IMG/VR virus record: IMGVR_UViG_3300013126_000075 | Span: 1 to 42,366 of that record | From: a virus | Strand: one strand, 5' to 3' | Length of the DNA: 42,366 bases | Shown here: piece after piece, positions 1 to 42,366 of the stretch | Position numbering within the stretch: the first letter of the stretch is position 1 | Layout of the letters: every line of letters begins with the position of its first letter | Translations under genes and position numbers: made by a program | Notes under the pieces: generated by a model | What the model saw: only the letters and a program-made list of their open reading frames with translations | The model's database searches: none | Told to the model about the DNA's origin: nothing

Positions 1-176
1 CAGAGCCAGCACCAGCGGCTAAAGGTTTCGGTAAGAAAGCAGCTGCTGCCCCAGCTGCACAGGCAGCACCAGTAGAGAAAGAAGTAGAAGCAGCACCAGC
101 TGATGTACCATCTGCTACTTCACTGGCTGATGAAATCGCTGCACTGGTAGGTTCAGTAGGTGCTGATGATGCCTAA
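1..176 (+). CDS. Partial Ala/Pro-rich protein, C-terminal end
   Basis: Only the last ~57 codons lie in the window (frame starting at base 3, stop TAA at 174-176). The tail is rich in Ala, Pro, Lys and Glu and ends in an acidic stretch (GADDA). Low-complexity linkers ending in an acidic tip are typical of phage ssDNA-binding proteins and of some recombination or nuclease subunits. The downstream primase-helicase makes a replication role plausible, but no domain is visible here. The next gene starts inside its last codons, so the two are translationally coupled. Function unassigned; the reading frame itself is well supported by composition and overlap. Confidence 0.6.
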   Translation, partial: EPAPAAKGFGKKAAAAPAAQAAPVEKEVEAAPADVPSATSLADEIAALVGSVGADDA

Positions 177-450
177 TCCAATCGACTTCGCTAAAGTCGA
201 GGCACTTCGTAAACACATGATGCTTCGCAGACAGGATATGTCCGAACTGCTTGGCGTCACGAGGATGACTTACTTCCGATGGGTACAGGGCAGGGTTCCT
301 GAGGATAAGTATCTCGATAAAATTAGGCTTGTCTTAAAAAATCTTTTAGCTATCATGGTAGAAGATAAGTGGCCTACTCCAGATGTTATTATTCTGGATG
401 CGGAAACTAGACGAGCCAAATTAGACGAAGTGCTAAAGCGGTTTAACTGA
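166..450 (+). CDS. Small helix-turn-helix DNA-binding protein
   Basis: About 94 residues. The segment from MLRRQDMSELLGVTRMTYF to about residue 45 reads as a compact HTH of the Cro/CI/XRE type: a helix with LRRQDMSELLGV, a turn, then a recognition helix with TRMTYFRWVQG. The C-terminal half (LDKIRLVLKNLLAIM...) is helical and could dimerise. ATG at 166 or 169 is chosen over an upstream GTG at 160, because it overlaps the stop of the preceding gene in the usual coupled arrangement with AGG just upstream. It lies directly before the primase-helicase and is a candidate repressor or activator for the GGTTAC palindromes at 35258 and 36686. That link is inference only. Confidence 0.75.
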   Translation: MMPNPIDFAKVEALRKHMMLRRQDMSELLGVTRMTYFRWVQGRVPEDKYLDKIRLVLKNLLAIMVEDKWPTPDVIILDAETRRAKLDEVLKRFN

Positions 451-458
451 TGGAGTGG

Positions 459-472
459 GGGGCTTCGGCCCC
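459..472 (+). other. UUCG tetraloop hairpin between genes
   Basis: A perfect 5-bp GGGGC/GCCCC stem closes a TTCG loop in the 43-base gap between the HTH gene and the primase-helicase gene. No T-run follows, so it is not a convincing rho-independent terminator. It could be an mRNA-stabilising or processing hairpin. The same stem-loop occurs at 27139-27152, where a T-run makes it a terminator for the other strand. Confidence 0.55.
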
Positions 473-493
473 TCATAATGATACGGGGATAAT

Positions 494-3349
494 ATGAACA
501 CGCTGGATTTCTTTCGGCGGGTACTCCCATCTGAGGGGCTATACTGTATAGCCAGCTTTACCAAAGACCATCCTGCACCAAGGCATGGTTTTTTCAACTC
601 AGTGGATGAACTCGCAAAGGTGGCCTTAGCACTTGACGCTAGGGGAAACACAACATACTACGCCATAGCTGCATATAACGATAAAAAACGTAAGCAGGAA
701 TTTGTTAGTAGCATCCGTGTAATCGCAATGGATGTAGATTGTGGCGAGAACAAACCATATCCATCATATAAGGAAGGCCTTGTCGCACTGGGTAAATTCG
801 TAGCTGACTTCGGTATGCCGAAGCCTATGATTGTATTCTCAGGCGGTGGTCTGCACGTATATTGGATACTAGAAGAAGCACTGGACTACGACACGTGGAA
901 GCCATTGGCAGAAGCGATGAAGGCCTTGGCCTTAAACAGTGGCTTTATGATTGACCCTGCTGTTACTGGTGATGCGGCACGAATACTACGACCAGTCGGC
1001 ACTACGAACAACAAGAACGGCAACACAGTTAAGTTACTGGTAGATGCACCAAATGTACCGCTTATCTACTTACGTTCCATACTCGAACAACATAGAGCAA
1101 TTCCAAAGGCTCAACCGGTGAGCCAGAGGTCAGCATCCAGCAGTACGTTGTTGGATGCTTTAGCAGTTAAGGTGGAGTTCAATCCATCCAGACCAGACAA
1201 AATCTATAGTGCTTGCGCTCAAGTGCAATGGGCTGTGGACAACCAAGATAAAGTAGAAGAACCTACTTGGTATGGTGTGTTAGGTATCGCTGCGTACTGT
1301 GAGAACCCTGAGTATATAGCCATTGAGTGGAGTAAGAACCACCCCGGCTTTGACCAGCAGAATACCATCGACAAGATGGCTCACTGGAAAGAACAGGTAT
1401 CAGGACCGACAACCTGCAAACGCTTTGCTGAACTCAACTCTGGCCTGTGTAAAGGCTGTAAATTCAAAGACAAGATTACCAGCCCTGCTATTCTCGGTGT
1501 GACCTACGTTGAAGCTGAGTCAGAGGCTGCAAAGTTTGACCCGATTGCTTCCGATGTGCCAATGCCTAGAGCGTTCAAGCGTACCACGGCAGGTATCGTA
1601 ATCAAGATTGAGGACAATGAAATACCAGTATGTTCGTTCGACATATATCCAGTAGGGTATGGCAAGGATGAGAGTCTTGGGTATGAAGTTGTACGATATA
1701 TGTGGAACAGACCACACGTTGGATGGACTGAGTTGGTTTTACGACAGGCCCATCTGGTCGATAACAGTAGTGAGTTTGGCACTACGATTGCAGACCAAGG
1801 CATCGTGCTTGAGTCAGCATCTAAGACAAAGAATTTTCAAATGCTACTACGTTCATACATGGAAGAATTAAAACAGAGGCGTGGTCTTACCAACCTGTAT
1901 TCGTCTATGGGCTGGAAGGATGGCTACAGTCAATTCATCATCGGCAACACATTATTACGCCGCCTGCCAGATGGTACGGTATCACAGGAGTCGGTAAACC
2001 TAGCATCATCCATAGCTAAAGTTGGCGACCAGATGTATGGTACAGCTGGCTCACGTGATGAGTGGGTGAAGTTTACCAAGATACTTGAAACAGCCAAGAT
2101 GACACCGCACAAGTTCTTGCTCGGCTTTAGTTTTGCCACACCGCTGCTCAAGATGACAGGCATTAAAGGTCTGACGTTATCCATCTACGGTGAAACTGGT
2201 GCGGGTAAAACTCTGGGTCAGTTGATGATGCAGTCGGTATGGGGTAATCCAGACCAGCTACACTTCGGTGGCAAGTTCACGCAGAATAGTATGTTTGCAA
2301 GGCTGTCTACTCACGGCAATCTACCCATGACTATTGATGAAACCACGATGATGGATGCCGATGAAGTGGGTGATATGTTGTACTGGGTAACACAGGGTAA
2401 GGATAAAGGCAGGTTAGGTAGAGCCGCCGAAGAAAAAGCAGCACGTGAGTTCCAGACTACTGCTACATTATCCACAAACAAATCCATACAAAGTATGCTC
2501 TACGCTGGTGGCAGTGCGTCAGATGCACAGCTTGCACGTTTGCTTGAGTTCCATATGCCAGTGCATCCGCTATTGAGTAAGGGTACGGCAGTTGGTCGTC
2601 AGCTGTATATGTTCCTCATGCACAACTATGGATGGGCAGGTCCGGAGTTCATTAAGAACGTAATGGAACTAGGCGAGGATAGGGTTAAGGCTATGGTACA
2701 ACACGCTATCGCTGAGTTCCCAACTAGGTATGGGGTAATATTCTCAGGTAACGAACGCTTCTGGGAAGTAGGTGTAGTACTTGCAGACTTGGGTAATCGA
2801 CTGGCTAAAGACTTCGGTTTAATCCAGTATGAAATTGAAGACGCAACCGAGTGGGCACTAGAAGAACTTGTAGGTATTAAGAAAAACGCACTGGCTAACC
2901 GTGTTGATGCGTTCGATTTACTTGGCGAGTTTATCAACGAGCATATGGACTCTGCTATTACCGTGATGCACACCGATGGTCAGAAACCAATGAAGGATAG
3001 CAGTAGACCATACGTTGCTGAGATTACAGTCCGTTATGACCTGTACCGTAAGACGTTCGATGGCAAGTTCACCAGCGGTACGGTAATGATTGAGCGAACT
3101 AAACTCAGACGTTGGTTGGCTAAACGTGGTATTGACTACAAAGGATTTCTCAACGAGTTTGATGCTGAGAACATCAATGCTACACCTAAGTCACAGAAGG
3201 CATACTTCGGTAAAGATGTTGGTATTAAAATCCCACAGTGCTATGTGGTTGGTATAAACCTAAACCACCCACGACTACAAGGTATCTTGGATGATGCCGA
3301 GCAATCAGTAGGCGATTTAAGTTTAGGTCAGATGAAGGTAGTTAGTTAG
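494..3349 (+). CDS. Primase-helicase (AEP primase + DUF927-type ATPase)
   Basis: 951 residues. The N-terminal domain carries archaeo-eukaryotic primase motifs: DVD at 80-82 (metal binding), SGGGLHVYW at 116-124 and DAARILRPVGTTNNK at 160-174. A PriCT-like linker follows with a probable zinc site formed by C241, C308, C319 and C322. The C-terminal part (~residues 360-950) is a DUF927-type helicase with Walker A GETGAGKT (566-573) and Walker B PMTIDE (611-616). The protein probably primes and unwinds phage DNA as one polypeptide, like primase-helicases of plasmids and phages. GGGGATAAT precedes the ATG. Its stop overlaps the stop of the convergent giant virion gene by 8 bases. Domain identification is confident; exact biochemical activity is by family. 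Confidence 0.88.
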   Translation: MNTLDFFRRVLPSEGLYCIASFTKDHPAPRHGFFNSVDELAKVALALDARGNTTYYAIAAYNDKKRKQEFVSSIRVIAMDVDCGENKPYPSYKEGLVALGKFVADFGMPKPMIVFSGGGLHVYWILEEALDYDTWKPLAEAMKALALNSGFMIDPAVTGDAARILRPVGTTNNKNGNTVKLLVDAPNVPLIYLRSILEQHRAIPKAQPVSQRSASSSTLLDALAVKVEFNPSRPDKIYSACAQVQWAVDNQDKVEEPTWYGVLGIAAYCENPEYIAIEWSKNHPGFDQQNTIDKMAHWKEQVSGPTTCKRFAELNSGLCKGCKFKDKITSPAILGVTYVEAESEAAKFDPIASDVPMPRAFKRTTAGIVIKIEDNEIPVCSFDIYPVGYGKDESLGYEVVRYMWNRPHVGWTELVLRQAHLVDNSSEFGTTIADQGIVLESASKTKNFQMLLRSYMEELKQRRGLTNLYSSMGWKDGYSQFIIGNTLLRRLPDGTVSQESVNLASSIAKVGDQMYGTAGSRDEWVKFTKILETAKMTPHKFLLGFSFATPLLKMTGIKGLTLSIYGETGAGKTLGQLMMQSVWGNPDQLHFGGKFTQNSMFARLSTHGNLPMTIDETTMMDADEVGDMLYWVTQGKDKGRLGRAAEEKAAREFQTTATLSTNKSIQSMLYAGGSASDAQLARLLEFHMPVHPLLSKGTAVGRQLYMFLMHNYGWAGPEFIKNVMELGEDRVKAMVQHAIAEFPTRYGVIFSGNERFWEVGVVLADLGNRLAKDFGLIQYEIEDATEWALEELVGIKKNALANRVDAFDLLGEFINEHMDSAITVMHTDGQKPMKDSSRPYVAEITVRYDLYRKTFDGKFTSGTVMIERTKLRRWLAKRGIDYKGFLNEFDAENINATPKSQKAYFGKDVGIKIPQCYVVGINLNHPRLQGILDDAEQSVGDLSLGQMKVVS

Positions 3350-6300
3350 AAATCTCGAACCCGTACAAGGCGGCTAGTTCTTCGGCCTCTTGTCTACCTG
3401 CTCTGGCAGATGACTTGAGTGCCCTAGCTGCCAGTGGTTTAGTAGCTTCTTTATACGCTCTGTTCACACCACCACTGAAATTTTTAATCTCAAGGCGTGT
3501 ACCTTTAACATCCTCATTCCAATCACGTACATAAGCTTGGACATTTGCAAGGCGGTCTTGGTCGCCATTGATTCTTGCTGCAACAGCCTCACGTATAGCT
3601 TCACTTCTAATCATCTGACCATAGCGTTGCTCTTGGTCATCGGCCATCATCCAATCCATCTGCACCTGAGCACGACTTGGGTAGAAGCCCACTGCCTTAC
3701 CGATAACCTCCCAAGCAGTTACATCTTGAGAAACCACATAGCCTTTACTATCTAGGATTGCACCTGTATTGGCGTACTTCCAAGCTTCAGTGGCGTTCTT
3801 AATAGCCCTAGCAGGGAAGTCTGTAAGTATCTTGCTGAATGGTTGTCTGCCTGTAATCACTGAAGGTATAGTTCCGGCTGCCCAGTCAAACGCACCAATC
3901 ATAAATGAGGTTGGCGCACCTGCCAAGTTCTCTACTTCACGCAATTTTTCCTGTGCAGAAGCAGATGGTTTAAACAAGGCAGTGCCCGGTACAATATCGC
4001 CAAGTCCCAAACGATTTGAGAATGACCATCCAGTGGTAGCATCCAGTAAACCACGCAACATGACAGGGCTAAGTGCCGCACCAAGTTCCGGGCCAAAGGC
4101 ATCACGAGTTAATCGGGCAAATTCTTTCTCTACTGAGCCGGACTGCAAGCCCATGCGCTGCATTAAACCGTCAATAATATCCAGTAAGTCGTCAGCACCC
4201 GGCAGGCCACGCAAACCAGACAGTAAAATCAGTGAACCCAGCATGATAATCTTACCGTTGCGGTCCATATTTTTGAGCAGCTGTAACATAATGATTGGAT
4301 ACTGCTTGTACATATAGACGAATGACATCAGGCCGCCACGGAAGAACGCTGGTCGGTTGTACTGTGAGTAGTCACCTTGTGTAGCATCGAGGGCTTTGTC
4401 AGCAGCTATACGTGCAGCATCGTCAGCCTGACCGGGGGTTTTGCCAGCAGCAATCTGGCGTTCATACTCACCACGGTAGGCAGCAAGCACAGTTACACGG
4501 CGGTTGAACTGCTCTGAATAACTGAATGGGAACATCCATGTCTGAACAAATTTCTGGAAGGTTGGGTTACCCATAAAGCCTTTGCGCCCGCGCACTGTAC
4601 CGGTTAGGGCGTTGAACTGGGCAGCATCCAGACGCTGTTCTTCCGTCAGGTCTTTTAAGAATCGTAACTCAGCACCAGTGATACCATCTTTGTTCTCATT
4701 AGCACCAGTGCGCTCAAGTTCTGCAAGCTGGGCGTCCAAGAAGTCCACATTGATGTACTTAGGATTGGCGGCAGCGATAGCAAACTTGGACAGTAATGCA
4801 CCAGCACGACCAGCACCAAGGCCAAGGCCAAAGTTATTCTCTGGGTTATATGATGACAAGTAAGCCCATGAGTTGGTAGGCAGTGACAGCATCTGTGTAA
4901 TACCTGTGGCGATAGAACCACCAAGCTGGGCAACCGCAGCCCAAGTACGTGCGCTCAGTGAGAACTGGTTGTTATTCCAGAAGTCATCAGCAAACACAAT
5001 GTCCCCAGTAGAGTCTTGCCAATCAAGCTGTGATTTGGCGCGTTCTTTATACCAGTTACCGCGCAGTACGTTAGTGTCGCCGACTTTCTCATTGGCTTTT
5101 TCGAAGTAGTATTTTTCTTGGTAGTACTCACGTGCTGCCAGTTCCTTGGCTGGGCCAGTAGCAGCTTCCCACTTGGCTTTAAGTTCTGCCAGTCGGTCAC
5201 GGTTACCAAACCAGTTGTTGTTATCTTCCAGTACCCCGTCAAACTGGTGGCGGAATGTCTTGTTAGCTGCAACATAAGCCTGCTGCTCAAGGAAGGCGGA
5301 TGAACTACGGACAACATCTTTGTCCCAGCCCGGTACACCAGCACGTTGTAAGTTAGCACGAGCCCTAGAGTTTTGTGCGGTAACTTTCTTAATCAGAATC
5401 TCACGGTCAGCTACTGGCATCTGTACACCCAAGCGACTAAGAGCATACATCACATCATCATAGTGCATGATGTCTACCAATGCAGGTGTAGTTTCTACAT
5501 CACTGACGATGGCTTTCAAGTACACTGAAACCACGCGGTTGTTGGCATCTCGCATGGTGTATTCGCCAGTAAGTAAGCCGTTTAACTCCTCAGCGTATCC
5601 AATAGACTCGTCTTTTTTCTCAGTCATAAACAGCGGTAAGGAATCCTGCTGCCCTTGATGCAGCTTAACTGGCTCCTCGTTACCATCAGCGTCAATGGTG
5701 TATGCTTGCACACGAACTTGGAACTTGCCTCGGCGAGATAGGGGGGCATAGCCACCAGCAATACTGCGCTTGGCATATAGTGAGTCATCGTTCAATGATA
5801 TGGTGAACGTACTGCGTTCCTCCATGGCGTAAGCCACAGGCCAGATTGATGAATCGGTGATGGCGTCTGTATCAGGGTCAATCTTTACACGCAGCTTATC
5901 CCGTAGCCCAATAACCAAAGTCTTAACTTCGTCAGGGGTGTAGTTAGGCAGCTTGGTTGCGAAATCATTAAGTGCGTTGTCGTTGTAGAATGACCGAGCA
6001 AAGCGCATTTCAGCATAATCCACAGCGTCAGCTTGAGATACTTCGTTCATCTTGAATCGGTTGTTCTCGTAGGACGAGCCTTCCATAGCGATACGGTCAT
6101 GCTCATCAGATACAGCAGTAATAAAGCGGCGTTCCGCCTCAGTCAAAGCTTTACTAAAGGCACGGTCAATACCACGATTAAGTACACGTTCTTGCTCGTA
6201 CATGGCTCCGTCATACTTGGCAGCCAATACATCCATCTGGCTTTCGTTGATAGCTTCACGGAACTGTAAGTACATCTTGTACTGGATACTATCTTCGGTC

Positions 6301-9300
6301 ATATCTTTAACCCATGCGAAGTCAGCCATGTCTTTGGTGTTCACATAGTTAGGTGCGCTGTATGTGTTGCTGTCGATTTGTTTCTTATATGACAGCTTGG
6401 TGCTACGCAGCATGGAATCGAATTTATCTTCCGTCTTGTCGTATGTAGCCTGCAATGAGGTCTTTACCTTGGTATCTTTGGCTGTGTCAATCTTACGCTG
6501 GATACGGTCAAGGTCACGTTTCTTGCGTGCTTCTATTACTGCAACTTCTTGGTCACGCTCAGACTCCAGCTGGGCTTTATACTCAGCTGTCATTGGTTTC
6601 TCAGTGTAACCCGTCTGAACATCAAAGCCTTTTTTGAAGTCGGCTACAGATAAAGTACCAGCTTTAGACAGTGACTCAAACGCATCTGGGTTCATAACGA
6701 TTTGACCCAGTTCAGTGGAGTATGCGATAGGGGCTTCAAACTTAGATTGCAGTTGTGAATCAGAGAACTGGTTACCTTTCAGTAGTGAACCAAGAGCCAG
6801 TAGTTGTCCAGCCTGTTGTGATTCCATAGGTTCAGGACCGTCACCGAACATCAGGAACTTAGCTTCGTGTGCAAGCTGTGTTAGCTTAGAGTATTTTGTC
6901 TTGAGTTTCTGCTGCATCTCACCTTTACGTTGGGTAAGACTGAAAACCAGTGCCGCACCCTTACTATCACGAGCCATGTCATCTTGAGTACGCAGAAGCC
7001 CAAAGAAGTTCTTCATGGTGTCCTTGGCGTTTACTTTTGTACCGTCATATTTACGGCGTAGGTCTGCAACTTTGGCATCGTTATTGTTCAACCAGTTCAT
7101 AATGCCTTCTAAACCACCGGTTGAAGTGACGTTTTGATTCATGGCGTTCATGGCAGCAGTTTGCTGGCCTTGTGGCGCGAGTTGGGCAAATCTTAATACC
7201 TCAACATCAGACCGGTCGAGTTCTCGCATCGTAGACGCTTCCTGCAAGAGAGTTTTTAGGTTGACCTCTGAACGACCCACACCTTGACGTACATACTTGC
7301 GTGATAGACTTACTAAGTAGCGAGCAGCATCATCGTTGAACTTGAATCCTAATTTATTCAGCTGGTTTTTAAGCCATGTCCAGAATCGCATCATGGTTGA
7401 TGAGTCGATTGCAGCTGCGCGGTCAGACAAAACTTCTTCCACGGCTTCCAAGAACGGAATATTCTGTACTTCTGACAGAACTACTGCTGCGTTGTTAACC
7501 TGCACATCAGAGTCAGCGATTGACTGTAAGATTTTATTAAGCTGTGCGTCACTGAACAAACCACGGAAACCTACGTGCCCCAGAATCTCATGAGCCATGA
7601 TAAAGTTGGCGTGTTTCTCACCATTGATATTGTCAGCAAACAGAACGACAGTGTTTCCCCATGCCATACCAGCGGCGTTGACAGCCTCGAAGTCCCCGGC
7701 CTTACGAGCGGCGGCAGCTTCTCTAAACAACTTGGGATTTGTCTTACGCATATCATCCAGATTCTGGAACACATGAACCTTAGGTTTACGAGCCAGCTTG
7801 GATACGAACTTAGTTGCCATCAGGCGCAATGGACCTGCTTTCATTGGTTGGCTTGGCTTTTCATCAGCGCGGTAGTAGTTAGCTAGGTCACCATACACGT
7901 TATCATCCTCACGGATGCCTGACTCTTGCTGGAATTTAAGTTCCAGTGCAGCACGCTGGTCTTCCTCTGCATACTCCAGTTCAAGGTCGCGCAATACTTT
8001 ACGCGATTCTGCATGAACCTTAGCAAATTCTTCACGCGACATCTTGGCTTCTTCCACGCTGGACAGAACATACCTACTTGTGCCCGGCTTCTGCACTACG
8101 ATTGGTTTACCATCTTTAAAGAAATCCTCGATAGACCCGCGCTCGCCGACTACGAACGCAGTATCCTCAACTTGTTTATACAAAGCTTCCGCCTTGCGAG
8201 CTAAGGCTTTACGGTCAAATTCACCTTCTCGGTTATTGATAATAGTAGCAAGTTGTATTGCTGCACGGTCAATTTCCTCAACGGTATCATCAGCTTCCTT
8301 AACTGCCAGCGTAACTTCCTCATCTTTCTTAGCAGATACACGCACACCAATCTTAGGGTCGTTGAGCAAATTGTAATCGTTCAGCAGGGTGTACAGGCGT
8401 GAGCGAGGGTTGATGCTTGGCATCGTGATTGCAAACGCACGTAAGGCTTTAGTGAACTCAGCCACAGGGATAGGCTCTGCACCGAACAGGAACTCATTGG
8501 CTGTCTTGAATAACTTAGTAGCTTGGTTTGTTTCAGTAACGAATACATCCACGATGTCGTTCATTGCAACTTCGTACTCTTTAGGTGAGCCGGTAGTTTC
8601 CACAGTTTCAATAGCAGCCTCAAGTGCTTGTTGCGCGGCTAATGTTTCAGTTGATGCCTCACCTGACTTCTTCTCCTTCTCCTTCTCCTGTGCTGGAGAT
8701 GTGACCTGAGCGACTAACGATGCTAAAGATGTTTGTGGTACTTGAGCCGGTGCAGCTTGAGCTTTAGGTGCTTTAAGTCGTTGCTCACCTACCGGTGCGG
8801 CAGGTGTAGCCTTAGTCGTTTCAACTTTAGATTCTTTCTTCAGTGCTGCTTTGCCAGTTGGTTTAGGTGGTGTCGGCTCTGGTGGTTTAATACCACCGAT
8901 ACGGTCAGCCTCAGCCATCGAAGCTTTATTGGCTTCGACTAAATCAGTCCACTCTTTACGCTGTGCATCAGATAGCTTTTCCCATGTCGGTGCTTTGGGG
9001 TCGCGCTTGTCACGCCACTGAGTACGGGCTTCACGCTCCACGGACAACCGTGCTGCCTTTGCCTGCTGAGCAGCCTTTACATCTTGTAAACCTTTTCCTT
9101 GCTTTTCCTGCGTGGCTTTCTCAGTCAGTTTCTTGACAGCCTTAGATACTGTAACCGCATTGACTGGTCTACCTGTTGGTGGAATCTGACTGCCACCAAC
9201 CTCTGGAATACTACGGACTGGGCTCTTAACACCGGCAGAACGCAAGGCAGCTATAGTGGGTTCACCATCTTGGGTAAACAGTGACGTTTGTTTGGTGCGG

Positions 9301-11366
9301 CGCAGGTCAACTTTAGGTGCAGCCATGACGACAGGTGCGCCCTGTTGTTGGGGTGCAGGAATCCCACGGCGAATACGCTCACGCATTGATGGTTTAGGTG
9401 CTTGACCTCTACCAAACAGTTGTAGTTGCTGCGGGTTCGGCGCACGAGTTTCACGCATAGGTAGCTGAGCTACGGGTTCAGGCGCAGGTTGTGCCAAGTC
9501 TAACTGACGTTGGTTCTGTGCCACGATTGCAAGGCGATTGAGTTCTGCCTGACGTTGCTGTTCCTGTGCAAGTTGTTGCTGCTCGATAGCCTTAGCCACC
9601 TCTGCCTGCTGCATAGCAAGTTGCATCTGCGAAACCGGCGCATTGACTGGTGTAGGTGCAGGCGGCGGAGGCGCAAACTGTAGCTGTCCTTGGCGGGGGT
9701 CAGTATTAGGTTGCTCTCCTAGGTATGGTATCCCTAATGGATTCTCAAGAGTACTGCGTTGCTGTAGCTCAGCAATGGTCGCACCTTCAGGTCCAAAGAT
9801 GTCGAGCACACCCTGTTGTCCAAACTGACCCGGTGCAACTTCACCTGAGTAAATTGTATCACTAGGGCGTGATGGTCTGGTTGTACCATCAGGGGCAGTA
9901 ATCATGTCAGGGCGACCCATCATGCCGCCGGTAGTGACAGGGCCTTGAGGTACACCCGCTGGTGGTTCAGTAATAGTAAGTGCAGTGCTTTGTGGTGCAG
10001 GCTCTGGTGATTGCTCTGGGTTTAGTAAGTTAGTAGGCTGGTCACCCACTGGAGTCTTACCCTTACGCAGGTTAGCGATACCACCTAATGGACTACCTAC
10101 ACCAAAGCCTGCGGCAAATGCTTCGAGAAAACGCTTCTGCGCTTCAGGGCTAGTCAAGTCCTGACCAGATAACCCCATGACAAGAGCTTCCTGCCCAAGT
10201 TCAGTAGCACCCTCAAGTGGCCCACCAACGGCAGCTCCAACAACACCGCGTTTGAGTAATTCCCCAGCACGCTTAGCACCTGTACCTAACGCAGTAGCAC
10301 CTTGGATGGATGCCAAGTCTGTACCCGTACCCTTGATACCGCCAAAGATGCGGGATGCTAAAACAAATTCCGGTAAAGTTTCCAGTGCGGCGTATGGAAT
10401 AGACCCCAGCAGCGCACTAAGTCTAGCCCCTGCATCATCAGCAGTTGCCCCTTGCTCTCGTTGCTCACCGTAAATATCTGCCGCACCTGTAGCAATATTA
10501 CTACCATAAGACGCAGCCAATGCCCCGGCAGTACCAGCGGCATTACGCAACAATTTGGTTTCTACTTCAGTAAGGGCTTCACCAGCGGCTTTCTTCTTGG
10601 CAGCTGCCATGATGGATTGCTTAACAGCAGACTTACCTAGGATACCAGCAGCACCAGCATAAAGACCAGCGAGCGGGCCACCAGCGGCAGTACCAGCACC
10701 GAAGCCTGCAAGCCCAACAGCCATTGACTCAAGCAGGTTAGGACCTTGCTGCGCCAAGTTAGCCACGAACCAATCGACAGCATCGCCGCCTGACTCGATA
10801 TTTGAGAACTCACGTTGGAACGGCGTAGTCTTGTTGAGGTCTTTGATTTGCTGGTCGACTATAGATTGACCAGTTTGCTCAGCACCAAGTAACTGCATAC
10901 CCCTGCCCGCAAGCAGTTGCATATTGTCTACGCCAATACCAAAGTTCTTCTTAGCTAGACGACCAAGGCTAGGGTTTCGGATAGACTCTAGGAATTGCCC
11001 ATATGCGTTCTGGTCTATCGGAGTCCAGTTACCAGTGGTAGGTAAGCCAACAGATGGATAGGAAAGGTACTGCTCAGACTGTAAAGCAGTAGTAGCGTCA
11101 TCAGCGTCAAAAGTAATACCGTTAACATACAGTTTGTTTTCCGTAGGATTAAAGGCAATAGCCGGAGCCTGCTTCAACTCCGGCATTGTGAACTGACTTT
11201 GCTTAACGATTTGCTGCCCGACAGCAGCCATGTCTGCTAAAGATGGGGCTAACCCATTCAACCCTATGTCTGACGTAGGGCTGTTAATCGCATATGGATT
11301 AGCCTCAGGCCCTAGGTTAGATTTCGCCAGAAACGGGTCAGCAAACGAAAGACCTTCTTTAGCCAT
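3342..11366 (-). CDS. Giant virion/ejection polypeptide (PLxRFG and LPD38-like domains)
   Basis: 2674 residues, the last gene of the late block. Residues ~200-400 contain Gly/Ala-rich hydrophobic helices that could insert into membrane, ending in an APLEGATE-type segment. Residues ~440-1000 are Pro/Gln/Lys-rich low-complexity linker. AHEILGH (H1259, E1260, H1264) resembles a zincin helix but with HExxxH spacing. PLSRRGKF at 1875-1882 matches the PLxRFG signature of giant phage polyproteins. Residues ~2200-2450 (WMFPFSYSEQFNRR..., TQGDYSQYNRP..., hydrophobic IIMLGSLILLSG) resemble the large polyvalent protein-associated domain LPD38. By position it corresponds to T7 gp16, an internal protein ejected with the DNA. 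It could also act on host targets after ejection. Domain names are from memory of the families. Confidence 0.8.
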   Translation of the reverse strand: MAKEGLSFADPFLAKSNLGPEANPYAINSPTSDIGLNGLAPSLADMAAVGQQIVKQSQFTMPELKQAPAIAFNPTENKLYVNGITFDADDATTALQSEQYLSYPSVGLPTTGNWTPIDQNAYGQFLESIRNPSLGRLAKKNFGIGVDNMQLLAGRGMQLLGAEQTGQSIVDQQIKDLNKTTPFQREFSNIESGGDAVDWFVANLAQQGPNLLESMAVGLAGFGAGTAAGGPLAGLYAGAAGILGKSAVKQSIMAAAKKKAAGEALTEVETKLLRNAAGTAGALAASYGSNIATGAADIYGEQREQGATADDAGARLSALLGSIPYAALETLPEFVLASRIFGGIKGTGTDLASIQGATALGTGAKRAGELLKRGVVGAAVGGPLEGATELGQEALVMGLSGQDLTSPEAQKRFLEAFAAGFGVGSPLGGIANLRKGKTPVGDQPTNLLNPEQSPEPAPQSTALTITEPPAGVPQGPVTTGGMMGRPDMITAPDGTTRPSRPSDTIYSGEVAPGQFGQQGVLDIFGPEGATIAELQQRSTLENPLGIPYLGEQPNTDPRQGQLQFAPPPPAPTPVNAPVSQMQLAMQQAEVAKAIEQQQLAQEQQRQAELNRLAIVAQNQRQLDLAQPAPEPVAQLPMRETRAPNPQQLQLFGRGQAPKPSMRERIRRGIPAPQQQGAPVVMAAPKVDLRRTKQTSLFTQDGEPTIAALRSAGVKSPVRSIPEVGGSQIPPTGRPVNAVTVSKAVKKLTEKATQEKQGKGLQDVKAAQQAKAARLSVEREARTQWRDKRDPKAPTWEKLSDAQRKEWTDLVEANKASMAEADRIGGIKPPEPTPPKPTGKAALKKESKVETTKATPAAPVGEQRLKAPKAQAAPAQVPQTSLASLVAQVTSPAQEKEKEKKSGEASTETLAAQQALEAAIETVETTGSPKEYEVAMNDIVDVFVTETNQATKLFKTANEFLFGAEPIPVAEFTKALRAFAITMPSINPRSRLYTLLNDYNLLNDPKIGVRVSAKKDEEVTLAVKEADDTVEEIDRAAIQLATIINNREGEFDRKALARKAEALYKQVEDTAFVVGERGSIEDFFKDGKPIVVQKPGTSRYVLSSVEEAKMSREEFAKVHAESRKVLRDLELEYAEEDQRAALELKFQQESGIREDDNVYGDLANYYRADEKPSQPMKAGPLRLMATKFVSKLARKPKVHVFQNLDDMRKTNPKLFREAAAARKAGDFEAVNAAGMAWGNTVVLFADNINGEKHANFIMAHEILGHVGFRGLFSDAQLNKILQSIADSDVQVNNAAVVLSEVQNIPFLEAVEEVLSDRAAAIDSSTMMRFWTWLKNQLNKLGFKFNDDAARYLVSLSRKYVRQGVGRSEVNLKTLLQEASTMRELDRSDVEVLRFAQLAPQGQQTAAMNAMNQNVTSTGGLEGIMNWLNNNDAKVADLRRKYDGTKVNAKDTMKNFFGLLRTQDDMARDSKGAALVFSLTQRKGEMQQKLKTKYSKLTQLAHEAKFLMFGDGPEPMESQQAGQLLALGSLLKGNQFSDSQLQSKFEAPIAYSTELGQIVMNPDAFESLSKAGTLSVADFKKGFDVQTGYTEKPMTAEYKAQLESERDQEVAVIEARKKRDLDRIQRKIDTAKDTKVKTSLQATYDKTEDKFDSMLRSTKLSYKKQIDSNTYSAPNYVNTKDMADFAWVKDMTEDSIQYKMYLQFREAINESQMDVLAAKYDGAMYEQERVLNRGIDRAFSKALTEAERRFITAVSDEHDRIAMEGSSYENNRFKMNEVSQADAVDYAEMRFARSFYNDNALNDFATKLPNYTPDEVKTLVIGLRDKLRVKIDPDTDAITDSSIWPVAYAMEERSTFTISLNDDSLYAKRSIAGGYAPLSRRGKFQVRVQAYTIDADGNEEPVKLHQGQQDSLPLFMTEKKDESIGYAEELNGLLTGEYTMRDANNRVVSVYLKAIVSDVETTPALVDIMHYDDVMYALSRLGVQMPVADREILIKKVTAQNSRARANLQRAGVPGWDKDVVRSSSAFLEQQAYVAANKTFRHQFDGVLEDNNNWFGNRDRLAELKAKWEAATGPAKELAAREYYQEKYYFEKANEKVGDTNVLRGNWYKERAKSQLDWQDSTGDIVFADDFWNNNQFSLSARTWAAVAQLGGSIATGITQMLSLPTNSWAYLSSYNPENNFGLGLGAGRAGALLSKFAIAAANPKYINVDFLDAQLAELERTGANENKDGITGAELRFLKDLTEEQRLDAAQFNALTGTVRGRKGFMGNPTFQKFVQTWMFPFSYSEQFNRRVTVLAAYRGEYERQIAAGKTPGQADDAARIAADKALDATQGDYSQYNRPAFFRGGLMSFVYMYKQYPIIMLQLLKNMDRNGKIIMLGSLILLSGLRGLPGADDLLDIIDGLMQRMGLQSGSVEKEFARLTRDAFGPELGAALSPVMLRGLLDATTGWSFSNRLGLGDIVPGTALFKPSASAQEKLREVENLAGAPTSFMIGAFDWAAGTIPSVITGRQPFSKILTDFPARAIKNATEAWKYANTGAILDSKGYVVSQDVTAWEVIGKAVGFYPSRAQVQMDWMMADDQEQRYGQMIRSEAIREAVAARINGDQDRLANVQAYVRDWNEDVKGTRLEIKNFSGGVNRAYKEATKPLAARALKSSARAGRQEAEELAALYGFEISN

Positions 11367-11378
11367 AACTACCTCACT

Positions 11379-13262
11379 TTATATTGTACCTTTTGCCCAG
11401 CTCAACGATGGAAGGTTTGCGATTGGATGTGCGCCTCTTGATTCTATTTTAACACCATCAACCTCAATAGTGGTAGGCGTTGGGTTATAGTAGAACACAT
11501 CAGTAGACCCCGATGGTTTAATAAACACACCTCCATCAGCAGCACCAGAAGGTTTGACCTCCATACCATACTTAGCTTTAGCCATTTCTTGGTTGATTGT
11601 GTTCTGCCCTTTGATACCTTCAACAGTAACATCAGCAATCATCTTAGCATAGGCCTTAGCGTTTTCTTTCATAATATCTAAGCTGGTGTCCAGACGTTTC
11701 ACAGAAGCCTCGCTAGATACCTGAGCCATAGTCTGACGGTAACCACTGTCAAATGAGCGGCGAGCCAAGTCAGCCACTTCAGATGGGTCAATACCCTCTT
11801 TAGTCATAGTGCCGTTAACGAACACGTTATACATACCATCAGTACGAGGTTGGAACGCAATCGGTGTACCCGCGTAGTGACTTGCCACAGCAGATAAGCG
11901 GCGTGGGTCGTTAGCGTTAGTTAAGTCTTGTAATCCTTGCATACCTTGCAGGTAGAACATACCCTCATCAAGTTCGATGATTTTATTTCGCAGTTCCATG
12001 TACTGCATACCCATACCAGAACGCTGGTACATACCAGCTAGGCGCGAGAGTTCGTCACGTTGGCGTAGAGCACGCTGCATATCACCACCGATTGCCTCAG
12101 GATTCGCCAGATAGAAGTCACTGACTTTTTTCTGTACCGCTGGCGTTGGTGGCTTAGTGCCAGCAACTTTAACAATCTGCCCATCAGGTGTGATTGGTAC
12201 ATCTTTGATTATAGATGGTTGTTCGCTACCAACAAGCTTCATTGTTTTGGCTACATAGTCACGGGTTTCCTTAGGTAGCTTACTCATATCGCCACCATTA
12301 GCCAACCACTTGTCAGTTGCAGTCGGTCCCATGTTATAGGAAATCAGCTGAAGTACTTGGTTATTACCATACTTCTCAGCCATCTTGAGCGAGTACATAT
12401 TGCCATACTCAGCACCTATCTCAGGCATTTTTAAAAGCGCAGCCGCCGTAGCAGCATCACGTTTACCTACTTGGATACCTTTAGCCGCAGCAAAATCGAA
12501 TACGTTAGGTAACCCAAAGCCGGGGTCCATGGCTGTCTGTGGCATGACCTGCATTAGACCTGTAGCACCTTTAGGACTTACAGCATTTGTATTACCACTA
12601 CTCTCAACCTGTTGCTGTGCGGCCAGAAGTTTTTGTTGGTCGGGTGTACCAATAGTTCCAGCTTTTGTCCGGTCAACCATCCAGTACTCAACGTCATTCG
12701 GGGTATACATTTTAGTATCTGACTTAGCTGGGGTTGTTGCTCCCGGCTTCGCAGTCACCATGCCGGTCGGCATCCCACTGGGAGCAAGTCCCGGAGCGAT
12801 TAGATTTCGAGCAGCATTGAGCCCTTTAACCACAGCCCCGCCGACTATATTAGATGGTAAGTTCTGCTTCATACGGGCGTAGCGGTCCATCTCAGCTTGT
12901 TGCTCTGGTGTGGGCGCAGGCTGCGGCATCAAAGAGCCCGGAGGTAGAATGTTACCTTGTTTCAGTTGCTCTAACCGTGCCTGTTCAGGTGTCATAGTAA
13001 CCTGAGCTGGCGCAGCTACTTGTGGCGCAGCTACCGGAGCCACTGGCACTTGATGTACATCAGGCTTAGCAAACTGACCCATCAAGTCAGGCGTCTGCGG
13101 CATTGGAGCCTGAGTCATCTCACGGCGTAGATTATTGAGGCGGTTCTGTTCCTCAATCTTTAGCTGATTTTCTTGCGCCCTACGCTGATTTTCTTCCTCA
13201 TTGCGCCACCCAATACCTACCCGACCGGCACCACTGAGAACTTGTCCTAATGTTAAACTCAT
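11379..13262 (-). CDS. Internal virion protein with SLT lytic transglycosylase domain
   Basis: 627 residues. The first ~100 residues are Gln/Pro/Ala-rich and disordered-looking, after a short N-terminal segment. A goose-type/SLT transglycosylase domain spans ~200-340: catalytic E220 in QQVESSG, then ATGLMQVMPQTA and the later SYNMGP. The enzyme would cleave peptidoglycan glycan strands locally to let the ejection apparatus cross the cell wall, as the transglycosylase domain of T7 gp16 does. Here it is a separate protein next to the giant polypeptide. The C-terminal ~280 residues are helical with no recognised domain. It begins 12 bases downstream of the 512-residue gene stop in the same operon. 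Confidence 0.85.
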   Translation of the reverse strand: MSLTLGQVLSGAGRVGIGWRNEEENQRRAQENQLKIEEQNRLNNLRREMTQAPMPQTPDLMGQFAKPDVHQVPVAPVAAPQVAAPAQVTMTPEQARLEQLKQGNILPPGSLMPQPAPTPEQQAEMDRYARMKQNLPSNIVGGAVVKGLNAARNLIAPGLAPSGMPTGMVTAKPGATTPAKSDTKMYTPNDVEYWMVDRTKAGTIGTPDQQKLLAAQQQVESSGNTNAVSPKGATGLMQVMPQTAMDPGFGLPNVFDFAAAKGIQVGKRDAATAAALLKMPEIGAEYGNMYSLKMAEKYGNNQVLQLISYNMGPTATDKWLANGGDMSKLPKETRDYVAKTMKLVGSEQPSIIKDVPITPDGQIVKVAGTKPPTPAVQKKVSDFYLANPEAIGGDMQRALRQRDELSRLAGMYQRSGMGMQYMELRNKIIELDEGMFYLQGMQGLQDLTNANDPRRLSAVASHYAGTPIAFQPRTDGMYNVFVNGTMTKEGIDPSEVADLARRSFDSGYRQTMAQVSSEASVKRLDTSLDIMKENAKAYAKMIADVTVEGIKGQNTINQEMAKAKYGMEVKPSGAADGGVFIKPSGSTDVFYYNPTPTTIEVDGVKIESRGAHPIANLPSLSWAKGTI

Positions 13263-13272
13263 GGCCTACTCC

Positions 13273-14811
13273 TTAACCGAGTGAAGTTGCTTTGCCGGGA
13301 CCTGTCAATGACCCAAATAACGCACCAATATCTTCAGCTGCTTTTCGGCGTTGTTCCTCAGCTTTAGCAAGTGTATCACTGAATCCGCCACCATAGGTGC
13401 CATATGTATTAGGACCAGAAGTAGGCAGCGCAGCCAAACCAGCTTGTGTAGTTTGTAGCTTATTCTGCTGTGCAGTTGTAGCACCTTGCAGATATGCTGT
13501 TTCACCACGAGTAGCAGCTTCAAGATTGTATCTGCGTTGTTCCGCAGTACGCAGACCGCCACGTTGAGGGGCGATGTCACGCAGGTTTTCCTGTGCTTGA
13601 CGACCAATACCAGTAGTTACACTACGCTGAGCCATCATACCGAAGTAGTTAGGGTCAAAGTATTTAGCTTCACCAAGAAGCGCAGTAGCCTCACGCAGAC
13701 GCTGTTCAAACAATCCACGATTGGTCTGTTGCAGCATAGCCAGTTCAGCTTTCTGTTGTTTGACCAGTTCTTCTTGCTCTGGTGATAGCCCACTACCAGC
13801 TGTGAGAGAACCCGCAAGCTGGCCAGCAGCACGAAGCACCAAGTCAGCTTGCATTTTAGGGTCAGATACTTTTTGTTTCAGTGCGTCCCAAGCAGACGTA
13901 GGTTGTTGTGGTGCTGTCGCAGCCGCAGCTGCCTGCTGTGCTGCCGGAGTTACCTGCAACCCTGCTGAACTATACGCCGGTGCTGTTTGTGGAGCAAAAG
14001 TCTGGGCTGCTGTTGTACCTGCTGTACCTGCTGTACCTACTGCATTTGGGTTATAGAAATTAGATGTCCCTAACGCAGTGGCATTTCCCCCCATAGCAGT
14101 TGGCGTATTTACAGCTAGTGTACCTGTATTAGAGAGCGTATTAGCTATCGACTGGGCTTGTTGCGCCATATCCCCACCAGAACTTAACACGTTTGCTAAG
14201 TTATCTGTACTAATTGCTCCTCCGTACCCGACCTGAGATGCATCAACAATACTACCTGCATTGGGGCCATTCATAATAGTCCACTGAGTACCATTGGCAC
14301 CTTGAACTGGAGTAACGATTGCAGCTGAATCCCCTAAGTTAGCAATACCAACTTGTGTCGAACCCGCAGGAGTGTTTGCAAGAGATGTAGCATTTGCTGA
14401 CATACTCGGGGTGTTAGGTGCATTGAAGTACCCTGAGATACCGCCACCGATAGCACCCATCAACATGGACTGCCCAATTTTTTGCTTCGTAAGTAGTGCA
14501 GACGCGGCACCAAGACCGGCACCTACAAGCGCAGAGCCAACCGCAGAAGCAGCTGTGGCACCAATCGTACCAGCTAGTGCTGTGGATAACCCGATACTCG
14601 CCGCAATAGAAGGAGCCGCCATAGGGATGGCAATAGAAGCTGCGATACTTACGATTGACCGCAACCCCTTAGACTTTTCATAGTGCATCCCCAAGGCTTT
14701 GACCATTTCTTTTCGTGCGAATGGGGGGAGGTCACCACCAAATGCGTTAGGTGATAAATCAGGTATCCCCAAAGCCATCGCGTTACGGCTACTGTATGTT
14801 GTAGTATTCAT
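13273..14811 (-). CDS. Internal virion protein, gp14-like
   Basis: 512 residues. Residues ~50-135 are strongly Ala/Gly/Ile-rich and hydrophobic (SIAASIAIPMAAPSIAAS..., ALVGAGLGAASALL), suggesting membrane-active helices. A Gly/Ala/Asn/Thr-rich middle follows, then a helical, Gln/Arg-rich C-terminal third (~320-490). Composition and position, just upstream of the transglycosylase protein, fit the T7 gp14 class that forms the outer-membrane part of the ejection channel. Its ATG overlaps the stop of the upstream gene by 4 bases, showing tight coupling. No catalytic motif seen. Functional label is by synteny and composition. Confidence 0.65.
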   Translation of the reverse strand: MNTTTYSSRNAMALGIPDLSPNAFGGDLPPFARKEMVKALGMHYEKSKGLRSIVSIAASIAIPMAAPSIAASIGLSTALAGTIGATAASAVGSALVGAGLGAASALLTKQKIGQSMLMGAIGGGISGYFNAPNTPSMSANATSLANTPAGSTQVGIANLGDSAAIVTPVQGANGTQWTIMNGPNAGSIVDASQVGYGGAISTDNLANVLSSGGDMAQQAQSIANTLSNTGTLAVNTPTAMGGNATALGTSNFYNPNAVGTAGTAGTTAAQTFAPQTAPAYSSAGLQVTPAAQQAAAAATAPQQPTSAWDALKQKVSDPKMQADLVLRAAGQLAGSLTAGSGLSPEQEELVKQQKAELAMLQQTNRGLFEQRLREATALLGEAKYFDPNYFGMMAQRSVTTGIGRQAQENLRDIAPQRGGLRTAEQRRYNLEAATRGETAYLQGATTAQQNKLQTTQAGLAALPTSGPNTYGTYGGGFSDTLAKAEEQRRKAAEDIGALFGSLTGPGKATSLG

Positions 14812-15290
14812 TTCATAATCTCCGATAAGTCCAAGCGCATCTGTGTATAAACTGGTTTAAACCCATAGCGAGCGATAACACGTTGCATAGCTGGGGATAC
14901 CATTCCCTCTAGTACACGTGCCCCGTTCATATAGGCCCAACCGCACAGTTGCTTCCAGTATTTCTCATGTAAAGCATCCAAGTCCATACCACCAATCGCC
15001 AAGATATTCAGGGATGGCAGTCTTGGGTAGCCACCCATCTCAAGTACCAAAGCAAAGATTACGCTTTTTACTATGGTTGCATCGCTCTTAACGATAAAGA
15101 CAAAAGCCTTACTCTGTAAGGCTGCATTGTAAATATCCTCAACGGTGTACTCTCCGTGTGTAGCCTTGTTAACACACTTCATCAGAAGCGGCTTGGTCGA
15201 AGGCCAATAAGTATCGAAGTGTTCCTTAGTACTTAAAAGCAATGGCTCATAAGCATCTAGGGTTAAACCGTTGGGATATACTTTACTCAT
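14808..15290 (-). CDS. GNAT-like internal virion protein (gp13-like)
   Basis: 160 residues. The pattern AFVFIVKSDATIVKSVIFAL (a beta-strand pair), followed by LNILAIGGMDLDALHEKYWKQ and a C-terminal VISPAM..VIARYGFKP-type ending, resembles the N-acetyltransferase (GNAT) fold found in small virion-associated proteins of podoviruses (T7 gp13 position). The usual acetyl-CoA-binding R/Q-x-x-G-x-A loop is not evident, so a structural rather than enzymatic role is likely. Overlaps both neighbours by 4 bases (ATGA). Fold assignment is tentative. Confidence 0.55.
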   Translation of the reverse strand: MSKVYPNGLTLDAYEPLLLSTKEHFDTYWPSTKPLLMKCVNKATHGEYTVEDIYNAALQSKAFVFIVKSDATIVKSVIFALVLEMGGYPRLPSLNILAIGGMDLDALHEKYWKQLCGWAYMNGARVLEGMVSPAMQRVIARYGFKPVYTQMRLDLSEIMK

Positions 15291-16225
15291 TTTTTGTCGC
15301 TATATTTTTCCAGCATTGAATCAAAAAATTCTTTACCCTTCATCTTAACGATGTGGGCAGGAATCACATACTCCCCAGATGATACTCGGATAGGAACACT
15401 ATCGCTAGTACCTGTACCCGGACCTTTTACTGGGCCACCATTGGAACCATCTGAATACGGAGTTACCTCGCCACCCATAGCAAAGTTGCGAGGCTCTGGC
15501 TCAACAGCAGGTTGGCCTGACTTGATAGCGCGAGCAACTAGAATCAGAACATACACTAGGCCTTCATCGTATTCTGGTGACAGGTCCTGCTCAGTAGCCA
15601 GTCCTTGCTGGATTGCATAGTTGCGGATGTATGGATACATATCTGGGTTTTGCAATGCAGTAGTAGCTAGTTGCTCAACCATGTTGAGCTCTTGCTGTGT
15701 CAGCTCACCAGTAGATATGAGGTGCTGTACAACCTGTCTAAACTCAGCAACTTCTTGTGGGTTATTCCGCAAAAACTCTTGGATATTCATTTCCATAATC
15801 TCAGGAGTCATACGTGTATTTGGGTTCATACCACCGGGCCGAACACCGACACCTGCTGCTGGTTGCATATTGGGCATACCACCCATACCAGTCATATCTG
15901 GCATACCGCCTTCACCGACCATACCACCTTGAGCATATGTAGGCTGTAGGTTAATGTCGAACGCCGGAGCGTTCTGATTAGACGCAGTAGTACCCATAGG
16001 GATAGTCCCTAGAGCCTGTTGGTTAACCGCAGGCATAGCTCCCTGATTCATAAGACCGGCTAAGTCAGGTGGTAAGTCCAGTGACGTAGACGTAGGAGTA
16101 CTACTTTGGGGGGTTTGGGCCATACCACCTTGAGGAGCCATAGTAGGAGCGGCTAATCCTACTCTTGTTGGTATTGGTGCTGGTCGAGCATCTGGGCTAC
16201 CGCCGCCAAATAATGGGAAGTTCAT
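15287..16225 (-). CDS. Virion-associated structural protein, Pro/Gly/Met-rich
   Basis: 312 residues. The N-terminal ~135 residues are low-complexity (Pro, Gly, Met, Gln). Residues ~140-215 form a helical region (EIMEMNIQEFLRNNPQEV...). The C-terminus carries GPGTGTSDSVPIRVSSGEYVIPA, a signature that recurs in phage tail-assembly and virion proteins. It overlaps the gp13-like gene by 4 bases and sits between the tail tube gene and the internal virion genes. This context suggests a tail or internal core component; no enzymatic motif is visible. Confidence 0.6.
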   Translation of the reverse strand: MNFPLFGGGSPDARPAPIPTRVGLAAPTMAPQGGMAQTPQSSTPTSTSLDLPPDLAGLMNQGAMPAVNQQALGTIPMGTTASNQNAPAFDINLQPTYAQGGMVGEGGMPDMTGMGGMPNMQPAAGVGVRPGGMNPNTRMTPEIMEMNIQEFLRNNPQEVAEFRQVVQHLISTGELTQQELNMVEQLATTALQNPDMYPYIRNYAIQQGLATEQDLSPEYDEGLVYVLILVARAIKSGQPAVEPEPRNFAMGGEVTPYSDGSNGGPVKGPGTGTSDSVPIRVSSGEYVIPAHIVKMKGKEFFDSMLEKYSDKK

Positions 16226-16228
16226 TTT

Positions 16229-16576
16229 CTATCCTTTCAACTGCGTAATAAGCGTGTTCAACATTTGTCGCATAATAGCTACGTCATTTGCTAGTAACTG
16301 GACATCATTTATCAGCTTACCAACATCTGACAGTGCAGCTACGTTTACACTATTAATCGTATAACCTTCCCCAGTAGCAGACACACGCGTAAATGTAGGG
16401 TCATCATACGTCTTAATCGTAATCCTGTCACCAGTAATAGCACGGCTTGCATTATCGGACTCACCTCTAATACCACATAGAAGCTCTACGTTCTCTTTAA
16501 TCCGGTTTAATACCTGCCCTTGCCAGTCACTAATATCAGCAGTAGGTATTGTAGGAATTGCTGTAAACCTAGGCAT
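16229..16576 (-). CDS. Small virion-module protein with C-terminal helix
   Basis: 115 residues. Starts MPRFTAIPTIPTADISDWQ and ends with a long amphipathic helix (VGKLINDVQLLANDVAIMRQMLNTLITQL) likely to form a coiled coil. It overlaps the tail tubular B-like gene by a single base (TAATG). The middle (TGDRITIKTYDDPTF) is predicted beta. Not recognised by name. Position argues for a minor tail protein or a chaperone of the tube. Confidence 0.6.
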   Translation of the reverse strand: MPRFTAIPTIPTADISDWQGQVLNRIKENVELLCGIRGESDNASRAITGDRITIKTYDDPTFTRVSATGEGYTINSVNVAALSDVGKLINDVQLLANDVAIMRQMLNTLITQLKG

Positions 16577-18936
16577 TATGCAGTCCTCAAACCATAGGGT
16601 GTTTCACCGATGTGTATAGCGCGAATCCGTGCAGAGCCTGACACAGCCACTTCAAACGTATCAGACCTGTACCCACTTGGTAAGCGGAAGATGTCGCTGT
16701 TATATAACACACCTTGAAACACAAGCTGTTTGTTAACCCACAACCGGAACACAACCGGTAAAGCTACAGGTAATGGCTTCTTGTATGTAGTGACAGGGTC
16801 ACCATTAACCATCATAGAGTTAAACGAACCTTCGACATTAACCCGTTCAAGGTCATCGTTAATATAATCATGTAGCCCGTTCACTGTACCTAACTGCACT
16901 AGCTCCTCCCAGAATGGGGCGTTCAGTGCTGGCACCGTTTCATTAAATGCATTGATTATATCAATCTCATCATCCGGAACATCATAATCAGCAATAACAC
17001 GAGCAGCACCCAAGTTCATATAGTCCTTGGTCACGATGACTTTAGACTTCCACTCAAGTGGAGATAACGGTTGGTCTGGCTTATCCCACTGGTAGATACT
17101 GCCTGTTGTATCTGCGGCGTAGTACAAACTGTTTGTGGCTTGGTCAACTGCTATCGCAGAAAACTTATACTGAGTCTGTACAAAGAATCCGCCAATACGC
17201 TCATCTCGCTCAAAGACAAATGCACCTCGACTATGACTAGCATGGTACTTACCATTGTAAAACGTAGCGACAATAGTAGTTGGGTCCAAAGCCTCAAGCC
17301 ACGTATCCCAGTCATGTACCAGTTTAGTAACCAGTTCCATACCAGCGTTGGGTGCGTATACGGCAATACCCCCGTGAGAGGCATACGCAGCCCCATACCC
17401 CATATTTACGATGGACCGTTTAGACAAGCACGGATACGGAGTGTCAATCCGGTTGAACACCATAGTAGCTGGGCTGTTACCAGAAATCTGATATGGATAC
17501 CCCTCAGTCAATACCAGTATGTATCCCATAACAGCTACAACACCGACTACATTATCTTCAAATGTCAGTGCATATTTTGCTGGCCATGCGTGTGGTTTAT
17601 TAGGTTCAGAAAAGTAGACCTGATTACCTGTAAAACCAACATAGATACTATTCTGGGCTACTACGATACCCTGCAAATCGCTGGGCGGCGGGTCGTAATC
17701 ATTTGTTCCAAGAATGTCGAATAAGTTCGATGTTTCAAAGTCATCAGTAAATGAATAGCTACCATCGCCCCAGTATCTTGCAGTGCTAGTACTTGTTTCA
17801 GAAACATCATGATATACCGTACCGTTTGTTTCGGCTTTGTCTGATACATTAGACCCTGCTTGCGAGTACTCAAACACGTAGTCATCAACAATATCCGTCA
17901 CAATACCATCAGTAATGTCAAAAGACGAATCGGTACACCCGGAAAGTTTGAACCTATCACCAACGCCGAACCTATGTGGGAACGCCAGCGTAACACGGGA
18001 TACCCCGCCTGTACGCTGAACTCTAGTAGTCGTAGTTGGAAACCACAGAGTAGCTAGGCGGTAGTAGGCAGTATCATTCAGGTTTGCTAAAGTTCGGTAC
18101 AGCCTTACACCGCGCACAAAGTTTTTCCCGACTGGTTTACCAGTGGGGATATTGGTAACAGTGACAGTCTGGCCGTCTTTTATATACAGAGTATCAGACG
18201 GGTCTGACGCAATAGATTCTTCCCCCCATCCAGTCATCCATGTATATACATAAGACCTAGGGATAGTATTACCAGCTAGTGTAACTTTACCTGTAGTCTG
18301 TGCGGATGTTGCCGCACTACCGGGACTATAGTACGAAAACTGTACACTGCTGAGTACTGTTACCTTGGCGTTCGTAGCATTGAACCCAATCTCACCAGCA
18401 GTAAATCCTGTGATAGATGCTACATTACCTGACCTAAGTCCATGTGCGACACTGGTAGTAGCTACAACAGTGTCGCTAGTGTCGCGTACACAAGATGTGA
18501 TTGTCGCGTTTGGTAGTGCAGATGCAGTAGGAGTTACTGTAGTTGTAGGTAATGGAAGACCCAGCTCATAGTAATCATTAGGGTATGGCAACCCACCAGT
18601 GACAGCTAGACGGTAGTTACTTACTTTTGGTACACCGTCACCGGTGTAATAGAATCGCTGCTCGTTGTCTGACGATGCAGCTCCAGCGGCAACATCCACC
18701 TCAGCGTTCCATGATAGGAATACCGGTGTGTTAGTATCCGGGTCGTGTAGTATATGAAGGGTTTTAACTTCACCGTTTCGACCTGAGTTCGTGATAATTA
18801 CTGGTGCGCGATATGGTATAAGGTCACCGGAATATAGCTTGGCGTTAACAGTTAACTGTGCTGAAGAATCAGGAAGAAGCTCCGGAGAAATCTTCGGGGC
18901 TTCGCCTAAGAATTTAATTATTTTAACCGCAGCCAT
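16576..18936 (-). CDS. Tail tubular protein B-like (nozzle)
   Basis: 786 residues, close to the length of T7 gp12 (about 794). The sequence is beta-rich throughout. Landmarks typical of this family include a start MAAVKIIKFLGEAPKISPELL, an internal SYVYTWMTGWGEESIASDPS segment, YFSEPNKPHAWP near the middle, and a C-terminus with SGYRSDTFEVAVSGSARIRAIHIGET. It would form the hexameric nozzle below the gp11-like adaptor ring. It is preceded by GAGGA and starts 5 bases after the stop of a 58-residue gene. The C-terminal SGSARIRAI motif is characteristic of podovirus stabilisation/tail tube proteins. Confidence 0.8.
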   Translation of the reverse strand: MAAVKIIKFLGEAPKISPELLPDSSAQLTVNAKLYSGDLIPYRAPVIITNSGRNGEVKTLHILHDPDTNTPVFLSWNAEVDVAAGAASSDNEQRFYYTGDGVPKVSNYRLAVTGGLPYPNDYYELGLPLPTTTVTPTASALPNATITSCVRDTSDTVVATTSVAHGLRSGNVASITGFTAGEIGFNATNAKVTVLSSVQFSYYSPGSAATSAQTTGKVTLAGNTIPRSYVYTWMTGWGEESIASDPSDTLYIKDGQTVTVTNIPTGKPVGKNFVRGVRLYRTLANLNDTAYYRLATLWFPTTTTRVQRTGGVSRVTLAFPHRFGVGDRFKLSGCTDSSFDITDGIVTDIVDDYVFEYSQAGSNVSDKAETNGTVYHDVSETSTSTARYWGDGSYSFTDDFETSNLFDILGTNDYDPPPSDLQGIVVAQNSIYVGFTGNQVYFSEPNKPHAWPAKYALTFEDNVVGVVAVMGYILVLTEGYPYQISGNSPATMVFNRIDTPYPCLSKRSIVNMGYGAAYASHGGIAVYAPNAGMELVTKLVHDWDTWLEALDPTTIVATFYNGKYHASHSRGAFVFERDERIGGFFVQTQYKFSAIAVDQATNSLYYAADTTGSIYQWDKPDQPLSPLEWKSKVIVTKDYMNLGAARVIADYDVPDDEIDIINAFNETVPALNAPFWEELVQLGTVNGLHDYINDDLERVNVEGSFNSMMVNGDPVTTYKKPLPVALPVVFRLWVNKQLVFQGVLYNSDIFRLPSGYRSDTFEVAVSGSARIRAIHIGETPYGLRTA

Positions 18937-18940
18937 AATA

Positions 18941-19117
18941 CTATCCTCTAGGCTCTTTCACTGAGTTCATACTATCGAGTACGGCTTTGGTCTGGTCAAT
19001 CAGAGCTGGCGGGGCGTCCTCGGTAATTTCAGGTTCTTTCACGATTATACCACCTTTAGGTATGGTTTCACTACGTGCAAAAAATCCGTTCGGGTACATA
19101 ACCAGTGGCATCTTCAT
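18941..19117 (-). CDS. Small protein between lysis genes and tail tube gene
   Basis: 58 residues, beginning MKMPLVMYPNGFFARSE and ending NSVKEPRG. The start ATG overlaps the stop of the lipoprotein gene (ATGA, 4 bases), and its stop lies 5 bases before the tail tubular B-like start, so it fits the operon exactly. It is probably soluble with an acidic, Pro-containing middle. No known domain recognised. The tight packing on both sides is the main evidence that it is translated. Confidence 0.65.
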   Translation of the reverse strand: MKMPLVMYPNGFFARSETIPKGGIIVKEPEITEDAPPALIDQTKAVLDSMNSVKEPRG

Positions 19118-19320
19118 CGGTCATACCCTCGTTCTAGTTCCATGATATAAACACCGAGCTCGGTAGCGTTCTGTTTATCTAAACAGATTCCACCAGATGA
19201 CTCAGGCTTTATCACCAGTATCGGCTTTGTCGGTTTTACCGGCATCGACTGATTGCACCCCACTACCAAAATGGTCACGAAACCAATTATCAGGTGTCTG
19301 CTCAAGTTTTGTACGTTCAT
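19114..19320 (-). CDS. Outer-membrane lipoprotein, o-spanin (Rz1-like)
   Basis: 68 residues. The N-terminus (MNVQNLSRHLIIGFVTILVVGC) is a short signal peptide ending in a lipobox VVGC, so Cys22 would be lipidated after SPII cleavage. The mature part is ~47 residues, with PVKPTKP near its start and a C-terminal ATELGVYIMELERGY helix, a pattern seen in phage Rz1-like proteins. A strong AGGAAGG/GGAGG site lies upstream of its ATG, inside the overlapping 63-residue gene and in a different frame. Nested o-spanin genes in a lysis cassette are typical of Gram-negative phages. It would help fuse the inner and outer membranes at lysis. Confidence 0.72.
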   Translation of the reverse strand: MNVQNLSRHLIIGFVTILVVGCNQSMPVKPTKPILVIKPESSGGICLDKQNATELGVYIMELERGYDR

Positions 19321-19393
19321 TTTGAGCCTTCCTCCCCTTAATGGCTGTCAGAATTTCATCCAACAGCCTAAGGATAATCTCAACAACCTTCAT
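19202..19393 (-). CDS. Lysis-cassette protein, i-spanin-position
   Basis: 63 residues. Start MKVVEIILRLLDEILTAIKGRKAQNERTK gives a short amphipathic/hydrophobic helix followed by a charged helix, then NWFRDHFGSG and a polar tail. The gene overlaps the holin-like gene by 4 bases and contains the lipoprotein gene start in another frame, which is the Rz/Rz1 arrangement. It lacks a clear full-length transmembrane helix, so it may be a degenerate i-spanin or another membrane-peripheral partner. The ERxxxxxxPxxWFxxHFG pattern recurs in small phage proteins of unknown role. Confidence 0.55.
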   Translation of the reverse strand: MKVVEIILRLLDEILTAIKGRKAQNERTKLEQTPDNWFRDHFGSGVQSVDAGKTDKADTGDKA

Positions 19394-19584
19394 GAACCAA
19401 TACGTTTAGTAGCTCTAACACGGCCCCAGAGGGCTAAGCCATCGCCTACAAACGAAGCAATAGCCTCAGCCAAACCACCAGTATCACCAAGGTCATACCC
19501 TTTAATGTAGGCAATCTTACCGACTACGGATAGGGCAATCCCCCAAAACGTAACAGAACTCAATAAACCTTTTGCTTCTTCCAT
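19390..19584 (-). CDS. Putative holin-like small membrane protein
   Basis: 64 residues. Two hydrophobic segments are visible: VTFWGIALSVVGKIAYIKGY (~10-29) and LAEAIASFVGDGLALWGRV (~38-56). The basic C-terminus is RATKRIGS. The pattern of a FWG helix followed by a GLAxWGRVRATK helix is common in small phage membrane proteins next to endolysins. It lies immediately downstream of the M15 endolysin gene (3-base gap) and overlaps the following gene by 4 bases. Role as holin is inferred from topology and position. Confidence 0.6.
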   Translation of the reverse strand: MEEAKGLLSSVTFWGIALSVVGKIAYIKGYDLGDTGGLAEAIASFVGDGLALWGRVRATKRIGS

Positions 19585-19587
19585 GAC

Positions 19588-20037
19588 TTACTCCTTTTTA
19601 CTAACGTCACCAACGCTAAACTTGCCAGTCCATGTACCGTATAGGAATACTTTTTGTGGCAACCCAAACCCTACTCGCCAATCCACATGACAAAAACCGT
19701 CATGAAGCCCTACACTAAAGCCTAGGGAGTAAGCGAGTCTGGCAAACTTCAACTGCCTATCGGCAGTCCACCCACGCCATTTGACATCTGCTGCGGCTGT
19801 ACCTAACGTGTTATGCTTGGGGTTCACTGTCAGATGCAACGAACTTGGATGCCCCTTCTCAGCTGCATTATGTGCTGGACTCCGACACACACTATTAAGC
19901 GTTAGGGGCTGCCCCCACTTCAATCGTAGGAATGGTAAGGCAGCAGCGAACTGCGGGTCTAGTACTATTACCCCGGACCCCTTACATTGTAATTCACTAG
20001 CCACAAAATACGGTAGCTCTTTGGTCCATGCTTTCAT
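19588..20037 (-). CDS. Endolysin, M15-family (VanY/L-Ala-D-Glu-type) peptidase
   Basis: 149 residues from the ATG at 20037 (MKAWTKELPYF), preferred over an upstream start because GAGGT precedes it and it begins 3 bases after the previous stop. Zinc-ligand motifs of the M15_3 family are present: SSLH (H68), AAAD (D84) after a short insertion, and FCHVDW (H117). The enzyme would cut peptide crosslinks or stems in peptidoglycan at lysis. It has no signal peptide, so it needs a holin for release. Neighbours are a coiled-coil/TM protein upstream and a holin-like protein downstream. High confidence in family; exact bond cleaved unknown. Confidence 0.85.
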   Translation of the reverse strand: MKAWTKELPYFVASELQCKGSGVIVLDPQFAAALPFLRLKWGQPLTLNSVCRSPAHNAAEKGHPSSLHLTVNPKHNTLGTAAADVKWRGWTADRQLKFARLAYSLGFSVGLHDGFCHVDWRVGFGLPQKVFLYGTWTGKFSVGDVSKKE

Positions 20038-20039
20038 AC

Positions 20040-20348
20040 CTACCTCGATGCAAAAAACGCTGCGGATAATGCCCCAGCAATTAGTATCATGATTACTTTG
20101 TCTGTCCAAGTAGACGACCCACTATGCGTAGCTTGGACTGTTTCTACTGTAGCGACACGGCGTTCGATGGCGGCCTGTTCTTCATCGTATTTATCCATAC
20201 GCTTGAACAGTGTAACCATTCGTTCTTCCATTCTAGCAAGCGAAACGATAGCCTCACTCATCTTGTCTAGTTTACCTTCGATACGACTAAGGCGGTCTGC
20301 ATTGTCACTGTCATCTCGCCTATCTTGGTTTGCTCGTCTGTCTTGCAT
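20040..20348 (-). CDS. Coiled-coil protein with C-terminal TM (XhlA-like)
   Basis: 102 residues. The N-terminus is highly charged (MQDRRANQDRRDDSDN). Residues ~18-75 are a long coiled coil (RLSRIEGKLDKMSEAIVSL...). The C-terminus holds a single hydrophobic helix, KVIMILIAGALSAAFFA. This topology matches XhlA-like and other holin-associated membrane proteins found next to phage endolysins. It ends 3 bases upstream of the endolysin start. It may act as holin, antiholin or membrane anchor; the sequence does not decide. Confidence 0.6.
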   Translation of the reverse strand: MQDRRANQDRRDDSDNADRLSRIEGKLDKMSEAIVSLARMEERMVTLFKRMDKYDEEQAAIERRVATVETVQATHSGSSTWTDKVIMILIAGALSAAFFASR

Positions 20349-20376
20349 GGCTATCTACCCTTCTAGTTTATAGTTG

Positions 20377-20619
20377 TTACTCGCCTACTTTGTGTAGGTC
20401 GTATTTTCCTGCAATCAAATTTCGTGCGTATTCGACATCATTCAAATGTGCAGTTTTGCAATGGTCTTTGTCGAACCACAGAAGCAAGTCAATCACCTTG
20501 TACCAAACTGATTTAGTGCGCCATGCTCTGCCAGATAGCGATTCATTTGGATGCCCTGCCAAGAACATCACATTGCATAGCTGGCTGATTGCATCGCCTA
20601 TTCTGATTAAGCGGTTCAT
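20377..20619 (-). CDS. Conserved small phage protein, lysis-region
   Basis: 80 residues: MNRLIRIGDAISQLCNVMFLAG, then GHPNESLSGRAWR, VWYKVIDLLLWFDKDHCKTA and a polar C-terminus. The GHPNESxSGRxxR and HCxxA landmarks are familiar from small phage and prophage proteins near lysis and tail fibre genes, but I know no function for them. Overlaps the stop of the preceding 135-residue gene by 4 bases. Likely cytoplasmic or peripheral; no cleavable signal. Confidence 0.65.
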   Translation of the reverse strand: MNRLIRIGDAISQLCNVMFLAGHPNESLSGRAWRTKSVWYKVIDLLLWFDKDHCKTAHLNDVEYARNLIAGKYDLHKVGE

Positions 20620-21023
20620 AGTGTGGATGCCAGAATAAATAATTCATCAAGTTGCTGTTCTGTCAAACCTAAAGCCACAGCCATATTGCTAACTAAAGCA
20701 TCTGTACGATTCACTTCTGTTGCATATTCCCATGTGATTTTATCTGCCTCACCGCCAGTATTTACTGCTTGGTTTACGGTTTCTAATAATCCAGCTTGAA
20801 GTAATGCTAATCTAGCTTGTCGCATTGAAACAGATTGTGGGATGACCGTTGGCGGTGTCGGTATATCATACAAAGAAAATTCGCCATTATTATATTGATA
20901 TTGATACGCTACAATAGTGTCTGGACAAGTAATCCAGTATAAGGGCTCTGCAACAGGAAACGTATTACTGTCAGCTTCGACTTGAATAACAAGATTATTA
21001 TCGGGGGATATTAAAGCTTTCAT
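20616..21023 (-). CDS. Tail fibre-associated protein, tfa/XkdW-like C-terminus
   Basis: 135 residues. The N-terminal half is a beta-rich segment (MKALISPDNNLVIQVEADSNTF...). The C-terminal half holds the common phage motif SMRQARLALLQAGLLETV...ITWEYATEVNRTDALV...LGLTEQQLDELFILAS. This C-terminal motif is found on small proteins encoded directly after tail fibres in many phages, where it may assist fibre assembly. Here it follows the fibre/oxygenase cluster. The upstream gap of 61 bases contains no other gene. Confidence 0.6.
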   Translation of the reverse strand: MKALISPDNNLVIQVEADSNTFPVAEPLYWITCPDTIVAYQYQYNNGEFSLYDIPTPPTVIPQSVSMRQARLALLQAGLLETVNQAVNTGGEADKITWEYATEVNRTDALVSNMAVALGLTEQQLDELFILASTL

Positions 21024-21084
21024 AATAAGTCCTTACAGTACATTCAATTTATCTATTATATATGTTTCAGCATACATCTCTAAA

Positions 21085-21675
21085 TTACCCTATATAGTTT
21101 AGCCATCCTGTAACTATATACTTCTCCTGCGTAGGGGATGGTATCCCCCTATGAGTAAACGTCCAATCAGCAGGAAAGATTATAGTGAGCCCTTTCTCTG
21201 GCTTAACTTTAAGTTTTTGGTGGAAAAACTCAGTTTCCCCACAATCTGTGACATTGTTTAAGTACGTTATGTAGACTAAATGCCTATTACTCGCAGGGGT
21301 AATAGCAGTCGCCCTTTCTGTATGATATTCATAATACCCACCATGAGGCTTATAATATTGGATATTTGTATCCTCAATGGAAGCAAATGGTGCGTACCAG
21401 TTGCAATACGGATACGCCTCAATGTACTTGTTTAGACATATCTGCAACTCCGAAAAATATCTTTTAGCTAGGTGTTCATTCCCCAGCAGGCTACAATCAA
21501 TACTATCCTTCGATTTTTTATCTACTATTGGAACTCCATTATATGATACACACCCATCATATGTATCTTTAGACCCAGAATGAAAACTTATTAAATCATT
21601 ACATAAGTTCATATCGCTAAATTTATAGACTTTTATAAAATTATCTTTCATATTTATAGCTTTACATTGGTCCAT
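21085..21675 (-). CDS. 2OG-Fe(II) dioxygenase, prolyl hydroxylase-like
   Basis: 196 residues. A double-stranded beta-helix oxygenase is indicated by YHTER (H118, E120), a long spacer, and THRG (H175), giving an H-x-E...H iron site. K185 (QEKYIVTGW) sits where the 2-oxoglutarate-binding basic residue is expected. CGETEF and PADWTFTHRGIPSPT match phage and bacterial 2OG-Fe(II) oxygenases. The family hydroxylates protein side chains or other substrates using O2 and 2-oxoglutarate. Its place directly after two fibre genes suggests it may modify fibres or a host surface component, which is inference. AAGGGA precedes the ATG. The codon mix looks more AT-rich than neighbours, hinting at separate acquisition. 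Confidence 0.8.
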   Translation of the reverse strand: MDQCKAINMKDNFIKVYKFSDMNLCNDLISFHSGSKDTYDGCVSYNGVPIVDKKSKDSIDCSLLGNEHLAKRYFSELQICLNKYIEAYPYCNWYAPFASIEDTNIQYYKPHGGYYEYHTERATAITPASNRHLVYITYLNNVTDCGETEFFHQKLKVKPEKGLTIIFPADWTFTHRGIPSPTQEKYIVTGWLNYIG

Positions 21676-21705
21676 ACCCTATCCCTTATGAGTCTATGTT
21701 AAGTT

Positions 21706-22677
21706 TTAATACGCAATAACAACTACCCCACCTGTTCCACCTCTACCATATGTACTATAACTACCACCCTTATCACCGCCATGGCCTGCTGCGTAAGCCC
21801 CTGTAACACTAAAACTAACCGCAGTCTGGTTAGTCGTAGTGTTACCTGAAGTATATAAATACCCAGAGGCTGCACCTCCAGAACGTACCGTTGTTCCTGA
21901 GGACACTGTGACAGTTCCGTTTGCGCCAACTGCACCACTTGCATTGATAGCAACAGCACCACCACCACCACCGCCACAAGTAACATATGACCCAAAACTG
22001 GATGTCGTCCCCGCAGCACCACTAGCCCTATACGCACCATTTCCGGCACTACCGACAGTTATAGATACAGACCCCGATAACCCTGTTACAGCTACAAGGG
22101 CGAATCCTCCGTTACCGCCTATTCCACCAACATAAATACCTAAAGAACCTCCTGCGCCACCTCCTCCGCCAACACACATGACAAGTGCTCGCGTTATACC
22201 ACTAGGTGCACTCCATGTGCCGGAAGATTCAAACACTACCACTGAGGACCCTATCGCCCCAATATCTAACGCCTGTGACTCCCATCCAGAACCAGTTGAT
22301 GTCAGGACATTACCGGATGCTCCGGGAGCTACGTAGTCAAGTTTATCTGCAAGCTGGGCTTCTACTGTACTAACATCAGCTTTTTCATTAAACAATGCAG
22401 CCACAGGACGTAACTCAAGGCGGTCATTAAGTCCGTATGCTCTGGCTGTAGTCCCATCCTGACCGCGAACGATAGTCATTGAATCTACAGACCTAGCAGT
22501 AACTTTAATAATCTCAAGATTGTTGCTGGTATCAACAAGAGTCGCATAGAAGTAATCGCCTGCACCTAATGCAGGAAACCTAGCACCTTCCCCAGAATTG
22601 AGGGTGAGGGTGGTGGCTGAGTCTGATATGCTTGCACTTAGCGTACCGTATGTGTTGTTCGTAACTTTAGCTGCCAT
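21706..22677 (-). CDS. Tail fibre protein with Gly-rich C-terminal domain
   Basis: 323 residues. The first ~100 residues are nearly the same module as in the upstream fibre gene (NNxYGTLxASISDS..., GDYFYATLVD, VRGQDGTTARAY, ALFNEK). This is probably the attachment domain. Residues ~160-323 are a glycine-rich fold with many GGGGG clusters, resembling the polyglycine-loop adhesin domains at phage fibre tips. The last residues GGVVVIAY are typical of these domains. It would be a receptor-binding protein. It lies 12 bases downstream of its paralogue. Confidence 0.75.
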   Translation of the reverse strand: MAAKVTNNTYGTLSASISDSATTLTLNSGEGARFPALGAGDYFYATLVDTSNNLEIIKVTARSVDSMTIVRGQDGTTARAYGLNDRLELRPVAALFNEKADVSTVEAQLADKLDYVAPGASGNVLTSTGSGWESQALDIGAIGSSVVVFESSGTWSAPSGITRALVMCVGGGGGAGGSLGIYVGGIGGNGGFALVAVTGLSGSVSITVGSAGNGAYRASGAAGTTSSFGSYVTCGGGGGGAVAINASGAVGANGTVTVSSGTTVRSGGAASGYLYTSGNTTTNQTAVSFSVTGAYAAGHGGDKGGSYSTYGRGGTGGVVVIAY

Positions 22678-22689
22678 GATTATTCCTTA

Positions 22690-23754
22690 CTACCAATTTT
22701 GTAGATTGAGCCGTTTCCACGTATTTGTGGCGATACAGACATATACATAGTTTGAATCAAATGCTATCCACCCAGCGGTACCTGTAGACGATGATGTAGC
22801 TGGCACATTTGCTGTAATGTTCAGACGCCCATTCTTCCATAAAGATGTTGCGGCATCATACTGAAGCAGATGCTTATCAGCTTTAGTCCCCATAAGTACA
22901 TCATGGAGTTCGTCTAACTCATAGCCGTTAGCTACGTCTACAAAAACAACTCCTGCTGTAGCATCGCTAACAATACAGTACCCGACTTTAACCAAGTGTT
23001 CTGGTGCTATAGGTTTAACGTCGGTCATGGTTCCGGGTGTAAGACCAACATAAAGCGGTGCACCTTCAGTAAACATCGAGGTATCTATGTTCCTGACCAT
23101 CCCATAGGTCGTCACGTACCCTTCAAGGCCAGCTGAGATATTTTCAGTAAGAACCCCAAACGTAGCCGCAGACGTACCCTCATCACTTGATGAGGCTTTA
23201 GCTACAGTCTTGCGGCCAAACTCTGCTCCAGTAGTGTAGACAACCTGACCCTCAAGTAATGCAGCCCCTGTATCGTTGTAGATACGCTGTACCATCTCTT
23301 GCCCAACTTGAATCGTTACTGCCCCGCCTTTTAACCCGATGTCTATCGTTCCGTCAGTATCATTCCACTTCACTCGCCCGGCCACTCCGGGGGTGGCGGC
23401 AAAATCAGCATAATCGGTTATGTGCAGTTTACTAGCTTCGCCGGAAGTAGCATCAAGTTTTTCATTGAACAAAGCTGTAACCATGCGTTGCTCTATGCGG
23501 TCGCCCACAAGATATGCCCGTGCTGTCGTACCATCCTGACCTCGAACTACTGTCAGAATGTCTGATACCCTAGCTGTTACTTTGACTACCTCAAGGTTGT
23601 TGTCCACGTCCACAAGGGTAGCGTAAAAATACTCGCCAGCATCCAGTGTTGGGAACTGAGCTCCGTTACCAGTTGCTAAAGTGATAGTAACATCAGAGTC
23701 ACTAATACTCGCTAGTAACGTGCCATAAGCATTGTTTTTGAGTTTAGCACCCAT
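22690..23754 (-). CDS. Tail fibre protein, paralogue of the following fibre
   Basis: 354 residues. The N-terminal ~100 residues match the neighbouring 323-residue fibre, but the rest is different: a beta-rich body (KLHITDYADFAATPGVAGRVKWNDTDGTID..., EGAPLYVGLTPGTMTD, TAGVVFVDVANG) that resembles the DUF-type stalk or receptor domains of podovirus and siphovirus fibres, and a C-terminus SSTGTAGWIAFDSNYVYVCIATNTWKR, a common fibre ending. Tandem copies sharing an attachment module but not a tip suggest two fibres or a duplication that broadens host range. Confidence 0.72.
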   Translation of the reverse strand: MGAKLKNNAYGTLLASISDSDVTITLATGNGAQFPTLDAGEYFYATLVDVDNNLEVVKVTARVSDILTVVRGQDGTTARAYLVGDRIEQRMVTALFNEKLDATSGEASKLHITDYADFAATPGVAGRVKWNDTDGTIDIGLKGGAVTIQVGQEMVQRIYNDTGAALLEGQVVYTTGAEFGRKTVAKASSSDEGTSAATFGVLTENISAGLEGYVTTYGMVRNIDTSMFTEGAPLYVGLTPGTMTDVKPIAPEHLVKVGYCIVSDATAGVVFVDVANGYELDELHDVLMGTKADKHLLQYDAATSLWKNGRLNITANVPATSSSTGTAGWIAFDSNYVYVCIATNTWKRLNLQNW

Positions 23755-23765
23755 GACGCCACCTG

Positions 23766-24206
23766 CTAGTTAATTGTAACAGTCCAAGTAATACCGAGTG
23801 AGTCAGCAGCTTCTTTTGTAACCACACCAAACACAGTGCGGCACAACATTGTTCCGGCAGAACCACCATTAAATACGCCTGCCTCAGTGATTGCACCTGT
23901 ACCCGTACCAGCTGGAATCGTAGCACTATAAACTACCTCATTACCTGTAGCGGTAGCCGATGCCAAAGCTACACGCCCAGCCTCAGTACCCAGTGTAGTA
24001 TTCCCAGCGGCAGCTGCAACAGCACCAGTACCAATAGCCATATGGGACATAACACCTAGAGAAGTACCAGCCATGCGGGAAGCTATGAAATTCTTACCAA
24101 CTGTTACTACTAGGTTATCAATCTCTTGGCTATGCTTCAACTCCCCATCTGGACCCCGCAACTCAACTTTGAGTCTACCGGTCGCATTTACGCCATCATA
24201 AATCAT
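23766..24206 (-). CDS. Small tail fibre/appendage protein
   Basis: 146 residues. Landmarks are GRLKVELRGPDGELKH, NLVVTVGKNFIASRM, MAIGTGAVAAAAGNTTLGTEAGRVAL, ATIPAGTGTGAITEAGVFN and a C-terminal SLGITWTVTIN. This is a well-known phage structural motif set for short fibre-associated proteins with a beta-sandwich fold. TAGGAG precedes its ATG. It sits upstream of the two longer fibres in the same transcript and may attach them to the tail. No enzymatic features. Confidence 0.7.
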   Translation of the reverse strand: MIYDGVNATGRLKVELRGPDGELKHSQEIDNLVVTVGKNFIASRMAGTSLGVMSHMAIGTGAVAAAAGNTTLGTEAGRVALASATATGNEVVYSATIPAGTGTGAITEAGVFNGGSAGTMLCRTVFGVVTKEAADSLGITWTVTIN

Positions 24207-24224
24207 AGTATTTCTCCTATTAAA

Positions 24225-25208
24225 TTACCCGTTTACAGCTATCACGTTAACCATCTGTTCGTTAACTATACCAGACTTGACCCACACAATCAGAGTTACC
24301 TCAATACTATCTGTAGCTGTAACAGTATCTGTTCCGGATATTACCTTACTCAGTGTTTTTCCGCTAGACTCGGTAACGGCTATCGAATCTGAGGCAACTT
24401 TACCTACATTTAGTACATCAGCATCAGTTGCGGTGACTGCGTCAGTTGCCGCTTTGTAGGCACTCATTACAGCATCATCTGTAGCTACTACGGCATCAGT
24501 TATGTTAGGTCGAGTAAAGCCCTTAGCTGGACTATCAATAGCCGTGCCTATATCAGAAAGCGGTTTATCAATACTAGAAGCAAGGCTATCTTGCACCGAT
24601 ACAACTTCAGTAACTGCTTTTCCTACATCAAAGCTATCTACTTGGTCCGAGCTAGTGACACTATCAGTAGCAACTTTCCCCGGAGTAACCTCACAAATAT
24701 CTGTTGTATCTATGCTATCGACCACTGGACGGGTAAGAATTTTAGCTGGTGCATCTATAGCAGTTACGTCATCTGAAGTATCCTTAACCACATCCAGTGT
24801 TTGCATATCTGAAGTTGCAATATTATCGGCTGGTGCCTTAGTAAACTCCATGACATAAGCATCAGATGTTCCTACCAAGTCAACGATTACTTTGTCAATA
24901 CCAAACTGAGTGATAGTGTCTTCAACCCCAAGCTGGTCAGCAAGGTATAGTGGAACTTTACCATATGATATAGAAGCACTAATCTGCTGTGCATAAACAG
25001 ACTCAAGCGATAAGTTTTCATACTGGAGTTGTATAGTCGGTTTACCAGCAGTCTTGACTGGTATCTGCACCGGCACAGCTCTAATAACCTCTACTTGGCT
25101 AATTGTTACTGCGGCGTAGACTACTGCTGCAACAAGCGCAACATACCCTACCACAGCACGAATCTTACCGGCTGAGTCTAGGATAGATGCTGTTGCCCGA
25201 ACTCGCAT
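24225..25208 (-). CDS. Repeat-containing virion protein with N-terminal TM
   Basis: 327 residues. A hydrophobic helix lies near the N-terminus (IRAVVGYVALVAAVVYAAVTI, ~16-36). From about residue 110 to 310 the chain is a series of irregular ~20-24-residue repeats with the pattern D-x-V-x-x-x-D ... GK/AK-x-x-T/S-x, for example ATDSVTSSDQVDSF and ATDAVTATDADVLNV. Asp/Ser/Thr/Val-rich repeats of this sort form elongated beta structures in phage appendages. It begins with TAATG overlap on the BppU-like gene. Exact role unknown; fibre, spike or membrane-anchored appendage are possible. Confidence 0.6.
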   Translation of the reverse strand: MRVRATASILDSAGKIRAVVGYVALVAAVVYAAVTISQVEVIRAVPVQIPVKTAGKPTIQLQYENLSLESVYAQQISASISYGKVPLYLADQLGVEDTITQFGIDKVIVDLVGTSDAYVMEFTKAPADNIATSDMQTLDVVKDTSDDVTAIDAPAKILTRPVVDSIDTTDICEVTPGKVATDSVTSSDQVDSFDVGKAVTEVVSVQDSLASSIDKPLSDIGTAIDSPAKGFTRPNITDAVVATDDAVMSAYKAATDAVTATDADVLNVGKVASDSIAVTESSGKTLSKVISGTDTVTATDSIEVTLIVWVKSGIVNEQMVNVIAVNG

Positions 25209-25540
25209 TAGAACTGCCCTCGTACACGGAATCGCAAGATGTCATAGACAGTCTGAGTACCAGCGGGGCCATAAGTAATCTCAATCTCGCCTTCATACAT
25301 ACCGGGGTCTACATCAAGTACACCGCCGGAGAAATCGAATTGAACCTTGCCGTCCCCACCACCAGTAGTCTTTTCGCACGGTATAGTAGACAACAAGGTA
25401 TTACTTCCAGATGCACGAAACTTTACTTGCACTGTAGTTTCTGACCCGGACAGGGCTATAGGTAGCCCCGTACTATCATCAGTAAGGGTCAAAATAATTA
25501 TTGGCTTGCTGTCACCTTGAACTAAACGAATAACATCCAT
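25208..25540 (-). CDS. BppU-like baseplate/fibre connector domain protein
   Basis: 110 residues. The pattern IRLVQGDSKPIIILTLTDDSTG, VQVKFRASGS, GKVQFDFSG, GMYEGEIEITYG and QTVYDILRFRVRG matches the N-terminal domain of BppU-type and other receptor-complex connector proteins. That domain is a small beta-sandwich linking receptor-binding parts to the tail. It overlaps the next gene by one base (TAATG). A role as adapter between tail and fibres is inferred from the family and its position directly before the fibre genes. Confidence 0.65.
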   Translation of the reverse strand: MDVIRLVQGDSKPIIILTLTDDSTGLPIALSGSETTVQVKFRASGSNTLLSTIPCEKTTGGGDGKVQFDFSGGVLDVDPGMYEGEIEITYGPAGTQTVYDILRFRVRGQF

Positions 25541-25548
25541 AATCTACC

Positions 25549-26202
25549 TCATACAAATCTGCGTAGCTGTACTGATACAGTAGCGCGACCAGCACCAAGG
25601 TTGGCTCTAGCTCTGCGCTCAACTGTTTTAGACAGGTATTGTTTGGCATGGTACGCAGCAAGCTCTCTATCGGACCATGGTTTGTTAGGCAACACCAAAA
25701 GATGTTGTAGTGCTCCGTGCATAATGACGTTCTCTAAATCATCGAACACAGTCTTATCCATACCTGCGGCTGTGCGGATTGGCTTCAATGCCAATACCAT
25801 CTTCATATCATAGGTTTTAGACGCGTCAGGGATTGGAGCTACAGCAAAGTTGTCCACATCAAACTGAACCACATAGCGTGGATTACTTCTATGCTCCTCA
25901 GCCAAGTCAGGCCAGTGTGGAAACTTAGTATGCACATCTTCTATAGTCATCGGAGTGACTGCCTCATTGTTAACAGATGATGTAAGGAACGCATGAACCT
26001 CTGTATCTGACGGTGTTTCATATGGGTACTCGTACACGCCGGGCGTAAGGCGAATCGCAGGCTGCTCATACCGCCATGCAAGAGTACGTTCGCAGACCTC
26101 TACAGCGGCGTCACGAATGTAGTTTGCAATGACAGGTAATGGGCAGCCCGGAACGCTAGGAGATAACCTATTAGCAAGCGAGAGAAAAGTTCTGGTAGCC
26201 AT
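25549..26202 (-). CDS. Tail adaptor protein (tail tubular A-like, second)
   Basis: 217 residues. Starts MATRTFLSLANRLSPSVPGCPLPVIANYIRDAAVEVCERT, with helices typical of head-tail adaptor rings. RYVVQFDVDNFAVAPIPDA and a C-terminal helical region (NVIMHGALQHLLVLPNKPWSDRELAAYHAKQYL) follow. The combination resembles gp11-like or gp4-like connector proteins. It starts at the last base of the preceding adaptor gene, so the two are probably made in equal amounts and may form stacked rings. Family-level identification only. Confidence 0.6.
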   Translation of the reverse strand: MATRTFLSLANRLSPSVPGCPLPVIANYIRDAAVEVCERTLAWRYEQPAIRLTPGVYEYPYETPSDTEVHAFLTSSVNNEAVTPMTIEDVHTKFPHWPDLAEEHRSNPRYVVQFDVDNFAVAPIPDASKTYDMKMVLALKPIRTAAGMDKTVFDDLENVIMHGALQHLLVLPNKPWSDRELAAYHAKQYLSKTVERRARANLGAGRATVSVQLRRFV

Positions 26203-26846
26203 TATCTAACCTTATTCTCAGGTAATCCTGCATCTTCGATGTCAGTCAGAACTCTGGCCTGCATACCTGCACCAAGAGCTTGAGTGAACGACTGTTGGAA
26301 CAACTGGGCACGATTTGAGTTAACGTGTTCGTTATCAATCGACTCAGCCAAATAAACTGTACCATCCACTACAACTGGGAAGTACGCATCAGAAAGCAGT
26401 TCTACGTCCTCATCAGCAGTATAGTCTTTTGGTGATTGTGCATACTCTACAATCAAAACTTGCCCGGTAGGGGCTTTAGGGTATATGAAGAACTTATTGG
26501 GATTCCTCACATGACGCATCCAGTTAACACATGGAGCCGCTTCGTCATTCATCCATGTTGGGTATGTTTCATCCAACATATCACGGTTAACTTCAGTAAC
26601 ACCGTCACCGTCTTTGACGTAAAGAATCTCAATAATTCTCAGTGAATCAGCAGGGGCACTCTGTATAACAGTACCTGCTGTAGTTGGAATCTCCCCGATA
26701 TAGGCGAATAAATCTGGGCGGATGACAGCCATACGCTTGAGGGCTTGGTTGGCAAACCCCAAAAGTAGTTCATCACTGTACCGCACAGGCTCGTTAATGT
26801 CCTGTAGGATACGCCGAGTTTCTGCTAGTACATCGGAGAGCTTCAT
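26202..26846 (-). CDS. Head-tail adaptor, tail tubular A-like
   Basis: 214 residues, close to T7 gp11 (196). Landmarks are KLSDVLAETRRILQDINEPVRYSDELLLGFANQALKRMAVIRPDLF at the N-terminus, IIEILYVKDGDGVTEV, WMRHVRNPNKFFIYPKAP and a C-terminal QSFTQALG. These match podovirus adaptor proteins that sit between portal and nozzle. It is the second gene after the promoter at 27100 and overlaps its downstream partner by one base. High confidence for the structural role; the exact subfamily is not certain. Confidence 0.7.
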   Translation of the reverse strand: MKLSDVLAETRRILQDINEPVRYSDELLLGFANQALKRMAVIRPDLFAYIGEIPTTAGTVIQSAPADSLRIIEILYVKDGDGVTEVNRDMLDETYPTWMNDEAAPCVNWMRHVRNPNKFFIYPKAPTGQVLIVEYAQSPKDYTADEDVELLSDAYFPVVVDGTVYLAESIDNEHVNSNRAQLFQQSFTQALGAGMQARVLTDIEDAGLPENKVR

Positions 26847-26848
26847 TT

Positions 26849-27076
26849 TTATAGACCTTTACTTGCCTCTTGGTCCACATCAGGATTGCCGCTAGGTTCA
26901 TTGACCGTAGGAACATCAATCTCTAACTTAGACTTACGGCCTTTTTGGGCCTTAGGGATAAACTTTTCTGGGTATGCTTCTTCTTCAGAAACTTCTTCCA
27001 CGTTGGGGTTCTCCGCTAGAATAGGATTCCAGTCGTAGATAAAACCGTCTTTCCTACCACGTAAAAATCGTGCCAT
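26849..27076 (-). CDS. Small conserved phage protein at start of tail module
   Basis: 75 residues beginning MARFLRGRKDGFIYDWNPILAENPNVEEVSEEEAYPEKF, with a Lys/Arg-rich middle (PKAQKGRKSK) and an acidic, Pro/Asn-containing tail. The first ~40 residues look like a short conserved peptide seen in many phage structural operons, function unknown. TAGGAG lies before the ATG, 23 bases downstream of a perfect TATAAT, so it is the first gene of a new transcript. Confidence 0.6.
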   Translation of the reverse strand: MARFLRGRKDGFIYDWNPILAENPNVEEVSEEEAYPEKFIPKAQKGRKSKLEIDVPTVNEPSGNPDVDQEASKGL

Positions 27077-27099
27077 TGTAATCTCCTATTTGTTACCTG

Positions 27100-27127
27100 A
27101 TTATACCCGCTATGCTCTTAATGTACA
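27100..27127 (-). promoter_or_regulatory. Candidate sigma70-type promoter for tail module
   Basis: On the minus strand a perfect -10 TATAAT (27105-27100) is preceded by a 16-base spacer and TGTACA (27127-27122; 4 of 6 matches to the -35 consensus). It lies just after a rho-independent terminator and 23 bases before the ATG of the 75-residue gene. This placement fits a boundary between the capsid and tail transcription units. Confidence 0.55.
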
Positions 27128-27133
27128 GAGCAA

Positions 27134-27155
27134 GAAAAGGGGCCGAAGCCCCTTT
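27134..27155 (-). terminator. Rho-independent terminator after decoration-like gene
   Basis: Minus-strand stem AAAGGGGC / GCCCCTTT with a UUCG loop, followed by TTTTCTT. It starts 4 bases after the stop of the 158-residue gene. The flanking A-run also makes it partly bidirectional. The core stem-loop is identical to the hairpin at 459-472. Confidence 0.8.
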
Positions 27156-27158
27156 ACA

Positions 27159-27635
27159 TTACTGGGCGTTTAAATCAACAAGCTCTGCAACAACACGTAC
27201 GATAGCAGCAGCTGGAACAGCTGTACCGATGGTGATGTCGATAGTATCAGCAGCCGCATAAACTTTACCGCCGCTTAATGTTGGCGCAAACGCGCCTGTA
27301 TTCAATACAGGAACACCGCCAAAGATACCAGTAGATGATACAGCTTGAGCTGCTAAGTAGCCCGCAGCAGCACCGCCATCGCCAATAGCGATAGTGCCAG
27401 AAGCAGCGGTTTTCTCAACAACCAAAGCTACGTTACGAACGATAGTACCTGCCGGTACTGGGATTACTTCGAGTACATCGTTAACTGCCAGTGCAGTAGC
27501 ACCAGCTGCTACGCGTGCAGCGATGATTGCAGCAAAATCCAACTTCACTTCAACAACTGCTGAACGGTTTGTGCCTTTTGCTGGCAACGCAGCTGAGCCT
27601 TTATTAAAGCCCAATTTATCGGTATATGTAGCCAT
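27159..27635 (-). CDS. Capsid decoration or head fibre-like protein
   Basis: 158 residues, Ala/Val/Gly-rich and predicted beta. It contains EVIPVPAGTIVRNVALVVEKT, IAIGDGGAAAGYLAAQ and a C-terminal VRVVAELVDLNA. Such proteins follow the major capsid gene in many podoviruses and are virion structural parts. It is flanked by a G-rich hairpin upstream and a strong terminator downstream. Assignment as decoration protein is by position and composition; there is no catalytic motif. Confidence 0.6.
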   Translation of the reverse strand: MATYTDKLGFNKGSAALPAKGTNRSAVVEVKLDFAAIIAARVAAGATALAVNDVLEVIPVPAGTIVRNVALVVEKTAASGTIAIGDGGAAAGYLAAQAVSSTGIFGGVPVLNTGAFAPTLSGGKVYAAADTIDITIGTAVPAAAIVRVVAELVDLNAQ

Positions 27636-27663
27636 TTAATTTCTCCTAAAACTTGAACAGTAA

Positions 27664-27685
27664 ACGGGGGGGGGTAATCCCCCGT
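27664..27685 (-). other. Intergenic G/C hairpin downstream of capsid gene
   Basis: The minus strand reads ACGGGGG-ATTACCCC-CCCCCGT: a 7-bp perfect stem starting 5 bases after the major capsid stop. It includes a run of nine Gs on the plus strand (27666-27674). There is no good T-run, so it may be an attenuator, an mRNA-stability element that raises capsid mRNA, or a weak terminator. Confidence 0.5.
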
Positions 27686-27689
27686 CTGG

Positions 27690-28616
27690 TTAGCCTAAAG
27701 TAACAACGCCCATTGCCAAAGCTTCTGGCTTCACTACTTTGTAGCCGTACACTTGCAAACCACGGATGATGTTACCAAATGTGGTTTCTGAACGCAGAGT
27801 TTCCATATTGGTCATCTGTGATGCAAATGTGAAGCCCATTTTGTGGCCTGCGATGATGCTGAACTTACCGCTAGTCACTGCCAAGTTGTGGCTCATGTAC
27901 ACAGTAAAGCGGTCAATCATACCCAAACGACCATTACGCAGGATAGATGTACTGTCACCAGTTAGTGAGGCATCTTTCAAATCAGATTTCTTAATCATGC
28001 CAGCCATCTTAGCTGGAATAACTACGAAGCGGTCACCTTCTGGACAGTTAGCTTCATCAAGCACAGTACCCAAGTCAACCAAATAATCGACTACTGCAAT
28101 GGTTGAAGATGCACCATCTTTGGTCAAAGCAGCTGGAGTACCAGTAGTACCCAAGTTGATGTTGCCTGAGATACGACCAGCTGAACCACCTTTGTTGGTA
28201 GCTGCGATGTCTGGCAGAATGTCTGTCAGAACACGTTGGTCAATCTTAATCTTCATACGCTCTGAAGCGTCTTTAGACCATGTGTCCATCAGTTGGATGT
28301 CAGACTGAACTTTATCCACGTCATCTTCAACGCAGGCAAAGTACTCACCTTTGTCAATAACCAACTGGATTTTTGGTTTGTCCGGGTTCTCAACAGACAA
28401 TGTTTGACCTTTAGCGTAGGTCTTGATTGTGATTTCTGGAGTAGTACGGATGTTAACCGTATCACCCATCTGACGAATCTCACCTTCGTAGTCAGTGTTA
28501 GAAATAGATGCCAGAACTGTAGCATCATAGAAATTCTCAATCAGTTTACCTGACCAGATTTCTGGAATGAAATTGCCGCTGTAATCAGGGCGACCGCCTG
28601 CGGTTGGGAAAGCCAT
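27690..28616 (-). CDS. Major capsid protein
   Basis: 308 residues. Begins MAFPTAGGRPDYSGNFIPEIWSGKLIENFYDATVL, a typical N-terminal pattern of podovirus and P22/N4-related coat proteins. Later landmarks are GDTVNIRTTPEITIKTY, PEGDRFVVIPAKMAGMIKKS and a C-terminal LQVYGYKVVKPEALA. An HK97 fold is expected. The gene follows the scaffold with a 16-base gap, as in most podoviruses. Length is slightly below T7 gp10A (345). High confidence by sequence pattern plus position. Confidence 0.88.
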   Translation of the reverse strand: MAFPTAGGRPDYSGNFIPEIWSGKLIENFYDATVLASISNTDYEGEIRQMGDTVNIRTTPEITIKTYAKGQTLSVENPDKPKIQLVIDKGEYFACVEDDVDKVQSDIQLMDTWSKDASERMKIKIDQRVLTDILPDIAATNKGGSAGRISGNINLGTTGTPAALTKDGASSTIAVVDYLVDLGTVLDEANCPEGDRFVVIPAKMAGMIKKSDLKDASLTGDSTSILRNGRLGMIDRFTVYMSHNLAVTSGKFSIIAGHKMGFTFASQMTNMETLRSETTFGNIIRGLQVYGYKVVKPEALAMGVVTLG

Positions 28617-28632
28617 AATAATTCACCTTTAC

Positions 28633-29673
28633 TTATGCGTTAATAATACGATTTTCTCGCGTTGCTGCGAAAATATCGCGTTCGATTTTAGCGCGTTCTG
28701 CGTCACGACCTTTGTACTTACCTTGTCGGATGTCAGCATAGAACTTCTCAACATCCTTCGTTGTGTACTGTTTCGCTACACTGCCTGCTGGATTGCCTGT
28801 GCTACGGGACCTGCCCGGTGCAACCTGACGTTCCAACTCAGAAGCAGACTTTGCCTGAGAGTTTTGAGCCACATTAGCCTGTCCAGTTATTTCTAACCAA
28901 GACTTAAAGAAGTTACCTACTCGGTGTACATCAAGGCTGCGCTGTGCATCCTCAAGAATAGTTTGTCGGCTAATACCGGTCAGCGGGTCAATCTGTAACA
29001 ACCAAGATTGGAAATCCGTGTTGTTATTGATGTCACGCCAATTAGGTACAAACGCAGATAAATCGGACCAGAACTGCTGCTCAGCTGTCATTGCTTGGCG
29101 TTGTGAGATAGCATTTACCTGAGGTACTACGCTACCTTGAATCTGCCCAATCAATCGCTCTAACTGTGAAATACGTTGCGCCAAGGGCCCAACTACTTCC
29201 ATTGCTGCACGGCGCATAACATCAATAGACTCACCGTATTCTTCCTTATCTTGCGCTGTAATTACTTCTTGCGCTGATACAGGAGCGGTAGCCTGAGCCT
29301 GCTGCTGTGCTGTCATGGATGCTAGTAATTGCTCCATCTGCTGCAACCTATTTTGCATTTCACGGTTTTGTGAGTGCAATCTAGGAACCTCTGCATTGTA
29401 CATACCCTGAAGGGTACGGTATTTCTGCACTATATCCTCTTGCGGGTCTTTGCCATCAGCTGGTTTGTGCTCACCACCAGTAGATGGGTTTGCATCTTCA
29501 GTACCAGTATTTGTGTCGGCTGCTGTATTTACATCAGGATTCTGGTCACCGTCTTGCGTACCTGTGTCGGGGTTAGGCGCACCTTCTCCCGCACCGGCTA
29601 CTGCTGCGCCGAGTTCCTTATATAAATCTTGTACTGCCTCACTCTGTTTACGAATTTGCTCTGGAATTGCCAT
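28633..29673 (-). CDS. Scaffolding protein
   Basis: 346 residues. The N-terminal ~75 residues are acidic and low-complexity (Asp/Asn/Thr/Gly-rich). Residues ~85-135 form a Gln-rich coiled coil (LHSQNREMQNRLQQMEQLL). A helical middle and a basic C-terminus (YKGRDAERAKIERDIF) follow. Acidic N-terminus, coiled coil and basic C-terminal capsid-binding tail are the hallmarks of phage scaffolds. It lies between the portal group and the capsid gene. Removed or recycled during maturation in related phages. Confidence 0.8.
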   Translation of the reverse strand: MAIPEQIRKQSEAVQDLYKELGAAVAGAGEGAPNPDTGTQDGDQNPDVNTAADTNTGTEDANPSTGGEHKPADGKDPQEDIVQKYRTLQGMYNAEVPRLHSQNREMQNRLQQMEQLLASMTAQQQAQATAPVSAQEVITAQDKEEYGESIDVMRRAAMEVVGPLAQRISQLERLIGQIQGSVVPQVNAISQRQAMTAEQQFWSDLSAFVPNWRDINNNTDFQSWLLQIDPLTGISRQTILEDAQRSLDVHRVGNFFKSWLEITGQANVAQNSQAKSASELERQVAPGRSRSTGNPAGSVAKQYTTKDVEKFYADIRQGKYKGRDAERAKIERDIFAATRENRIINA

Positions 29674-29714
29674 GATAAAACGCTCCTATCGGTGTGCGTA
29701 AGTTAGAGGGCGAA

Positions 29715-29936
29715 TCATTTAGATTTTGCCGCTGCTAGTTCAGGAGCTTCTTTGACAAGCTTATACAGCTCGCCTAGAACCTGACACCGCCCCTGCATAA
29801 GTGTCGGGTTATTTATTGCCTGAGGTAGGTTCTCCAACTCATGAGTCCTCCACTCGGTAAGCCACTCCAAGACTTCTGGATAGTTGCGAACCGTAATGGC
29901 CAATGCTTTGACTACGTCTGGGCTTGGTCGAATCAT
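29715..29936 (-). CDS. Small protein between portal and scaffold
   Basis: 73 residues, all helical: MIRPSPDVVKALAITVRNYPEVLEWLTEWRTHELENL, then GRCQVLGELYKLVKEAPELAAA. It overlaps the portal stop by 4 bases (ATGA). Small helical proteins in this slot are found in many podovirus genomes, with unknown role in head assembly. No domain beyond that recognised. Confidence 0.65.
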   Translation of the reverse strand: MIRPSPDVVKALAITVRNYPEVLEWLTEWRTHELENLPQAINNPTLMQGRCQVLGELYKLVKEAPELAAAKSK

Positions 29937-31987
29937 GCTGCTGCCCCACTCACACGGCTACTGACTGTGTTGCCCGCCATACCACCTTTTGGAGAACCGT
30001 CTGGTTGCAGCGGTGCGCCCTGCTGCGGCTGCTGTTGAGCAGCTTGCGCTTGGGCTTGCTGGTTACCCAGATACTTCGACTTCTCCCTAGATGGAACAAC
30101 GTCTTCCACAGGCATCTGCAACCCTTTAGCCACTTCACGAAGAATCGCGGCGCGGCCATCCTTACCAATAATTTCCGCATCAAGCGGATTGGCGGTTGCG
30201 TTAAGAAATTCAATTCGGCGCACATTGACTGTTTCTTTAACAGCCAAGTTAACTGCACCACGGGCAATGACTTCTGCATCACCCTTAATACTCTCATCGT
30301 CATCATATCTCATGTTGTACACGAACTGACGTTGCACAACTGGCTTAATGATGTCTGAGTCAATGTGACCCACGACCTGACGTATACCTTTACCTGCCGC
30401 ACCCATAAGCATAGACAATCCGGATGAGGTTCTACCTGCACCCTGTACGTTCAAATCACCGTACATATATGACGGAATGCCTGAGTGGTCATCTGCAAGT
30501 TTGCTAAAGCGTTCGTAAACGGCCATCAATGTACTTGCATTGTCGTCTGGCTGGTGGAACTTAACAGCACCGCCGCTACCACCAACAGGGTCGCTTGTCG
30601 TCTGCCATATCTTCCATGGATACAGTTGAGTAATGTCCTCATTTGCCGGGATACGCTCAAGGTTAACTTCTACCTGAGGCCCAGATGAGATGCCCATGTT
30701 GTTAATCAGTGCACGGGCAGCAGCGTTACAAACGCTCTGCACATCCTCAATAATCTCAGGAATACCTTTACCCCAGAATGCACCGGGGCATTTGATAAAC
30801 GAGGTTTTTGCGTAAGGTTTCTGACCCAGTGGGTCGTAATTCAGTACGGCCTTGATAACGTAGTTACCAACAAGCCACACATTGGCATCGTACTCACGTG
30901 CTTCATCGGGTACTTCTTCTTCGGTCATACCCCATTCACGCAACATCTTGCCAGAAACTTTACCCCAAAACTCCAAGGCATCGTAGATTTCAGTCGGGCG
31001 GGTGTAGGAATAATACTTACGCTCCTCCTCAGCCTTCTGCAATTCAATATCTTCACTAATCCACGACTGACCATTGCCAATATCCAACAACTTGCGGATT
31101 GCATCGTCATCATATCCGGGCACACCAATCAGCTCAGACAACTCCATACGGGTAAGTGGATGGTGTTCAAACAAGTAACCATCTTCAATTCGGGTAATGC
31201 CCGGCTCTGGATAAATTCGGAATGGGTCAACGCGCTCATACTCTGGAGCTAAACGCTCAGAGGCATCAACGGTAGTCTTACCTGTTACTGGGTCCCGCTT
31301 CCACCCCAAAGTACGCTGTCTGCGTACCACTGGCCCCTTGATGATGGCAGCGGGGTAAGTGACTAGGTCAGTGATGAAGTCATTAAACGAATCAGCCCAG
31401 CCGCCTTGAGCAAACTGGTCCTGAATCTTGAGCTTCATTTTGTCGGTGCGATTCTGGGCTTCCTGCAAAATATGGAAGCGGTAGTCTTGGCTGACCATCT
31501 CCTTCAGCTCAGCCATCTGAGCTTTAGTCGGAGCCTGACCTGTTTCTTCGATGAGGCCTAATACACGCTCAGCAAAGATGTCTTGAATATCCTGCACCTG
31601 TGCAGGACTTAAATCCGGAATGGGTGTAGCAACAATATCCCATGGTGGTGTACCTGTATCCAACATGATGTCACGCAGCCAGCTTTCGGCAGCACGACAC
31701 TTAACCTCGGTTATCATCATGTATATCTCAGAACCACCTTGAGCTCTGATTTGTTGCAGCTTGTCAGCATCATACTCCCCGTTACGCTGACGTAACGCTT
31801 TGAGCATAATGTTTTCGATTGGCTTTTTCGCCTGCTGAGCTACATCCCAACAAGCACGGAGGTGACTAACCAAGCCGAGAATCATAGGTTGACTCTGGCG
31901 TTCTGCTAACGCTTTCTCTGCGAGTTCTCTTTCCTCGCGCATCATGGTCGCATTATCTACGACACGTAACAGGGTTAGTCCAGCCAT
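29933..31987 (-). CDS. Portal protein
   Basis: 684 residues. Helical N-terminus, then VKCRAAESWLRDIMLDT, PAAIIKGPVVRRQRTLGW, YERVDPFRIYPEPG, IKCPGAFWGKGIPEIIEDVQ (the conserved wing/stem region), SSGLSMLMGAAGKGIRQV, and a Gln/Pro-rich C-terminal tail. This order is typical of long podovirus portals (P22/N4-like size class). The dodecameric ring is the site of DNA entry and exit and binds terminase. It is second in the operon after the 83-residue gene. Identification by motif order and neighbours is strong. Confidence 0.85.
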   Translation of the reverse strand: MAGLTLLRVVDNATMMREERELAEKALAERQSQPMILGLVSHLRACWDVAQQAKKPIENIMLKALRQRNGEYDADKLQQIRAQGGSEIYMMITEVKCRAAESWLRDIMLDTGTPPWDIVATPIPDLSPAQVQDIQDIFAERVLGLIEETGQAPTKAQMAELKEMVSQDYRFHILQEAQNRTDKMKLKIQDQFAQGGWADSFNDFITDLVTYPAAIIKGPVVRRQRTLGWKRDPVTGKTTVDASERLAPEYERVDPFRIYPEPGITRIEDGYLFEHHPLTRMELSELIGVPGYDDDAIRKLLDIGNGQSWISEDIELQKAEEERKYYSYTRPTEIYDALEFWGKVSGKMLREWGMTEEEVPDEAREYDANVWLVGNYVIKAVLNYDPLGQKPYAKTSFIKCPGAFWGKGIPEIIEDVQSVCNAAARALINNMGISSGPQVEVNLERIPANEDITQLYPWKIWQTTSDPVGGSGGAVKFHQPDDNASTLMAVYERFSKLADDHSGIPSYMYGDLNVQGAGRTSSGLSMLMGAAGKGIRQVVGHIDSDIIKPVVQRQFVYNMRYDDDESIKGDAEVIARGAVNLAVKETVNVRRIEFLNATANPLDAEIIGKDGRAAILREVAKGLQMPVEDVVPSREKSKYLGNQQAQAQAAQQQPQQGAPLQPDGSPKGGMAGNTVSSRVSGAAA

Positions 31988-31989
31988 GA

Positions 31990-32241
31990 TTACTTACCTT
32001 TTTTCTCAGGGTACTTTTTCTTCATTGCTTCCGCATCTGCTTTAATCTGTGCGTCACGCGCTTTGTTAACAGCAGCTTGTTTGGCTTCGACAGCTACATA
32101 GTCTTCGGGTTTCATAACGTACCCACCATCTTTGTAGCCTTTGACATATCCGCCATTCTTATACCCCTTACCTGCGGCAGATGAGCTATTCATCTTAGGG
32201 TTCGTAGAAGTAATGGTGTATGGTTTGGTGCAGTTTTTCAT
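31990..32241 (-). CDS. Small basic protein with GYKxGGYV repeat
   Basis: 83 residues, first gene of the portal transcript. It contains two tandem copies of GYKxGGYV near residues 26-42 and a Lys/Ala-rich helix at the C-terminus (KARDAQIKADAEAMKKKYPEKKGK). AAGGGAG precedes the ATG. It ends 3 bases before the portal start. Short Gly/Tyr/Lys repeat peptides like this appear in several podovirus head modules; function unknown, possibly DNA- or capsid-associated. Confidence 0.6.
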   Translation of the reverse strand: MKNCTKPYTITSTNPKMNSSSAAGKGYKNGGYVKGYKDGGYVMKPEDYVAVEAKQAAVNKARDAQIKADAEAMKKKYPEKKGK

Positions 32242-32259
32242 ATACTTTCTCCCTTACTA

Positions 32260-32285
32260 AACATATTGTAGTACGGTCCTGTCAA
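32260..32285 (-). promoter_or_regulatory. Possible promoter for portal module
   Basis: A perfect TTGACA (32285-32280) on the minus strand lies just after the terminator at 32300-32344 and 39 bases before the 83-residue gene. The best -10 is TATGTT (32265-32260) at a short 14-base spacing, so the promoter would be weak or needs an activator. Placement after a terminator is the main support. Confidence 0.4.
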
Positions 32286-32299
32286 GAAGTATATAGGTA

Positions 32300-32344
32300 T
32301 TTTAAATAAAAAAGAACCCCGGTGCGTTAGCGGGCAACCGGGGT
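32300..32344 (-). terminator. Rho-independent terminator after TerL
   Basis: Minus-strand stem ACCCCGGT / ACCGGGGT (8 bp, 13-base loop at 32324-32336) followed by TCTTTTTTATTT. It lies ~50 bases beyond the TerL stop. Ends the terminase transcript before the portal module. Confidence 0.8.
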
Positions 32345-32395
32345 CAGGAGGCATACGGGGGAAAGGAACCGCATGAATGACACAAGTGCAGTATA

Positions 32396-33784
32396 TCAAG
32401 TCCATCCTGTAGATGCAACACGTTTTATATCCCTACGTTGTGGAACTCTACTACCTTCTCCTGTTACGTTTAAATGTAACATTAGGTACTGAAGGGCCTC
32501 GGCTACGTGTGAGTGTTTGTTCTTATCTATCTCACCATCACCTCTGGGCTTGTAGCGGTAGCCGCCCATCATGGCAGCTTTAAGCTGTGTGCAGCCGGGG
32601 TCAAGCAGGAACGCCGGGTCACCGTCCACCTGCCGCATCAGGAAGTCATCGACTGCGTTAATCCGCGCCGACACACTGTTCGTCTTGGCCGGTATGACCT
32701 TGAACCCTTCCGCCTTGATAATATCCACAGCACTGCGCTCGTCAGTCTGCGCCCGCTGGATACCTGCCGGGTCAGTCACTATGAGTATGGGAGCCCCGCC
32801 AAACCGCTCGTAGAGCATCGGCTTGAGCAGTGACCGCACGAAGCGTTGCACACCCATGTCAAAGCTGACACATTCACCGAGTATCAGTGCCCGACCACGT
32901 GGGTCCTGCTGCCCGATAACCGCCGCTGGCGTAAGCCCCAAGTCCATCCCTACGATGATAGGCCGTATGCCGTTGTTGATGAAGCGTAACCGCTCCCGTG
33001 CCATGTGGTAGTCAGTCCTGAAGTATTTGTACACCGGCATACCTGCTGAGGACAGCCCGTACTCACCATCAATGTAAACCCGGATGTACTCCTCGCTGCG
33101 GCCCTGTGTGTCGTAGTATCCATCTGGTAGGTTCTCCACGTTCTCCGCCATTACGCTTCGACCTGACGGTTGCTTGAACACAGCCCAGCCGTTGTTGTTC
33201 GGTGACACCCCATCCTTGGGGTTAAGCCCTTCCATCATGTAGTACCACCATCCGTCCATAGTCGGTGGGTTGGTATCACCCCACATCCCATGCCATGTAG
33301 GGCCCCCGTCTTTTGCTGAGGGATACCGCCCAATACGTTTTGATAATGCATCGACAATGTCTGGGTGGATATCCCGACACTCGTTCATCCATGCAAATGT
33401 AACTTCTAAGGAGTTTAGGTTAGCCACATCATCAGCATCATCTAAAGCCCGGAACATTACTTCGCACTCTACATCGCCTACTTTTAGGAAGTATGTTTTT
33501 GTAGTTCTCATATACTGTCCGCACTGCCCCGGCGGGAACCAATCATTCCAAGTTTTGATTGTAGTATCCTGCAACTGCCGTGCAGTTTCCCGTATAACCA
33601 AACACCTAGATTTTCTAATACCTTGCTCATTAGGCTTTTGCATTGACGCTCGCCGTACAACTTCAAAACAACAAGTTACAGACTTACCCGAACCTACCGG
33701 ACCCATAAGAACACGCATCTTGGCGTTGCTCTCCATAAACTTCCGCTGCACAGCCGCTGGCGTGTAGTTAATCTCTAATGCCAT
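32396..33784 (-). CDS. Terminase large subunit
   Basis: 462 residues from the ATG at 33784, chosen because AAGGAG lies at ideal spacing upstream; a longer frame to 33847 lacks such support. The N-terminal ATPase has Walker A GPVGSGKS at 28-35 and a Walker B-like segment VTFAWMNECRD. The C-terminal nuclease has VGMDLGLTPA and ILIVTDPAG, with metal-binding aspartates. It packages DNA into the prohead through the portal and cuts concatemers. The gene is separated from TerS by two small genes and an opposite-strand HNH gene. Confidence 0.88.
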   Translation of the reverse strand: MALEINYTPAAVQRKFMESNAKMRVLMGPVGSGKSVTCCFEVVRRASMQKPNEQGIRKSRCLVIRETARQLQDTTIKTWNDWFPPGQCGQYMRTTKTYFLKVGDVECEVMFRALDDADDVANLNSLEVTFAWMNECRDIHPDIVDALSKRIGRYPSAKDGGPTWHGMWGDTNPPTMDGWWYYMMEGLNPKDGVSPNNNGWAVFKQPSGRSVMAENVENLPDGYYDTQGRSEEYIRVYIDGEYGLSSAGMPVYKYFRTDYHMARERLRFINNGIRPIIVGMDLGLTPAAVIGQQDPRGRALILGECVSFDMGVQRFVRSLLKPMLYERFGGAPILIVTDPAGIQRAQTDERSAVDIIKAEGFKVIPAKTNSVSARINAVDDFLMRQVDGDPAFLLDPGCTQLKAAMMGGYRYKPRGDGEIDKNKHSHVAEALQYLMLHLNVTGEGSRVPQRRDIKRVASTGWT

Positions 33785-33851
33785 TTTACTCTCCTTGACC
33801 AACTCCATATGGTCTATTATACTTGTACCTACACCACATGGAACCACTACT

Positions 33852-34367
33852 TTGAACTATACTACACTACCATCGCAGCAAGAACTAATATCCATATTTA
33901 CGTACGACTCTGCTACAGGCTTATTGTATTGGAACCCTAGGCCAGAAAACATATCTTGGAACAAGGTATTTGCTGGAAAACCTGCTGGATGCTTAGACTC
34001 TAAGGGGTACATCCGTATTAGAACCTCTGGAAAAATCTGGAACGCCCATAGAGTTATATGGAAAATGGTCTATGGTATAGACCCAGAATTTATAGACCAT
34101 ATAAACGGAAATAGAGCCGACAATACCATTAAAAATTTGCGGTCTGTATCGCAGACGGAAAATGCGCGTAACACCAAACGAAAAAAGCACAACACGTCTG
34201 GGGTTTCTGGAGTGCATTGGGTTAAAAAAGACCAGCGGTGGTTGGCTACTATCTACCACAAAGGTAAGCGTATTGGACTTGGGCAATATAAATCGTTTGA
34301 TGCGGCAGTGGCAGCCAGAAAACTTGGTGAGCAGGTGTATGGATACCACAAAAATCATGGTAGGTAG
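33852..34367 (+). CDS. HNH endonuclease with AP2 DNA-binding domain
   Basis: 171 residues from a TTG start at 33852 (MNYTTLPSQQELISIFTYDSATGLLYW), the usual N-terminus of this family; no ATG is available. An HNH core holds AHRVIW (H66) and IDHINGNRADN (H83, N85, N91). An AP2-type domain (~117-168: SGVSGVHWVKKDQRWLATI...GLGQYKSFDAAVAARKLGE) follows. Such proteins are free-standing or intron-linked homing endonucleases. It lies on the strand opposite the terminase genes, in the space before TerL. A weak promoter-like pair (TTGACC 33795-33800, TATTAT 33815-33820, 14-base spacing) precedes it. Start is an inference. Confidence 0.78.
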   Translation: MNYTTLPSQQELISIFTYDSATGLLYWNPRPENISWNKVFAGKPAGCLDSKGYIRIRTSGKIWNAHRVIWKMVYGIDPEFIDHINGNRADNTIKNLRSVSQTENARNTKRKKHNTSGVSGVHWVKKDQRWLATIYHKGKRIGLGQYKSFDAAVAARKLGEQVYGYHKNHGR

Positions 34368-34374
34368 TTCCTCA

Positions 34375-34548
34375 TCAGTGTAATATCCTCGGTAAGCAGT
34401 CAAAAAACTCGCGCATATCCATGCTGTAGTGGATTACCACCTGATTTTCGTGGTCGTACTCAGGCTGGCACCAACATTCGCGCCCATCTAGGTAGTGTTC
34501 CTGCAAATCCTCAATCGGATACACATGACTCCAGCGTTTTACCTGCAC
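34375..34548 (-). CDS. Small conserved protein in terminase operon (GTG start)
   Basis: 57 residues from GTG at 34548, directly after the TGA of the preceding gene, with GAGG eight bases upstream. It reads VKRWSHVYPIEDLQEH, then a CWC cluster (DGRECWCQPEY) and VVIHYSMDMREFF. The HVYPxxDLxEH...CWCxP...VVxHxSxDxRE pattern is common in short phage and prophage proteins without assigned function. The three cysteines/His could bind metal. It ends 8 bases from the end of the convergent HNH gene, so the HNH gene sits between it and TerL. Confidence 0.7.
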   Translation of the reverse strand: MQVKRWSHVYPIEDLQEHYLDGRECWCQPEYDHENQVVIHYSMDMREFFDCLPRILH

Positions 34549-34746
34549 TCAGGCCACCTCAAGCAGGGTTATGACGAACTCCCGCCCTCGTTTCTTGTGT
34601 TTGTGTATGCGGGTGTGGTACGAAATACTGTTTTCCTTGAGCATTAACTCAAGATTGTGGGCCTCTACGGAGCTTGCGATGCGGGCAACCCGCGCTCCAT
34701 CGTGACTCTGCTCGAATTTACTCAGAATACTCTGCATCGGCGACAT
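34549..34746 (-). CDS. Small protein downstream of TerS
   Basis: 65 residues starting MSPMQSILSKFEQSHDGARVARIASSVEAHNLELMLKEN and ending GREFVITLLEVA. GGAGG lies 6 bases before the ATG, inside the TerS gene; the two genes overlap by 29 bases in different frames. Predicted alpha/beta with a basic middle (HKHKKRGRE). Not recognised. Kept as real because of strong ribosome binding site and coupling to the GTG-started gene that follows directly. Confidence 0.6.
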   Translation of the reverse strand: MSPMQSILSKFEQSHDGARVARIASSVEAHNLELMLKENSISYHTRIHKHKKRGREFVITLLEVA

Positions 34747-35212
34747 CTTTTTCCTCCACTTGCTGCGGTTCGTGCTCGATTATGGCAGTTTCTACCTGCT
34801 GCCCACCCAGATTTATGGTGATTTTAACGCCACCAGCGTTGTTGCCGCCATCATTGTCAGTATTCTTCGGCTCCAGTCCCGCCCATTTGACCGTTGACTT
34901 GATTAAATCTGCCTTCACAGCGGCGGATACAGACGGGTCGTGTATCAATAACCAAGATGTTGTCAGTAGTTCTTCCGATTGGGCCCGTGCTTTTAGCCGG
35001 AAGGTCAGCCCTTTCTCTCGGATTTCATCGCGGTAGGACTCCACGCGCTTGAGGAAGACTGGGTCTTGGTTGTAGCCAAGGATGTCTTGGGTGGTTATGT
35101 TGTGCCTGACGGTTACCTCGGTCAGGGTTTCGCCACTTCCTTCGAGTGTGAGTGCGATGTCAAACGCTAGGCGGTCTGACCATTTGGTGTGATGTAACGG
35201 TAATGTGTCCAT
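34718..35212 (-). CDS. Terminase small subunit-like protein
   Basis: 164 residues from ATG at 35212 (MDTLPLHHTKWSDRLAFDIAL); a longer open frame upstream lacks a plausible start. A helical DNA-binding-type N-terminus with TTQDILGYNQDPVFLKRV, a helical middle (EKGLTFRLKARAQSEELLTTSWLLIHD) and an acidic C-terminus (EHEPQQVEEKDVADAEYSE) match small terminases placed before TerL. It would recognise the packaging site and regulate TerL. No Shine-Dalgarno site is visible and the predicted transcription start is only ~4 bases upstream, so translation may be leaderless. Confidence 0.7.
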   Translation of the reverse strand: MDTLPLHHTKWSDRLAFDIALTLEGSGETLTEVTVRHNITTQDILGYNQDPVFLKRVESYRDEIREKGLTFRLKARAQSEELLTTSWLLIHDPSVSAAVKADLIKSTVKWAGLEPKNTDNDGGNNAGGVKITINLGGQQVETAIIEHEPQQVEEKDVADAEYSE

Positions 35213-35222
35213 AGTGAGAGTC

Positions 35223-35251
35223 AGCTTAGTGGAGGCGGGGAAGTTTGTCAA
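35223..35251 (-). promoter_or_regulatory. Late promoter for the terminase transcript
   Basis: On the minus strand TTGACA (35251-35246) is a perfect -35; a 17-base spacer leads to TAAGCT (35228-35223), a -10 with the key T1, A2 and T6. The predicted start is close to the TerS ATG. A palindrome at 35258-35275 lies just upstream, in the position of an activator or repressor site. Confidence 0.6.
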
Positions 35252-35257
35252 GTAAAT

Positions 35258-35275
35258 GGTTACGTGAGTGTAACC
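35258..35275. promoter_or_regulatory. Operator-like palindrome GGTTAC-N6-GTAACC
   Basis: A perfect 6+6 inverted repeat with a 6-base spacer, seven bases upstream of the -35 of the late promoter. The same arrangement (one mismatch) recurs at 36686-36703, and the half-site recurs many times between 36367 and 37017. It looks like the binding site of a dimeric regulator, activator or repressor not determined. Confidence 0.65.
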
Positions 35276-35325
35276 GATGGTTTTATGAGGTCTTATTTTA
35301 AGCGGTTTACTTATACAGGGGGGGC

Positions 35326-35385
35326 TGCTGGCTTGCCAGTCCATGTGGGTAGGGGTACACCAGCCAGCAACGGCAAGCTGGCAAG
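35326..35385. repeat. Overlapping inverted repeats in divergent control region
   Basis: Arm A TGCTGGCT (35326-35333) pairs with AGCCAGCA (35362-35369); arm B CTTGCCAG (35332-35339) pairs with CTGGCAAG (35378-35385). The pairings cross, so they are mutually exclusive or form a pseudoknot. Lies between the late promoter and the leader of the first plus-strand gene. Read on the minus strand the right edge contains GGTTCGAGTC, a tRNA T-arm-like string, but no cloverleaf could be built. Confidence 0.45.
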
Positions 35386-35483
35386 ACTCGAACCGCCAAC
35401 AAACCCGCACCAAATGGGCACTTTTTGTCATTTTTCATGGTTATGGCAATCTGAAATTGTGCTGATGCAGCACTGATTTACAA

Positions 35484-35494
35484 GTTCTTTAACA
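35484..35494 (+). promoter_or_regulatory. boxA-like antitermination element
   Basis: GTTCTTTAACA matches the rRNA-operon boxA core GCTCTTTAACA at 10 of 11 positions. It lies 19 bases before the ATG of the first plus-strand gene, between a small dyad (GTGCT-N5-AGCAC, 35459-35473) and the ribosome binding site TAGGAG. It could recruit Nus factors to the early transcript, or be chance. Confidence 0.4.
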
Positions 35495-35512
35495 ACAATT
35501 AGGAGATTTAAA

Positions 35513-35776
35513 ATGGCTCAACAAGCTACTGTTAAGAGGTCTATCGCCCCTGTTACTTTCACTATCGAAGTAACGGCCACGAGGGTCAATGAAAACGGTA
35601 CATTCTCTGGCATCACTGCCAAGATTGTTAAACAACCGAAAGGTTGCGAGTTCATGACCAGTGTACCACCAATGGCAGGCGGTGCGGTTTACTTCAAGAC
35701 ACAATCGCTGGAAGGCATCACGCTAGTCGAAGGTGATAGCCAGAAAGCACCAGCCGAGAAGAAAAAATTGTTCTAA
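35513..35776 (+). CDS. Small beta-rich protein, paralogue A
   Basis: 87 residues. The sequence (KRSIAPVTFTIEVTATRVNENGTFSG..., SVPPMAGGAVYFKTQSLEGITLVEGD) is strongly beta-patterned with a short charged tail ending KKKLF. It is clearly paralogous to the protein at 37176-37445: the blocks KxSIxPVTFxxEVTATxVNENGTFSG, PPxAGGAxYxK and LxGxxxVEG are shared. TAGGAG precedes its ATG and a terminator follows. Both copies flank the repeat-rich noncoding region. Not recognised; a small nucleic-acid-binding fold or structural role is possible. Confidence 0.75.
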   Translation: MAQQATVKRSIAPVTFTIEVTATRVNENGTFSGITAKIVKQPKGCEFMTSVPPMAGGAVYFKTQSLEGITLVEGDSQKAPAEKKKLF

Positions 35777-35786
35777 TCGGTAACAG

Positions 35787-35816
35787 ACTAGGCAGGGCAA
35801 CCTGCCTAGTTTTCTC
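35787..35816 (+). terminator. Rho-independent terminator after paralogue A
   Basis: A perfect 10-bp stem ACTAGGCAGG / CCTGCCTAGT with GCAA loop, followed by TTTCTCT. Begins 10 bases after the stop codon. Confidence 0.8.
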
Positions 35817-35839
35817 TAATCAAGCTAGGAGCGAAAGCA

Positions 35840-36016
35840 ATGAAAGCTAGAAAACCACGTAAGTATGAACCAATGCGGTACATAGTCAAATGGATTGAAG
35901 GCAATATGATGTACTTCAGAGCGTTCAAACGCGATTCATCTGCCATGAAGTTTCAAGATTACCTGATTGAAGAATTAGGTATTCCAATGGTAAATGTTCG
36001 AGTAACTTTAAAATAA
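35840..36016 (+). CDS. Small basic protein
   Basis: 58 residues: MKARKPRKYEPMRYIVKWIEGNMMYFRAFKRDSSAMKFQDY, ending NVRVTLK. Basic N-terminus, then a beta/alpha pattern. AGGAG lies nine bases upstream of the ATG. It is followed by an 8-bp GAAA-loop hairpin. Unknown function; basic charge and size allow nucleic-acid binding. The clear ribosome binding site and spacing between terminator and hairpin support expression. Confidence 0.65.
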   Translation: MKARKPRKYEPMRYIVKWIEGNMMYFRAFKRDSSAMKFQDYLIEELGIPMVNVRVTLK

Positions 36017-36021
36017 CGAGG

Positions 36022-36041
36022 CAGGCAGGGAAACCTGCCTG
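36022..36041 (+). other. GAAA tetraloop hairpin
   Basis: A perfect 8-bp stem CAGGCAGG / CCTGCCTG with GAAA loop, 5 bases after a stop codon, without a T-run. Its stem sequence is almost that of the terminator at 35787, suggesting a common origin. Confidence 0.6.
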
Positions 36042-36047
36042 AATGAT

Positions 36048-36191
36048 ATGAATAAATTTATGATTATGTACACCACAGCAATACACACAACAGACTCAAC
36101 AATCGTGAAGGGATACTTCGGCTTACTGAAATTCAGGTTCAAGCTGTGGGTATGCAAGTGTTACGACATCAAGGTAATACCAATCGAGTAG
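36048..36191 (+). CDS. Possible 47-residue protein
   Basis: MNKFMIMYTTAIHTTDSTIVKGYFGLLKFRFKLWVCKCYD...IPIE. Basic and aromatic in its second half, with CKC. No Shine-Dalgarno site; the ATG is 6 bases after a stable hairpin. A good terminator begins 8 bases after the stop, which marks a gene end. Weakly supported, function unknown. Confidence 0.4.
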   Translation: MNKFMIMYTTAIHTTDSTIVKGYFGLLKFRFKLWVCKCYDIKVIPIE

Positions 36192-36198
36192 GAAACAG

Positions 36199-36224
36199 CC
36201 CGGCGAAAGCCGGGTTTTATTTTG
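36199..36224 (+). terminator. Rho-independent terminator
   Basis: Stem CCCGGC / GCCGGG with GAAA loop (36199-36214), followed by TTTTATTTTG. Closes the small-gene cluster before the gene-free region. Confidence 0.8.
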
Positions 36225-36446
36225 TCTGTCGTTTATGTATAGATTTTGCTGTTTTCTTATCAGGTTATGGATGACGTGTATAGTTTTACTGTTTTTGTGT
36301 GTATAAAACAAACCATACGCCGGGGGGTGCAGGCATCAAATAGCGACACATCTGACAGTATCGCGCGGGGCGGTTACGTTTTTTAGCGGTAAAAGTGGGG
36401 CGGTTACATGGCAAAACGTAACATTACACACAAAACTATGTAACCG

Positions 36447-36502
36447 GTTACATTGATTGCTTAAAAAATAGACAAAAGTTACATTGATTGCTTAAAAAAT
36501 AG
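36447..36502. repeat. 25-bp direct repeat, two copies
   Basis: The segment starting GTTACATTGATTGCTTAAAA is repeated exactly at 36447-36471 and 36478-36502 (31-base offset, about three helical turns). The first copy begins inside the palindrome at 36439-36452. Confidence 0.8.
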
Positions 36503-36622
36503 GCAATAATCTAAGAAAATAATCTAAATAATCTAAAAATTAGGTTAGTGGTTACTCACATTAGATTATTTTGGCAAATGTAACCACCGCGCCAGTATTG
36601 GGTTTCAGCCATATATATATAT

Positions 36623-36778
36623 AATAATCTAAATAATCTAAATAATCTATGGTTTTTTAACACACACCCGGTAGTAAAATGATGAGGTTACATGAATGTA
36701 ACTGCGTAACCATCTACCTATCTAACTCCCCCCTGTCTTACACTTTTATGCGTAGATTATTAGATTATTTAGATTATT
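36623..36778. repeat. Triple AATAATCTAA blocks in inverted orientation
   Basis: Three AATAATCTAA-type units with a 9-base period (36623-36650) face three inverted units (36752-36778), giving a near-perfect ~27-bp inverted repeat with ~100 bases between. The spacer contains GGTTAC-N6-GTAACT at 36686-36703. The outer flanks also carry GGGTTTCAG (36600-36608) and CTGAAACCC (36783-36791). Confidence 0.75.
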
Positions 36779-37109
36779 GCCTCTGAAACCCAAGCCCAGC
36801 AAGGAGGTTACAATAATCTAAATTTCATGTAACCGATACCTCAAGTAAAAAAGTTTAGATTTTTGCAGATTATTCTAGTACTTTTTGTGTAACCGGTTAC
36901 ATTATGTTATGGCAATAACCCTTGTAGCTTACTCCGTGGTTACAAACCCACTTCGTGGTGTTACACGACAACCTTCATTTACAAATCAATGCGGTTACAT
37001 AGCTTAAAAACGTAACCAAATACATTCAAATACAATTACAAAGTCAGGCGACCTCGCTAAGTTGTTGATTTTTAAACTTTTTGTTCGGATTTCGGTTCGT
37101 GCTAATCTG

Positions 37110-37145
37110 AAACCTGACCAAACGGTCTTGGGTTTTATTATATTT
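37110..37145 (+). terminator. Leader hairpin with T-rich tail (attenuator-like)
   Basis: GACC-AAAC-GGTC core (37116-37127), extended by AAACC / GGTTT with a small internal loop, followed by TTTTATTATATTTATTTTTTATT. It lies upstream of the ATG at 37176, so it would terminate or attenuate a transcript entering from the repeat region. Confidence 0.45.
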
Positions 37146-37175
37146 ATTTTTTATTACACTTTAGGAGTAGTTATT

Positions 37176-37445
37176 ATGGCTATTACAGCTACGTTGAAGA
37201 AGTCTATCAAACCAGTTACATTTTACCTTGAAGTTACAGCTACCAAAGTCAATGAGAACGGTACATTCAGTGGCTTAACTGTGCAGAAAGTATCATCATC
37301 CGTTAAGTCCAATGAAACAATCAGGGCTAGTATACCACCTCAAGCTGGTGGTGCTATGTACCTCAAATGCGATGACCTTAAAGGCCTTGAGTTCGTAGAA
37401 GGTACACTGACTGGTGCTACCGTTGAGCAGAAGGAACTGTTTTAA
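37176..37445 (+). CDS. Small beta-rich protein, paralogue B
   Basis: 89 residues from ATG 37176 (MAITATLKKSIKPVTFYLEV), chosen over an upstream start at 37062 because AGGAG lies 8-12 bases before it and because the paralogue begins at the same point. It shares the core blocks of the protein at 35513-35776 and ends similarly (EQKELF). Beta-rich, no catalytic motif. First gene of the right-hand early operon. The pair of paralogues on either side of the iteron-like region suggests a functional link to it, which is inference. Confidence 0.75.
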   Translation: MAITATLKKSIKPVTFYLEVTATKVNENGTFSGLTVQKVSSSVKSNETIRASIPPQAGGAMYLKCDDLKGLEFVEGTLTGATVEQKELF

Positions 37446-37468
37446 CCCAACCACATCCACTATGGAGG

Positions 37469-37488
37469 AGGCGGTAGCAATACCGCCT
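37469..37488 (+). other. GCAA tetraloop hairpin
   Basis: Perfect 8-bp stem AGGCGGTA / TACCGCCT with GCAA loop; no T-run. The GGAGG just before and within its 5' arm could be masked from ribosomes. Lies between paralogue B and the next gene. Confidence 0.6.
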
Positions 37489-37496
37489 ATGAACCT

Positions 37497-37880
37497 ATGA
37501 CATTAAAGAAGGTAAGATGCGTGAACTTTATTGAGCATTTAGAACGCATTAACAACCGTGATAGTAGTCGGTATGTATCACACCTCAAAGAATTTATGGG
37601 TAGCAATATGTATGCCATGCATCTGCATGGTATTAATAAGCACACTTATGTGGTGTATAGCTACGGCCCACATTGGCCGATGTGGGTATATGACTATGGC
37701 ACTAGAGAGTGGTACGGCATGGCTGACAAGTTCAGTCGTACTACCAGCAAACAGCAAGGGCAATCACACCCTGATGTCTATGACGATGAAGTTCAATGGT
37801 ATGGTAAAGACATGATGGTAAAGATTGCCGTACATGGTTTCAACGGTGCATTTGCAGACAGAATGGGGGTAGCGGCATGA
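37497..37880 (+). CDS. Unknown early protein, aromatic-rich
   Basis: 127 residues (or 119 from GTG 37521, which has AAGAAGG upstream and may be the real start). HLERINNRDSSRYVSHLKEFM, HTYVVYSYGPHWPMWVYDYGTREWYGMADKFSRTTSKQQGQ and a C-terminal helix are visible. The Tyr/Trp-rich middle resembles a small beta-sheet fold; the SRTTSKQQGQSHP run is polar. Its stop overlaps the next ATG (ATGA). Not recognised. Confidence 0.65.
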   Translation: MTLKKVRCVNFIEHLERINNRDSSRYVSHLKEFMGSNMYAMHLHGINKHTYVVYSYGPHWPMWVYDYGTREWYGMADKFSRTTSKQQGQSHPDVYDDEVQWYGKDMMVKIAVHGFNGAFADRMGVAA

Positions 37881-38071
37881 TAGTAATTAACATTGAACGC
37901 TTTAAGGCAGCCTACCACAAGGCTACTGGTGCTAGTACTGACAACGTGCAGACAGCGATTATCTACTACCTTGATGGTGATGACTACACAGTTATCCCTG
38001 ATGGTGTCCGCATTGTGGGTATGTACTGCTTTCTGTATGAGTATTTGGAGGGTGATAGCAATGGCACATGA
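37877..38071 (+). CDS. Small unknown protein
   Basis: 64 residues: MIVINIERFKAAYHKATGASTDNVQTAIIYYLDGDDYTVIPDGVRIVGMYCFLYEYLEGDSNGT. Compact alpha/beta pattern. The 4-base overlap with the preceding gene and an 11-base overlap with the following gene show it belongs to a coupled operon. No family recognised. Confidence 0.65.
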   Translation: MIVINIERFKAAYHKATGASTDNVQTAIIYYLDGDDYTVIPDGVRIVGMYCFLYEYLEGDSNGT

Positions 38072-38279
38072 GTACAACAACCTATGTGTTAAGTGTGGCG
38101 ACCATATACTGCAAGCAAGGTATAAGTTGGGTTATAAGACCTGCCTTGCTTGTGGTGATAAGCAAGCCAAAGCGGTAAGGCACACTATTGTGCCGATGCC
38201 AAAGAGTAACTACATTGTCGTAACCGACCCAGCCTTATTGGTTGGCTTAAACAGTAGTCATAAGGGAGGTGTGAGATGA
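38061..38279 (+). CDS. Zinc-ribbon protein
   Basis: 72 residues from ATG 38061 (MAHEYNNLCVKCGDHI), with GGAGG upstream. Two CxxCG pairs, NLCVKCG and TCLACG, form a likely zinc ribbon. The C-terminal half (VRHTIVPMPKSNYIVVTDPALLVGLNSSH) is a motif I recall from other phage proteins of this type. A longer open frame starting at 37893 runs antiphase to the 64-residue gene and is not the real N-terminus. Possibly nucleic-acid or protein binding. Confidence 0.72.
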   Translation: MAHEYNNLCVKCGDHILQARYKLGYKTCLACGDKQAKAVRHTIVPMPKSNYIVVTDPALLVGLNSSHKGGVR

Positions 38280-38404
38280 TGTTTTTGTTTGCAGTATGGC
38301 TTGGGTTAGTGCTTGCACTTGCTCAAGTTTCTATGGTGACCCCATTGTATTGGTTCTTATTGGTAGGTGGGGTTATATTTTTTAAATGGTTAGACAGGAG
38401 GTAA
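38276..38404 (+). CDS. Small membrane protein, two TM segments
   Basis: 42 residues: MMFLFAVWLGLVLALAQV, then PLYWFLLVGGVIFFKWLDRR. Two hydrophobic helices with a short loop and a basic end. GGGAGG lies upstream; its ATG overlaps the zinc-ribbon stop (ATGA), and the AGGAGG site of the next gene is inside its last codons. Coupled and very likely expressed. Function unknown; could be a membrane anchor or host-envelope effector. Confidence 0.6.
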   Translation: MMFLFAVWLGLVLALAQVSMVTPLYWFLLVGGVIFFKWLDRR

Positions 38405-38408
38405 CACA

Positions 38409-38765
38409 ATGATGTCGATACAACAGCGTGAACTGGATAAGTTCATCGCATTACTTAACGGGCTTAATGCCCAGTACAAAATCATAATTGAGGATGGTGA
38501 TACTACCCTTGAGTATGGTGAGTTGGAAGTACTAGACCATAAGCGAGTGGCTACGGTACGCCGTGGCGATTGCCTCAAGGTGTATGAACCACTGATGAGT
38601 GGCTTGCAGGTTGGTGGTGTATGTGCCGTACCAATCGGTGATTTACCACTGGATTCCCTGCGTAGTTCCATAGGCAGTTGGGCAATAAGAACATGGGGTT
38701 TAGGCTCGGTTACAACGATGGCTAACCATGACAACGGCACTGTTGAAGTGCTTCGTAATTACTAA
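38409..38765 (+). CDS. Unknown early protein
   Basis: 118 residues. The N-terminus is helical (SIQQRELDKFIALLNGLNAQYKIIIED). The middle is beta-rich (DTTLEYGELEVLDHKRVATVRRGDCLKVYEPLM) and the C-terminus holds GSWAIRTWGLGSVTTMANHD. AGGAGG at ideal spacing precedes the ATG. No known domain seen. Middle gene of a coupled operon leading to the MoxR-like ATPase. Confidence 0.65.
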   Translation: MMSIQQRELDKFIALLNGLNAQYKIIIEDGDTTLEYGELEVLDHKRVATVRRGDCLKVYEPLMSGLQVGGVCAVPIGDLPLDSLRSSIGSWAIRTWGLGSVTTMANHDNGTVEVLRNY

Positions 38766-38779
38766 CTTAGGAGAAACAA

Positions 38780-38959
38780 ATGAAGCTATTTGCATTGCGT
38801 GATGATAATCACAAACTGGTTAAGGATAACAACGGACAAGTTGTTTATTTCTCAAGCAAAGAAGCGGCACGTAAGTACCGTGCCCAGTTGACTAGCGACC
38901 AGTCAACCTATTTCGTAACCTACGGCATTGACCATAAATCATATAAGGGGAATAAATAA
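38780..38959 (+). CDS. Small protein before MoxR-like gene
   Basis: 59 residues: MKLFALRDDNHKLVKDNNGQVVYFSSKEAARKYRAQL...TYFVTYGIDHKSYKGNK. It reads like a small beta-beta-alpha protein with an AARKYR helix. TAGGAG upstream; its stop overlaps the next ATG (TAATG). Shape is reminiscent of short phage proteins that carry a SKEEARxxR segment, but function is unknown. Confidence 0.65.
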   Translation: MKLFALRDDNHKLVKDNNGQVVYFSSKEAARKYRAQLTSDQSTYFVTYGIDHKSYKGNK

Positions 38960-39945
38960 TGCGAGCCACACTGCTTAAAGAAACACTCAAGTCACTCTTT
39001 CCACTACAACGTACAGTATGTATCGAGGGTAGCCCCGGTGGTGGTAAGACTACAATGGTGCATGAGTTGGGTGAAGAACTGCAAGTGCCAGTGGTTGAGC
39101 GTCATATGCCTACCATGCTGGTCGAGGACTTCGGTATTATGTTCCCAAGTGGTGATGATGGGTTGAAGTACCGTATACCTGACTGGTTTCCAGTTAAAGG
39201 CAAGTCCCCTGAACGTGGCATCTTGTTGTTTGATGACCGCAACCAAGCAAGTCCTGACTTGCAGAAAGTATTAGCCAACATCTGCCAAGCACGAACACTA
39301 CATGGTGTACCAATGCCTGATGGGTGGATGGTAGTATCGACTGGTAACAGACAGTCTGACCGTGCTGGTGCTAACCGTGTGCTTAGCCATCTGCGTAACC
39401 GTGAAACAGTTATCGAACTTGAAACACACCTTGATGACTGGACTACATGGGCTATTGACCATGGCGTAAGGCCTGAGGTTGTTAGCTTCATTCGCTTTAG
39501 ACCGAACCTGTTACATGACTTCGATGCACAGCGCGACCAAAACGCTACACCTCGTAGCTGGGTTGAAGGTGTGAGTGATGTACTTGGTACAGTGCCAGCT
39601 GAAGCAGAGTATGAGTGCTTTAAGGGTGCAGTAGGTGAGGGTGCGGCGGCAGAGTTTGTTGGCTTTATGCGTATCTACCGTAAGTTACCAAACCCTGATG
39701 CAATCCTGCTCAATCCCAAGACAGCAGACGTACCGACTGACCCTGCGACACTGTATGCTTTGAGTGGTGCATTGGCTGAACGTGCTACCGAGAGCAATTT
39801 TGACCGAGTTTGCACCTATACGGAACGTATGCCACCTGAATTTTCTGTACTCGCTGTAAGTTATGCGGCTCGTAAGAACCCTGACCTTAGCAACACTCAA
39901 GCGTTTACGAAGTGGGCAATGGCACACCAAGACGTGTTGTTCTAA
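38959..39945 (+). CDS. MoxR-family AAA+ ATPase
   Basis: 328 residues. Walker A GSPGGGKT at 24-31. The Walker B-like ILLFDDRNQ at 88-96 has D92-D93 instead of the more usual D-E. Sensor 1 STGNR (127-131) and an arginine-rich region after it (GANRVLSHLRNR) follow, and the C-terminal lid is helical. MoxR ATPases act with von Willebrand factor A partners as chaperone-like remodelling machines. A VWA-containing protein is encoded three genes later, which fits the typical pairing. Overlaps the 59-residue gene by one base. Catalytic Asp in place of Glu is worth checking; ATP hydrolysis may be altered. Confidence 0.82.
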   Translation: MRATLLKETLKSLFPLQRTVCIEGSPGGGKTTMVHELGEELQVPVVERHMPTMLVEDFGIMFPSGDDGLKYRIPDWFPVKGKSPERGILLFDDRNQASPDLQKVLANICQARTLHGVPMPDGWMVVSTGNRQSDRAGANRVLSHLRNRETVIELETHLDDWTTWAIDHGVRPEVVSFIRFRPNLLHDFDAQRDQNATPRSWVEGVSDVLGTVPAEAEYECFKGAVGEGAAAEFVGFMRIYRKLPNPDAILLNPKTADVPTDPATLYALSGALAERATESNFDRVCTYTERMPPEFSVLAVSYAARKNPDLSNTQAFTKWAMAHQDVLF

Positions 39946-39965
39946 TAGAACATCCTATGTATAAT
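39937..39965 (+). promoter_or_regulatory. Possible promoter before HNH gene
   Basis: TTGTTC (39937-39942), a 17-base spacer and a perfect TATAAT (39960-39965) at the end of the MoxR-like gene. A small dyad TGTTCT-AAT-AGAACA overlaps it. May serve the HNH gene and genes after it. Confidence 0.45.
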
Positions 39966-39990
39966 AGTCCATATTAAACAGGAGAACGAC

Positions 39991-40572
39991 ATGGGATATG
40001 AGAACGTCATTAAAGCAAACAAAGCAAGAGCCATACATGGGTTACACAACACACGAGCGTATGTTATATGGCAACAAATGATACAACGGTGTTACAACCC
40101 TAAGCAGCGTAGCTATAAGCGGTATGGAGGTGCAGGTATTACTGTTTGTGATAGATGGCGTTACTCATTCCCAAACTTCTTTAGTGATATGGGACATCCA
40201 CCTGATGGTATGACACTAGACCGTATTGATAATAGTAAAGGGTATGAGCCTTCGAATTGTAGGTGGGCTACACCAGAAGAACAAGCTAATAACCGTAAAA
40301 CAAACGTGTTTATAGAGTATGAAAATAAAACCATGACCATTGCAGGGTGGGCTAGGCATTACGGAATACCGTATCACTGGGTAAAAGCTAGGTATAAAAG
40401 TGGAGTAAGACCACCTGAACTGTTCAGTACGAAAAACCACAGGGGTGAAAACAAAAAGTACTTAGTTGAATATCAAGGTAGGCAAGTATCACTTAAAGAA
40501 TTATCTTCCATAACAGGAGTTAATTTACAAACGCTTTACTACCGAATAGCAAACAACAAACCTTTATATTAG
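39991..40572 (+). CDS. HNH-type homing endonuclease-like protein
   Basis: 193 residues. HGLHNTRAYVIWQQMIQRCYN, YKRYGGAGITVCDRWRYSFPNF, MTLDRIDNSKGYEPSNCRWATPEEQANN are the familiar core of phage HNH proteins (H16, H19; D77, N81; NCRW at 89-92). Two C-terminal segments (TIAGWARHYGIPYHWVKARY and SLKELSSITGVNLQTLYYR) look like nuclease-associated HTH repeats. It separates the MoxR-like gene from its likely operon partner and has CAGGAG upstream. Probably a mobile free-standing endonuclease. Composition more AT-rich than its neighbours. Confidence 0.78.
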   Translation: MGYENVIKANKARAIHGLHNTRAYVIWQQMIQRCYNPKQRSYKRYGGAGITVCDRWRYSFPNFFSDMGHPPDGMTLDRIDNSKGYEPSNCRWATPEEQANNRKTNVFIEYENKTMTIAGWARHYGIPYHWVKARYKSGVRPPELFSTKNHRGENKKYLVEYQGRQVSLKELSSITGVNLQTLYYRIANNKPLY

Positions 40573-40581
40573 GAGGACAAG

Positions 40582-41430
40582 ATGAACCTGAATGACCGAG
40601 CATTACTTGTGCAGTTATCCGTTAGTCAGTGGACTGCACGTAAGTATGACAAAAAAGTAACCCAAGAAGTAGCCAGTGCCAATGGGGTAGCCAGTGGTGT
40701 GGGTCGCTATAACAAGTCGCTGTTACCCATGAATGATATGCTGGATAACGTGCATAAGAAAACTACCCATATCCGTACCAAGTTCTATGAGAATACCCTG
40801 CCATGGGGTATTGAAGGCACGATGATGCTACCGACTGCTAACTATCTGCGCTTTATGACTGAGTTCCGCAAGGAAAAATCCGAGTGGGAGTTACTTGTGA
40901 ACCGCTTTATCTGGGACTATCCCAAACTCAAGGCTGATGCACAGCGCATACTTGGTAGCCTGTATAACGAAGCAGACTACCCGACAGTTGATGACCTCAA
41001 GACCAAGTTCAAAATGGACATGGCTATATTCCCTGTACCTGCAACAGACTTCCGTGTGCAGATTGCAAGCGATGAACTGACACGTATCCAGCAAGATGTT
41101 GAGGCACGTGTTAAGTCTGCCCAGTCTACGGCTATGAACGAAGCATGGAACAGACTGTATGAACGTGTTAAGAACATGGCTGAAAAGCTGGCTGACCCTA
41201 GTGCTATCTTCCGTGATAGCTTGGTAGAAAATACCCGTGAGTTATGTGCCTTATTACCACGACTGAACTTCGCTGATGACCCACACTTGGAACAGATGCG
41301 GCAAGATGTTGAGGCGTCATTACTCAAACACCCTGAAGCCTTACGCAATGACCTTGACCTGCGTAAAGATACTGCTGATGAAGCGAAAGCTATCATGGAT
41401 AAGATGAAATCATTTATGGGAGTAGCGTGA
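40582..41430 (+). CDS. DUF3150-like partner of MoxR ATPase
   Basis: 282 residues, almost entirely helical. MNLNDRALLVQLSVSQWTARKYDKKVTQEVA, then LLPMNDMLDNVHKKTTHIRTKFYENTLPWGIEG, a long helical middle, and AMNEAWNRLYERVKNMAEKLADPSAIFRDSLVENTRELC. The N-terminal LLVxLxVSxWTxRKxDKxV pattern and position between MoxR and VWA genes resemble DUF3150 proteins, a family of unknown function that I recall from such clusters. Family name is from memory. AGGAGG precedes the ATG. Its stop overlaps the next ATG. Confidence 0.65.
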   Translation: MNLNDRALLVQLSVSQWTARKYDKKVTQEVASANGVASGVGRYNKSLLPMNDMLDNVHKKTTHIRTKFYENTLPWGIEGTMMLPTANYLRFMTEFRKEKSEWELLVNRFIWDYPKLKADAQRILGSLYNEADYPTVDDLKTKFKMDMAIFPVPATDFRVQIASDELTRIQQDVEARVKSAQSTAMNEAWNRLYERVKNMAEKLADPSAIFRDSLVENTRELCALLPRLNFADDPHLEQMRQDVEASLLKHPEALRNDLDLRKDTADEAKAIMDKMKSFMGVA

Positions 41431-41513
41431 TGGAACTGATATTTAATTGGGATTTTATTGCTGGTTACATTACTGGCATGATTGTTTACTGGCTACTATG
41501 GAGGAAAAAATAA
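41430..41513 (+). CDS. 27-residue membrane peptide
   Basis: MELIFNWDFIAGYITGMIVY, ending WLLWRKK. One hydrophobic helix with a basic C-terminus. It starts inside the TGA of the DUF3150-like gene (TGATG) and ends in TAATG shared with the VWA gene. GGAGG of the next gene lies inside its last codons. Coupling on both sides makes translation likely despite the size. Confidence 0.55.
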   Translation: MELIFNWDFIAGYITGMIVYWLLWRKK

Positions 41514-42366
41514 TGACACAAACTGATGAACCAAAAGTAATGACGCCTGATGAAGAAGCAAAGCTGGTGCGCCGTATGGCTAAGGCACGTACCTCACTGG
41601 TACTTGAACACGCTTTCATTGGTAACATTGCATTGAACCTGCCAGTTAAACTGGACTACACCATCAAGACAGCGTGTACTAACGGCCATGAGATACGGTA
41701 CAACCCGTGGTTTGTGAACGGTATGACTGATGAAGAAGTAAAGTTCCTGATTGCACATGAGTGCTTTCACCCTATGCTTGAACACCCGACACGTATCAGA
41801 GGCCGCGACCATCGTAAGTTTAACCAAGCTGGCGACTATGTAATCAACCAGCTACTGACTGACGAACACATTGGTAAGATGCCTACTGGTGGCCTACTAA
41901 ACAAGGCAATCTATGACGCTGCTGGTGGTACGACTGACGGTATCTACAATATCTTGCCTGATAATCCTGACGGTGATGACCCACTTGATGACTGCGAAGA
42001 TAGCGGCGGTACACCAGCCGAACAGCAACAGCTTGCCGCAGAGTGGAAAGTCCGTGTAGCACAGGCGGCACAGGCCGCTAAGATGATGGGTCAGTTGTCA
42101 GCTAACATGGCACGACTGGTAGATGATGTGCTTGCACCGAAGGTAGACTGGCGTGATGTACTGCGTAGGTTCTTATCCAAAGCACGTACTGACGAGCGTT
42201 CATTCGCTAGGTTTAACAGACGCTTTGTATCACAGGGATTGTACTTGCCTAGTGTGAGTGGTGAAACAATGGGTGAGATTGTATTTGCAGTAGACTGTTC
42301 AGGTTCTATTGACCAGCATACTATCAACCAGTTTGCCGCAGAGATACAGGCCAGCCGTGATGAAGC
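41513..42366 (+). CDS. Metallopeptidase-like / VWA protein (DUF2201-like), 3' truncated
   Basis: The first 284 residues are visible; the gene runs off the window. An HExxH site is HECFH at residues 82-86 within TDEEVKFLIAHECFHPMLEH. After an acidic linker (~150-180) the MIDAS start of a von Willebrand A-like domain appears: VFAVDCSGSI with D261, S263, S265. This pair, a zincin-like N-terminal half plus VWA-like C-terminal half, is the layout of DUF2201-type proteins that pair with MoxR ATPases. GGAGG precedes the ATG. Whether the HExxH site is an active protease cannot be told. Confidence 0.8.
   Translation, partial: MTQTDEPKVMTPDEEAKLVRRMAKARTSLVLEHAFIGNIALNLPVKLDYTIKTACTNGHEIRYNPWFVNGMTDEEVKFLIAHECFHPMLEHPTRIRGRDHRKFNQAGDYVINQLLTDEHIGKMPTGGLLNKAIYDAAGGTTDGIYNILPDNPDGDDPLDDCEDSGGTPAEQQQLAAEWKVRVAQAAQAAKMMGQLSANMARLVDDVLAPKVDWRDVLRRFLSKARTDERSFARFNRRFVSQGLYLPSVSGETMGEIVFAVDCSGSIDQHTINQFAAEIQASRDE

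Follow-up and report, generated by a model that had tools for sequence, protein, structure and literature searches.

The stoperators of cluster A mycobacteriophages are many short sites served by one helix-turn-helix (HTH) protein and, in the available text of the sources, their motif varies with the repressor (PMC6550527, PMC9283540). In the present study, we describe a phage locus for which a similar arrangement is proposed. The cluster A sites are spread over the whole genome, as far as the accessible part of the report goes (PMC6550527), whereas here 12 of the 13 intergenic sites lie in one array or in a candidate operator, in both orientations, and are not dispersed outside one control region. 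Unlike the genes of the cluster A repressors, the HTH gene considered here adjoins a primase-helicase gene. The Rep helicases of SaPI and SCC elements, of the DUF927 or Primase_Cterm type, offer a second comparison, as they also combine a DUF927 replication protein with an origin-like cluster of repeats, according to the accessible part of the source (PMC7581432). Their iterons are described there as adjoining the rep gene (PMC7581432), whereas the array of the nearest relative of our phage lies ~17 kb from its primase gene (G020, array at ~23.4-24.0 kb and primase at 40.9-43.7 kb), and a separate HTH protein is proposed here as the reader of the half-sites. The orf56/orf904 operon of pRN1 likewise joins a small DNA-binding repressor to a replication protein; its origin, in the available portion of the report, is a stem-loop and has no array of repressor half-sites, and host domain and protein families differ from those of our phage (PMC4234260). 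Recognition helices of lambdoid repressors have also been modelled, as the accessible part of PMC3317979 describes. The XRE repressors P22 c2 and 434 (2r1j, 3jxb) share with the protein proposed here the HTH fold, a tryptophan in the recognition helix and an 18-bp palindromic operator, but the sequence match is weak (E about 0.4), the C-terminal repressor domain is absent here, and the phage has an array of multiple half-sites.

The window analysed is the whole of IMG/VR record IMGVR_UViG_3300013126_000075 (42,366 bases), a fragment of a tailed phage genome. The terminase large subunit gene (TerL, 32396-33847, minus strand) matched phrog_2 (E=3.4e-29), and a portal gene matched SU10_portal. 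The gene at 34718-35212 (minus strand, 164 aa, ATG at 35212) was named putative terminase small subunit from its position only; its one family match, phrog_36773, is weak and has no assigned function. Its start at 35212 is backed by the relatives, in which similarity begins at that ATG; a longer reading frame, to 35431, is not conserved. The first rightward gene (35513-35776, plus strand, 87 aa), for which the family search gave no match, resembles by eye a second small rightward gene (37176-37445, plus strand). At the other end of the window, the gene for the 94-aa HTH protein (166-450, plus strand) is followed by that for a primase-helicase with a DUF927 domain (494-3349, plus strand; PF06048, E=9.9e-26). 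A 2674-aa reading frame occupies 3342-11366; over its last 1001 residues it matches large proteins without an assigned function, and there is also a weak match to an antirestriction family of DarB-like type. No RNA family reached the gathering threshold within the window. Relatives were collected as 80 loci via TerL and 72 via the primase, with more added via two diverged primases and further stretches. The nearest of them is a 54.7-kb contig, with which the window ends were placed by position comparison; this suggests that ~12 kb would be missing between window ends 42366 and 1. The phages collection held no near match to the window, and Pseudomonas phage Rollin is the isolate closest to it by TerL (43%) as well as by primase (27%). 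The gene before the primase of Rollin encodes a small protein of a different kind, part of which looks HTH-like by eye. In a limited literature search, no paper was seen to describe this phage group from its title or the start of its abstract.

The sequence GGTTACGTGAGTGTAACC at 35258-35275, in the gap that separates the terminase-side gene from those reading rightward, is an 18-bp candidate operator made of two inverted half-sites. It has 0 mismatches to GGTTAC-N6-GTAACC, so that the perfect palindrome reported in the initial annotation is confirmed, and the genome-wide search proposed there returned it as the sole exact copy in 42,366 bases; by arithmetic, the exact 12-base pattern is expected ~0.003 times. 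With up to two mismatches there were 4 matches against 1.75 expected, and 11 of 100 shuffled sequences reached 4. As this is only mildly above chance, a second 6-6-6 copy is by itself weak evidence. The palindrome is perfect in all three phages of what we call the GGTTACA type, each time 45 bases from the start codon. Next to it lies TTGACA (35246-35251, minus strand), the -35 of the putative terminase small-subunit promoter, with a possible weak -10, TAAGCT, at 35223-35228 on the same strand. The palindrome is upstream of this -35, as had been annotated, at a distance of 6 bases and not 7, and the gap is the same in the three phages of the clade. Of the 61 distinct upstream regions of relatives, 56 have TTGACA in the equivalent position, ~34-39 bases ahead of the start codon; a position so near the ATG suggests that the terminase mRNA, in the window (35212-35251) and in the relatives, may be nearly leaderless. 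In the nearest relative, a gene for an HNH endonuclease (L001, 6053-6541; phrog_99, E=2.4e-49) lies directly beside the palindrome.

Farther to the right, the non-coding stretch 36372-37017 holds an origin-like array of 15 GGTTAC or GTAACC half-sites in both orientations and at irregular spacing. For the region 36340-37040, in which no convincing gene was found, 0.56 half-sites were expected, and the maximum of 1000 first-order Markov simulations was 4. The longer form, GGTTACA or TGTAACC, occurs 20 times in the window and 13 times between genes according to the gene list, once in the operator and 11 times in the array. A second 6-6-6 site, GGTTACATGAATGTAACT, with one mismatch, is present at 36686-36703 with a further GTAACC at 36706; it had been placed at the centre of inverted triplets, and lies close to that centre but not exactly on it. 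Such a pair (at most one mismatch) is kept in the array of two of the three GGTTACA-type phages and is missing from the third. The triplets consist of the 9-bp iteron AATAATCTA, at 36623-36649 on the plus strand and inverted at 36753-36778 on the minus strand (TAGATTATT when read on the plus strand), and belong to 12 copies of AATAATCT or AGATTATT in 36340-37040. The G+C content of 36001-37000, 0.368, is the lowest of the 1-kb windows. The stretch thus has the clustered short repeats and the AT-rich, non-coding sequence of an iteron-type origin, and the array, the iterons and the AT-rich stretch together most likely form the replication origin; the turn in GC skew is not independent evidence of it because it coincides with the change of gene direction. 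In Rollin (L266), a repeat-rich stretch with an N gap (AAAAGGTAG, TAAATTAA) lies at ~200-1400, upstream of the structural genes, and may be an analogous array.

The comparison of relatives shows that a change of the operator goes along with a change of the array. The counts of array types and of the border element described below exclude loci whose upstream sequence was too short. Among 70 contigs, 60 have one or more exact copies of AACTTKACA in the array, for which 0.00-0.09 copies are expected per array window, three carry GGTTACA, one carries TTKACACTTT and six have none or one stray copy. The GGTTACA arrays, those of this phage and its two near kin, hold 11, 10 and 9 copies, the TTKACACTTT array holds 19, and AACTTKACA is absent from all four. 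On the terminase side, 52 of the 61 distinct regions have a site of one of the three types no more than 170 bp from the putative terminase small-subunit gene (0.36 expected overall): 47 with AACTTTACA, three with the GGTTAC palindrome, one with TTKACACTTT and one with a single string that fits both AACTTTACA and TTKACACTTT, against chance expectations over the 61 regions of 0.24, 0.02 and 0.10 for AACTTTACA, the palindrome and TTKACACTTT, respectively. In three of the nine regions without an exact site (G004, G007 and G010), it is displaced or one mismatch off. The operator and array types agree in the three GGTTACA phages and in the TTKACACTTT phage; G055, G065, L054 and L076, whose operators are unlike their arrays, are discordant or ambiguous. 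These findings support a common sequence-specific reader of operator and repeats.

The reading that we prefer, with a probability of roughly 60%, is that the palindrome and the array half-sites are bound by the phage's own 94-aa HTH protein and that the terminase-side copy is part of a control element of the rightward, presumably early, genes. The protein would bind the palindrome as two inverted half-sites and would also occupy the ~15 half-sites at 36372-37017, and the terminase-side site would control the rightward unit, its own gene included. In the small clade of this phage, the site would have become a full palindrome, which also happens to be only 6 bases away from the late -35. Here the protein probably influences transcription in both of the diverging units, and a direct effect on the late one is possible. 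Repression by occupancy is our guess for the sign of regulation.

The assignment to the rightward genes comes from a conserved block at 35288-35310 (plus strand; consensus GGGTCTTGSTTTAAGMGGTTTAC, 3 mismatches here), which reads away from the terminase gene; after it come a G-run, CCATGT and, up to ~35400, a stretch resembling a hairpin. In the relatives, GGGTCTTGSTTTAAGMGGTTTAC leads into a TATA-like stretch with a G-run, CCATGT and a C-run behind it. A canonical -35 is absent from the block, so that a promoter within it is uncertain. The leader ahead of the first rightward gene contains GTTCTTTAACAA (35484-35495, plus strand), which resembles the boxA of rRNA operons; a loose pattern for it matched in 58 of 71 relatives, and this suggests antitermination of early transcripts. 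With identical upstream sequences collapsed, 45 of the 61 distinct regions fell within the match limits for a count of spacing. The half-site is 12-13 bp from the block in 44 of these 45 regions, whereas anything from 9 to 907 bp separates it from the terminase TTGACA. Since the former spacing is fixed and the latter varies, the site belongs mainly to the rightward element.

These distances also bear on the idea that the late terminase promoter has the palindrome as its dedicated operator, through which an activator or repressor couples replication to late transcription. The 6-base gap to TTGACA throughout the clade speaks for it, but a constant position relative to the late promoter is confined to those three phages, and inserted reading frames can part the site from the terminase gene. 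In G004 (L161, 4264-5399), reading frames of 254 and 196 aa are inserted between the terminase gene and the block, and half-site and block are found together ~680 bp from TTGACA, with the half-site inverted and 7 bp from the block. It counts against our own reading, on the other hand, that the single half-site of the relatives has the orientation opposite to that of the nearer half-site of the palindrome. A 10.5-bp phasing of the distances between half-site and TTGACA would also favour a late operator, but it is marginal (p about 0.014-0.023; R=0.39 over 28 groups, a value reached by 70 of 5000 jittered sets). When only distances of at most 62 were taken, it rose to R=0.51 (p about 0.009) with a cut-off that was picked after seeing the data, and a scan of periods 8-14, with statistics that ignore relatedness, gave 46/1500 and 82/1500 and a best period of 12.2. 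This weak helical phasing is a possible sign of some role of the site in late transcription, and we treat it as a lead only. Altogether, we consider a dedicated late operator doubtful. The initial annotation had proposed a regulator shared by the two regions and acting on the terminase promoter; its common reader is supported by the joint change of operator and array, and its operator of the terminase promoter is at odds with the spread of 9-907 bp. The observation of the palindrome was real and is better supported than a sequence-only reading could tell, and the late-promoter part of the idea is mostly not supported.

The 94-aa protein is, in our inference, the best candidate for the reader. 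It scored 24.9 bits against PF01381 (HTH_3, cut-off 23), and the protein of the near relative L081 scored 28.6 bits. Its AlphaFold2 model (mean pLDDT 92) has an XRE fold with helices at residues 22-29 and 33-40, the second being the putative recognition helix with Arg38. The closest PDB chains belong to XRE-type regulators and antitoxins, at moderate Z scores (for Aca10, 6.9 with an rmsd of 1.7 over 56 residues). A Foldseek search with the HTH model gave nothing at E<=0.001, and among viral models one clear match was obtained (A0A516LI83, TM 0.94). Residue 38 aligns without a gap to position 37 of P22 c2, which we take to be base-contacting. The gene stands beside the primase in 67 of 72 primase loci, and 68 sequences, including that of the window, could be compared. 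Their recognition helix is mostly [ST]RMTY[YH]GW; the three GGTTACA phages have TRMTY[FY]RW and the TTKACACTTT phage has SRQNYYNW, and it is in exactly the two lineages with changed sites that the helix changes. Helix and array are both known in 35 contigs: of the 29 with Gly38, 28 carry exact AACTTKACA, as do both of those with Leu38 or Asn38 (otherwise SRMTYY-W), and the four with the two changed helices all lack it. In the primase tree, the three GGTTACA phages fall within a group supported at 100/100 that also holds eight Gly38 phages, and the TTKACACTTT phage is on a separate, long branch. Because they sit apart, we count two independent shifts, and the link between protein and site rests on these two only. 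Other proteins diverged on the same branches, so co-variation alone cannot single out the HTH protein. The position 38 variants Ser (G001), Leu (G055) and Asn (G065) come with no clear change of site, and the irregular spacing of the array half-sites is unusual for a dimeric XRE repressor.

Other conceivable readers are the primase-helicase, a host factor or an HTH protein particular to the clade. In the available part of the source, the DUF927-type Rep helicases of staphylococcal islands recognise iterons by a C-terminal domain (PMC7581432), but the AATAATCTA iterons would probably be the better target for the primase-helicase of our phage. The nearest relative has two further HTH-like genes, of 95 and 127 aa, whose products could be clade-specific binders; the 95-aa protein, which is HTH-like by eye and had no Pfam match, occurs among the loci compared only in two near relatives. 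As general readers both were rejected, since they were found only in two contigs of relatives and in one, respectively, and arrays are present in phages with neither protein detectable. A host factor fails to explain why targets are specific to a lineage. We therefore regard a reader other than the 94-aa protein as unlikely.

It may also be asked whether all the sites are parts of the origin, the terminase-side copy being a secondary initiation element or a packaging-related one with no role in transcription. In support of this, the G-run, CCATGT and C-run of the block could form a structure, and a second conserved element, CCATACGYCGGGGG, here CCATACGCCGGGGG at 36313-36326 (plus strand), borders the array on its left in 70 of 70 relatives examined and fits no model considered here. 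However, the terminase-side site lies between divergent transcription units and beside promoter-like sequence, and RNAalifold gave no consensus structure for the block over 38 sequences (0.0). A role in replication only is, in our opinion, quite unlikely. The second iteron family (window 36505-36820) drifts among the relatives, from AATAATCTA to ACAATCTGT, AACTATCTA and CTAGTTAGA, and this suggests that another DNA-binding protein, perhaps the primase-helicase with its DUF927 domain, is co-evolving as well. In a more distant relative, L268, a contig of a metagenome-assembled genome labelled Paraglaciecola, the CCATACGTCGGGGG element and a similar block are kept upstream of TerL, and the array is of another type, with TTGACAC and CGATATT repeats (by eye). 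The HTH profile search of this Paraglaciecola-labelled genome found no homologue.

A further proposal, which we find distinctly improbable, is that the HTH protein is a switch titrated by replication, whose set of sites is retuned together with its recognition helix. The protein would hold the divergent early and late control region through the operator; multiplying copies of the origin, with ~15 half-sites each, would soak it up, and the late genes would be freed in step with the genome copy number. The replacement of Gly38 by Arg38 here and a separate change in another lineage would be the retuning. If so, related phages would have mutually blind control circuits. An intrinsic terminator or RNA hairpin is hardly credible and was discarded, since the palindrome, which a consensus scan flags as terminator-like on both strands, changes jointly with the array and corresponds to the non-palindromic AACTTTACA in 48 of the 61 regions of relatives.

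Under the preferred reading, in which the 94-aa protein reads both operator and array, these uncultured phages would provide a natural series in which a small DNA-binding protein and its many proposed targets have changed together, at least twice. The likely specificity residue is thereby exposed, and the co-evolution of regulator and site may be tested with a 94-aa protein and short oligonucleotides. Furthermore, the replication gene pair of HTH protein and primase-helicase would be linked to the control region of early and late genes, which makes the timing of late expression in this phage group testable.

Follow-up and report, generated by a model that had tools for sequence, protein, structure and literature searches.

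Candidate iteron replication origin with interleaved regulator sites in an uncultured phage and a wide group of its relatives

Among described replication systems, the closest to the locus considered here are SaPIbov1 and SCCmec, elements that themselves encode the helicase acting at their origin: the DUF927 protein Cch is related to SaPIbov1 Rep, and the C-terminal domain of SaPI Rep binds iteron origins apparently as two hexamers, which are thought to load at the SaPI origin (PMC7581432, on which our SaPI comparison rests). In the iteron plasmids pSC101, R6K, P1, and RK2, the repeats are mostly 17-22 bp long, a winged-helix Rep (Rep_3-like, two such domains) binds them, and DnaA boxes lie close by. 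These origins combine direct repeats with an AT-rich region, and IHF assists several iteron origins (PMC4980987). The stoperators of mostly temperate mycobacteriophages are many short sites of one family, spread genome-wide, whose letters vary between phage groups. P4 alpha (ori/crr) is a fused primase-helicase that binds short iterons, with a primase and a helicase of families other than those of the phage described below. In the papers searched, we found no description of the replication origin of this phage group.

The window, i.e., the whole stretch analysed, comprises 42.4 kb (positions 1-42,366 of IMG/VR virus record IMGVR_UViG_3300013126_000075). It is a circularly permuted fragment with respect to G001 (54.7 kb), a close relative whose primase is 98% identical, and an early-region stretch of ~12 kb encoding PolA, a PDDEXK nuclease, VRR-NUC, and an SNF2 helicase is absent between its two ends; this PolA/nuclease/helicase set is carried by relatives. 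Its minus strand holds the late genes (portal, terminase, capsid) and its plus strand the early genes, with the gap under study located in the early arm ~1 kb from the divergent early/late junction. Judged by its genes, the phage looks lytic, and the relatives look like free-living lytic phages. We found no close cultured relative of the group, and a host search of bacterial genomes with the ATPase as the query returned nothing. A 2674-aa virion protein (3342-11366), with no Pfam match and only a match to phrog_11358, could carry an enzyme domain.

The preliminary description of this DNA had singled out nearly 1 kb without a gene, holding two interleaved repeat families. The gap indeed measures 984 bp, between a gene ending at 36191 and one starting at 37176, and has neither a conserved ORF nor a Shine-Dalgarno-preceded ORF of at least 20 codons. 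The region lies where it had been placed, but its bounds (36340-37020) are better drawn from 36313, at a conserved CCATACGCCGGGGGG box, to 37070, at a match to the IHF consensus. The features of the region, its surroundings, and the two proteins proposed to act on it are:

36192..37175, no strand: gene-free candidate origin/control region; equivalent gap in 53 relatives
36197..36216, plus: hairpin CCCGGCGAAAGCCGGG with a T run, an intrinsic terminator for the small genes upstream; many relatives have a similar one there
36313..36327, plus: conserved box CCATACGYCGGGGGG opening the region, with few changes; region start in nearly all relatives
36372..37017, no strand: family A; GGTTAC half-sites, 15 over the two strands, of which four make up the two full 14-bp palindromes
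36447..36506, plus: 29-nt direct repeat (25 bp exact), tandem, period 31
36505..36537, plus: upstream B run, AATAATCTA at 36505, 36518, and 36527; relatives too have an upstream B run
36623..36649, plus: B triplet, three AATAATCTA with 9-bp period, preceded by TATATATATA
36753..36778, minus: opposed B triplet, 8/9-bp period
36813..36820, plus: lone B site directly next to an A site, GGTTACAATAATCTAA; conserved in L078 and L079
37058..37070, minus: AATCAACAACTTA, a match to the IHF consensus WATCAANNNNTTR
37176..37445, plus: small downstream protein, beta-rich in a low-confidence model; paralogue of 35513-35776
35258..35275, no strand: two A sites in inverted orientation, GGTTACGTGAGTGTAACC, at the divergent early/late junction
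160..450, plus: HTH protein (HTH_3, Pfam PF01381), candidate A-binding factor; HTH residues vary with the A motif
494..3349, plus: PrimPol-DUF927 helicase, candidate initiator for B, by family, profile, and fold matches

Where a dozen or more GGTTAC/GTAACC half-sites had been noted, we count 15 in 36340-37020 against 0.58 expected under a first-order Markov model; these are 15 of the 41 in the whole window and fall in 1.6% of its length. The longer word GGTTACA occurs 11 times in the region and nine times in the remaining 41 kb. The two copies of a 14-bp palindrome, TGTAACCGGTTACA, are found at 36439-36452 and 36888-36901 and nowhere else in the window, and the exact 25-bp direct repeat, GTTACATTGATTGCTTAAAAAATAG, at 36447 and 36478, proves to be part of a 29-nt repeat that is 97% identical. 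As for the reported ten or so further units arranged as opposing triplets, all nine copies of AATAATCTAA in the window lie inside the region, the 8-mer ATAATCTA has 11 copies there and two elsewhere, and the triplets are present, with AATAATCTA repeated on the plus strand and its complement on the minus strand. Neither outcome that would have refuted the observation occurred: whole-window counts and the Markov expectation show the motifs to be less common outside the region, and related phages have conserved the repeats. The original observation is confirmed and is stronger than was reported.

Three proteins (primase, ATPase, and the small one encoded downstream) served as queries in gathering relatives, yielding 155 loci. 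The primase is present in 15 of the 46 records having the ATPase locus and complete in 13, the primase-less records being mostly short fragments. The set for the repeat region comprises 54 loci including the window (23 after near-duplicates were taken out), which have the equivalent gap in the same gene context. Family A is represented by 384 sites in the 54 loci against 46 expected, and by 193 in the 23 non-redundant loci against 12 in reversed sequence, an excess that is descriptive because the A patterns were picked after the loci had been seen. Depending on the group, it reads GGTTACA (window, L078, L079), ACTTTACA, ACTTGACA, or CTATACA. Some copies of ACTTTACA outside the region directly precede the Shine-Dalgarno sequences of genes, and for this reason we do not take the dispersed copies as a genome-wide regulatory element. 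Family B (core WATCTA) has 548 sites in the 54 loci against 68 expected from shuffles, reversed-sequence and reversed-pattern controls being unusable since ATCTA reads the same backwards; its group-specific forms are TAATCTA, CAATCTA, CTATCTA, and GTATCTA. Most loci show B repeats of 9-bp period on one strand, a spacer of ~90-110 bp, and B repeats of 9-bp period on the other strand, the opposed runs lying 105-140 bp apart start to start; the exceptions (L097, L101, L149, and others) have few or no opposed tandem B runs. In 13 of 15 genome-size records, tandem B pairs are essentially confined to a single place. The layout is mostly kept across dozens of relatives, and the repeat letters differ between groups.

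A third word, AATCAANNNCTTA, is more constant than A or B and fits the IHF consensus, which was not fitted to the loci. This consensus is matched 56 times in the 54 loci against 3.5 expected from shuffles (16-fold), and 26 times against 3 in the 23 non-redundant loci; its density in the region is ~17 times that in the rest of the same loci (0.06 per 750 bp), and in 42 of the 54 a match lies within the first 750 bp of the region. The sole match of the window stands 280 bp past the core. The least stable 100 bp of the locus falls in the gap in 23 of 26 loci tested, and just 0.04% of the 100-bp stretches of the window are less stable than the weakest of the region. The cumulative GC skew of the window reaches its minimum at ~34.5-37.5 kb, a position confounded by the switch of coding strand ~1 kb away.

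The candidate initiator, a DUF927 protein of 951 aa, combines in one chain a PrimPol with a helicase whose relatives are SaPIbov1 Rep and SCCmec Cch. In its structural model (pLDDT 73, pTM 0.41), residues 1-198 match the PrimPol domain 6zp9 (Z 19.5, rmsd 2.4 over 174), and residues 356-941 match the fold of Cch (5dgk; Z 25.4, 482 aligned, rmsd 8.2) and of SaPIbov1 Rep (8tch; Z 23.4, 469 aligned, rmsd 9.5); the high rmsd to both suggests that the domain packing of the model is uncertain. A sequence profile of the helicase domain agrees with the fold match (8tch, E 1.2e-13; 5dgk, 2e-11).

The phage resembles SaPIbov1 and SCCmec in that the element itself encodes the helicase, whose fold is common to all three through to the C-terminal part, and it shares with the SaPI origin short iterons in non-coding DNA, here as two opposed sets flanking a spacer. 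It differs in that the helicase is fused to a PrimPol, the iterons are 9-bp units with a second site family and IHF-consensus matches interleaved, and the region would serve a whole phage genome rather than an island. Furthermore, whereas the SaPI and SCCmec origins directly follow rep, in G001 the region is at ~23.6 kb and the primase at 40.9-43.7 kb, ~17 kb downstream. By analogy, the region may work like a SaPI-type origin, but it is not classed as one because the candidate origin is not adjacent to the initiator gene. Direct repeats and an AT-rich region are shared with the iteron plasmids; in contrast to these, the phage has 9-bp iterons, a chance-level number of DnaA boxes in the region, and a DUF927 helicase-primase as its proposed initiator. 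The A sites recall stoperators in being many, short, and of group-specific wording, but they are clustered, and the parts read revealed no integrase.

A comparable region occurs in one cultured phage and, more weakly, in a second. Pseudomonas phage Rollin, a cultured P. aeruginosa phage, has a 26.6% identical primase and an unannotated AT-rich repeat region at 1-1450 (L174). There, TTTGCATAC stands three times at period 9 next to an AT tract, palindromes like AAAAGGTAGCAAGTTACTACCTTTT recur several times as a second family, and one site fits the IHF consensus; the region is analogous to that of the window, with different repeat letters and the same 9-bp period. In Rhizobium phage RHph_TM27A, positions 19356-20124 form an AT-rich gap that carries two oppositely oriented IHF-consensus sites and has no 9-bp tandem array. 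Rollin keeps the period and the IHF site, and RHph_TM27A the IHF sites without the array; it thus appears that geometry and IHF sites persist in Rollin where the words have changed, and less clearly so in RHph_TM27A.

As for the A sites, all 13 further genomes examined encode, like the window, an HTH protein directly upstream of the primase. The version of the GGTTACA clade carries T22R, S33T, R47E, and N50Y at positions conserved in other clades, and the A sites at the divergent junction switch letters in step with those in the region. We considered this co-change as proof of binding and rejected it as such: 5 of 37 conserved columns switched, a fraction that is not unique (13.1% in a 341-aa protein, 10.2% in the primase), and since the GGTTACA clade is one lineage, the co-change amounts to one evolutionary event that is only suggestive of the HTH protein as the predicted A binder. 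An alternative candidate is a 95-aa protein that contains two HTH-like stretches and is the product of a second HTH gene (L003:1194-1478); of the clades compared, the GGTTACA clade alone has this gene, and other clades have a different HTH gene nearby. A regulatory role beside that of an origin is likely, because the A family recurs at the divergent early/late junction 1 kb away.

That junction holds a conserved non-coding element (35185-35400) shared by dozens of relatives, in the order A site(s), TTTTTTGGGTCTTGCTTTAAGCGGTTTACYATATA, a run of 6-7 G, and GTCCATGTACCCCCC; it looks like a control element, possibly with a hairpin. The region is flanked by paralogous small proteins (35513-35776 and 37176-37445), both ending in K-x-L-F. 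We considered them as DNA-binding proteins and set this aside, as they have no family match and only a low-confidence beta-rich model. In several subclades, the gene after the region encodes a different protein.

The preliminary description had proposed a replication origin or a multi-site control region, and the evidence supports this and leans to the origin, on account of the opposed 9-bp iterons, the IHF-consensus sites, the least stable DNA, the GC-skew minimum, and the relative of SaPIbov1 Rep. We propose that this phage and a wide group of relatives probably start replication in the region, which would be an iteron origin with the A sites serving a regulator. The proposal builds on motif clustering, conservation, geometry, consensus matches, and protein homology, from which we infer every binding event and the origin activity. 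The PrimPol-helicase would recognise the 9-bp B iterons, whose two opposed sets would place two helicase rings head to head, flanking the ~100-bp spacer. Host IHF would bend the DNA, the AT-rich tract would melt, and the PrimPol-helicase would load itself, its PrimPol domain priming both strands for the phage PolA. A second factor from the phage would occupy the interleaved A sites. The likeliest one is the HTH protein whose gene immediately precedes that of the primase, and by also binding the divergent junction it may couple early transcription to replication.

Several observations count against an origin. The initiator gene is distant, the A sites at the junction fit a transcriptional role, and the GC-skew signal is confounded by the strand switch; opposed tandem B runs are few or absent in some relatives, the only IHF match of the window is outside the core, and the gap of RHph_TM27A lacks the 9-bp array. 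It is conceivable, if unlikely, that the region is for transcription control only, with phage regulators on A and B timing the downstream early genes, IHF being architectural, and replication starting elsewhere. The recurrence of A sites at the junction with letters changing together with those of the region, the position of the region before the early operon, and the variation of HTH recognition residues with A would all fit this; however, promoter-like sites in 35200-37500 show no excess (7 against 6.2 in shuffles), tandem B pairs are not found at the junction, and origins typically show what is seen here, opposed arrays of period 9, DNA of the lowest stability, and an initiator of the Rep type encoded in the same genome.

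Lambda cosB combines repeated sites with IHF, and a packaging start (cos/pac), with repeated terminase-binding sites and an IHF bend, could be envisaged 1-2 kb from the head of the late operon. We consider this very improbable: relative to the junction, the sites fall among the early genes and precede them; the helicase has an iteron binder as its best homologue; and the near-complete contigs, which are assemblies, start and end at varying distances from the region and so give no sign of a fixed end there. Arrays of short sites on both strands could likewise suit a partition or centromere-like site, but the proteins scanned include no ParA/ParB-like gene, and the lack of an integrase in the parts read and the lytic-looking gene content make this scarcely credible. 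Just as hard to credit is a structured RNA in which the opposed B runs, complementary by construction, form a long stem once transcribed. Isolated B sites with no pairing partner, present on both strands, switch from TAATCTA to CTATCTA along with the runs, a change that pairing would not require, and there is no Rfam match; a tRNA scan likewise found nothing.

Beyond the probable origin, we tentatively suggest, as a reading that falls somewhat short of being probable, a two-protein rewritable origin, in which a fixed scaffold (GC box, IHF sites, opposed iterons of 9-bp period, and AT tract) is retained and the A and B words are replaced wholesale between groups, giving each group a private origin specificity, with B for the self-loading PrimPol-helicase and A for the HTH regulator. 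A candidate origin and its likely initiator are here predicted together for a wide, mostly uncultured group of aquatic and environmental phages. The scaffold appears to extend to the cultured phage Rollin and, more weakly, to RHph_TM27A, and the prediction is therefore testable at once. It would extend the self-loading initiator design of SaPI and SCCmec to apparently free-living lytic phages and, if the origin reading holds, shows the words of an origin changing while its geometry stays.

Follow-up and report, generated by a model that had tools for sequence, protein, structure and literature searches.

Gene Content of the Locus

The window analyzed here spans positions 1 to 42,366 of virus record IMGVR_UViG_3300013126_000075. 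At its end lie genes for a MoxR-type AAA+ ATPase, an HNH endonuclease, a DUF3150-like protein and a metallopeptidase-VWA protein, all on the plus strand (Table 1). No RNA families or tRNAs were found in the window.

Table 1. Coordinates of genes and motifs at the end of the window
Feature	Position	Strand	Basis
59-aa ORF	38780..38959	+	ORF list and sequence; homologues in loci of 9 relatives
MoxR-type AAA+ ATPase, 328 aa	38959..39945	+	PHROG_1297, E 7.7e-69
Walker A of MoxR ATPase, GSPGGGKT	39028..39051	+	Sequence, alignment
Walker B of MoxR ATPase, ILLFDD (Asp at usual catalytic Glu position)	39220..39237	+	Alignment
HNH endonuclease gene, optional insertion	39991..40572	+	PHROG_3377, 1.1e-61
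DUF3150-like third component, 282 aa	40582..41430	+	hhalign against PF11348 members; structure match
Metallopeptidase-VWA gene, first 284 codons, ends at contig end	41513..42366	+	PF13203, E 3e-45
HECFH zinc-site motif (HExxH)	41756..41770	+	Alignment, sequence
DCSGS, first part of VWA MIDAS	42293..42307	+	Alignment, sequence

The stop codon of the 59-residue ORF and the start codon of the ATPase gene share one base (TAATG), and the two genes are possibly translationally coupled. The ATPase falls just below the Pfam AAA_5 cut-off (21.8 bits against 22), its homologue in cyanophage MinM2 scores 23.6 bits, and a phmmer search of PDB sequences gave zero matches at E up to 0.1. Walker A is kept across 81 aligned rows, as are residues that we take to be the sensor 1 Asn, an Arg-finger-like Arg and the sensor 2 Arg. 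Asp replaces the usual Walker B Glu in 79 of these rows; the Glu is present in MinM2, in phages that have the ATPase and VWA genes as a pair, and in most plasmid and chromosomal copies.

For the metallopeptidase-VWA gene, the start codon is the ATG at 41513, downstream of an RBS-like GGAGG (41500-41504). Its product matches only PF13203, the VWA part being lost at the contig end. The complete gene of a relative, L002, encodes both PF13203 (3.9e-46) and PF09967 (2.6e-25) above cut-off in one protein, and by these domain matches it is assigned as a DUF2201 metallopeptidase-VWA protein. The MoxR and VWA identities given in the first-pass annotation are borne out, and the combination of HExxH and MIDAS that it placed in a single protein is intact where relatives complete the cut gene. 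His86, Glu87, His90, Asp112, the MIDAS residues Asp265-x-Ser267-x-Ser269, and Asp349 are unvarying in 29 aligned relatives; the MIDAS Thr325 is at least 90% conserved in the same alignment, the two most divergent sequences having Ser instead. The HExxH motif and a later conserved Asp predict a zinc peptidase. At one further locus, L085, the VWA gene is broken across two frames. PHROG_1314 carries the label "HNH endonuclease," a misleading name for the metallopeptidase-VWA proteins that bear it in many phage records.

The actual HNH gene is a different matter. Among loci L002-L081 it occurs only in L002 and L079, and the window and L002 copies differ by a dN of 0.59 and a dS over 2. It is a homing-type optional insertion that lies outside the set, and the first-pass annotation had not set it apart.

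The Third Component Is a Distant Relative of DUF3150

Single-sequence scans of the 282-residue protein (Pfam, PHROGs, NCBIfam, PADLOC) returned nothing at a meaningful score. The DUF3150 model, PF11348, found nothing in it up to E 1, below the Pfam cut-off, and scored 22.3 bits (cut-off 24.9) on its homologue in the genome of L094; a third-component profile searched with hmmsearch against the ORFs of five DUF3150 loci gave no matches. The link is visible by profile-profile comparison only: hhalign aligned the protein to PF11348 members over 218 columns (Prob 92.7, E 4e-7), with a control at Prob 0.3. The top viral structure match is a phage protein named DUF3150 (E 2.4e-17). The earlier "DUF3150-like" guess is upheld, and its profile similarity makes the protein a remote relative of DUF3150, though we do not count it within PF11348. 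Its description as all-helical needs amending, as a moderate-confidence model predicts three short strands besides the helices. For this protein, PDB structures yielded mixed helical-bundle matches (Z < 10), and PDB chains searched with a sequence profile yielded scattered helical proteins only; both results are taken as chance. DUF3150 is matched in 1147 plasmid records and is mentioned in no paper of the literature searched.

The Three Genes Form a Conserved Unit

Recurrence of the three genes together in other phages, which the first-pass annotation had set as a check, is close to universal where it can be counted. Linkage is 57/58 and 49/49 when counted from MoxR, and 35/35 and 45/45 when counted from the third gene in contigs outside the MoxR-based set; loci whose contig was too short to hold the neighboring genes are omitted throughout. 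At L037, MoxR is followed by 3.7 kb, to the contig end, in which the other two genes are absent; at L096, a third-gene fragment lies at the contig end with no MoxR match within 5.9 kb upstream. The dN/dS ratios of the three genes (0.04-0.13) indicate strong purifying selection, which together with the near-complete linkage rules out chance. The trio is near-invariant in the uncultured podovirus-like clade of the window phage, and a three-gene unit of MoxR, DUF3150-like and metallopeptidase-VWA genes is well supported. In other contigs the trio recurs with its order shuffled, three gene orders being seen among genome-bin contigs.

Within the clade, terminase and the trio are divergently transcribed in all 51 loci that show terminase, and DNA polymerase A lies downstream on the same strand in 30/30. 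The trio thus belongs to the replication arm, outside the structural (late) cluster, and shares this arm with small early-type genes.

Comparison with Known Systems

MoxR AAA+ proteins work with VWA co-factors in the cellular systems RavA-ViaA, CoxD-CoxE and CbbQ-CbbO. To our knowledge, none of these has a DUF3150 partner or a fused HExxH domain.

In phages, a MoxR ATPase adjoining a vWA protein whose N-terminal part is a metallopeptidase domain, as in the window, is already published for the group 2.2 jumbo phages, which are different phages and for which the available text names no third gene (PMC7824862). The pair in Serratia phage BF, which adjoins virion structural genes, likewise comes without one. 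The core genome of N4-like phages (PMC4193335, PMC7650795) includes a homologous pair, N4 gp24 (AAA+ ATPase) and gp25 (vWFA), in the order ATPase then VWA, but the third component is undetected in Presley and RHph_X2_28B. In 2014 both were still given as core genes of unknown function (PMC4193335), in keeping with the initial view that the phage role is unsettled. Presley has replication genes close to the pair, and in this phage, in CRP-7 and in RHph_TM27A the pair lies not far from DNA polymerase. A hidden DUF3150-like gene was sought in pair-only phages (0/8) and in portal relatives (0/5, the VWA protein occurring only in TM27A among those five); because the pair so often stands alone in phages, the DUF3150-like protein may be an accessory. 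No functional study of the trio was found in the available texts on the pair, the N4 genes and DUF3150.

Close counterparts outside phages are found on IncC and related plasmids, where genes of all three kinds share a strand and the VWA protein has HExxH plus DxSxS. They differ in that plasmid and phage ATPases form deeply separate branches and in that ssb, bet or exo flank the plasmid genes. AAA+, DUF3150 and HExxH-VWA genes occur together in 6/7 plasmid and 4/5 chromosomal loci inspected; at true DUF3150 loci, an HExxH and DxSxS protein is present in 5/5 and an AAA+ protein in 4/5. Plasmid and bacterial trios are usually close to ssb, recT/bet or exo, with recombination genes nearby in 6/7 plasmid and 3/5 chromosomal loci; none is near the other two chromosomal loci or the remaining plasmid locus. 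A Cloacimonadota copy adjoins Rad52, and the scanned chromosomal copy departs from the window in having a CobT-like rather than a DUF2201-type VWA protein. In SXT, deletion of bet, exo and three neighbors, which may include trio genes, is reported to have reduced transfer at most 10-fold (PMC2791158).

The MoxR-vWA ternary conflict systems also combine MoxR and vWA proteins with a dedicated third protein, and peptidase domains are sometimes fused to the vWA protein, as here, but their third protein is VMAP, iSTAND or others, not DUF3150 (PMC7159879).

Possible Functions of the Trio

We see about an even chance that the trio is a ternary MoxR machine serving the replication or recombination of phage DNA. 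The MoxR ring would be the source of ATP-driven remodeling, and the VWA protein would be its adaptor, with the MIDAS binding substrate or ring. The N-terminal zinc-peptidase domain might process the substrate or be switched by the ring, and the DUF3150-like protein would be a dedicated third subunit. From the position of the trio with replication genes in the phage clade, we infer that the target would most likely be a complex of proteins bound to phage DNA as it replicates or recombines; mutual binding of the three proteins and an active peptidase are likewise presumed. In favor of this reading are the linkage, the three gene orders, the replication-arm position, the pair's proximity to DNA polymerase in other phages, and the plasmid and chromosomal trios with recombination genes beside most of them. 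Against it stand the pair-only phages, the BF pair among virion genes, the loci lacking a recombination gene, the limited SXT transfer loss and the deep split between plasmid and phage ATPases; gene neighborhood is also an indirect guide, early genes having many different functions.

The main rival, which we consider rather improbable, is a virion-assembly chaperone-peptidase, a MoxR-VWA machine that would fold structural proteins and trim them as virions mature. Assembly of phage complexes, also raised in the first-pass annotation, has been proposed for the jumbo-phage pair by analogy to an archaeal virus tail (PMC7824862), the BF pair sits among structural genes, and in N4-like roseophages a second structural module lies near the gp24/gp25 homologues (PMC4193335). 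In the window's clade, however, the trio is on the DNA polymerase A strand, opposite terminase, and a similar trio is found on plasmids, which make no virions.

A host-directed weapon is unlikely. Here the MoxR ring would load the peptidase so that host or defense proteins are cleaved or disassembled early in infection, consistent with the invariant peptidase site and with the early-type neighbors. Yet the genes are conserved under purifying selection and lack the patchiness expected of host-specific effectors, and the defense library (PADLOC) gave weak P-loop matches only, which leaves the host and defense targeting suggested earlier unsupported. It is highly improbable that the trio is a phage-carried conflict system against competing elements in the VMAP/iSTAND style: the ternary layout and vWA-fused peptidase resemble those systems (PMC7159879, PMC12839542), but here a DUF3150-like protein takes the third place, its Pfam scan showed no VMAP-type or iSTAND family (which falls short of proof), and the genes are conserved, not diversifying, with invariant peptidase residues.

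For a machine acting on phage DNA, the similar trio beside DNA-recombination genes on plasmids suggests a shared putative job on DNA-copying or DNA-repair complexes. A broader version of this proposal is tentative, and we hold it at well under even odds: MoxR, DUF3150 and metallopeptidase-VWA would be a ternary machine, so far undescribed, that mobile elements in general share (phages, IncC-type plasmids, chromosomal islands). It would work as an ATP-gated peptidase-remodeler, removing or maturing DNA-bound protein complexes in recombination-dependent replication or transfer, with the Walker B Glu-to-Asp change in this clade and in Cloacimonadota and Tannerella relatives tuning a slow cycle. 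Joining N4 gp24/gp25 and DUF3150 in one three-part machine would give both a testable function, and the machine itself would be a candidate for a role in the DNA handling of mobile elements.

The Trio Locus and Its Surroundings

The record that holds the trio, 42,366 bases classed as linear in IMG/VR, carries its structural genes on the minus strand (head-tail adaptor/portal, major head protein, internal virion protein, tail fibres, and terminase) and a DUF927 primase/helicase-like gene together with the trio locus on the plus strand. The first-pass annotation had placed a MoxR ATPase, an HNH gene, a 282-residue protein, and the start of a metallopeptidase-VWA gene (284 codons) here, and these placements are confirmed.

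Features of the window and of relatives' loci
Sequence	Position	Strand	Feature	Observation
Window	3342-11366	-	2674-aa protein	PHROG_11358 (unknown function) match spans ~760 residues near C terminus
Window	11379-13262	-	627-aa protein	PHROG matches of lytic tail/internal virion transglycosylase type
Window	33795-34367	+	Second homing-type gene	HNH_3 and AP2-like domain; adjoins terminase gene of opposite strand
Window	35513-35776	+	87-aa protein	
Window	37173-37445	+	90-aa protein	Similar to the 87-aa protein; the two flank ~1.4 kb; such pairs also in relatives, e.g. L002, L003
Window	38959-39945	+	MoxR ATPase	
Window	39991-40572	+	HNH gene	
Window	40582-41430	+	Third component	
Window	from 41513	+	Metallopeptidase-VWA	Most likely start, behind GGAGG; TTG at 41447 a possible start further upstream
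L002	10747-11370		Conserved neighbour (53 loci)	Sub-cut-off match to Nmad5 (nucleotide-modification associated domain)
L009	10593-11222		As in L002	As in L002
L049	10893-11357		HslV-family-like protein	3' of trio (PHROG_1040, 2.4e-21); cluster in 21 loci; second proteolysis-type gene close to trio
L083 (Acinetobacter phage Presley)	7224-8450		Gene annotated exonuclease V	3' of VWA; helicase-domain matches AAA_30, UvrD_C_2

In the relatives' loci, terminase lies upstream of the trio on the other strand wherever it is seen (51 of 51), and DNA polymerase A, where seen, is always downstream and co-directional with the trio (30 of 30). The further conserved neighbours are mostly unknown, the exceptions being DUF3310-like and HslV-like proteins. 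The nearest cultured relatives by portal, at 37%, are Rhizobium phage RHph_TM27A and its kin; RHph_TM27A has the MoxR and VWA pair near DNA polymerase I.

A Conserved Three-gene Unit

Conservation of the trio as one unit of three genes is close to certain. When viral contigs were scanned with MoxR, 195 relatives turned up, the best 80 of which were kept (identity 76-95%). With MoxR as the anchor in the 80 loci examined, the third gene was seen in 57 of the 58 that had 3 kb of room and the VWA gene in all 49 with 4.5 kb. With the third gene as the anchor, the full set of 76 loci gave MoxR in 55/55 and VWA in 64/64. Removing the 23 contigs common to both sets, identified by eye in a table, left 53 loci, with MoxR upstream in 35/35 and VWA downstream in 45/45 of those with room. 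These phages form one clade, and their loci are not independent. Contigs from genome bins are more telling. Nine of 13 contigs from bacterial and archaeal bins, some of them possibly phage contigs, carry the complete trio: six keep the gene order of the window, L092 reads MoxR-VWA-third, and L093 and L094 read third-MoxR-VWA. The others are L088, L091, L095, and L096; in L088, L095, and L096 the contig ends inside the third gene or no more than ~0.3 kb from it.

The intervening HNH gene was found only in the window, L002, and L079 among the window and the best 80 of 195 relatives. The HNH copies of the window and L002 differ with a dN of 0.59 and a dS over 2, against a dS of 0.30-0.39 for the flanking trio genes, and this disparity fits a succession of homing endonucleases at one site.

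The Individual Components

The truncated VWA gene was completed, as the first-pass annotation had advised, through L002, the closest of the best 80 of 195 relatives, in which one full-length protein holds metallopeptidase and VWA domains, both above the Pfam cut-off. Across 29 aligned relatives, the most distant at 29% identity, no variation occurs in the HExxH residues, in an Asp that follows them, in the D-x-S-x-S of the MIDAS, or in a later Asp, and the MIDAS Thr is conserved in at least 90%. In a structure model (mean pLDDT 82.5), the C-terminal part is a VWA fold, matching VWF A2, integrin I, and complement factor domains with Z ~11-12.6 over 124-151 residues. The N-terminal part may weakly resemble the small protein MJ1213, selecase, a metallopeptidase (Foldseek probability 0.99, E 0.017; sequence E 0.011). 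Metallopeptidase-VWA proteins are widely named "HNH endonuclease" in PHROG_1314 and phage records; Pfam gives PF13203 and PF09967 instead. This name is likely a propagated misannotation.

The third component was missed by single-sequence searches. A profile comparison of 26 homologues with five PF11348 (DUF3150) members gave a probability of 92.7 (E 4e-7, 218 columns), versus 0.3 for a control comparison with the VWA family. The Pfam model scored 22.3 bits (E 4.5e-5) on the homologue in the genome of L094, below the 24.9 cut-off, and did not match the window record. A structure model of the third protein, of only moderate quality (pLDDT 73.3, pTM 0.48), shows three strands among the helices, so its description as all-helical does not hold; compared with models of viral proteins, this structure is closest to that of a phage protein carrying the name DUF3150 (E 2.4e-17). 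The third protein is accordingly a distant DUF3150 relative that by the Pfam rule is not a member.

Of 81 rows in the alignment of phage ATPases, 79 have Asp in place of the Walker B catalytic Glu; the cyanophage MinM2 and Presley, both in the set, have Glu. Asp also occurs in the Cloacimonadota and Tannerella copies. Pair-only phages, L093/L094, and the majority of copies on plasmids and chromosomes have Glu, the pattern used leaving two plasmid rows uncalled. The substitution may slow hydrolysis.

Distribution beyond the Clade

Phage records matched the VWA protein in 300 cases and the MoxR protein in 636 (tblastn). All ten records examined at the VWA gene, among them Schitoviridae, Bacillus phage G, two more jumbo phages, the roseophage CRP-7, and the cyanophage S-TIM66, have an ATPase gene nearby on the same strand, and all eight tested match a MoxR profile; only MinM2 has the third gene.

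Of 274 genomes searched, 5 hold a PF11348 match above cut-off. A protein with HExxH and DxSxS is encoded directly 3' of DUF3150 at all five loci, and an AAA+ gene lies upstream at four. Among 72,556 plasmid records, 1147 match one of these five DUF3150 proteins, and 971 of the matching records are typed conjugative. All seven plasmid loci examined have an AAA+ gene (labelled in one case as a cobalamin biosynthesis protein), and six have a VWA-annotated protein with both motifs, the Aeromonas copy being without HExxH. In a tree of 38 ATPases, a fully supported split divides plasmid and chromosomal copies from phage-type copies. Four changes suffice to explain the trio label on this tree, versus 7.4 when the labels are shuffled (none of 500 shuffles was as low); one origin of the trio and more than one would both fit.

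Possible Function

MoxR-vWA ternary systems are described in two papers (PMC7159879, PMC12839542), with third components that differ from that of the trio. "DUF3150" did not occur in the literature searched. The three trio proteins likely form one machine. Virion assembly, the next most probable role after replication or recombination, is what a study of group 2.2 jumbo phages proposes for MoxR paired with a metallopeptidase-vWA fusion (PMC7824862). The homologous N4 gp24 and gp25 are listed as core genes in PMC4193335 and PMC7650795; the former describes them as middle genes of no known function, with 25 as vWFA, and in the latter gp24 is identified as an AAA+ ATPase.

Six of the seven plasmid loci have a gene for RecT, Bet, an exonuclease, or a "DNA recombinase". 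Among the five chromosomal loci, Pfam finds YqaJ at two and PDDEXK_1 plus SSB at a third, with no recombination gene identified at the remaining two; Rad52 adjoins a Cloacimonadota copy. SXT transfer is reported to fall at most 10-fold on deletion of bet, exo, s067, s068, or s070 (PMC2791158). Our guess is that some of these five are trio genes. Another study describes a large recombination operon that starts at s089 (PMC4344509). That the trio machine acts in replication or recombination has about an even chance of being correct.
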